Part shown: positions 1 through 25,452 of the stretch, in pieces
Layout of the letters: every line of letters begins with the position of its first letter
How positions within the stretch are numbered: the stretch's first letter is position 1
IMG/VR virus record: IMGVR_UViG_3300042350_000169
Location: 1 to 25,452 of that record
DNA from: a virus
DNA: 25,452 nt
Reading direction: 5' to 3' (one strand)
The notes under the pieces: generated by a model
What the model was told of the DNA's origin: nothing
What the model saw: only the letters and a program-made list of their open reading frames with translations
Databases searched by the model: none
Translations under genes and position numbers: made by a program

Positions 1-1603
1 TTGTTGCAGCTGTTCCCTCTGCCCCAGTGGTATTTGATTGCAAATACTTTGTAACGCCTCGCAAACTATCAAACAGTGTGTGACCAACAGCGGTGCTTCT
101 TGGTTTTGTCCACACAAAATCAGGCTGGAATGAAATACCATTGACTGCGTTGCTTACAGATAAAGCTGACCCTGTGCCTGTGTAAGTAGTAGCCGCCATG
201 TAACTAGCACCATTGCTAATCGTAGGCGTAGGCAGATTCTGCGTGTTCAGTGCAACAAAGCCTGTGGGTGGTGTGTAGGTGAATGGGCGTTGACCAAAGT
301 TAGCTTCAGCCGCAATAGTTCTAGCAGTACCACCAACAGACATAGCTATAACTGGAACAAACTCTCCAGTTAATCCTGTAAATGCTGTTCCTTGAGACAC
401 GTTATTTTTATAAAAAACAATTGTTCCTGCGTCTAAATTAAGAGCAACACCAACTACATCGTTGTTAGTGTAAGTAGCCCCATATGCCACTACGCCAGAA
501 CTTATTTTAGTTCCATCACCACCATAACCATAACCATTTTGTATAGTATTAATTGCGCCTACATTGTTTACAGAGGTGTTTGGTAACTTAACTCCAACGT
601 ATATGTTTGGGCCACCACCAACATCTGTTGGAGTTACTTCAAAATACCATTTACCAGTAGATACAGGTAAAGTGCCGTGACAATAATGTGTAGCGGATGA
701 TGTAGCCGCCCCACTTACTTGTAGATTAGCTTTAGATATTGTGTATATAGTGCTGCTAGCCAACGGATTCAACACGCAATAGTTCCCCCGCCCATTGCCA
801 CCATCAGCATAAGGCGTAGGCACATCCAGCATGGAGTCGTATGTTGCACCAGCAGTCACGCTGATGTTGTTCGGTGTCCAGTTGTTGCCGTTGCCGCTGT
901 AGTCCTTGCCAATGGTAGTCGCTGTTGCTCCTGAGTTGTCGCTAAAGTTCAGATAGAAGCCATTTGTGCCGTATGTGCCAGCATATTTCTTTGGTTGCCA
1001 TACACCAGTGACAGCATTGGTTTCGCCAAAGGATGATGGTGTTAGGGATTGACCGTCAATGAAGTTGATTTCGGTTAGGTAGCCATCCCAATATTCATTT
1101 GACGGGTTGGTATTTATGGTATGAGATACGTTGTTGTTGACGCTAGTGTTTAAATTTTGTGATGGGTAAGTTGCAACATCAAAAGCAGTTAGTTGTATTC
1201 CATTTACATATATTTTAATTCTATTAGATGAAGTGGCTTGTGTTGTGTCAACAGCTACAACAATGTGATACCAAGCCGATGGGTCACGGTATTTGGCAGT
1301 TGAAATTAGTTGAGCATTTATTGAGCCGCCAGTGGCGTTGTAAACATGAAGCCTATCATTCGATGCAAAAGCTACTGCTGTTCTATCATTGCTAGTTGCG
1401 CCTCCATTGAACATACAAGCATCAGCGGCCCCAATCTTAGAACCCAATTTTGTCCATGCGCTCCATGTCCATATTTGACGATTGGTTGCGCTTGCAGGTG
1501 TCCGATTGAAATACGCAGTCGCACTCGCACGAAGACGCACACTACGGCTAATCTGATAAGCCCCACCGCTTGACTTTAAAAAGATGTCTTTGGATGCAAA
1601 CAT
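1..1603 (-). CDS. Tail fiber/adhesin with LamG and SPRY-like domains, 3'-truncated by window edge
   Basis: An uninterrupted frame starts at ATG 1603 and runs off the left edge (534 full codons seen, no stop), so the protein is longer than shown. Residues about 45-190 look like a concanavalin-type LamG_3 domain, with a WSAWTK strand, AWYHIVV near 107, an IYVNG strand and a closing DGYLTEINFIDG near 170-185. Residues about 310-440 resemble a SPRY/B30.2 sandwich (GKWYFEV, NDVVGVALNLDAGTIVFYKN). After 490 a segment with FVWTKPRS and FDSLRGVTKYL matches a domain I remember from many phage fiber proteins (DUF7483-like). Such sandwiches commonly bind glycans or proteins, so a receptor-binding or fiber-tip role is inferred. 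The start overlaps the stop of the preceding fiber gene (TAATG), which supports translational coupling. Family assignment is from recalled motifs, not a search. Confidence 0.85.
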   Translation of the reverse strand, partial: MFASKDIFLKSSGGAYQISRSVRLRASATAYFNRTPASATNRQIWTWSAWTKLGSKIGAADACMFNGGATSNDRTAVAFASNDRLHVYNATGGSINAQLISTAKYRDPSAWYHIVVAVDTTQATSSNRIKIYVNGIQLTAFDVATYPSQNLNTSVNNNVSHTINTNPSNEYWDGYLTEINFIDGQSLTPSSFGETNAVTGVWQPKKYAGTYGTNGFYLNFSDNSGATATTIGKDYSGNGNNWTPNNISVTAGATYDSMLDVPTPYADGGNGRGNYCVLNPLASSTIYTISKANLQVSGAATSSATHYCHGTLPVSTGKWYFEVTPTDVGGGPNIYVGVKLPNTSVNNVGAINTIQNGYGYGGDGTKISSGVVAYGATYTNNDVVGVALNLDAGTIVFYKNNVSQGTAFTGLTGEFVPVIAMSVGGTARTIAAEANFGQRPFTYTPPTGFVALNTQNLPTPTISNGASYMAATTYTGTGSALSVSNAVNGISFQPDFVWTKPRSTAVGHTLFDSLRGVTKYLQSNTTGAEGTAAT

Positions 1604-2556
1604 TATGCGTATGCCTGTGCTGAGTTACCGTACCAGTTTGTACCATCAGCAACAAAAGTCAGGATGTCCCATCTGCTTGCTGTGGTGGTCAGTGTGGGTG
1701 CTGTTGCGCTAGGCCATTTAACGCTTGTAAACGTGCCAGCAAACGATCCAGCGCCTGAGCTGACAATCAGAATGAATGACTTGCCTGCGGTAGCTGTGGG
1801 CATGGTGAATGTGCAATTACCTGTCATGGTCACGGTCTGCACAGTGCCGTTGGCAAGGTCAATGGTGACTGCTGTGGAACTGTTGCCAATGGCGTACAAA
1901 GTTTCCACATAATTGGTAACTGTTGGATTTGTCAGCGTCTTATTGGTAAGCGCTTCAGCACCCGCCAAAGTCGCCAAAGTGCCTGTGGTGGGCAAAGTGA
2001 CGTTAGTTAATGCAGTTGTAGTCAGCGTCAAAGAATATGCGCCTGATGTAACCAAACTAGCCCCGTCAGCCACCGTTAAAGTTGCTGATGTGGCTGGCGC
2101 TGTCAAAGTTAATTTATTGATGCTTGTAGCCGTTGCCACACCTAAAACTGGTGTCACCAATGTGGGGCTAGTGTCCAAGACCATCTTGCCCGTGCCGGTC
2201 ACCGCAGCGCTTAAAGTCACGCCGCCATAAGTGATGGTAGAGCCAAAGGTCGCCGCACCCGCAAAATTCGATGTTGTACCCACATACAGCGCTTTAGCTA
2301 TACCCACACCACCCGCCGTAATAATCGACCCTGTGGTGGTGCTAGATGAGTCTGTGGTCAATGTGGAGGAAATACCTGCCGCAAACGGTATGCGAGCCGT
2401 TGTAGTGGTCTGACCGTCCTTTGTGATAGCCGTGGACAGACCTGTTGCCAAGTCCGCTGTAAGGGCGTTAAAGGCGGTCGAGGATATGACCGTGCCTGCA
2501 ACTACTGGTTGCCCAGAAGTGTTTATTTGGAATGTGCCGCTACCGTTGTAACTCAT
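1603..2556 (-). CDS. Thr/Ala/Ser-rich virion fiber protein
   Basis: A 317-residue protein of low complexity, rich in Thr, Ala, Ser, Gly and Val, with many short beta-prone repeats such as TLVTPVLG, LTNVTLPTTGTLATL and ALTNKTLTNPTVTN. That pattern is typical of phage tail-fiber shafts or beta-solenoid fibers. The N terminus (MSYNGSGTFQINTSGQPV) resembles the start of structural proteins in many environmental phages and is probably the virion-attachment part. The C terminus (about 215-317) looks like a compact beta domain with FTMPTATAGKSFILIV and WDILTFVADGTNWYG, a module often seen at the end of phage fiber proteins. The ATG overlaps the stop of the upstream internal-protein gene (ATGA), and the gene is followed by the large LamG/SPRY fiber. 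No enzymatic motif is visible. The fiber role is inferred from composition and position. Confidence 0.75.
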   Translation of the reverse strand: MSYNGSGTFQINTSGQPVVAGTVISSTAFNALTADLATGLSTAITKDGQTTTTARIPFAAGISSTLTTDSSSTTTGSIITAGGVGIAKALYVGTTSNFAGAATFGSTITYGGVTLSAAVTGTGKMVLDTSPTLVTPVLGVATATSINKLTLTAPATSATLTVADGASLVTSGAYSLTLTTTALTNVTLPTTGTLATLAGAEALTNKTLTNPTVTNYVETLYAIGNSSTAVTIDLANGTVQTVTMTGNCTFTMPTATAGKSFILIVSSGAGSFAGTFTSVKWPSATAPTLTTTASRWDILTFVADGTNWYGNSAQAYA

Positions 2557-4361
2557 TTTTTACCTTTCAAAGCATCAGCAAGTGCATTGTATTTTGTAGA
2601 TTCTTCCACTTGTTTGGTGATTTCTCGATTTTTAACAACATCAGATGCAGATTTTGCCAATGGGAATCTAATCGCTGCCATTTTGTCCAACAATCTTGCC
2701 ACCACGCTGCCAGTGTTTGAGTAATTAACCGCACCCTCTGGCTTGATCAAAGCATCTTGTATGGTGTCTCTCACATCCATCAATGTCTGGCGACCTTGCT
2801 TGCCAAACATATAAGCAAGTTTTTCTTCCCGATCCAACGTGTCGATTGCTGTTTTTAGCTTGGCAAATGATAACTGACCACTTGCGTTCTTAGTAAGCTG
2901 GTCTTTGAGATATTGAACAGTTTGGCCTTGCAATTCAGCATATGCTTGTTGCCCATCTGGGCCACCTTTTTTCAGCAATTTGGTGACTGTTCGCATTTCT
3001 TCCAAACTGCCATCCAAGACAACGTGAGAAAACACATCGTCCAAAGCCACAGCGCGGTCTTTATAGCCGCCTTTTGTGCCAAGCAATTTAGCCACTCGGT
3101 AAGTGTTTTCAAAGTCATTTGCAAGCTCTTTGCGTTGCGTTCTAGCAGCTCGGTATAAGTCACCACCTGCGCCCTCGGTCATGTCGTTAATAACGTCTTT
3201 AACTTGTTTCATAAACAAACCTGATGGCTTGCCCGGCTCACCCAATTGACCCGCAGACTTATACAACTCCTCAACATCGTCAATGGTTAATTGACCATTT
3301 TTGATTTTTTTCAATGCAGCCAAATCTGCTTTGATTGATTTAATTTCAGGAACAGAAATAGCTTTGCCTGCATTAGTTTCAAGCCATTGATCAAGTTTTG
3401 TAGTGTCAACCACTTGTTTGGTTTCGCCAGCATCTCTAGCCGCTTGATAAGCGTTATCTACCTTAAGATTTTTGGCATCAAATTGCTTGACCATTTCATT
3501 GTCAACCAAAGCGCCAATTTTTCGGTATGCAGTTGGATCAGCGTATTGAGCGCCAGTCTTTTCTGACAATTCTTCAAACCGTTTCAAAATGCTTTGTTTC
3601 TGACCTTGCTTGAATTCAATCAAACCTTTTGCCAATTCTGGGTTTTCTTTAGGCAAGTCAGATTCACGCTTTAAAAGACTAAAGTCTTGTAATTGCTCAC
3701 CCTTGGTCAAAGGAATCTTTTGTTCCAAAGCCCTTTGTTGGCGCAATATAGCCTCATCAGTTGATGCTGCACCACCACCTATCATTTGTTGTTTTTGGGG
3801 CTGTAAAAGCGCCGCCATGCGTTGTTGGGTGCTTGTTGCCGCAGGCGTAACCATTGCCCGAGTTTGACTTACAGCGGCAGGCGTTAAAACAGATAATTTA
3901 TTGCCTATTGCCCCATAGGTTGGCGGTAAAACAGCCAAAGCCTTGCCTATCTGATTGACAATATTCGGCCCTGTTTCTGTGCGGGGCTGATAAAACTGTT
4001 GGCTAGTTACTTGGGCAGCTTGTTGCCCCATTTCTTTGCCTTGCGGCGTTCCATAGCCGCCATATGCCTCGCCAAACATCTTAGCCAAGGGTGTAGCCAC
4101 CATGCGCCCGACTTCACCAGCTACGATTGCAGGGGTTTCAATTGCGCCCATGATGCGGTCTTGCATGGACACAGGCTTAGGCGGCAGGGTTGTAGATTTT
4201 TCCGCACCCGGTATCTGTGCGCTTGTAATGCCCAATTGCTTGTAAAACAGCGGCTTTGGAATGTCAGAATAAAACTTTGAATGCAAGGCATCAGCCAGCG
4301 CCGCATCTGGCATATCGTTATATGCTGGATTCTGTGCTCGAAATTCAACAAGTGTTGCCAT
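2553..4361 (-). CDS. Large internal/ejected virion protein (unknown family)
   Basis: A 602-residue protein, largely alpha-helical and charged. The N terminus carries a motif I recall from many phage virion proteins: FRAQNPAYNDMPDAALADAL followed by HSKFYSD and FYKQLGI, probably a short conserved helical tag. Residues about 40-190 are Pro/Gln/Ala-rich and low in complexity; from about 210 to the C terminus the sequence is helical, with many Lys/Glu/Gln, consistent with coiled coil. There is no signal peptide, transmembrane segment or catalytic motif. It sits after the connector genes and before the fibers, where podoviruses encode proteins packed in the capsid and ejected with the DNA, so that role is inferred. 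It starts on the TAATG overlap with the preceding gene, behind an AAGGA-type ribosome-binding site. Confidence 0.65.
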   Translation of the reverse strand: MATLVEFRAQNPAYNDMPDAALADALHSKFYSDIPKPLFYKQLGITSAQIPGAEKSTTLPPKPVSMQDRIMGAIETPAIVAGEVGRMVATPLAKMFGEAYGGYGTPQGKEMGQQAAQVTSQQFYQPRTETGPNIVNQIGKALAVLPPTYGAIGNKLSVLTPAAVSQTRAMVTPAATSTQQRMAALLQPQKQQMIGGGAASTDEAILRQQRALEQKIPLTKGEQLQDFSLLKRESDLPKENPELAKGLIEFKQGQKQSILKRFEELSEKTGAQYADPTAYRKIGALVDNEMVKQFDAKNLKVDNAYQAARDAGETKQVVDTTKLDQWLETNAGKAISVPEIKSIKADLAALKKIKNGQLTIDDVEELYKSAGQLGEPGKPSGLFMKQVKDVINDMTEGAGGDLYRAARTQRKELANDFENTYRVAKLLGTKGGYKDRAVALDDVFSHVVLDGSLEEMRTVTKLLKKGGPDGQQAYAELQGQTVQYLKDQLTKNASGQLSFAKLKTAIDTLDREEKLAYMFGKQGRQTLMDVRDTIQDALIKPEGAVNYSNTGSVVARLLDKMAAIRFPLAKSASDVVKNREITKQVEESTKYNALADALKGKK

Positions 4362-5131
4362 TATTTTTTCCTTAAACCTAATGGATCATTGTTTGAAGAA
4401 TTTAGGTTAGGTATATTATTTCCTGATTGAATGTTCATTGCTCGAATTGCAAGCTCTCTTGCCTCTCTTTTTTGCTTAATCACAGGAGGAGCATCTCCTA
4501 TTTGAGGAAAATATTTCTTTTCTTCAGTTGCAAATTCTGCTGGAGAAATTGATGCGCCTGATTCTTTTCTTAAATTTGCGGTAACAAAATTTCTTCTAGC
4601 TTGCTCAACTTGTTGTTGTTCAGGGCTTGGGCCACCCAAAAAACCCGGCAACGCATTCATTGCCCCTGAAGTTTTTTCTTCTAATTTTTCTCCAATAAAT
4701 GGGGCTAACCCAGCAGTTCCTGACACGGCAGAACGAATAATTCCAGTATCTGTAACGCCTTTATCTTCCAATGCATTTAAGATTTGGTTTGCATCTTGCA
4801 TCCTCATGCCAAAAGCAGTTGCATTGCTTTGTGTTTCTGTCAGAGGTTTTTTATTTTCCGTAGAACGCTTTATTCTTTCTGCTGCAATGCGGTTTGCTTC
4901 ATTTGCAATAAATTCGTTACGCGCTTTTGGCGTTAAACCCGCTGGCGGCGGACTTGGGACAAGCTCAGGCAATTGAGCATTTAATGGTTGAATTGCTGCG
5001 GCTTGTGAGGCCGCTGGTGGAGCATTTGGCATAACTTGTTGCAAAGGCACATAAGACTTTTGCTTGGGCTTTGCGGCGGGCGCAATAGGCGCGGCGGGCG
5101 CATCCAATAATGGGCCTGTGTATTCAGCCAT
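4361..5131 (-). CDS. Probable internal virion protein
   Basis: A 256-residue protein. The first about 70 residues are Pro/Ala-rich and probably disordered. Residues about 75-110 form a basic helix (NEANRIAAERIKRSTENKK). The best-marked part, about residues 170-235, contains RRNFVTANLRKESGASISP followed by EEKKYFPQIGD and QKREARELAI. I remember this block as recurring in many environmental phage proteins near the tail/ejection genes, with no assigned activity. Upstream AILNALEDKG-like helices precede it. The stop/start junction with the previous gene is TAAATG, with GGAGG eight bases before the ATG, a strong site. The neighbours are other putative internal proteins, so a capsid-internal or ejection role is inferred. 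No membrane segment or enzyme motif is seen. Confidence 0.65.
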   Translation of the reverse strand: MAEYTGPLLDAPAAPIAPAAKPKQKSYVPLQQVMPNAPPAASQAAAIQPLNAQLPELVPSPPPAGLTPKARNEFIANEANRIAAERIKRSTENKKPLTETQSNATAFGMRMQDANQILNALEDKGVTDTGIIRSAVSGTAGLAPFIGEKLEEKTSGAMNALPGFLGGPSPEQQQVEQARRNFVTANLRKESGASISPAEFATEEKKYFPQIGDAPPVIKQKREARELAIRAMNIQSGNNIPNLNSSNNDPLGLRKK

Positions 5132-6322
5132 TTATTTATCCTCCACATGATTTTTGCCATCTGGCGTTTGATAAACAGGTCTGCCGTCTGGCGTGAATTT
5201 GCCAGTTTGAACAGCATTCAATGGCACACCTTTTGGCAATGTTGGTTTGATCAAAGGATTGGGCGCTGCCACCAATGGTTTAGGCTCTGGAAATGGTATG
5301 CCCTCATAGCCAAGTTTGGCTCGAGTTTCTGCCACTCTCAACATATAGTTGGAGACATCTTCTTGAGTAACTTGACCGGCGGCTTTATTCAATTGTGAGC
5401 CAACTAAGTTAAGCAATTGCGGGTCATTCATAATTGCAGGCGGCAAATACTTAGACATGATCAAGTCAGACGCAAAACCTTTAAATTGATCAGGTATTGC
5501 ACCCATTGTCAAAAGCACATTTTCTGGAATGTACTTAGTTACAGGCATTCCATTTGCATCAATGGTTTTGACCTCACGAATAGGCGAATCTTTTGGTACG
5601 GTAAGAACTTGTTTGTCACCTCTAAAGACAACGCTGCCCGGCGCAAAACTTCTATATTCCTCTGCTTTTTCTGCGGCTCTTTGTGCGGCAGCCGTTTTGC
5701 GCTCTTGTTCTGCCATCAAAGCCTGCGCCAGCATCATGCGACCTGAACTGGTCTTCATAAAGTTAGGGTCGCTAAGTAACTCAGGTGACAACAAAGGCAC
5801 TTGTCTGTCAGGCACTGCTGCTACCGCAGGCGTTACCCTTGTTTGCGTAGATTGCAATGGCAATTGACTAATCTGCGCTCTTTCATCTTCGCTAATTTGT
5901 CTTTCAAATGGGCTGATAGGCGCATTGGGGTTGCGAGTTTTTTGGTCAGCTTGTCTTAACGCTACCGCCACCAAATTTTGATTAGCAATGTTTGGCTCAA
6001 CAACATCGGTGGTTTGCGCAGGGACAGCGGGCGTACCCGGTATGGTTTCATATTTGCCAGTATTTCTCAAAATCTTAGCAAAGTCGCCCATTGTGTCGGC
6101 TTCGTATTGTTTCTTTTCTTCCTCTGCTCTTTCAAGATTTTTGCCCGCAATGTAGCCTTGCAATAGTTTTGCAAAGCCTTGTAGGTGGCTGACTTTTGCG
6201 CCGGGTACGTTTGGCATTTCAATTGGCAAAATTGCTTGTTGTTGCATTGCCTCTGCCATTTTGCGCCGGCGGTCAAGCGCTTCTTGTTCCGCAGTAAGTG
6301 GGCTTAAGTTAATTGCTGGCAT
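5132..6322 (-). CDS. Probable internal virion protein, helical N terminus
   Basis: A 396-residue protein from ATG 6322. A TTG one codon upstream is also open, but the GGGAG site lies six to seven bases before the ATG, and the ATG shares its A with the upstream stop (TGATG), so 6322 is preferred. The N terminus (AINLSPLTAEQEALDRRRKM) followed by Gln-rich helix resembles the start of other phage internal proteins. Residues about 55-90 (KNLERAEEEKKQYEADTMGD) and about 200-230 (EQERKTAAAQRAAEKAEEY) are strong coiled-coil candidates. Between them lies a Pro/Val/Gln-rich linker. Residues about 230-290 look like a small beta domain (GSVVFRGDKQVLTV), and the C terminus (GKFTPDGRPVYQTPDGK) is a short beta hairpin motif. 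No catalytic residues are recognisable. A structural/ejection role is inferred from position. Confidence 0.65.
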   Translation of the reverse strand: MPAINLSPLTAEQEALDRRRKMAEAMQQQAILPIEMPNVPGAKVSHLQGFAKLLQGYIAGKNLERAEEEKKQYEADTMGDFAKILRNTGKYETIPGTPAVPAQTTDVVEPNIANQNLVAVALRQADQKTRNPNAPISPFERQISEDERAQISQLPLQSTQTRVTPAVAAVPDRQVPLLSPELLSDPNFMKTSSGRMMLAQALMAEQERKTAAAQRAAEKAEEYRSFAPGSVVFRGDKQVLTVPKDSPIREVKTIDANGMPVTKYIPENVLLTMGAIPDQFKGFASDLIMSKYLPPAIMNDPQLLNLVGSQLNKAAGQVTQEDVSNYMLRVAETRAKLGYEGIPFPEPKPLVAAPNPLIKPTLPKGVPLNAVQTGKFTPDGRPVYQTPDGKNHVEDK

Positions 6323-7404
6323 CAAAGTCTCCCGTAATCAACCATCAAGTAGCCGCTTGAATGTTGATGCACAGCATCTGGCATCACTTCTAACAGCTCT
6401 TGCGCCATAACACCAATCTGGCGACCGCCAAATATGTCGTATTCATAAATTCCAATGCCAATTGGGTGAGTACCAAGCCTGACAATGTTTGATTTCAATC
6501 TGCGGTCAGAAAACGTGCCTTTAGGCGCACCCAAAGCCGCCCCACCCAGCGAATACAAACCCGCTGTGGCTGCATTAGCTTGAGAAACTTGCTGGTTGTA
6601 ATTGTTTTGATCAAACGCCCCTTGTGCTTGTGTGCCTGCAAATATTGGTGCAGGTTGCACAGTAGACCCAGAATAAGCCCCAAACTGCGGATTTTGAATC
6701 TGCGAGCCAGACATGAGCGCCGTGATTTCATTCAATGGCATTTGGCGACCTTGAATTGCTTGCGCCAACATTTGTTGTTGGGCAGTATTGCCAAACTTGC
6801 CAGCTTCAAGCGCCTGACCAAATCCTTGTTGATTTGCGCCAATATCAAGGTTAAGACCCTGTAAAACCGCCTGCGTTCTAGCATCTGTCTCTTGTTGACC
6901 AAGTAGGTTGATTGCGTTGTCGTAAGCCTCTGTGCCGGGTCGCAATCCTTGATTAATCAATTGCGTTTCTGTACTGGTGCGCTGCCTTGCCAAAGACGGT
7001 TCTAAACGCTGCATGATGGCTTCTTGGCCTGTCATGCCTGCGTTAACTGGCATCTTTGCCACATTGCTCAAATCTAATGCAGTCTGAACATCAGGCCCAC
7101 CAAAGCTAAACGGCTTATCAAGCACAGTAGACGCTGTTTGCGCTCCTTTAGACCCAAGGTTAGCCAATGCCAATTCAACGCCTTGTTGAGCCTCTAAAGT
7201 CTTTTGCGCGGTCGGTGTAAGGGTCTGGCGAATGGTAGGAATATCGCCGTCATAGCTTACTAGCTGAGTGCCATATGGCGTGTAAGTATTGGGATTGGAC
7301 AACCGAGCGGTAGCCCTTGCCGATTCCAAATTGGCTGCGCCCTGCTCAATCGCCGCACCCCTGTAATCAGGCGCTGGTGGTGGTGCTGGTGCTTTTTTTC
7401 CCAT
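6322..7404 (-). CDS. Virion protein with C-terminal S74-type (intramolecular chaperone-like) domain
   Basis: A 360-residue protein. The N terminus is a short Pro-rich run (KKAPAPPPAPDYRG) followed by a helical Gln/Ala-rich body of about 280 residues, like internal or ejection proteins. The last 63 residues (from F298) match the peptidase S74 signature: SDRRLKSNI with Ser299 and Lys304 in the spacing of the known Ser-Lys dyad, then YEYDIFG, RQIGVMAQE, P..AV and a terminal YLMVDYGRL. In tail spikes and fibers this domain trimerises and cleaves itself off. Here only the front part of the usual domain is present, the gene ends right after VDYG, and the host protein is not an obvious fiber. The start has a GGGGG site 6 bases upstream and lies 38 bases inside the acetyltransferase gene. 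S74 homology is seen; activity is uncertain. Confidence 0.75.
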   Translation of the reverse strand: MGKKAPAPPPAPDYRGAAIEQGAANLESARATARLSNPNTYTPYGTQLVSYDGDIPTIRQTLTPTAQKTLEAQQGVELALANLGSKGAQTASTVLDKPFSFGGPDVQTALDLSNVAKMPVNAGMTGQEAIMQRLEPSLARQRTSTETQLINQGLRPGTEAYDNAINLLGQQETDARTQAVLQGLNLDIGANQQGFGQALEAGKFGNTAQQQMLAQAIQGRQMPLNEITALMSGSQIQNPQFGAYSGSTVQPAPIFAGTQAQGAFDQNNYNQQVSQANAATAGLYSLGGAALGAPKGTFSDRRLKSNIVRLGTHPIGIGIYEYDIFGGRQIGVMAQELLEVMPDAVHQHSSGYLMVDYGRL

Positions 7405-7810
7405 ATCGTTCCCCCAAATATTTGCAATTCTCTTTTGCCAATGTGTACAGGATCAAATCCCCATCAGCCATGCCATTTTTGATGCGGGCTTCCTCTGTAA
7501 AACCCATTTTTTCCACCAAAGTGACGCTTTTTGAATTTGTTGCATCTACTGGAACGATAATTTTTTTGACATCGCAAACCACAAAAGGATAGTCAAAAAT
7601 CACCGCCAAGTATCGCGGTGTCAATCTACCTGTGATTGCAATGTGGCACGTTATTGAGCGCCTATTCCAATTTTCGTAGATCACACCGGCAACAAACTCA
7701 CCGTTTCTTTTCAATCCGATTGACCGACTTCTTGCCTCAAAATAACCGCCCTCAATTTGTTCAGCAGTCCAATGACCCACTGAATGATCGGTAGTTATCT
7801 CAAAGCACAC
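7367..7810 (-). CDS. GNAT-family N-acetyltransferase
   Basis: A protein of about 147 residues with a GNAT-like layout: a beta-rich N-terminal half (GEFVAGVIYENW, then SITCHIAITG), a central helix (PRYLAVIFDYPF) and, near the C terminus, VPVDATNSKSVTLVEKMGFT followed by GDLILYTL. The asparagine-serine run before the last helix and the MGF turn are the standard GNAT motif B region that contacts acetyl-CoA; small phage acetyltransferases of this type are common beside tail genes. The start is uncertain: a TTG at 7822 is open, but GTG 7810 follows GAGG by six bases and gives the shorter overlap with the nozzle gene (11 bases), so I prefer it. It overlaps the next gene by 38 bases. The substrate is unknown; a host or virion protein amine is possible. 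Confidence 0.75.
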   Translation of the reverse strand: MCFEITTDHSVGHWTAEQIEGGYFEARSRSIGLKRNGEFVAGVIYENWNRRSITCHIAITGRLTPRYLAVIFDYPFVVCDVKKIIVPVDATNSKSVTLVEKMGFTEEARIKNGMADGDLILYTLAKENCKYLGERYGKKSTSTTTSA

Positions 7811-9347
7811 CGCCAGCCTCAAACACTAGATCGGTTGCGACCCACTGCAATTGTATGCCTTGCGTTGCTGTTTTCAACAACGGCGCAAAGCTGTAACCAA
7901 TATTTGTTGCACCCTGCCAGTCAGCGCTAGGTACAAGTCCTGAACCCCAAATAGCAGAATCCCATAAACCCGTGTCCCACAAGCCGTAAATACTGGTGGA
8001 AAAGTTAAGCTGCGCGGATTCATCAGCAAGGTTGTAATCCACATTCACATTGCCAAACACCGCGGGTGATCCATCACTTTGCAAGTGGTAGCGGATCATT
8101 TTGCATTGCTTTTGCAGAGCTGTTCCATAGGTTTGGAATGATTGCAAGCTAAAGCCATCAATGTCGGTGAAATCATCTGATGTGCCGTTCCATGCCGCCG
8201 CCACATAGCCATCCCCGCCAAAATAGGGGTTATCGTTAAACAATTCCCAACTTGTTGCCGCCCAGCCTGTAAAGTTACACCAGCTTTTTGTAATGTTATT
8301 CATCACATATTGCTGCTGAAACCCTGCCTGAATTGGCACGTTCATAATTAACTGGTTTTCTTTGGGGTAATACAGTAAGCACCACCCAAAATTTTGGCTA
8401 TATAAGCTGACCGCTTGGCTGACCGCATACTGGATTTTGTTGGTAATTGAGACCCTGGGATCAAGCCTAGATGACTGCAATGCCCCCGACATGGGAACAA
8501 TGCCATCCTGCGTGATGATCAGCAAATCCCCACCAAACTTTGTGTAACAGCGCCGACCAATCGGTGCGCCCATCTTCCACAAGCCCACCATTGATATGCC
8601 TGTTGGCGTGGTCGGGTCAGTCAGTCGCCAAAGAACTAGCTCGCCCTTGTTGGTGATAAACGCCAAGTTGTCGTCCACACCATAGCCAGCGTCTAGCGTC
8701 CACGTCATGCCTGCCATGATGTAGCCACCCAATTGAACCAAGCTGGTCATATCCAGCGCCACAGCCGCCCCACCAATTGCATTTATTGGCAAGTACCAAA
8801 CTTTAAGGCTGTTATTTTCAATTAACCAAATACGGTTTTTAAATAGCAAAATGTTGGAACAATCAGCCGTGTCCACGTTTGTAATGTCATAAGGCGGGCC
8901 GTCCCCATCCTTATGCCAACTTGCACCATCAAAAATTTGGAGCTTGTCTGCACCATTGACCGCCATTAAATATGAGCCGCCAGCGGTGGTTATATTGGTG
9001 TACTGAAATTTTGCGTTGGTAAGACTGCCAACCGCTGCCGAGCCAATTGCGCCGGGGTTAGTTGCGTCATAAATACTGCTTACGCTTGCAGCAAACAATT
9101 TGTTTACTGTGCCTGACGAATACGCCATTAGGCTGTCAACCGTGCCGGGAAACCCCGTGGCGTGTTTGGTGTAGCCGTTTCGCAAAATAACTGAATTCGT
9201 GCCGGGCCAGAAGTTTTGCAAAGTCACCGCATCTAAGGCATCCATTGCCCCCAACGCATCGCGGGCGTTCCAGCCCCCAATTGGCGCGGCAACCGTAACA
9301 GTTTGTGAGGCTTGCTGGCGCGGTGCTTTGGCAAATGAATTCAGCAT
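7800..9347 (-). CDS. Tail nozzle / tail tubular protein B-like (beta-propeller)
   Basis: A 515-residue, strongly beta-rich protein with regularly spaced Trp, Tyr and Gly-Asp turns. The N-terminal part (IGGWNARDALGAMDALDAVT, then LQNFWPGTNSVILRNGY) is the signature I associate with podoviral nozzle or DNA-stabilisation proteins (T7 gp12 and P22 gp10 type), which form the hexameric distal tail tube that plugs the portal channel. Repeated blades such as NILLFKNRIWLIE, NLAFITNKGELVLW and DLLIITQDGIVPMSG support a propeller. The gene follows the adaptor and a small conserved basic protein, as expected for a tail nozzle, and starts immediately after the preceding stop (TAAATG). No lytic motif is seen. 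The function is assigned from fold pattern and synteny rather than a measured match. Confidence 0.75.
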   Translation of the reverse strand: MLNSFAKAPRQQASQTVTVAAPIGGWNARDALGAMDALDAVTLQNFWPGTNSVILRNGYTKHATGFPGTVDSLMAYSSGTVNKLFAASVSSIYDATNPGAIGSAAVGSLTNAKFQYTNITTAGGSYLMAVNGADKLQIFDGASWHKDGDGPPYDITNVDTADCSNILLFKNRIWLIENNSLKVWYLPINAIGGAAVALDMTSLVQLGGYIMAGMTWTLDAGYGVDDNLAFITNKGELVLWRLTDPTTPTGISMVGLWKMGAPIGRRCYTKFGGDLLIITQDGIVPMSGALQSSRLDPRVSITNKIQYAVSQAVSLYSQNFGWCLLYYPKENQLIMNVPIQAGFQQQYVMNNITKSWCNFTGWAATSWELFNDNPYFGGDGYVAAAWNGTSDDFTDIDGFSLQSFQTYGTALQKQCKMIRYHLQSDGSPAVFGNVNVDYNLADESAQLNFSTSIYGLWDTGLWDSAIWGSGLVPSADWQGATNIGYSFAPLLKTATQGIQLQWVATDLVFEAGGVL

Positions 9348-9506
9348 TTATTTCTTTTTCTCAGGCTTGGCTGTTTTTGCGGCTTCTTTAAACGCTTTGG
9401 CAGTCGGTGCGCCCTCAGTACCCGGCTTTCTCATCTTCTCGCCAGACCCTGCGGCTATTCTTTCTCTTTTAGCGTGAATGTTTGCGTATAGTCCATCAAG
9501 TTTCAT
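9348..9506 (-). CDS. Small basic conserved phage protein, 52 residues
   Basis: This short gene fills the space between adaptor and nozzle. It encodes 52 residues beginning MKLDGLYANIHAKRERIAAG and containing GEKMRKPGTEGAPTAKAFK, ending in AAKTAKPEKKK. I remember this Lys/Arg-rich pattern (NIHAKRERI, GSGEKMRKPG, GAPT..AF..AAKTAK) from very many environmental phages, always unassigned and often next to tail or head genes. The start has an AAGGGG site five bases upstream. The stop abuts the ATG of the nozzle gene and the start is nine bases from the adaptor stop, so the gene fits the operon exactly. It may bind nucleic acid or be a minor virion component, but that is only an inference from charge. 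Confidence 0.8.
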   Translation of the reverse strand: MKLDGLYANIHAKRERIAAGSGEKMRKPGTEGAPTAKAFKEAAKTAKPEKKK

Positions 9507-9515
9507 GTCATCCCC

Positions 9516-10433
9516 TTAAACGCTAGGCCAATTGCCATCTTGCACACTCCACGGCCCGACCAGTTGATTCATTCCTACTGGTGCAAGCGACATGGCAGAA
9601 ACTGGTTGATCCTGAGCCTTGCAATAAGCCAGCGACCGCATGAACTCGCCCAACTCAATGGCATAGTCCAGTTTTTTGGCTTTCAGGAAATAAAACTTTA
9701 AACCTGAAAGCATCAGGTCATCAGGGAAAATACTGGTGTCGGTATCCAACGTATACGCTGACTTTGAGCCTTGATCTGAGCCTGCCGCACATACCCAATA
9801 GTTAGACACATACTCAAATGAAAAGTTGTAAACCGTGGTCAGGGCTTGAAAAATCCTGAATTTGTTGTTGTATATCCGAAAGCGCTCGCGTGGGCCAATG
9901 GAGATAATGCCGCCTTGCAAGAACTGCCAATCTTGTGATGACTTTGGCCCGAGGTTGCGCCAATGGTCTGTTCTGTCCCAATTGGTGTCCGAGATCATGC
10001 GGTCATAACCGCCCGGCAAGTCATAGTCTTGCTTGGCAAACGTCATTGAAACCGAGGCGGTGGAAGTGGTAACAGGCGCATTCAGCGTGACCTGTGAGGA
10101 GCTGTCAATTGTCAAAATCTCCGCATACGGTGTCTGCCCTGTGCCTGTAACCACGTTTCCCACCTGCAATCCAGAAGTGTCAGGGATGTTAGTAATTACT
10201 TTAGAGTTTGCCGTAATGTTGCCCGTGGTGCTCACCGCATTCTGGGTTTGCCAGATGTAAGCCTGCACCAAGCGCTGCCACTCGTAATCCCTGACCAAAT
10301 CCTTACCCAGACGTTGAGCCAAAGACAATAGCTGGATGGTTTGGTTGTTTGATGAGCCAATTACTGCCGTTGGCTGAGTCAAACCCAGCTCTCCCGATAC
10401 TTGATCAACCAATTGCAGTAATGTGTAGCTCAT
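9516..10433 (-). CDS. Head-tail adaptor / tail tubular protein A-like
   Basis: A 305-residue protein. The N-terminal helices (LLQLVDQVSGELGL, then LLSLAQRLGKDLVRDYEWQ) and the C-terminal helical part (DDLMLSGLKFYFLKAKKLDY, then IELGEFMRSLAYCKAQDQ) form the pattern I recognise in podoviral adaptor proteins such as P22 gp4 and T7 gp11, a dodecameric ring between portal and nozzle. A beta insertion at about residues 65-130 (GNITANSKVITNIPDTSGL) with repeated Val/Thr strands may be an exposed domain. It is followed by the small basic protein and the nozzle, which matches the usual order. The start has AGAGGA six bases upstream, one base from the previous stop. Assignment rests on helix motifs and gene order. 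Confidence 0.75.
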   Translation of the reverse strand: MSYTLLQLVDQVSGELGLTQPTAVIGSSNNQTIQLLSLAQRLGKDLVRDYEWQRLVQAYIWQTQNAVSTTGNITANSKVITNIPDTSGLQVGNVVTGTGQTPYAEILTIDSSSQVTLNAPVTTSTASVSMTFAKQDYDLPGGYDRMISDTNWDRTDHWRNLGPKSSQDWQFLQGGIISIGPRERFRIYNNKFRIFQALTTVYNFSFEYVSNYWVCAAGSDQGSKSAYTLDTDTSIFPDDLMLSGLKFYFLKAKKLDYAIELGEFMRSLAYCKAQDQPVSAMSLAPVGMNQLVGPWSVQDGNWPSV

Positions 10434-10434
10434 A

Positions 10435-11025
10435 TCATTCCTCTACGGTTTCTTTTTTGGGTCGGCCTGCTTTTTTAGCAGTCAACTCGTTGATCATCTC
10501 ACGCAATTGAGCAATTTCAGCGGCTTGAGTCTGCATAACTTTCTCAGTCTCAGCCCTTACGTTGTCCATCAATTTGGAATCTTTAGCCGCCAAAATAAAT
10601 GTGCGAGCCTTGTCGCGCAAGTCATTAAAGCCCATGATTTTGTTGCCCACCGAGTCGGGGAGCTGTGCAAACTGGTCAATCGTGTAAATGTGCAAAGCAT
10701 TGAACTCGGCTTTTTGGGTGTCGCTCAGAATAGACCATGCTTCCAAAGGTGTGCCTGACACGCGGTTTTCTTTCTTTTGCTCAAACCTTGCCCACTCAAT
10801 TGGGTGATCATCTACATCGGTTGGGCGCATTGGGCGGTCAACAACCAAGGTGGAATCGCCGGGTACAAGTTTCTTCAAAAACACCTTTTCATCAAAGATC
10901 GGGCGGTTTTCCTGCGCCGTCTTAAATGAGTTTTGCACCTGCTTAGTATAGAAAAACACCGCCATCTTGCCTCGGTTGTCTTCCATCCAGCTCTCGTTTG
11001 TCCAGCCTGCCACTTCGTTTTTCAT
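10435..11025 (-). CDS. Conserved phage protein with coiled coil and AT-hook-like tail
   Basis: A 196-residue protein of unknown function. Residues about 15-85 are mixed alpha/beta (KMAVFFYTKQ, FLKKLVPGDSTLVVDRPMRP, HPIEWARFEQ). Residues about 95-145 form a helical part that looks like a helix-hairpin-helix or SAM-type bundle (FNALHIYTIDQFAQLPDSVG, KIMGFNDLRDKA). Residues 150-185 are a coiled coil (AETEKVMQTQAAEIAQLREM), followed by KKAGRPKKE, where the GRPKK core resembles an AT-hook. I recall related proteins, also unnamed, in environmental phages near head-tail genes. The start overlaps the stop of the upstream DUF115 gene by four bases (ATGA), with AAGGA six bases ahead. A DNA-associated or scaffolding role at the head-tail interface is possible but unproven. 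Confidence 0.7.
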   Translation of the reverse strand: MKNEVAGWTNESWMEDNRGKMAVFFYTKQVQNSFKTAQENRPIFDEKVFLKKLVPGDSTLVVDRPMRPTDVDDHPIEWARFEQKKENRVSGTPLEAWSILSDTQKAEFNALHIYTIDQFAQLPDSVGNKIMGFNDLRDKARTFILAAKDSKLMDNVRAETEKVMQTQAAEIAQLREMINELTAKKAGRPKKETVEE

Positions 11026-11759
11026 GCTAATTCCTTGAGTTTGAAAGCAGTTTCCTGCATTAGTCCATCACCGTAAAACACCACTTCAGCGTCTTGCGTT
11101 TCTATGAATTTCTCCATTTCAATCGCAGATTGAAGCATCTGGTGCGTTGTCTGGAATGTTCTCAAACCAACTCTGACCATGATTTTAGTCTGATCTTTGC
11201 CAGTGTGAGCACCTGCGTGGCGGTTTTTTACAAACGAACAATCCATGCCATGAATGTCAAATCTGCGAAACCCTAAAGCCGCTGAAACATTCATTGCCCG
11301 CATTCCTACGCTCGAACCGCCACCTATCAGGCTTTCCATTCCCTCGGGGTGGTGCTGGGCAACCCATGCCACCGTCTCGAAATCATCTCCATTTACCAAA
11401 TGCCATACCTTAACATTTTTCCCTTTGAGGGTCTCCCAAAAGTCTGGGTGGCAAACCGAGGCCATCAGGTACTTTGTGTTCTTCTGAGGCTTTTTCAGCA
11501 TCTGCGCTTTGTGCGCTCTGGGGTCGCAGTCCACATGGAAATCAGGAATAACGCCTCTTTCCACCAGATAGTCATGCGCCCCTGAGACCGTCATTATTGG
11601 GTGCTTGAGCTGCCGCCATGTATCCTCAAGGCTCGGGCCGTAACACGCAATGGTCATGCGCCGGTCGTTGAATTTGCCCTTTTTCTTCAGCAAGGGCAAG
11701 TGCATTGACTTTGCCATCTGCTCATGGCGCTCGGCATTGGTCAAGACCCCTTTAAGCAT
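11022..11759 (-). CDS. DUF115/MptE-like protein (stand-alone module)
   Basis: A 245-residue protein with the Rossmann-type pattern of the DUF115 family (6-hydroxymethylpterin diphosphokinase MptE-like; also found in Maf flagellin glycosyltransferases). Signatures are ACYGPSL (38-44), GAHDYLVERGVIPDFHVDCD (60-79), LMASVCHPDFW (98-108), LIGGGSSVG (144-152) and FDIHGMDCS (167-175). The same signatures occur in the same order in residues 45-250 of the fusion protein two genes upstream, so the two are paralogues. The activity of phage DUF115 proteins is not known; nucleotide-sugar or pyrophosphate transfer chemistry is possible. It begins inside the end of the methyltransferase gene (19-base overlap) behind a GAGGGTGGA site. 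It belongs to the sugar/methyl cassette between capsid and connector genes. Confidence 0.75.
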   Translation of the reverse strand: MLKGVLTNAERHEQMAKSMHLPLLKKKGKFNDRRMTIACYGPSLEDTWRQLKHPIMTVSGAHDYLVERGVIPDFHVDCDPRAHKAQMLKKPQKNTKYLMASVCHPDFWETLKGKNVKVWHLVNGDDFETVAWVAQHHPEGMESLIGGGSSVGMRAMNVSAALGFRRFDIHGMDCSFVKNRHAGAHTGKDQTKIMVRVGLRTFQTTHQMLQSAIEMEKFIETQDAEVVFYGDGLMQETAFKLKELA

Positions 11760-12253
11760 TCCACCCTCATGTCACGAAATGGGAAATGGTAGCGAGGCTC
11801 GCAAAATGTGATGTTTTGCATTCCTACCGATTCCAGCATATCTTGCAATGGGCGCTGAAACCAGCCCCAATGGTGGCACATGGCTTCACTCTTGTACTTG
11901 GGGTCTCCATACAGCGCATTCAGGGTCATAAAGGGCTGTAACGGCTCTTTTTTAACCACGCAATTGTGGACATAGGCAAACACCTTGTCCATGCAGGGAA
12001 GCTCTAAAATCATCTTGCCGCCGGGCTTTAGCACCCGCTTCCACTCGGTCAGCAGGTCGTAAACCTCCCACTCGTAAAAGTGCTCTAAAACGTGGATTGC
12101 TGCTACCGCATCGGCTGAATCGGTCGCTAACTCAAGTTTTCTTAGGTCACATTGGATGTCTGCAATATCTGAATGCAGGTCTACGTTTATCCAACCGTCC
12201 CATTTCTTTTTTCCGCATCCAAGGTTGTAGGCCGTCTCGTAGCTATCTTCCAC
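11741..12253 (-). CDS. Class I SAM-dependent methyltransferase (COG4627-like)
   Basis: A small methyltransferase of about 170 residues from GTG 12253. Motif I is YNLGCGKKKWDGWINVDL near residue 10, followed by CDLRKL (motif II/III region), AIHVLEHF and WKRVLKPGGKMILELP (motif VI). This layout, with GWINVDL straight after the glycine loop, is typical of predicted methyltransferases in lipopolysaccharide and glycan clusters. The frame stays open 5' to about 12421, but that part lies in another frame of the upstream fusion gene, has no family signature and is probably not translated. GTG 12253 places motif I close to the N terminus as in homologues, though no clear ribosome-binding site precedes it. 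It overlaps the upstream gene by 67 bases. Its methyl acceptor is unknown; a sugar or peptide made by the neighbours is a guess. Confidence 0.7.
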   Translation of the reverse strand: MEDSYETAYNLGCGKKKWDGWINVDLHSDIADIQCDLRKLELATDSADAVAAIHVLEHFYEWEVYDLLTEWKRVLKPGGKMILELPCMDKVFAYVHNCVVKKEPLQPFMTLNALYGDPKYKSEAMCHHWGWFQRPLQDMLESVGMQNITFCEPRYHFPFRDMRVECLKGS

Positions 12254-13818
12254 TTGTCGATCAGTGTTTGAGGCGAGAATTCTTCCCTCACGAACTTCTG
12301 CGCCTTGGAAATAAGTTTTTCCATGTCCTGTGTTTTCGTCCATTCGATGCCCTCTTTGATGTTGCCGATGTAGATCGGGAAACCCTCCAAGGCTGGATGC
12401 GGTTCTGCAACCACAAAACACCCCTGCCGAATTGCCTCAATTGCCCTGTTTGCGCTCTTGTAAGGAGCTGTGGCAGGGATCACCACTATATCGGCTCGGG
12501 CAAATTCCCTCAGCATGGTCTCATGCGACCAAGGGATTGCCCCATCAAAGTTTGATACCACCGCAAAAGGATAACCCTTAAGGTCTGGCAGTATGCGTTG
12601 CAGGCTTTCACGGTTGACATGATGCCCATACCAAAGCAAATTATCCCCATTGCAGTGCGGTGGCATCTCGGGGTATTCATAAGGGTCAGGGATTACCGTG
12701 GCATCCCGTCCCAGCTTTTTAATTCTTTTAGCCATCTCAGTAGTTGAGCAGGTCACCGCATCCGCAAGACGCAATGCCTCTTGGTAGTGCATCCAATCAA
12801 AATGGTCATCACAAAAGTCCACCACCACCCATGCGCCTCGGGCTTTGGCTCTTGCCATCACCATCAGCTCATTGGCCTGCGGCTTGGCAAACACCAGTGT
12901 GTCAGCAGTCAAATCGTTCTGGCTTGCCCAGTCGCCCGCAGGTATCTTGGCCCGATAGCGCCAGCTCGCAGCGTTCTTGTCGCCCCAATGGATGAATGAT
13001 GTGCGATTGTTAAGCTCTGTCTTGCCATTGATGATGCCGCCCAGCTCCATTATGTTTTGCTCGCGCTTTTTAATAATGGCTTGGATCAGGCCATGCCCAT
13101 GCCCATTAAATACCGCATCTGGCAAGTAATCGTAGTAGGTTTGGAAATGCTCGGCCTGCAACGCCATTGCGGTATTGCAATAAAAGGTTTCGCCTTGCGG
13201 GTCAATCTTGACCTCAACCAAACTGTCGCCCTCTTTGATTTTTTCGCCGTTAACCCTAAGCATCTGATCCTCATTACAAGAATCAAAGCCAAACAGTTCA
13301 AACTGGCGGTAGCCAAGGACGTAGAACAGCGATATAGCCCTTAATCCCGAGGTTGTGCCCCCACCTATCAGCATGGAGTTTTTAGGGCGGTCTTGGCCCT
13401 TTTTGACGTAGGGATGCCATATCGTGACCTGATACCCATTGAGGTTGTCAAACAGCGCTGGGTGGCATTGGCTGGCAATCATGTAATGCACTTCCTTGCG
13501 TGGCTTGTAAAACGCAATACGGTGCTCTTGTGGGTCAATAGCTAAGGCATAGTCGGGTATCACGCCTTGGGCAATAAGCCAATCGTGTGCGCCCTTGATC
13601 GCCACAATGGGCGACCCCGCCGCTTTCATCTTTCTAATGACCTCTATCTGACCCCTAACGCTCGGTGCGCTTGCCACCAACAAGATCGGCTCAGTCTTTA
13701 TGGGCTGGGCTTGCTTGATCTGCGGATAACCTCTGGCGATTGCCGCATCCATGTGGGCAAACAGTGTCTCATCTTCAGCGACACATTTTCCGGTTATTTT
13801 TAAGGGTACAGAACTCAT
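12187..13818 (-). CDS. Two-domain DUF115-glycosyltransferase (GT4-like) fusion
   Basis: A 543-residue bimodular protein. Residues about 43-250 form a DUF115/MptE-like domain: VASAPSVRG (48-56), GAHDWLIAQGVIPDYALAID (76-95), MIASQCHP (113-120), LIGGGTTSG (150-158) and FELFGFDS (173-180). Residues about 270-525 look like a GT-B glycosyltransferase of the GT4 type, with ADAVTCSTTEMAKRI (352-366), TVIPDPYEYP (374-383), LLWYGHH (394-400) and the sugar-nucleotide region KSANRAIEAIRQGCFVVAE (454-472). The Lys-Ser-Asn-Arg and Glu-Ala pattern before a glycine matches the GT4 donor-site motif. A role in glycan transfer is inferred; acceptor and donor are unknown. It is the first gene after the capsid block; its AAGGAGG site lies inside a hairpin (13827-13849), so expression may be separately controlled. 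Confidence 0.8.
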   Translation of the reverse strand: MSSVPLKITGKCVAEDETLFAHMDAAIARGYPQIKQAQPIKTEPILLVASAPSVRGQIEVIRKMKAAGSPIVAIKGAHDWLIAQGVIPDYALAIDPQEHRIAFYKPRKEVHYMIASQCHPALFDNLNGYQVTIWHPYVKKGQDRPKNSMLIGGGTTSGLRAISLFYVLGYRQFELFGFDSCNEDQMLRVNGEKIKEGDSLVEVKIDPQGETFYCNTAMALQAEHFQTYYDYLPDAVFNGHGHGLIQAIIKKREQNIMELGGIINGKTELNNRTSFIHWGDKNAASWRYRAKIPAGDWASQNDLTADTLVFAKPQANELMVMARAKARGAWVVVDFCDDHFDWMHYQEALRLADAVTCSTTEMAKRIKKLGRDATVIPDPYEYPEMPPHCNGDNLLWYGHHVNRESLQRILPDLKGYPFAVVSNFDGAIPWSHETMLREFARADIVVIPATAPYKSANRAIEAIRQGCFVVAEPHPALEGFPIYIGNIKEGIEWTKTQDMEKLISKAQKFVREEFSPQTLIDKWKIATRRPTTLDAEKRNGTVG

Positions 13819-13819
13819 T

Positions 13820-13849
13820 AAAAAGACCCCTCCTTTTTTAAGGGAGAGG
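13820..13849 (-). terminator. Hairpin terminator that also buries the next gene's ribosome-binding site
   Basis: In the 39-base gap between the decoration gene stop and ATG 13818, the minus strand reads CCTCTCCCTT, AAAA, AAGGAGGGG, then TCTTTTT. The arms (about 13840-13849 and 13827-13835) pair over roughly nine base pairs with one bulged C and one G-T pair, followed by a U-tract at 13820-13824. It looks like an intrinsic terminator ending the capsid operon. The right arm also contains AAGGAGG, the only good ribosome-binding site for the downstream fusion gene. The same region on the plus strand has a T-run, so it may work both ways. Confidence 0.6.
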
Positions 13850-13857
13850 CCATTTTT

Positions 13858-14391
13858 TTACACAGGGTTAGACGGCATTAAGCCTGCATTGTTAACCATG
13901 CAGAATGGTGCTGATGCAGAAGTAGCCGAGGTGTTAGCCACGATACCTTGGATGAAACCGGCAGACACGGTTGTGTCGTCCAGCGCACCGGGGGTAGCAG
14001 TGGTGTACAAAGGCACTTTAGGATTGCATCCAACCAGCAAGTTAACCTGCAACATACCGTTCAAGCCAACCCAGCCGTAATAGCTAGAGGCAATCGCAGT
14101 TTGTGCAAAGCCAACCATGTTGTAACCCAAAGCCGCAGCATTTGTGGTGGTCACAGGCACAGCACGCATCACAGGAGTCAAGCTCGCTGAGTTTGCGTAT
14201 GTGCTCATGATCACCGCATCAAATGCGTTGATAGTGGATTCGGCGCGGACAAACATATACACGCCGTTGTTGGAGGTGTTCACCCGTGTACCGGGGGTAA
14301 CGGGGAACAAAGTGGTTGAACCAGCAGAAGTTGACGCATAAGTAGCGGTCAAATCAATACCAATTTTTCCATCGGTGACGTAATCAGCCAT
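13858..14391 (-). CDS. Probable capsid decoration/head-associated protein
   Basis: A 177-residue protein, beta-rich and poor in charge, with strands such as STTLFPVTPGTRV, NGVYMFVRAEST, AFDAVIMS and MLQVNLLVG. It lies immediately downstream of the major capsid gene (12 bases from its stop) with an AAGGAG site about 8 bases before the ATG, the common slot for a capsid decoration or head-stabilising protein. The GVYMFVRAESTINAFDAVIM stretch resembles small beta-barrel proteins that coat capsids. There is no signal peptide or enzymatic motif. It ends 39 bases before the fusion gene, just ahead of the terminator hairpin. The decoration role is inferred from position and fold impression, since no diagnostic motif is seen. 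Confidence 0.65.
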   Translation of the reverse strand: MADYVTDGKIGIDLTATYASTSAGSTTLFPVTPGTRVNTSNNGVYMFVRAESTINAFDAVIMSTYANSASLTPVMRAVPVTTTNAAALGYNMVGFAQTAIASSYYGWVGLNGMLQVNLLVGCNPKVPLYTTATPGALDDTTVSAGFIQGIVANTSATSASAPFCMVNNAGLMPSNPV

Positions 14392-14402
14392 GATTTTGCT
14401 CC

Positions 14403-15383
14403 TTATTCAGTCATCACGCCTTGGAACTGGAGTCCCGAGGCTGTCATATTGCCAGCCCAGCCGATCAAGCGCACGATTGCGTCCTGATTGGTAGACATAC
14501 GCTCATCACCGATAGGAACGAAATTCCGATTGGCGTGAGGACGGAAGAAAATGTACTTCGTGTTAAGGAAGTAACCAGTGGATGTTGGAATATTACCGCC
14601 GATACCACCGTCAAGAACAACGTCAGCGTTCATGTACTTGGAAGCAACAAAGCCTAATTCAGCCATCTTGCTTGAGCCGGGGAAACGCTGGATGTTTTGC
14701 AGGGAAGACATGAAGAAGCCCCACAAGTTGTTGTCCAACAAGATCAAATCGACAACATCAGAGCCGCGACTTGTCTTTGCATACAGGCGGTTAAAACCGG
14801 TCTGAATGTTGGAGCTGGAAGCAGATGCGCCCAGATCGCCAGAGAAGTCAAAGGTCTGGTTTTGCCAGAATGACCAAGTTGCACGGTCAATGCCGCCAAC
14901 CACACCAGTGGATGGAGACGCAACCACCATAGCTTGCAAACCAGTGATTTGCTTGCCGTTGTTGGCTGTACCGTCAGAATAAATACCAGTAGAAATCAAG
15001 TTCTCAATGGATGCCTCGGCAACGTCCAAACGTGCGTCAAACAAATCGATGATCTGTTCTTCGCCGCTGTTTTGGAGCATTTCCAAGCCATTGATGGTGA
15101 CTGCTACGGCTGCCTGTTTAATCGGGAACTGAGCCGCACTGATCACGTCCGCTGGGGAGATGTTCAATACTTCAGCGCCTGAGTAGTACATGGCTGTTGA
15201 GTTTGCTTGGAATGACAACTCTTGCAGAATTGTCGATCCACCTGTGAAAGGCTTGTAACGGCCTTTTTCGCGCAGGCGAGTCAGCAACGCATTGTTTTTG
15301 GTCACGTTATCGGCAACGATGCCCGAGCGTGATTCAATGGTGGTTGCTAAAACGTCTGAGTAATTACTATTGGCGTATGCCAT
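14403..15383 (-). CDS. Major capsid protein (HK97-type fold expected)
   Basis: A 326-residue protein right after a scaffold-type gene, with features of environmental podoviral coat proteins: an N-terminal arm (ANSNYSDVLATTIESRSG), the glycine-containing strand GGSTILQELSF, and GAEVLNISPADVISAAQFP with IKQAAVAVTINGLEMLQNSG. These are typical of the E-loop and spine-helix area of HK97-fold coats. The C-terminal half has NLWGFFMSSLQNIQRFPG and YIFFRPHANRNFVPIGDERM, consistent with the A-domain and P-loop. The size matches a coat protein with no delta domain of its own, in agreement with a separate scaffold. The AAAGGGG site lies six bases before the ATG. No maturation protease is in this block. 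Confidence 0.85.
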   Translation of the reverse strand: MAYANSNYSDVLATTIESRSGIVADNVTKNNALLTRLREKGRYKPFTGGSTILQELSFQANSTAMYYSGAEVLNISPADVISAAQFPIKQAAVAVTINGLEMLQNSGEEQIIDLFDARLDVAEASIENLISTGIYSDGTANNGKQITGLQAMVVASPSTGVVGGIDRATWSFWQNQTFDFSGDLGASASSSNIQTGFNRLYAKTSRGSDVVDLILLDNNLWGFFMSSLQNIQRFPGSSKMAELGFVASKYMNADVVLDGGIGGNIPTSTGYFLNTKYIFFRPHANRNFVPIGDERMSTNQDAIVRLIGWAGNMTASGLQFQGVMTE

Positions 15384-15394
15384 GATTTACCCCT

Positions 15395-16444
15395 TTAAAA
15401 ATTTGCCGACCGTAACGCATTTGCGATAACAGCTCGGCGGTCTGATTGACTGACTGGGCCAGAGACTGATGCACCGGGTGCGCCTCTTACCTGTACAGCC
15501 GCTTGTCTTGCTTTCTGTACTTGATTCTGTGCGGCGTAGCTTTGTTGCTGTTGAGCAAATAAACTTTGTGCCAATTGTGGATCAAGTCTTACAGCGGTTT
15601 CATATGCCACCTGCAATTTCTCGCGTTCTGACATATGACTAATGTCCCCTAGTACCTGCGGCGCTTGGAGAAGCGACAACATACGGTCTTGGACTGCCTC
15701 AAAGTGCGCGTTTGCGGGGTCGCTCGCAAACTGCTGGATTACAGAGAGTGCTCTGTTTTCATTCTGTTTCTGTGCTTCGTACTGCGACTGCGTGATGTGT
15801 TGCGTCAGTTGCTGTACTTGTTGCGCCAGTTGATTGTAGTGAGAATCTTGCTGTGGTGGTGCTTCGCCGCCAAAATAAGCAGCCACCTGATCCAATGGAA
15901 TTTGGAACTGCTGAATCATTTGGGCGACCGCTTGCGACTTTTGCTGTGGTGTGCCTGTTCTCAGCAATGCCGCAGTCTGGAGCAATGGGCCAATAGCTTG
16001 CGCGGGCGTACTGCCCTCATTCCGCAAAATCCATTCATACGGCGCAAATTGCTCGGTGATTGCCCGAGCCTCAGCGTCTCGTTGCTTATATGAGGTGATG
16101 CCCTTTTCGTAGTCAGCATCCCGCTGGGCAAAGGCTTGCTGTAACTCAGGCGGAGCTTTTTCCCAATGTTCTTTCAGCTCAAGGCGCAAAGATTTAGGCA
16201 TCTCAGTTCTAGGCTTGTCAGCCATCTGGGGCGCTTGGGTCTGGTCAGTTGGAAACTTAGGGGCAAACTTGCCACCCTCTCGGGGCTGGCTTGCGGCGTG
16301 TTTGCCACGGTTTGTCGGTGTCTTTGTCAGCGCCTCACGAATCGTGTCGGCTCTGCTTTGCGGCTCTGCTTGGGGCGCTTCGACCGCTGGAGTTTCGGGT
16401 GCTGGTGTTTCTACTGTGTCGGGTGCGACAACTTCGTTTTCCAT
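15395..16444 (-). CDS. Capsid assembly scaffolding protein
   Basis: A 349-residue acidic, Gln/Ala/Pro/Glu-rich protein with long helical coiled-coil segments, for example at about residues 200-240 (QLAQQVQQLTQHITQSQYEA) and 250-330 (VQKARQAAVQVRGAPG toward the end). The N-terminal 85 residues are disordered and Pro-rich with charged runs; the middle (HWEKAPPELQQAFAQRDADY) is a helix often seen in phage scaffolds. It lies directly upstream of the coat gene, the standard slot for a scaffold. The start at ATG 16444 shares its A with the upstream TGA; a GTG one codon earlier is open, but AAGGA sits seven bases before the ATG. Scaffold is assigned by composition, helicity and position, with high but not complete confidence. 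Confidence 0.8.
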   Translation of the reverse strand: MENEVVAPDTVETPAPETPAVEAPQAEPQSRADTIREALTKTPTNRGKHAASQPREGGKFAPKFPTDQTQAPQMADKPRTEMPKSLRLELKEHWEKAPPELQQAFAQRDADYEKGITSYKQRDAEARAITEQFAPYEWILRNEGSTPAQAIGPLLQTAALLRTGTPQQKSQAVAQMIQQFQIPLDQVAAYFGGEAPPQQDSHYNQLAQQVQQLTQHITQSQYEAQKQNENRALSVIQQFASDPANAHFEAVQDRMLSLLQAPQVLGDISHMSEREKLQVAYETAVRLDPQLAQSLFAQQQQSYAAQNQVQKARQAAVQVRGAPGASVSGPVSQSDRRAVIANALRSANF

Positions 16445-16866
16445 CACTTCATCCTTTTCATTTGTTCCAAAGTCATTTTGATCATCTCCTTGCGCTCAGG
16501 CATGGGACGGTTGTGTAAACGGTTTGCCATCTCTACGTTTAGGTTAGACATCTTAACAGGAGCAATCGGTGCGCCGGGTCGATCAAACTCTTGCACGGTC
16601 GCCAATTGTCCGCGCAGCCTGTCTCGGTGCGCTTCCTTTTTCTTGTTCCATTCTTGTTGGGCATACTTAACGTCAGAATGTCCCATTTCGATTGAATCGG
16701 TGCGCTTGAGGTGGTCACGCCACTGCTTTCTGCCCTCAATCATTACGCCATCAGGCGACATGAACGGGGCAATATCGCCCATCACTGCGGTGTATTCGCC
16801 AGATCGACCCTTAGATTTTTCGTAAGGCTCGCTACCGTCAGATGGAAATACCCAAGTTGTTCTCAC
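16444..16866 (-). CDS. Conserved phage head-region protein
   Basis: A 140-residue protein starting at a GTG that overlaps the upstream stop by four bases (GTGA). The middle part has GDIAPFMSPDGVMIEGRKQW followed by RDHLKRTDSIEMGHSDV, matching a recurring phage pattern (DI.PF.SP.G..I.SR...R.H..R) that I recall as an unassigned family in environmental phages near head genes. The C-terminal part is basic and helical with QEWNKKKEAHRDRLRG, and it ends in MTLEQMKRMK. No Cys pairs are present, so it is not a zinc-ribbon protein. It lies directly upstream of the scaffold. It may be a small packaging or assembly factor, but nothing in the sequence proves it. Confidence 0.7.
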   Translation of the reverse strand: MRTTWVFPSDGSEPYEKSKGRSGEYTAVMGDIAPFMSPDGVMIEGRKQWRDHLKRTDSIEMGHSDVKYAQQEWNKKKEAHRDRLRGQLATVQEFDRPGAPIAPVKMSNLNVEMANRLHNRPMPERKEMIKMTLEQMKRMK

Positions 16867-17225
16867 ATAAGCTCCAAAATCATTGCGACATCTTCTTCAT
16901 CACGTTTTAGCTTAACACGCACTTCAAGGTCTTTAACCCGTTGCATGAGCAAATCATAATCAATTTGTTTTCTGACCGCAACCTCTATTGTTTGCGCGGG
17001 TGCTGTGGTGATTTCTTCTCTGACCTCGGGCGGTAGGCCAAATAGCGCTTCTTGCAGTTTACGTTTACGTTGCGCCTCTAGCTTGCGGTCTTTTGCCCAT
17101 TGTTCGTCACGCTTCTTTTCGTCAAAGCCAAAGTGACCACCTAATGGAGCTTCAATCGGTATCGGCGCTCCACTAAGGTTTATTGTGGCAAATGGCAACT
17201 CCGCAAACGATGCGAAACCAAACAC
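16863..17225 (-). CDS. Small head-region protein of unknown function
   Basis: A 120-residue protein with GTG start 17225, directly after the upstream TAA and behind a G-rich site (GGGGGG). The N terminus (FGFASFAELPFATINL) is a short hydrophobic aromatic segment that resembles a start seen in other phage proteins (FGF..F...PFA). The rest is charged and helical: RDEQWAKDRKLEAQRKRKLQ, LPPEVREEIT, QIDYDLLMQRVKDLEVRVK and a final DEEDVAMILELM, together a coiled-coil candidate. It could be a scaffold accessory or a minor structural protein, but I do not recognise its family. It is translated in the portal-to-capsid operon with coupled stops on both sides. Confidence 0.65.
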   Translation of the reverse strand: MFGFASFAELPFATINLSGAPIPIEAPLGGHFGFDEKKRDEQWAKDRKLEAQRKRKLQEALFGLPPEVREEITTAPAQTIEVAVRKQIDYDLLMQRVKDLEVRVKLKRDEEDVAMILELM

Positions 17226-18098
17226 TTACGCCCCCCAAGTGGCAGATGGTGCGGCAGTCACCCATAAATTGGTTGCCGAGCTGTAAACCAATATATCGCC
17301 ATCATTTGGGTTTTGTGCCGACACATTGTGCAACTCATCCATTTCGTAGCCGTTTTGGATGTTGACCTCAATTGAGCCTTGATTTTGATGGCTGCGGGTC
17401 ACAACGCCTATATAAACCAAGTGGTTAGGCGCATATTGTTTGGTAGATGTGTACTCGCCAGCTACTGAAGAACTTAAATAAAGCTGTGTGCCAGCGGCAT
17501 ACGCAAAAGTATCTAGCCCTGCAATGTCGCCAGCCAAGATCACATAACCATTGTTACTTGTTGAAATATCTGCCAGAACCAAACCAAATGTTTGAGCAGA
17601 ACTAATGTCGCTTGTTGCAATAGCTTTGGTTACGGTGGGTTTGTTGCCAGAAGCGCCACTAATGTAGACAACCGTTCCCTTTGTCAAAAGTGCGCCGGTT
17701 TCATTGCGAACCTCAGAAATCAATCTCGGTGAGGAATAAACCTTTGCTTCAACTTCAGAACCAGTTTGGTTAATTGTGACGCTACCATCATCCGACACAA
17801 TAGAAGTTATTGTGTGTTCAGCAGGCAAGGTGACAAATACATCCTTTGTGCCAGCCGCAAGATCAAGTTTTGAGCCTGTGGATGAGGAAATTACGGTTGT
17901 TCTGGCTAGTGTCCCGCTGGAATACGTCCCGATTCCCACCTCCCACTGCGTACCGCCTGCAATGGTGTAATAGGTTGTATTGGCGTTGCCAATGACCGCA
18001 AATGACTGAAAGCCCTCAATTGAGCCATCCAGCGTGATCGTCCCAGTCCCTGTGGAGGTGGTGGTCTGTCTTACCCGATCAGCAAGGACAAGGCTCAT
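17226..18098 (-). CDS. Virion surface/fiber-type structural protein
   Basis: A 290-residue beta-rich protein. The N-terminal 90 residues (LADRVRQTTTSTGTGTITLD, GFQSFAVIG, WEVGIGTYSSGTLARTTVIS, TKDVFVTLPAEH) match a domain I recall from many environmental phage structural proteins. From about residue 130 a second module (GTVVYISGASGNKPTVTKAI, FGLVLADIS, GDIAGLDTFAYAAGTQLYLS, HLVYIGVVTRSHQNQGSIEV) resembles capsid-decoration or head-fiber-type folds. It lies between portal and head-assembly genes, so it is probably a head-associated or receptor-contacting protein rather than a tail fiber. It starts on the portal stop (ATGA) without a clear ribosome-binding site, so translation is likely coupled. 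The exact location in the particle is not known. Confidence 0.65.
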   Translation of the reverse strand: MSLVLADRVRQTTTSTGTGTITLDGSIEGFQSFAVIGNANTTYYTIAGGTQWEVGIGTYSSGTLARTTVISSSTGSKLDLAAGTKDVFVTLPAEHTITSIVSDDGSVTINQTGSEVEAKVYSSPRLISEVRNETGALLTKGTVVYISGASGNKPTVTKAIATSDISSAQTFGLVLADISTSNNGYVILAGDIAGLDTFAYAAGTQLYLSSSVAGEYTSTKQYAPNHLVYIGVVTRSHQNQGSIEVNIQNGYEMDELHNVSAQNPNDGDILVYSSATNLWVTAAPSATWGA

Positions 18099-20395
18099 GC
18101 TGTTTCTACGCCTATGACAAGACCGTCAGCACCCCTGATGACTTTCTTGGGCGCGGTAAGCCTTTGCATGGCCTCACCAATGTTTTGCATAGATTCACCA
18201 TGCAGGTTTGCCATGTTGTCGTGCAAGGCGGTTATTTTGTCCATTGCTTGAACAATTGTGCCGCCCAGCTCGTTGGTTATTTGTGCAGCCGCTGCTTCAA
18301 CCACTGGTAAATCGACACCGGGATTGCTACCAATCCTTGCCACCATGATCTTAGTCGCTGCATCAAGCTCTGCTTTCCATCGCTCATATTCTTCCCTTCC
18401 AGCCATCTCTCTGGCTTTGATTTGAAGCTCATTGTTCTGCTTAATTGTTTCAAAATCGGCTTTCATCTGAGCCAATTGCATCTCAGCCTCGACCTTTGCT
18501 TGGTGCATCTGCATCTCAAGCTGTGCCTTGCCTTGTTCAATCTGTGCCTGCGCTTGCATCTTCATTTGCTCAGTTTGCGCTTGTGCTTGCATCCGCATTT
18601 GCTCTGCTTGCTGTTCAGCTTGCATCTGAAGCATCTCGGGCGGCGGGCCGGGCTGTTGCTGTGTTGCAGCATTTGCCTTGTCTTGCAGGGCTTTCATTGC
18701 CCTTTCAACCGCGCTCTCCAATCCCCGACCAGCTCTAAACCGGCGTACAAGGAATAACAGCATCTCGGAAGCCATAGGCAAAGTTTCAGGCGCTTGGGTA
18801 ATCATGGGGATTGCCTCACGCAAGAACAAACCAATAGCTTGGATGGCCTCTTGTGCGCCTTGCTTTTCTGCCTGCTCATCAATCTGAGCCAAACTGTCGG
18901 CTTCAACCGCAATGTGGAAGTCGCGGATGGTGCTGTTCGATAGCATCTCCAATGCCGCTTGCAACCTTTGCGGGTCTTGACCGTCTGGTGTATTCATCAC
19001 CCCAGACATCTGCACAATCAACTCGGGCGGGTAAAACTTACAGATAACTTGCGCTTTGAGCTTAAAGATGTCAGTGGCAAACCGAGCCACATCGCCTTGA
19101 CTGCTCTTTAACCGCAAGCTACCAAAGTTGGCCTTGAGCTGTTGAGCACCGAGGGTTTCCTGAGCCTTAGACGATCCACGCAAGATGTCCGATATGCCCA
19201 TAATCTCGTAGATCGACTGCTTGACCTGTTCTCTGGCTGCGTACAACTCCCGCAAGGTCACAATGATCTGCGAGGTGTCCATCATGTCGATAGCGCCCTT
19301 TAAGCCGCCCTTTTCCGACATTGCCGCCCATCCAGTCACTGGGAATAGCTTGTTGTCCACGCCCTCGCTAAACATCCGCGCCAGCTCTTTAAACTCAGCA
19401 TTGAACACGCCAACCGCTTTACAGGCTTTTGTCAGCAAGTAAATGCGTTGCGTTAAGTTGTCCAACTCTTGCGCCTGATCCTCGTATTCACAGTAATCAG
19501 GTACAGGAATCATTGTGCCGGTGGTGGTGGTCGCCATCAACGGCTTAGGGCATGGGAAGAATTCTTCCAGCTCTAACGGGTCATCACGCTCATCTAATGC
19601 CTGTGGATAACCTTTGGCAATCCAGCAGACTTTGGCGGTGCGCTTGTTCCAAATCTCATAGACCATCGCCTTTTTGTCGTAGGTCATCTTGGCGGTCAAT
19701 GGATTCTTGCCGTCCATGTCGGTGTTTGAGCTGGTCAGGCTGACGTTGTTGAATACGTCACCAAAGCGCTCTACACCCTCCTCCTTGGTCATGTAGACAG
19801 CGCGAGCCACCCACCAAACCTCATCCCATGTGCGGGCGGGTGAATGCAAGAAGTCTGACCAGTAAACGTAATCAATGGGGCTGTGAGCTGCGTCAATGCG
19901 CTCTGTCGGGTCTTCAATCGTGTTGTAGACCTGCGCTTCGTCCTGTTCCATCTCGCCCTCAACCTCGGGGCGGTCATTGACAATCACAGGCTCGTACCGA
20001 ATCCATGCTGTACCGCGACCGGGCAGCAATCTGTCCTGAACCGCACCAGACATGGCAGCATCAAAGTCACCGAATTGCATGGTCTCGTATTCCATGACAC
20101 GCTCAAGCATCGTAGAGGCCAATCGACCCACAGGGTCTTGATCCATGTATCTGCGTGAGACTTCGGGCTTGGCTTGTCTGCCGTACAGGGCGGGGAATAG
20201 CACTTGAATGTTTGACCACAGGATGTTGAACTTCATCCTTGGCATCTCTATGGCATCACGCTCATCCCGATACCGCTTGACAACCTTTAAGCCGCGCTTT
20301 TCCCACTTATCAAAAATCTTGATGGCGGTCTCAATCTGGTCGTGCCAGTACGGGCCTGAGTCTTCCCCCTCGTATGCGCCGTTTTCTGCGTACAT
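18095..20395 (-). CDS. Portal protein
   Basis: A 766-residue protein of the size of podoviral portals (T7 536, P22 725). The N-terminal part has WEKRGLKVVKRYRDERDA, MKFNILWSNIQVLFPALYGR and QAKPEVSRRY, a pattern typical of phage portals, then the wing region (FGDFDAAMSGAVQDRLLPG, GTAWIRYEP) and EDPTERIDAAHSPIDYVYW. The middle has YPQALDERDDPL, VGVFNAEF and AREQVKQSIYEIMGISDI with LRGSSKAQETLGAQQLKANF, the clip/stem-helix signature of portals. After about residue 590 a long Gln/Met/Ala-rich coiled coil contains three near-perfect 11-residue repeats (18506-18604), then a helical tail. The start lacks a strong ribosome-binding site, but its TGATATG junction suggests coupling. It follows the terminase genes as expected. 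Confidence 0.9.
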   Translation of the reverse strand: MYAENGAYEGEDSGPYWHDQIETAIKIFDKWEKRGLKVVKRYRDERDAIEMPRMKFNILWSNIQVLFPALYGRQAKPEVSRRYMDQDPVGRLASTMLERVMEYETMQFGDFDAAMSGAVQDRLLPGRGTAWIRYEPVIVNDRPEVEGEMEQDEAQVYNTIEDPTERIDAAHSPIDYVYWSDFLHSPARTWDEVWWVARAVYMTKEEGVERFGDVFNNVSLTSSNTDMDGKNPLTAKMTYDKKAMVYEIWNKRTAKVCWIAKGYPQALDERDDPLELEEFFPCPKPLMATTTTGTMIPVPDYCEYEDQAQELDNLTQRIYLLTKACKAVGVFNAEFKELARMFSEGVDNKLFPVTGWAAMSEKGGLKGAIDMMDTSQIIVTLRELYAAREQVKQSIYEIMGISDILRGSSKAQETLGAQQLKANFGSLRLKSSQGDVARFATDIFKLKAQVICKFYPPELIVQMSGVMNTPDGQDPQRLQAALEMLSNSTIRDFHIAVEADSLAQIDEQAEKQGAQEAIQAIGLFLREAIPMITQAPETLPMASEMLLFLVRRFRAGRGLESAVERAMKALQDKANAATQQQPGPPPEMLQMQAEQQAEQMRMQAQAQTEQMKMQAQAQIEQGKAQLEMQMHQAKVEAEMQLAQMKADFETIKQNNELQIKAREMAGREEYERWKAELDAATKIMVARIGSNPGVDLPVVEAAAAQITNELGGTIVQAMDKITALHDNMANLHGESMQNIGEAMQRLTAPKKVIRGADGLVIGVETA
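18506..18604 (-). repeat. Three 33-base imperfect direct repeats in the portal coiled coil
   Basis: On the minus strand, three 33-base units begin at 18604, 18571 and 18538 and encode EQMRMQAQAQT, EQMKMQAQAQI and EQGKAQLEMQM (portal residues 598-630). The first two units differ at few positions; the third has diverged. Eleven-residue repeats favour a near-straight (hendecad) coiled coil, so this may be the portal barrel or tail helix. The repeats are inside the reading frame and keep it open. Confidence 0.75.
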
Positions 20396-20396
20396 A

Positions 20397-20672
20397 TCAG
20401 TTACCGCTAGAGAAGAAGAACGTCACATCTAATGTGCTGCCTATGGTTGCGTGTAGGTTTGATCCCACGTTGGCAGGGAATCGGTGAAACCCAATGGCTG
20501 GCGTGATCGTGCCAGACATGACCGCACCGCTTGCGCCACCATCCTTGAGCACCAAAGTGCCTGAGCTGGTGTTATTAACGTAGAAACCAATCAACTGGCA
20601 AGGGCCAGTGCTGACTGCGCCTGTGCTGGTGATGTTTTTGTATCCACCTACTTCTGCTACTGGCTGGCTCAT
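20397..20672 (-). CDS. Small beta-rich phage protein between terminase and portal
   Basis: A 91-residue protein: YKNITSTGAVSTGPCQLIGF, YVNNTSSGTLVLKDGG, GTITPAIGFHRFPANVG and ATIGSTLDVTFFFS. I recall this pattern (ISGTITPA..GFH.FP...) as a frequent small open frame in environmental phages, often near terminase or structural genes. It is almost all beta strands and has a single Cys. It starts on the large-terminase stop (ATGA) with AGAGGA six bases upstream and ends one base from the portal start. It may be a capsid or head-decoration component, but I cannot tell from sequence. Confidence 0.75.
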   Translation of the reverse strand: MSQPVAEVGGYKNITSTGAVSTGPCQLIGFYVNNTSSGTLVLKDGGASGAVMSGTITPAIGFHRFPANVGSNLHATIGSTLDVTFFFSSGN

Positions 20673-21988
20673 ATGCGTTCCTCTTTATGTTGCATCTCAT
20701 ATTCCCACAGCTCATCAAGTGTGATGGTTTGCAGGGTCTTGCCCTTGGGCGGTGTTTGATCTCTTGCCTCTTGTCGATAGGCTACTGCCAACATTCTAAA
20801 CGCATCTGCGGGGTGTGAGCACCAGTCGTGGCGTGGAGTTTGACGAAAAGTTTTCTTGTCTTCATCGTATTCTCGCTGGTATTGCCTTAACGCTTCCAGC
20901 CCCTCATCGCATCTAGAGTCAAAGTAACAGATGGGCAGGATCATCCTTACCGCTTGGATGCCGTCCTGTATGCCGATCTCAGGCACGATTGCCAGTTTGC
21001 TCATGCCGCCCAAATGTGCAGCCAACTGCTCGACAATCGACTTACCCCCCGAGGCCAAGGTTTTGGCTCTGGCATCATGCGGCAGAAAGTGGCGGGTGTA
21101 TCGGTAGCCCTTGGCTATAACCGTATTGGCTAATTCCTCAATGCTTGCGCCGCTGACAGCGTAATAGTCCATTACCCTGATCTCACCCCTAACCACCTGA
21201 TACCACCAAATTGCGGTGTCATCCCGATACCCTAAGTCCCATGCGGTGTAAACCGGCGCTTCTGGCTCAAACGGTAGCTCACAAATCCTGCCCTCATCAT
21301 CAGCCAAGCGCATTTCTTGACCGTAAAACGCCCCCAACAAGGCGGCATCAAAGCTGCACTCGTATTCTTGGTCGTATTGGTCTTGGCTTAACTGTGACCG
21401 AGCCGCCTGCAATTCTGAGTCGGGCAATATCTGGGACACGCTTGCGGGCAGCCTTAACAGAAACCAATCAGGCACTACTTGGCTTACCTTGTAGATGTCG
21501 TGGAACTGGTTTTTGCCTTTTGGCGTACCCCCAAACACAGCCCAGCCAAGGCGGTCAGACAATGTGGGGCGAATGACATTACCCCAAACGCTGGGCTTAA
21601 AGTCACCGTATTCATCAAGGTAAACGCCGTTAAAACCTAAGCCCCGCATAGCATCTGCGTTGTCAGAGCCAAACAGCATGATCTTTGCGCCATTGACTAA
21701 TTCCACGGCTAAGTCTGATTCATTGGTGGTTTTGGTAATGGGCGCGGCATAGTGTTTGATGTAATCCCACGCCACCCGCTTGGCTTGGCTGCGGAATGGG
21801 GCTATATAAGCGTATTGCGCCCCCCTGTGACCCTCGGTAATGGCTCGCTTGATCAAGTCGTTGATTGCCGCTACGGTCTTTCCAGCTCTACGGTGGGCAA
21901 CCAAACAAGACCAACGCTCAGTCCTGTTGTGAAATGGCATAAAAGCCGCCCTTGGGCTGTAGGGCAGGATTACTTCACGCCGCCCCAT
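20669..21988 (-). CDS. terL: Terminase large subunit
   Basis: The packaging ATPase-nuclease, 439 residues. Walker A is AHRRAGKT (31-38), Walker B GVYLDE (121-126), and the coupling motif GGTPKGKN (153-160). The C-terminal RNase H-like nuclease has its acidic residues at D251 (TAWDLGYRDDT), D305 (PHDAR) and D395 (HPADAFR). All expected catalytic residues are present, so it should be active. It powers DNA translocation into the procapsid and cuts the concatemer. The length is normal for phages that encode a small terminase next to it. The start, ATG 21988, lies 19 bases inside the small-subunit gene. The packaging strategy (pac or cos) cannot be decided from the window. Confidence 0.95.
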   Translation of the reverse strand: MGRREVILPYSPRAAFMPFHNRTERWSCLVAHRRAGKTVAAINDLIKRAITEGHRGAQYAYIAPFRSQAKRVAWDYIKHYAAPITKTTNESDLAVELVNGAKIMLFGSDNADAMRGLGFNGVYLDEYGDFKPSVWGNVIRPTLSDRLGWAVFGGTPKGKNQFHDIYKVSQVVPDWFLLRLPASVSQILPDSELQAARSQLSQDQYDQEYECSFDAALLGAFYGQEMRLADDEGRICELPFEPEAPVYTAWDLGYRDDTAIWWYQVVRGEIRVMDYYAVSGASIEELANTVIAKGYRYTRHFLPHDARAKTLASGGKSIVEQLAAHLGGMSKLAIVPEIGIQDGIQAVRMILPICYFDSRCDEGLEALRQYQREYDEDKKTFRQTPRHDWCSHPADAFRMLAVAYRQEARDQTPPKGKTLQTITLDELWEYEMQHKEERI

Positions 21989-22281
21989 GTCACCACCATT
22001 TCTACCGGCCCGTCATCTTTGCCGGTGATCTCAGTCCTTGCCAGCTTGGGTACATGGTATTCAACCACTGATTGAAATAGCTCAAAGGCTTTGGCAGGGT
22101 TTGGCTTTATATCGTGGTCAGGAACGCCGTTAGCGACCTGATCAAGCCAGTGCTCTAGGCGGTGTGAGTTGTTGTCAACAAACATGGCTATGGCTTGCCT
22201 AGCTTCAACTGTGCGCTTGTTTGGCAGTCCGGCGGGTCGGCCCGGCCCTGCTGTTGTTTTTTCACCTTTTTTAAACGGCAT
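21970..22281 (-). CDS. terS: Terminase small subunit (probable)
   Basis: A 103-residue protein directly upstream of terL and overlapping it by 19 bases, the standard position. The N-terminal FKKGEKTTAGPGRPAGLPNK is the basic GRP..G.PNK signature that precedes the DNA-binding helices of many phage small-terminase-like proteins. Then come EARQAIAMFVDNN and HRLEHWLDQVAN, with FELFQSVVEYHVPKLAR near 70-85. Its role would be to recognise the genome start and control the large subunit. It is short for a complete small subunit, so the oligomerisation part may be reduced. No clear ribosome-binding site precedes the ATG. The 41 bases upstream of it separate it from a divergent small gene. Confidence 0.75.
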   Translation of the reverse strand: MPFKKGEKTTAGPGRPAGLPNKRTVEARQAIAMFVDNNSHRLEHWLDQVANGVPDHDIKPNPAKAFELFQSVVEYHVPKLARTEITGKDDGPVEMVVTWGGVK

Positions 22282-22310
22282 ATGTTAAGGTTGCTTTACA
22301 ATATGGTTTT

Positions 22311-22315
22311 GGAGG
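22311..22315 (+). promoter_or_regulatory. Ribosome-binding site of the plus-strand small gene
   Basis: GGAGG lies seven bases before ATG 22323, the best-placed Shine-Dalgarno sequence near this junction and the main reason to accept the plus-strand gene. A TACAAT hexamer at 22297-22302 (one mismatch to TATAAT) is a possible -10 box, but no convincing -35 element was found. Confidence 0.65.
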
Positions 22316-22322
22316 ATTTGCA

Positions 22323-22484
22323 ATGAAACTGATTATAGTTAAGAAATCTAACTCTGGCTACACCGTTGAATTTGACCAAGAACTAGCCGATTCGCCAGAA
22401 GATGATCAGGACGCTTTTGTTGCTGATGCCATAGCCGCTTTAGAAGATAAGCTAATGTCGTTGCGGTATGACTCACTTTCTTGA
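22323..22484 (+). CDS. 53-residue acidic protein on the opposite strand (unknown)
   Basis: The only plus-strand gene I accept. It begins at ATG 22323 after a GGAGG site, ends TGA 22484 and encodes MKLIIVKKSNSGYTVEFDQE followed by an acidic middle (SPEDDQDAFVAD) and a short amphipathic helix (AIAALEDKLMSL). The predicted fold is a beta hairpin plus helix, with no family I recognise. It is divergent from terS (41 bases apart) and converges on the 518-residue gene, overlapping it by 12 bases at the 3' ends. This separates the non-structural genes at the right from the packaging/virion operon. Because it is so short, a regulator, inhibitor or host-interaction peptide is possible, but nothing in the sequence decides. 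The strong ribosome-binding site and codon pattern argue that it is translated. Confidence 0.7.
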   Translation: MKLIIVKKSNSGYTVEFDQELADSPEDDQDAFVADAIAALEDKLMSLRYDSLS

Positions 22485-24029
22485 AGCATCTTTCCAGCCG
22501 CGCTGCTTAACTTTTTCTTCGTAGGCTTTGATTTGGTCAATCAATTGTTGGTCAATGATCTGGAATACGCCAGCCTTGCGTTTTTCTAATGCGCCAATGA
22601 CTGCATCGTGTATCTGGCTTTCATTAAAAGGCTTGCCGTTTTTGTCTACGGCATTTTCATATTCTTTGCGTATGGCGTTGTATCGGTCGCGCATAAATAC
22701 TTCAGATGGCACATTACCTATGCCGCCCACATATTTGCCGCTGAAGTCTGTTGTGTAACTTGGGTTGCTTGATGGCGATAGTGTTAAGGGCTTTTTTCCA
22801 TGCGACATCACCACATTCAATCCATATCCTCGCGGTACACCCAATAAATCTTCGGCAGTAATTGCGTTGCTTATGTCTTGCCGGTTAAATTTAAAATATT
22901 TTTCGTTGTCTTCGGTGTACATTGACCGCACAAACTTTTTGCGTAATTGTCCATTGTTTACATTTAGCAATTGCGCTCTACCCTCTGGCGTATTGATACC
23001 GGCAAATTCTGGGTAATCCTCTTGTACAAATTTATTTATTTCGTTTGCTTTAGATTTTGCAGCCTTACGTTTATCAAATAAATCTAATAATATAGTTGTT
23101 GGTTGTACTGAGTAATTTTCTGAAAACGCTCCCATTGTAGTGGGTGTTTGTAAAACAATGCCCGAGCCACCAGCGTCTAGGTTTTCTTTTCTTGCAACAT
23201 CCACACGGTCTGCAATTCTGTCAACAATGCTTTTGGCTGATGCCCCGCCAATATTTTTTTGTTGATGCAAAATATCCATCAAATGGCCTTGCCCGCCAGT
23301 AGTAATTAACGGGTTTGTCAGCGCTTCATCTGATACAGATTCAATTCGGACGTTTCGGCTTGAATTGTCCCAAGGAATTGTGCCTATGCTTGCGCCCTTG
23401 TATTTTTGTATGTCAAATGCTTGCGGGGCTACCAAACCGCCTAAATCAGTTCTTTGATACCTTGTGCCAACTTCTGGCGGCATCTTTGGTCTAGTCGGCA
23501 TATAAATAAATTGCGACTCAGGCGTAATTGTTCCCAGCAATGACCGTGTGGGTTGGCCTGTGAGCTTGTTGCTAATTTCTTGCCCCGCCAATTTTGCATA
23601 TCCTGTTACCGCAGGTTTCAGCACTTTAGCGGTCGCTGGTGTCATGTACCCGCCCAGCTCCTCCATCCCCGCCGTTTCTGGTCTGGTGGCCGTTCCTCTA
23701 GGCATCATGCCCAAAATATCCCGCGAGCCGCCCGGTAACTGTTTGTCAGGCGTGTAGTTCACATCCCCAAACACTTCCATTGGGTAAGGTGTCCTAACCG
23801 TGTTTGCGGTATCCACAGGCGCACCCAAAAATGTTGATAAACCTCCGCGACCCAATGATTCCAGATTACTGCCAACCGCTTGGCTAAACCCTTTCAGCAT
23901 TCCAAGCAGGTCGCCGGCCGTGGCTTTCTTGCCGTTTTTCAGCGTGATCAACGTGTCAGCCGTAATCGGGCCGGTATCTTGTCCATACCCACCACCCAGC
24001 GCCGCAGCCATGTCACGGTAATCAGCCAT
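22473..24029 (-). CDS. Polyvalent/ejected-type phage protein, function unknown
   Basis: 518 residues from ATG 24029. A TTG one codon upstream is open, but GGGAG lies seven bases before the ATG. The N-terminal region has LKNGKKATAGDLLGMLKGF followed by GGLSTFLGAPVDTANTV and then GSRDILGMM, with RPETAGMEELGGYMTPATAK. This GAPVD-type run recurs in large polyvalent proteins and ejected proteins of phages (recalled). The middle and C-terminal region has ESVSDEALTNPLITTGGQGH, then YPEFAGINTPEGRAQL, GQLRKKFVRSM and SNPSYTTDFSGKYVGG, resembling a domain in the same class of proteins. It does not look like a virion shell protein. A role as protein delivered with DNA is plausible. It is coupled to the GT8-like gene by an 8-base overlap. 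Confidence 0.6.
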   Translation of the reverse strand: MADYRDMAAALGGGYGQDTGPITADTLITLKNGKKATAGDLLGMLKGFSQAVGSNLESLGRGGLSTFLGAPVDTANTVRTPYPMEVFGDVNYTPDKQLPGGSRDILGMMPRGTATRPETAGMEELGGYMTPATAKVLKPAVTGYAKLAGQEISNKLTGQPTRSLLGTITPESQFIYMPTRPKMPPEVGTRYQRTDLGGLVAPQAFDIQKYKGASIGTIPWDNSSRNVRIESVSDEALTNPLITTGGQGHLMDILHQQKNIGGASAKSIVDRIADRVDVARKENLDAGGSGIVLQTPTTMGAFSENYSVQPTTILLDLFDKRKAAKSKANEINKFVQEDYPEFAGINTPEGRAQLLNVNNGQLRKKFVRSMYTEDNEKYFKFNRQDISNAITAEDLLGVPRGYGLNVVMSHGKKPLTLSPSSNPSYTTDFSGKYVGGIGNVPSEVFMRDRYNAIRKEYENAVDKNGKPFNESQIHDAVIGALEKRKAGVFQIIDQQLIDQIKAYEEKVKQRGWKDASRK

Positions 24030-24702
24030 CAACCGTCTCCCGCATTTTAATTAAGCCGTTCATCATTCGGCTTTTAGTATTGTGCCACTGCTTACTGAAA
24101 TCACAATCTTGGTAATGGTCAAACTCAGGAATGCCTAGCGTGTAATGCGCTATCTTGGCGTTTTTGTTGTCTTGCTCGCCCACCAGTACGTTCCATTCTT
24201 TCGGTAGCTCACCGATAAGTGAATCGGGCAACCAACCGAATCGGTGCAAGTCTGAGCCGCTGTGGTCATCCACAAACTCAGGTGTTAATACCTTATTTCT
24301 TGGGTGATCACAATTCCAAAGTATTAAACTTGACCAGTTCTTTCGGGGATAGTCCCGATTCGCCGCTTCCATCGGTGTGCCAATGTATTTCCTTGGGTGC
24401 TTGGTCTGATATTCGTGCTTGACCACCTGCACCGCCTTGGTCGGGTCAAACAGCTTGCTTAGGTCAGCAATGTTGGACAGCATCAGCATATCGCTGGCAT
24501 CCATAAATATCGCCCTGCCAGTGAATTTGGTGAAATAGGGGACTAGAAACCGCTGATAGGTAAATGCGTTTGTGCCGTCCCGCTGTGTACCGTGTAGCGG
24601 TGTTATGGCGACTGGCTCGCTGGTGCGCTCAATCAGGCTCTGGCAGAACACATGGTAGCCAATGGCCTCCCGAGGGTCATAGCCAGCGAATATTCTGATC
24701 AT
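24022..24702 (-). CDS. Glycosyltransferase, GT8-like (GT-A fold)
   Basis: A 226-residue protein with GT-A features: RIFAGYDPREAIGYHVFCQS at the N terminus, YQRFLVPYF, and FMDASDMLML, in which D68-A-S-D71 is the likely metal-binding DXD-type motif. Next is YPRKNWSSLILWNCDH (118-133), a common acceptor-side stretch, and a C-terminal KIAHYTLGIPEF (183-194) with a His that often coordinates the metal in GT8-like enzymes. It would transfer a hexose from a nucleotide sugar to an unknown acceptor, perhaps a virion protein, host surface glycan or modified DNA. It begins on the upstream gene's stop (ATGA) and overlaps the 518-residue gene at its end. The family name rests on recalled motifs. Confidence 0.8.
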   Translation of the reverse strand: MIRIFAGYDPREAIGYHVFCQSLIERTSEPVAITPLHGTQRDGTNAFTYQRFLVPYFTKFTGRAIFMDASDMLMLSNIADLSKLFDPTKAVQVVKHEYQTKHPRKYIGTPMEAANRDYPRKNWSSLILWNCDHPRNKVLTPEFVDDHSGSDLHRFGWLPDSLIGELPKEWNVLVGEQDNKNAKIAHYTLGIPEFDHYQDCDFSKQWHNTKSRMMNGLIKMRETVDG

Positions 24703-25055
24703 TTGAATGACAGTAGATAGATTGTGCTGTCCACCAGCGCAGCGATCTCATCCACAATGTTTTGCAAATGGCTATCGTCTGGCAAAGCCTCGCGGTTTTT
24801 TTCAATGTAGGTTTTGATGCTGGTCAGGTACTTAACAGGGTCTTTGGCGTTGTGAAAGTTCTCAGGAAAGTCCTTGATCTTTTCGTAACAGCCAGAATAA
24901 GCCTCTGCGTAATTGTCAGCTAAGTCAACAATGGCAGGGTAGTATTTGCCCAAAGCCTTGTGTACAGCGTATGAATCGGTGCTCAGGTGCATGAAATGCG
25001 TCACCGTTGAGCTGTGAAACAGCGTGGAAATAAAGTCGGCAACGTCTTTTTTCAT
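24699..25055 (-). CDS. DUF5856-like small helical protein
   Basis: 118 residues from ATG 25055. An ATG two codons earlier (25061) touches the AAGGA site directly, so it is not usable; from AAGGA to ATG 25055 the spacing is five bases. The protein is all helical: FISTLFHSSTVTHFMHLSTD, SYAVHKALGKYYPAIVDLAD, YAEAYSGCYEK and later IKTYIEKNREALP with IVDEIAALVDSTIYLL. I recall this order (HFMHL.T.SYA.HKAL..YY..I.DLAD.YAE.Y.G) as the phage family DUF5856, which resembles a ferritin- or Dps-like bundle without known activity. It follows a regulatory gap, so it may be the first gene of a new transcript, then ends coupled (ATGA) to the glycosyltransferase. Function is unknown. Confidence 0.7.
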   Translation of the reverse strand: MKKDVADFISTLFHSSTVTHFMHLSTDSYAVHKALGKYYPAIVDLADNYAEAYSGCYEKIKDFPENFHNAKDPVKYLTSIKTYIEKNREALPDDSHLQNIVDEIAALVDSTIYLLSFK

Positions 25056-25115
25056 GGTCATCCTTAAAGGTTGTTAGTGGCTTCCATAAAGCAGGATTTG
25101 GGCGCAATTCAACAA

Positions 25116-25136
25116 CAAAAAACTCCCACCGGAGCT
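25116..25136 (-). terminator. Weak hairpin with T-tract (possible second terminator)
   Basis: On the minus strand AGCTCC, a GGTG loop and GGAGTT form a four-to-six pair stem followed by T residues (25117-25122). It lies about 80 bases after the strong terminator at 25213-25239 and 55 bases before the DUF5856-like gene. The stem is short and includes a G-T pair, so this is a weak candidate. Confidence 0.3.
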
Positions 25137-25165
25137 AAACCGCTTTCCACCAACACGGCTGGAGA

Positions 25166-25182
25166 CTGGTTGAATTCACCAG
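25166..25182. other. Small dyad in the gap before the DUF5856-like gene
   Basis: CTGGT, a 7-base TGAATTC spacer and ACCAG form an inverted repeat in the 25062-25212 gap. It could be an operator or part of an RNA hairpin, but 5-base arms occur by chance. No convincing promoter was found in the same gap, although one would be expected for the coupled downstream genes. Confidence 0.25.
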
Positions 25183-25212
25183 CTTAAAGTGACAATCTCC
25201 ATGCGTCTTGGC

Positions 25213-25239
25213 AAAAAAAGCAGGGGTCAATGCCCCTGC
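25213..25239 (-). terminator. Strong intrinsic terminator overlapping a stop codon
   Basis: The minus strand reads GCAGGGG, CATTGA, CCCCTGC, then TTTTTTT (stem 25233-25239 with 25220-25226; T-run 25213-25219). Seven perfect GC-rich pairs and seven Ts give a textbook rho-independent terminator. The loop contains the TGA stop of the DUF1364-like gene (25227-25229), so the gene ends inside its own terminator. Confidence 0.9.
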
Positions 25240-25452
25240 AAAGAAGACAACTGCGGCTCAATTGTAAACGCTGGAATAGGTACGTCAACAGGCCATAAGC
25301 CTTGGATGTACAGTTTTTTTACCGTGGCAATGTGCGCTTGTTTCCACAATTCTTGGCGTTCTTCCTTGCTTAACTTTCTGCCTTGGTCAATCTCGTAATG
25401 GCATTTCAGGCACAGCGCAGCCACCAGATTGTCATCAGCCTTAACGCCCCGA
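25227..25452 (-). CDS. DUF1364-like zinc-binding nuclease-type protein, 5'-truncated by window edge
   Basis: Only the last 75 codons are in the window; the start lies beyond 25452 and the frame is open at the edge. The visible part reads GVKADDNLVAALCLKCHYEI, then DQGRKLSKEERQELWKQAH, TVKKLYIQGLWP and a variable tail. The pattern KADDNL.AALC..CH.EIDQG followed by W..AH..TV is that of phage DUF1364 (nuclease-domain) proteins, whose CxxCH part is thought to bind zinc and to belong to an HNH-type fold. These proteins occur near recombination or replication genes in temperate and virulent phages. The gene ends in a strong terminator, so the right-hand part of the genome is probably a different transcript from the genes shown here. 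Confidence 0.75.
   Translation of the reverse strand, partial: RGVKADDNLVAALCLKCHYEIDQGRKLSKEERQELWKQAHIATVKKLYIQGLWPVDVPIPAFTIEPQLSSLQGH

Follow-up and report, generated by a model that had tools for sequence, protein, structure and literature searches.

The window analyzed here, a 25,452-nucleotide stretch of the IMG/VR virus record IMGVR_UViG_3300042350_000169, carries within its head operon a cassette of three genes that is core to its clade. The cassette encodes a stand-alone DUF115 (Maf-like) protein, a methyltransferase, and a fusion of a DUF115 domain to a GT-B half (Table 1). We somewhat favor the reading that the cassette glycosylates and methylates a virion protein late in infection; the catalysis, the sugar donor, and the acceptor are what we infer. 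DUF115 enzymes are known chiefly from flagella and archaeal pterin synthesis. Glycosylation of phage virions has, to our knowledge, been described for just a few phages in culture (PMC11256854).

Position and conservation of the cassette

ORF calling and Pfam searches confirmed the names and coordinates that the initial annotation had given to its three sugar- and methyl-type genes. All three are minus-strand genes whose ends overlap, and they span 11022-13818. The overlapping stops and starts described there are real and are kept across 58 complete loci, with 67 nt shared by the fusion and methyltransferase genes (52/58), 19 nt by the methyltransferase and stand-alone DUF115 genes (57/58), and 4 nt by the stand-alone DUF115 gene and the next gene (51/58). 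The methyltransferase gene has a GTG start near 12253, within the fusion gene.

Table 1. Features of the head operon and cassette in the window (aa, amino acids).
Feature	Coordinates	Strand	Support or remark
Connector/tail protein past the slot	9516..10433	-	phrog_6013 E=3.3e-43
Mx8 p50-like protein	10435..11025	-	phrog_20268 E=3.1e-12; position of Mx8p50; downstream boundary of the slot
Stand-alone DUF115 (Maf-like) protein, 245 aa	11022..11759	-	PF01973 E=1.3e-18
Class I SAM-dependent methyltransferase, 170 aa	11741..12253	-	Methyltransf_11 E=1.3e-10
DUF115 (Maf_flag10/MptE-like)-GT-B fusion, 543 aa	12187..13818	-	PF01973, AF2 fold, 80/80 clade loci
Fusion, GT-B (GT4-like) half, residues 271-521	12256..13008	-	Fold match, alignment, sub-threshold Pfam
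Fusion, DUF115 domain, residues 11-251	13066..13788	-	Fold match and alignment; near-invariant phage-DUF115 His replaced by Arg
Conserved terminator-like hairpin, then U-rich stretch	13825..13851	-	Between decoration gene and cassette
Decoration/virion structural protein	13858..14391	-	phrog_29386 E=4.7e-5; upstream boundary of the slot; candidate acceptor
Major head protein, Mx8-type	14403..15383	-	phrog_9953 E=1.3e-104; candidate acceptor
GT8-like glycosyltransferase upstream of terminase	24022..24702	-	Glyco_transf_8 E=5.9e-4, sub-threshold

In the Mx8-type head operon the cassette has a fixed position, the slot, with the decoration gene on one side and "p50" on the other. The decoration gene does lie upstream, as first described, but the connector named as the other neighbor does not adjoin the cassette, as the p50-like gene intervenes. 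The slot is present without the cassette in Mx8 and ppBjS10J-1, and in BUCT555 lysis genes sit there, so the slot tolerates late non-virion cargo. Within the clade the cassette was kept in all 80 loci found via DUF115, in 43/43 complete-slot loci found via the coat protein, and in all 65 coat-found loci with room downstream of the coat gene. Its dN/dS of 0.04-0.10 indicates purifying selection and, together with the gene order kept in 80/80 relatives, rules out a chance arrangement. Additionally, the GT8-like gene, present in 9/9 clade genomes, possibly encodes a further member of the pathway.

The hairpin that separates the decoration gene from the cassette has a predicted energy of -15.7 kcal/mol (z -3.0), and its 3' arm overlaps the purine-rich region ahead of the fusion start codon. 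Both-side changes occur in seven of its nine pairs, 94% of cells are paired, and its covariation score was matched by 0 of 500 shuffles. It is this covariation that singles the hairpin out; the consensus scan alone is insufficient, since it returned 7 terminator-like sites where 8.9 were expected. Because the hairpin parts the coat and decoration genes from the cassette, the joint production with the capsid that was first proposed becomes doubtful, and the enzymes are probably made in smaller amounts than the capsid.

Domains and folds of the three proteins

The Pfam model PF01973 is the former DUF115/Maf_flag10 model, since renamed "MptE-like". Both cassette DUF115 domains matched it above its curated cut-off (64 and 67.8 bits against 34.6), in the fusion at residues 40-184 (E=1.9e-17), and the stand-alone protein is a paralogue of the fusion's N-terminal half (34% identity, E=4.8e-26). 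As the confidence of the AF2 models was moderate (72.5 for the stand-alone protein and a mean pLDDT of only 64.7 for the fusion), only clear fold matches were used. The stand-alone model matched Maf (PDB 5MU5) at Z=19.4 with 219 residues aligned and the fusion at Z=17.6 with 223, while the stand-alone model scored 13.0 against 6-hydroxymethylpterin diphosphokinase (HPPK) and 9.6 against CstII. A profile built from diverse DUF115 domains of phages matched Maf 5mu5 over 183 positions (E=2.3e-15); searching the PDB with a single sequence, or using profiles made from the clade alone, gave no useful information. The stand-alone protein keeps the GPS motif, the G-x-D, and the His of the Maf "RHH" stretch. 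Because the fusion has Arg in place of a His that is nearly invariant among phage DUF115 domains (H181 in the stand-alone protein), the stand-alone copy is, judging from these residues, likelier to be the active one.

Support for the GT-B half comes mainly from its predicted fold. Residues 386-521 of the fusion model matched the GT4-type C-terminal domains of PimA, BshA, and TarM (Z 8.7-9.4 over about 100 residues), and residues 407-481 matched Glyco_trans_1_2 at E=0.002 and 18.5 bits, under that model's cut-off of 25. In the clade alignment the EX7E motif is incomplete: the second Glu (E461) is invariant, the first is absent, and position -8 holds Tyr or Lys. The methyltransferase has an NLGCG motif invariant across the clade alignment and also matched phrog_6636 (E=3.8e-8). 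The DUF115, GT-B, and methyltransferase assignments of the initial annotation are thus upheld by Pfam and, for GT-B, by the AF2 fold, and its remark that the DUF115-GT4 order is unusual was apt, as in the other sampled phages the glycosyltransferase fused to DUF115 is of a different type and lies N-terminal to it.

The present name of PF01973 raises another reading, in which DUF115 would be an MptE-like pterin pyrophosphokinase and the glycosyltransferase and methyltransferase would finish a cofactor or a base of the packaged DNA. The HPPK fold matches (Z 13-14) are in keeping with it, as are a pterin glucosyltransferase and a phage glycosyltransferase among the GT-B fold matches. However, the profile similarity to HPPK (E=3e-4) is limited to about 80 N-terminal positions (12-89), no pterin or modified-base synthesis family was present among the scanned ORFs of a 35.9-kb relative, and the sulfotransferase and FkbM fusions described below suit sugars better. 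We therefore regard a small-molecule or DNA-base pathway as very improbable; modification of a small molecule, raised in the initial annotation, is likewise weakened by the fusions of DUF115 with sulfotransferase, glycosyltransferase, and FkbM domains and by the persistent head-gene neighborhood.

DUF115 beside the head genes of other phages

The initial annotation had called for a search for DUF115 near phage coat genes, and the outcome was a persistent head-gene association in unrelated phages. Of 80 loci from the profile scan, 46 have DUF115 in the slot described above, including many other Mx8-like lineages, and so do two MAG contigs. Among 21 other phage loci tested, 14 contain a head or packaging gene (portal, terminase, or MCP of other PHROGs), six have no informative neighbor, and one (L384) lies beside a tail-spike-like gene. 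Often the DUF115 gene directly adjoins MCP/decoration or portal genes, in phages whose portals and capsids are unrelated. Two outcomes named at the outset as adverse, a lack of any DUF115 or GT-B fold and the presence of the same genes elsewhere in related phages with a known function, both came out the opposite way.

The domain is also joined to changing partners, as DUF115-methyltransferase, methyltransferase-DUF115, GT-DUF115-FkbM, and sulfotransferase-DUF115 fusions, and the same methyltransferase (41% identity) can be fused at either side of it. Such a range of partners is more in keeping with the tailoring of glycans than with pterin or host-envelope chemistry. If the cassette instead acted late in infection to modify the host's flagella or surface glycans, for superinfection exclusion or release, the head operon would merely give late expression, as the lysis genes in the BUCT555 slot allow, and the Maf relatives do O-glycosylate Ser/Thr of flagellin (PMC11339370). 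We nevertheless consider this unlikely: none of the three cassette proteins has a TM segment, the 35.9-kb relative showed neither a flippase nor a pathway for surface glycans, and DUF115 recurs near head genes across unrelated portals and capsids. The host-envelope alteration offered in the initial annotation thus loses ground.

A sugar on a tail or other late non-head protein, such as the connector, a tail fiber, or a small S/T-rich neighbor, would be compatible with the gene next to DUF115 in L384 and with phrog_644, which lies directly downstream of DUF115 in 7/7 tested unrelated phages and whose family follows minor-tail genes in mycobacteriophage Pumpkin. In the window's clade, however, a phrog_644-type neighbor is absent and the late gene nearest upstream encodes the decoration protein; we think such an acceptor quite unlikely. 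A S/T-rich gene next to DUF115 as systematic acceptor was considered and was not significant over 21 lineages (p=0.16).

Using tblastn, the fusion and the stand-alone DUF115 retrieved no match among 50,697 phage records, and other phage DUF115 queries retrieved only two matches, both to the methyltransferase half, of which one has a possible divergent DUF115 beside it; no cultured carrier was found among these records. A profile scan of 84,980 bacterial and archaeal species genomes found none of the clade's own DUF115 and therefore identified no host or gene donor, and a coat-profile scan of genomes returned only distant Mx8-like contigs. In the papers searched, DUF115 or MptE-like proteins of phages come up in a few incidental mentions, none of them on this system.

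Since the same kind of enzyme adjoins head genes in several unrelated phages, the pattern suggests an undescribed, widespread means of sugar-coating virus particles. It is close to an even call, leaning slightly against, that tailed phages whose capsids belong to several unrelated lineages have in common an undescribed class of modular Maf-like DUF115 glycosyltransferases, linked to head genes and bearing methyl-, sulfo-, or glycosyltransferase domains, which build virion glycans. Head glycosylation of this kind would account for a large body of late genes that lack annotation, would supply new O-glycosyltransferases with non-flagellin acceptors, and would make the frequency of sugar-coated phages, and the reason for them, testable. 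The family recurs beside head genes of unrelated phages and is in no searched cultured phage record.

Proposed function and known systems

In the virion glycosylation that we favor, the stand-alone DUF115 would act in the cytoplasm, putting an activated, probably host-made sugar on Ser/Thr residues of a late protein made in abundance; the decoration protein (S+T 21.5%) or the coat is the likeliest acceptor. The GT-B half of the fusion would then add or extend sugar, with its altered DUF115 half perhaps serving in binding or targeting, and the methyltransferase would cap the glycan by O-methylation. Because their genes lie behind the hairpin that trails the coat and decoration genes, the enzymes would be made in amounts suited to catalysis rather than to a structural role. 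This scheme has to assume a donor supplied by the host, as the 35.9-kb relative showed no gene for nucleotide-sugar biosynthesis. The Maf donor is a CMP-linked nonulosonic acid; a MAG holding a GT-DUF115-FkbM phage contig gave no match to NeuB, so the donor there may be another sugar. The modification system first proposed is thus strongly supported by comparative genomics in its link to the head operon, while virion decoration stays the best reading of it.

Among phages, the mycobacteriophages Che8 and Rita carry glycans on their major capsid proteins and encode glycosyltransferases, according to PMC11256854, which cites Freeman et al. 2023. The glycosyltransferases of Maravista, a relative described there, lie near the genome's 3' end, outside the head operon, and a DUF115 enzyme is not mentioned in that account (PMC11256854). 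The uncultured podophage MW202512 encodes a TPR protein, a methyltransferase, and a GT8 between MCP/small head genes and tail genes; it differs from the cassette in having no annotated DUF115 and in its capsid.

Archaeal MptE (PDB 8SD5) shares the Pfam model and the general fold with the cassette DUF115 domains, but the match is weaker than that to Maf, and no pterin family was present among the ORFs scanned in the window and the 35.9-kb relative. The GT42 sialyltransferase CstII shows a structural likeness, as Maf itself has been reported to do (PMC11339370), with no sequence-level relation found and a different context. The closest relatives are the Maf flagellin glycosyltransferases, among them Magnetospirillum Maf (PDB 5MU5), with which domain family and fold are shared. 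The cassette lies in a phage head operon rather than a flagellar locus, with no flagellin in the window or the ORFs of the 35.9-kb relative. Maf has three domains (Rossmann-like N-domain, central Maf_flag10, helical C-domain), whereas the phage stand-alone protein corresponds to the central domain alone, the fusion bears GT-B in place of an architecture with Maf N- and C-domains, and other phage DUF115 domains are joined to a methyltransferase, a glycosyltransferase, or a sulfotransferase.

Gene order and conservation of the cassette

On the minus strand of the 25,452-base window, an IMG/VR virus record, a GT8-like gene is followed by the terminase, the portal (phrog_12082), a scaffold-like gene, the major head protein (phrog_9953) and the decoration protein (phrog_29386), after which come the three cassette genes, a p50-like gene (phrog_20268), a connector/tail protein (phrog_6013) and more late genes. 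The DUF115 domain of the fusion and the stand-alone DUF115 protein are paralogues (34% identity, E=4.8e-26).

Features of the window and of other phage loci
Record	Feature	Coordinates	Length	Assignment
Window	Fusion gene (minus strand)	12187-13818	543 aa	PF01973 N-terminal half, GT-B C-terminal half
Window	Middle cassette gene (minus strand)	11741-12253		Small SAM methyltransferase; GTG start inside the fusion gene
Window	Last cassette gene, stand-alone DUF115 (minus strand)	11022-11759	245 aa	PF01973 protein
Window	Decoration gene	13858-14391		phrog_29386
Window	Hairpin, then T-rich stretch	13825-13851		Between decoration stop and fusion start
Window	p50-like gene	10435-11025		phrog_20268
Window	GT8-like gene	24022-24702		Glycosyltransferase, upstream of terminase
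Window	GNAT-like gene	7367-7822		Acetyltransferase, close to tail genes
Stenotrophomonas phage BUCT555 (L085)	Two genes between decoration and p50	6646-7966		Annotated holin and endolysin
L404, Mx8-like phage	Short protein ahead of GT-DUF115 gene	4092-4724		Weak RmlD (dTDP-sugar reductase) similarity, below cut-off (E=0.0058)
L322 (MW202512), unrelated uncultured podophage	Genes between MCP and tail genes	17254-20687		TPR protein, methyltransferase, GT8

All three cassette genes were kept in 80/80 loci found with the stand-alone protein, and in the same order in all 58 of these that had both flanks. Because this locus set was found by a cassette gene itself, the test was redone with the coat protein (80 loci, coat identity 96-100%). 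The fusion was present in 65/65 coat-based loci having at least 1.2 kb downstream, and all three genes were present in 43/43 where p50 was visible. Median dN/dS was 0.105 for the fusion, 0.063 for the methyltransferase and 0.039 for the stand-alone protein, in the range of the coat (0.035) and connector (0.065). The cassette is core to the clade and is no transient moron.

A GT8-like glycosyltransferase is found in 9/9 clade genomes, with relatives of the window's copy in Pelagibacter, Caulobacter and cyanophages, and it could be a member of the cassette's pathway. The GNAT-like gene, matched in place by annotated acetyltransferases in several Mx8-like phages, could encode a further modifier of virion proteins.

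The slot and DUF115 in other phages

In Mx8 and Bradyrhizobium phage ppBjS10J-1, which have the same operon, the decoration gene directly adjoins p50. This slot was compared in annotated relatives and in 80 further Mx8-like contigs, chosen by similarity to another coat; between decoration or coat gene and p50, it was either short or held long repetitive or beta-rich ORFs (as in loci L174-L245), which by sequence alone look like surface proteins. Given that its content varies from these to the lysis genes of BUCT555, the slot is a site for cargo within the head operon.

A profile made from the clade DUF115s and one DUF115 from a Rhodopila MAG contig yielded 280 matches in viral contigs. The top 80 were retrieved; being ranked on likeness to a single query, they are not an unbiased census. 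An Mx8-like phage with DUF115 in the slot accounts for 46 of these best 80 loci, and the partners differ: some have DUF115 alone and others a DUF115-MTase protein of about 440-450 aa; in L368 and L370, GT-DUF115 is accompanied by an FkbM methyltransferase encoded separately, and in L404 a long GT-DUF115 protein precedes another DUF115. In the Rhodopila contig, a single 702-aa protein combines all three domains (GT-DUF115-FkbM), its GT part assigned by phage glycosyltransferase similarity and not by Pfam, whereas the DUF115 of a Gemmatimonadaceae contig stands alone.

The remaining fetched loci belong to other phages. When 21 were tested with PHROGs, the retrieved sequence around DUF115 included a portal, connector, terminase, major head or virion structural protein in 14, the head and packaging families being mostly unlike the window's (portal phrog_113, 1216, 156, 2662; MCP phrog_334, 283); one of the other seven had a tail-spike-like gene and six gave no informative match. 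Most of these loci encode MTase-DUF115, opposite in order to the DUF115-MTase proteins, and the MTase parts of the two are 41% identical (E=5e-40); therefore, the same two domains have been joined in both orders. The L386/L403 cluster encodes sulfotransferase-DUF115 (Sulfotransfer_3, E=9.4e-8). In a tree of 32 DUF115 domains, the other-phage MTase-DUF115 group lies apart from the Mx8-like group, with modest deep support. The S/T-rich phrog_644, of unknown function, lay at or near the 3' side of DUF115 in 7/7 tested loci (L382, L386, L390, L391, L392, L401, L416); in mycobacteriophage Pumpkin it comes after minor tail genes.

No cultured phage carrying the DUF115 family was found. Only one annotated record comes close: in an uncultured siphophage, the MCP is directly followed by an MTase and what may be a divergent DUF115 (E=0.0022, below the cut-off). 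Besides the genes tabulated, L322 has an FkbM methyltransferase adjoining its terminase.

The hairpin ahead of the cassette

The hairpin after the decoration gene (-15.7 kcal/mol, z -3.0) would not be picked out by a consensus scan alone, which gave 7 terminator-like sites vs 8.9 expected. Across the clade, 94% of cells pair, with changes on both sides in 7/9 pairs; the covariation score was reached by no shuffle, and sliding the partners destroyed the signal. Hairpins of this kind also come after the decoration gene in most of the other Mx8-like phages with DUF115 that were examined, as well as in Mx8 and ppBjS10J-1, which are without DUF115, so this one probably marks where the coat-decoration unit originally ended. 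The 3' arm overlaps a purine-rich region before the start codon, the fusion's ribosome-binding region. The initial annotation expected the cassette products to be made together with the capsid; the covarying terminator-like hairpin amends this to likely expression by read-through, at a lower level.

Fold, probable working copy and proposed function

AlphaFold2 models were built with clade alignments (pLDDT 72.5 for the stand-alone protein, 64.7 for the fusion). The top solved-structure match of the stand-alone model was the Magnetospirillum Maf glycosyltransferase 5mu5 (Z 19.4, 219/245 residues), with clearly weaker matches to archaeal HPPK (Z 13.0) and the sialyltransferase CstII (Z 9.6). In the lower-scoring fusion model, residues 11-251 matched Maf (Z 17.6) and residues 386-521 matched GT4-type C-domains (Z 8.7-9.4).

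The His of an 'HHAY' stretch, which aligns with a Maf His, is kept in 30/32 phage DUF115 domains. The two exceptions are both fusion sequences of the window clade, with an Arg that is invariant in the clade alignment. Because the stand-alone protein keeps this His, it would be the working DUF115, and the fusion would act via its GT-B half, in which the clade alignment shows the first Glu of the EX7E motif to be absent.

Maf enzymes attach nonulosonic acids to Ser/Thr of flagellin by O-glycosylation; their central Maf_flag10 domain resembles CstII, and at least one of them can use Kdo or Neu5Ac (PMC11339370). This glycosylation precedes chaperone binding and export, i.e., it is cytoplasmic (Parker et al. 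2014, as cited in PMC11339370), and phage capsid glycosylation is reported for mycobacteriophages Che8 and Rita (PMC11256854). On account of these precedents, the slot, the partners and the finding of no membrane segments in the cassette proteins, the most likely function would be to modify a late virion protein in the cytoplasm by adding a methylated sugar, the sugar donors being supplied by the host. A DUF115 phage lies on a contig of one MAG in which NeuB had no match, so the sugar donated may be Kdo or a different one.

With a profile built on 32 diverse DUF115 domains from phages, Maf was matched by sequence over most of the domain (E=2.3e-15) and HPPK over only about 80 N-terminal positions (E=3e-4); therefore, the current name of PF01973, that of a pterin enzyme ('MptE-like'), is an unsafe guide to function here. 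We class the cassette proteins neither as MptE nor as Maf enzymes, from which they differ in architecture and locus.

What the first reader, a model, noticed from the sequence alone, without database searches (positions are those of the whole stretch)
22323..22484. Sole plus-strand gene, 53 codons, placed between two operons
All other accepted genes are on the minus strand. This one has a strong GGAGG site, converges on the 518-residue gene with a 12-base tail overlap, and diverges from terS. A lone small gene at a transcriptional boundary often encodes a regulator or host-takeover peptide; its transcript would also be antisense to read-through from the right-hand genes.
Basis: partly seen in the sequence, partly recalled or inferred. 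Interest (0 to 1): 0.55.

Follow-up and report, generated by a model that had tools for sequence, protein, structure and literature searches.

The report
Small partner of swappable phage protein
A tiny, genuinely protein-coding phage gene faces the tail of a larger gene whose end is swapped between related phages, and a matching small gene is swapped along with it, which suggests the small protein binds and controls the end of the larger protein.

Summary
ORF 22323-22484(+) encodes 53 aa, has GGAGG 7 nt before its ATG, starts 41 bp from divergent terS, and overlaps the convergent 518-aa gene by 12 bp. Its frame is conserved in 12 viral contigs with mostly silent changes (pN/pS 0.16 over 7 distinct sequences).

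The interpretation changes. The facing protein keeps its N-terminal part while its C-terminal domain is swapped between relatives. Behind one conserved leader stand four unrelated small genes (types A-D), each facing a different C-terminus. Type B was tested widely: 29 of 29 small-gene loci face a type-B domain, and 78 of 81 type-B loci carry the small gene (two of the three misses are contig ends). Types B and C both occur on two distinct N-terminal backbones, each with its own kind of small gene. In 19 of 19 relatives with other C-termini the large gene ends within 76 bp of terS, with no room for one.

Best reading: an acidic partner that neutralises the basic C-terminal domain of a polymorphic, probably virion-borne protein. 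It resembles a polymorphic toxin-immunity pair, but is tail-to-tail and in phages mostly without a detected integrase. Coding and co-exchange are shown; binding and neutralisation are inferred. A packaging chaperone or a hitch-hiking accessory gene remain rivals.

The parts
22323..22484 (+). small gene sA, 53 aa, acidic (pI 4.1)
   Evidence: ORF and SD, best codon score of 91 plus ORFs, 12 viral contigs, pN/pS 0.16, pI
22282..22322 (+). conserved divergent leader between terS and sA: TTAAGGTTGCTTTACAATATGG (22285-22306) with a -10-like TACAAT (22297-22302), then GGAGG (22311-22315)
   Evidence: kept almost unchanged in front of four unrelated small genes in 19 contigs; single copy in the window. 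Promoter role is inference: the sigma-70 scan did not call it
22473..22484 (.). 12-bp tail-to-tail overlap of sA and the 518-aa gene
22473..24032 (-). convergent gene, 519 codons from TTG (518 aa from ATG), with exchangeable C-terminus
23505..24032 (-). constant N-terminal part (aa 1-176) of the convergent protein
   Evidence: matched at 60-100% identity in relatives with other C-termini; in some the shared part ends near residue 142
22476..23504 (-). exchangeable C-terminal domain type A (CtA), basic (pI 9.2), distant relative of type B
21970..22281 (-). small terminase subunit by position, divergent neighbour of sA
   Evidence: overlaps the start of TerL; its PHROG match is of unknown function
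20669..21988 (-). large terminase subunit
   Evidence: phrog_2 E 6e-38; Terminase_6N and 6C

Best explanation
The 53-aa gene is the small half of an exchangeable two-gene unit: a C-terminal domain (here type A) at the end of a polymorphic protein encoded just upstream of the terminase genes, plus a convergent small gene that goes with that domain type. The large protein probably travels in the virion (inferred from its place among late genes). The small acidic protein most likely binds the basic C-terminal domain in the cell that makes it and keeps it inactive, as an immunity protein does, until the large protein is packaged or after it has been injected. It is made from its own divergent leader, so its supply does not depend on transcription of its target. 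Shown here: coding, conservation, convergent layout, and co-exchange with the C-terminal domain. Inferred: binding, neutralisation, virion packaging, promoter activity.
For: (1) Real gene. (2) Same slot, different gene: of 21 contigs in the capped terS/TerL lists whose terS matches from residue 1, 19 have the conserved leader and a small gene behind it (11 type A, 6 B, 1 C, 1 D); types A, B and C face different C-termini on the same N-terminal part; for D only the last 82 residues of the large protein are held. (3) Both ways for A: 11 of 11 CtA loci have sA, and the 12th sA contig ends inside the gene. (4) Both ways for B: 29 of 29 sB loci face CtB; 78 of 81 CtB loci have convergent sB, none co-directional, overlaps 4-35 bp; these 78 form 34 clusters at 90% and 22 at 80% identity of the large protein, with TerL as low as 38%. 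(5) Type C: 18 loci, an sC relative in 6 and another small convergent ORF in 9. (6) Two N-terminal backbones without direct similarity (best E 0.16) each occur with CtB+sB and with CtC+sC: L105 and L102 (74% identical N-termini), L289 and L292 (80% over 111 residues). (7) In 19 of 19 distinct relatives with other C-termini the large gene ends within 76 bp of terS. (8) Opposite charge: CtA-CtD pI 7.9-9.2; sA, sB, sC 4.1-4.7. (9) Roseobacter phage CRP-902 has a distant type-B-like domain with a convergent 77-aa gene (pI 4.4) 2 bp away.
Against: No activity is known for CtA or CtB: no significant Pfam or PHROG match and a useless fold model (pLDDT 41.5). Overlapping genes move together for physical reasons alone; in a distance test on 50 loci sB tracks the N-terminus (r 0.79) as well as it tracks CtB (0.76; TerL 0.55). 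CtC proteins 57% identical (L292, L296) have unrelated small partners, and L102 and L292 sC do not match each other directly, only through L291. The two backbones are linked through an intermediate (L278) in single-linkage clustering. sD is basic (pI 9.7). L230 has CtB and no sB; phage C72C1 has the domain with co-directional small genes; MW202879 has a convergent gene 120 bp away, not overlapping. No orphan small gene turned up, as immunity arrays would have. Counts include near-identical loci and contigs fetched more than once.
Confidence: 0.5

Rival explanations
1. The small protein is a dedicated folding or loading chaperone for the C-terminal domain: it keeps the domain soluble or steers it into the procapsid rather than neutralising a harmful activity.
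For: Same pairing data and the same charge pattern; small acidic partners are typical of effector chaperones (general knowledge).
Against: Relatives with other C-terminal types and the same N-terminus have no room for a small gene (19 of 19), so loading as such does not need one.
Confidence: 0.2
2. A hitch-hiking accessory gene (moron) with its own leader: a host-takeover or counter-defence peptide that sits in a recombination hot spot and moves with the neighbouring C-terminal segment only because it overlaps it.
For: Own conserved leader; convergent position; exchange by recombination; sB distances track the N-terminus as well as CtB; unrelated small partners beside related CtC domains.
Against: 78 of 81 type-B loci keep the gene, with TerL as low as 38% identity; the B and C pairings recur on two backbones; every sB hit lies beside CtB.
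Confidence: 0.13
3. The transcript matters, not the peptide: plus-strand RNA blocks or trims read-through from the large gene into terS.
For: Convergent overlap and conserved leader.
Against: Purifying selection on the protein (pN/pS 0.16); overlap length varies from 4 to 65 bp; unrelated proteins fill the slot; no Rfam match in the window.
Confidence: 0.05
4. A DNA-binding regulator acting on the terS/sA divergent leader.
Against: No significant regulator family match; that Z is in the range the tool calls uninformative; no viral model matches at E <= 0.001; the leader stays the same while the small protein changes completely, which a self-regulating DNA-binder would not allow.
Confidence: 0.05

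Closest known systems
MuF polymorphic toxins of temperate phages with a small following ORF (PMC5576092; passages and section 8 read)
   Same: Constant N-terminus, exchangeable C-terminus, location near portal/terminase genes, and a small ORF next to the gene.
   Different: Here convergent and overlapping; no MuF domain detected; no integrase found in 13 of 14 chosen long contigs; no known toxin domain recognised in types A or B.
Polyvalent proteins of phages and conjugative elements (PMC5512222; abstract, outline, 12 passages and the ART section read)
   Same: Proteins encoded among late/virion genes with exchangeable domains; one relative of the large gene matches 'ParB C-terminal domain' (L031, phrog_2579).
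   Different: Types A and B match no family significantly; the phrases 'immunity protein' and 'adjacent gene' do not occur in that paper's held text. I did not read it whole.
Polymorphic toxin-immunity cassettes of Mycobacterium abscessus prophages (PMC9934374; passages read)
   Same: Toxin and immunity genes exchanged as a block between phages.
   Different: Integrated prophages; the toxin is thought to leave by an ESX/type VII secretion system; a three-gene cassette near an att site, not a tail-to-tail pair beside terS.

Membership tests
Polymorphic toxin-immunity system (general) | constant N-terminus with exchangeable C-terminus | tested here: met
   a shared N-terminal part of about 140-176 residues with many C-termini
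Polymorphic toxin-immunity system (general) | small neighbouring gene specific to the C-terminal type | tested here: met
   A 11 of 11, B 78 of 81; C is mixed: sC relatives in 6 of 18, other small ORFs in 9, none credible in 3
Polymorphic toxin-immunity system (general) | immunity gene immediately downstream in the same direction | tested here: not met
   convergent in all 78 type-B pairs and in the 11 type-A pairs
Polymorphic toxin-immunity system (general) | C-terminal domain is toxic and the small protein protects | not testable with these tools
   needs expression assays
MuF toxins | MuF domain in the N-terminal part | tested here: not met
   no Pfam match at E <= 1 for 22473-24032
MuF toxins | temperate phage | tested here: inconclusive
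   no Phage_integrase match in 13 of 14 and no Resolvase match in 14 of 14 long contigs, the one integrase being in the type-C record of L302; HTH_3 over its cut-off in 2 of 14; records may be incomplete
Polyvalent protein | known polyvalent domains in the protein | tested here: inconclusive
   none found in the window protein; ParB-type match in relative L031
Polyvalent protein | encoded among virion genes, packaged and injected | tested here: inconclusive
   position next to terS, TerL and portal shown; packaging not testable
Phage moron | own promoter and terminator, independent of neighbours | tested here: inconclusive
   conserved leader, but no sigma-70-type promoter called on it
Transcriptional regulator | recognisable DNA-binding family or fold | tested here: inconclusive
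   no significant family match; structure comparisons without a significant match

The most novel reading that the evidence does not exclude
A polymorphic effector/immunity contest between lytic phages: virions inject a protein with an exchangeable C-terminal domain that harms a co-infecting or resident rival phage (or the shared host), and the small convergent gene protects the phage's own infection from its own kind of domain. Competition between phages in one cell would explain why domain and small gene are swapped as a unit on more than one backbone.
Probability: 0.12. Interest if true: 0.85.

Novelty: new variant of a known kind. Interest (0 to 1): 0.58.

Why it matters
Many small phage genes have no assigned role. 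Here dozens of environmental phage contigs keep a specific small gene facing a specific exchangeable domain, which gives a concrete, testable partner for an otherwise anonymous 53-residue protein. If the small protein neutralises the domain, phages without a detected integrase carry toxin-immunity-like pairs in an overlapping tail-to-tail layout that I did not find described in the searches made (open-licence papers only).

Tried and rejected
Rejected: chance ORF. Rejected: a 219-codon plus-strand ORF at 16166-16825 as a second plus gene; its codon score is -0.44 bits per codon while the minus genes over it score positive. Overturned during work: an early note spoke of more than ten N-termini for type-B proteins; single-linkage clustering gives 4 groups among 77, though within the largest group some members have no direct similarity.

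Led nowhere: Pfam and PHROG for sA, sB and the large proteins of types A and B (only weak matches); named phages with sA or sB (none); fold of CtA (pLDDT 41.5, not searched); structure comparison of the sA model with PDB chains (best Z 3.6) and with viral models (best E 0.21, none at E <= 0.001), the other four sA models being at pLDDT 66-69; sA versus sB and sC by profile comparison (no similarity); Rfam; genome-contig scan for CtB (one contig of a MAG labelled Flavobacteriaceae, partly masked, with the pair present).

CtA-CtB homology is distant: 18-22% identity in an alignment, hhalign E 0.0019 but probability only 14%, CtB-profile hits in one CtA contig only (E 4e-4, four loci of that contig). 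Phage C72C1 bridges them (E 1e-11 to CtA; 8e-14 to the CtB profile).

Not controlled: no shuffled expectation was computed for small convergent ORFs beside CtC; L292-L295 print the same small protein, as do L302-L304. Dropped before counts: L012 (cut off) from the selection test; loci with identical sequence around the TerL start merged; from the distance test, all but the 50 loci with both TerL and an N-terminal part. Lists were capped at 80 loci. Many loci are the same contigs fetched again.

Full report
What was checked. The plus-strand ORF at 22323-22484 exists as described: ATG start, 53 codons, GGAGG at 22311-22315, 41 bp from the divergent start of terS, and a 12-bp overlap with the 3' end of the convergent minus-strand gene 22473-24032. 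The window is a virus record of 25,452 bases with TerL, portal and major head protein genes. Among the minus-strand genes taken between 2 and 25061, 22282-22472 is the only hole over 39 bp. The ORF has the best codon score of 91 plus-strand ORFs of at least 50 aa and is the only one of 33 plus-strand ATG ORFs of at least 40 aa with a Shine-Dalgarno-like site. A viral-contig scan found 12 contigs encoding it at 91-100% identity, one cut off, with leader and start conserved. Over 7 distinct full-length sequences pN/pS is 0.16 (0.14 without the overlap), against 0.27 to 3.8 when the same DNA is read in the other five frames; 14 of 23 variable columns are third positions. It is a protein-coding gene.

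One limit on the observation. In a 35.9-kb relative, nine ORFs kept by a codon-score filter (L308 2693-6407) are on the same strand as this gene, so it is the only gene of its strand in the window, not in the phage.

The slot. Of 21 contigs in the capped lists whose small terminase matches the window's from its first residue, 19 keep GTTAAGG(T/A)TGCTTTACAATATGGTTTTGGAGG between terS and a divergent small gene; the other two (L113, L114; terS 79-80%) lack it. Behind this leader stand four unrelated small genes: type A (this one, 11 contigs, one cut off), type B (69 aa, 6), type C (63 aa, 1) and type D (74 aa, 1; its first nine residues equal those of A). The leader therefore belongs to the backbone and the small gene is what changes.

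What changes with it. The facing gene has a shared N-terminal part of about 140-176 residues and a C-terminus that differs between relatives. Each small-gene type faces its own C-terminus; for D only the last 82 residues of the large protein are held. Of 33 distinct large-gene sequences listed, 12 are of types A-C and end 191-231 bp before terS; 19 have other C-termini and end within 76 bp of terS (15 of them within 10 bp or overlapping it; distances are approximate because terS starts were extrapolated), leaving no room for such a gene; two could not be judged (L052 without a terS match, L110 with a broken frame). The small gene follows the C-terminal type rather than the terS clade: L182, L183 and L246 belong to another terS clade (77-78% identity) and have CtB with sB.

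Pairing tests. A: 11 loci of CtA, 11 with sA. B, from the small gene: 29 loci, 29 face CtB. B, from the domain: 419 relatives, the best 80 read plus one MAG contig; 78 of 81 have a convergent sB-family gene with overlaps of 4, 7, 12, 20, 21 or 35 bp and none co-directional; L242 and L252 end 7 and 17 bp after the stop, and L230 is a true exception with no small gene. The 78 collapse to 40, 34, 22 and 7 clusters at 95, 90, 80 and 70% identity of the large protein. Within the flank held, a terS and/or TerL match lies beyond sB in 54 of 78, a DUF3310-like gene in 11 (directly beside sB in 8), and neither was detected in 13, some of which have short flanks. C: 18 loci; sC relatives in 6 (L102, L291, L292-L295), a second small convergent family in 6 (L296-L301), a third small ORF in 3 (L302-L304), none credible in 3 (L305-L307). 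The sC grouping rests on L102-L291 (E 1e-10) and L291-L292 (E 6e-6) in one-to-one comparisons; L102 and L292 do not match directly.

Two backbones. The N-terminus of L289 (type B with sB) is 80% identical over 111 residues to that of L292 (type C with sC), while L105 (type B with sB) and L102 (type C with sC) share another N-terminus (74%). The two N-termini show no direct similarity (best E 0.16), although single-linkage clustering joins L100 and L289 through L278. So on both backbones type B goes with sB and type C with sC.

What this does and does not show. It shows that the unit of exchange is C-terminal domain plus convergent small gene and that type B almost always keeps its small gene. 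It does not prove interaction: the genes overlap, so they move together physically, and over 50 loci sB distances follow the N-terminus (r 0.79) as well as CtB (0.76), with TerL at 0.55. CtC proteins 57% identical have different small partners (L292, L296), which speaks against a strict one-to-one rule. Distant relatives of the domain in named records are mixed: CRP-902 has a convergent 77-aa gene 2 bp away, MW202879 a convergent one 120 bp away, C72C1 co-directional small genes. The charge pattern (domains pI 7.9-9.2; the partners computed 4.1-5.3, with sD at 9.7 as the exception) fits binding but is weak evidence.

How it may work. The large gene lies directly before terS, TerL and portal, where packaged and injected effectors are commonly encoded (PMC5512222 and PMC5576092, passages). 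I infer that the protein is packaged and acts in the next cell, and that the small protein, made from its own leader, binds and silences the domain in the producing cell or ends its action after entry. Neutralisation is put ahead of a chaperone role because relatives with other C-termini manage without a small gene, and ahead of a hitch-hiking peptide because of the near-constant retention. The predicted sA model is a beta-hairpin followed by a long helix (best model pLDDT 84.8, the other four 66-69) without a significant relative among PDB chains compared or viral models. sA, sB and sC are not detectably related to one another.

Known systems. [quoted passage not shown] Differences here: tail-to-tail overlap, no MuF domain, no integrase in 13 of 14 and no resolvase in 14 of 14 long contigs that I chose, and no recognised toxin domain in types A or B. 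I therefore file it as working like such a pair, not as a member. I found no description of the layout in the paper searches made, which cover open-licence papers only.

Noticed in passing
L026, L033, L064, L126 (C-termini of the large gene): C-terminus beginning 'YHGTPH...GTGEGAQ.YGYGIY', which I recall as ADP-ribosyltransferase-like; Pfam gave no significant match for L033. The gene ends about 5 bp before terS with no small gene.
   Followed up: partly
L140 (C-terminus of the large gene): C-terminus with 'YDGNHR', recalled as a ParB-like nuclease motif; no PHROG match for L140, but L031 matches 'ParB C-terminal domain'.
   Followed up: partly
L007, L110, L171 (one contig): The large gene is frameshifted near residue 115 while sA is intact; error or real break not decided.
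   Followed up: no
window 22332-22360 (-): A minus-strand promoter-like site (TAGCCA, 17 nt, TATAAT) lies inside the start of sA and would point at terS; only 2 sites were found where 6.5 were expected, so it may be chance.
   Followed up: no
window 25220-25239 (-): Terminator-like stem GCAGGGGCATTGACCCCTGC plus T-run at the end of an upstream minus-strand ORF, with a promoter-like site at 25288-25261 just before it.
   Followed up: no
window 24022-24702 (-): The gene before the 518-aa gene resembles a glycosyltransferase family 8 protein (below the Pfam cut-off) and matches phrog_28018 at E 1.6e-40.
   Followed up: no
L308 6553-6705: 50-codon ORF that looks to me like a Cro-type helix-turn-helix protein beside the opposite-strand block; not searched.
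   Followed up: no
window 11741-12421 and 12187-13818 (-): Two long minus-strand ORFs overlap by 235 bp; the first has a methyltransferase PHROG match, so one of the starts is probably wrong.
   Followed up: no
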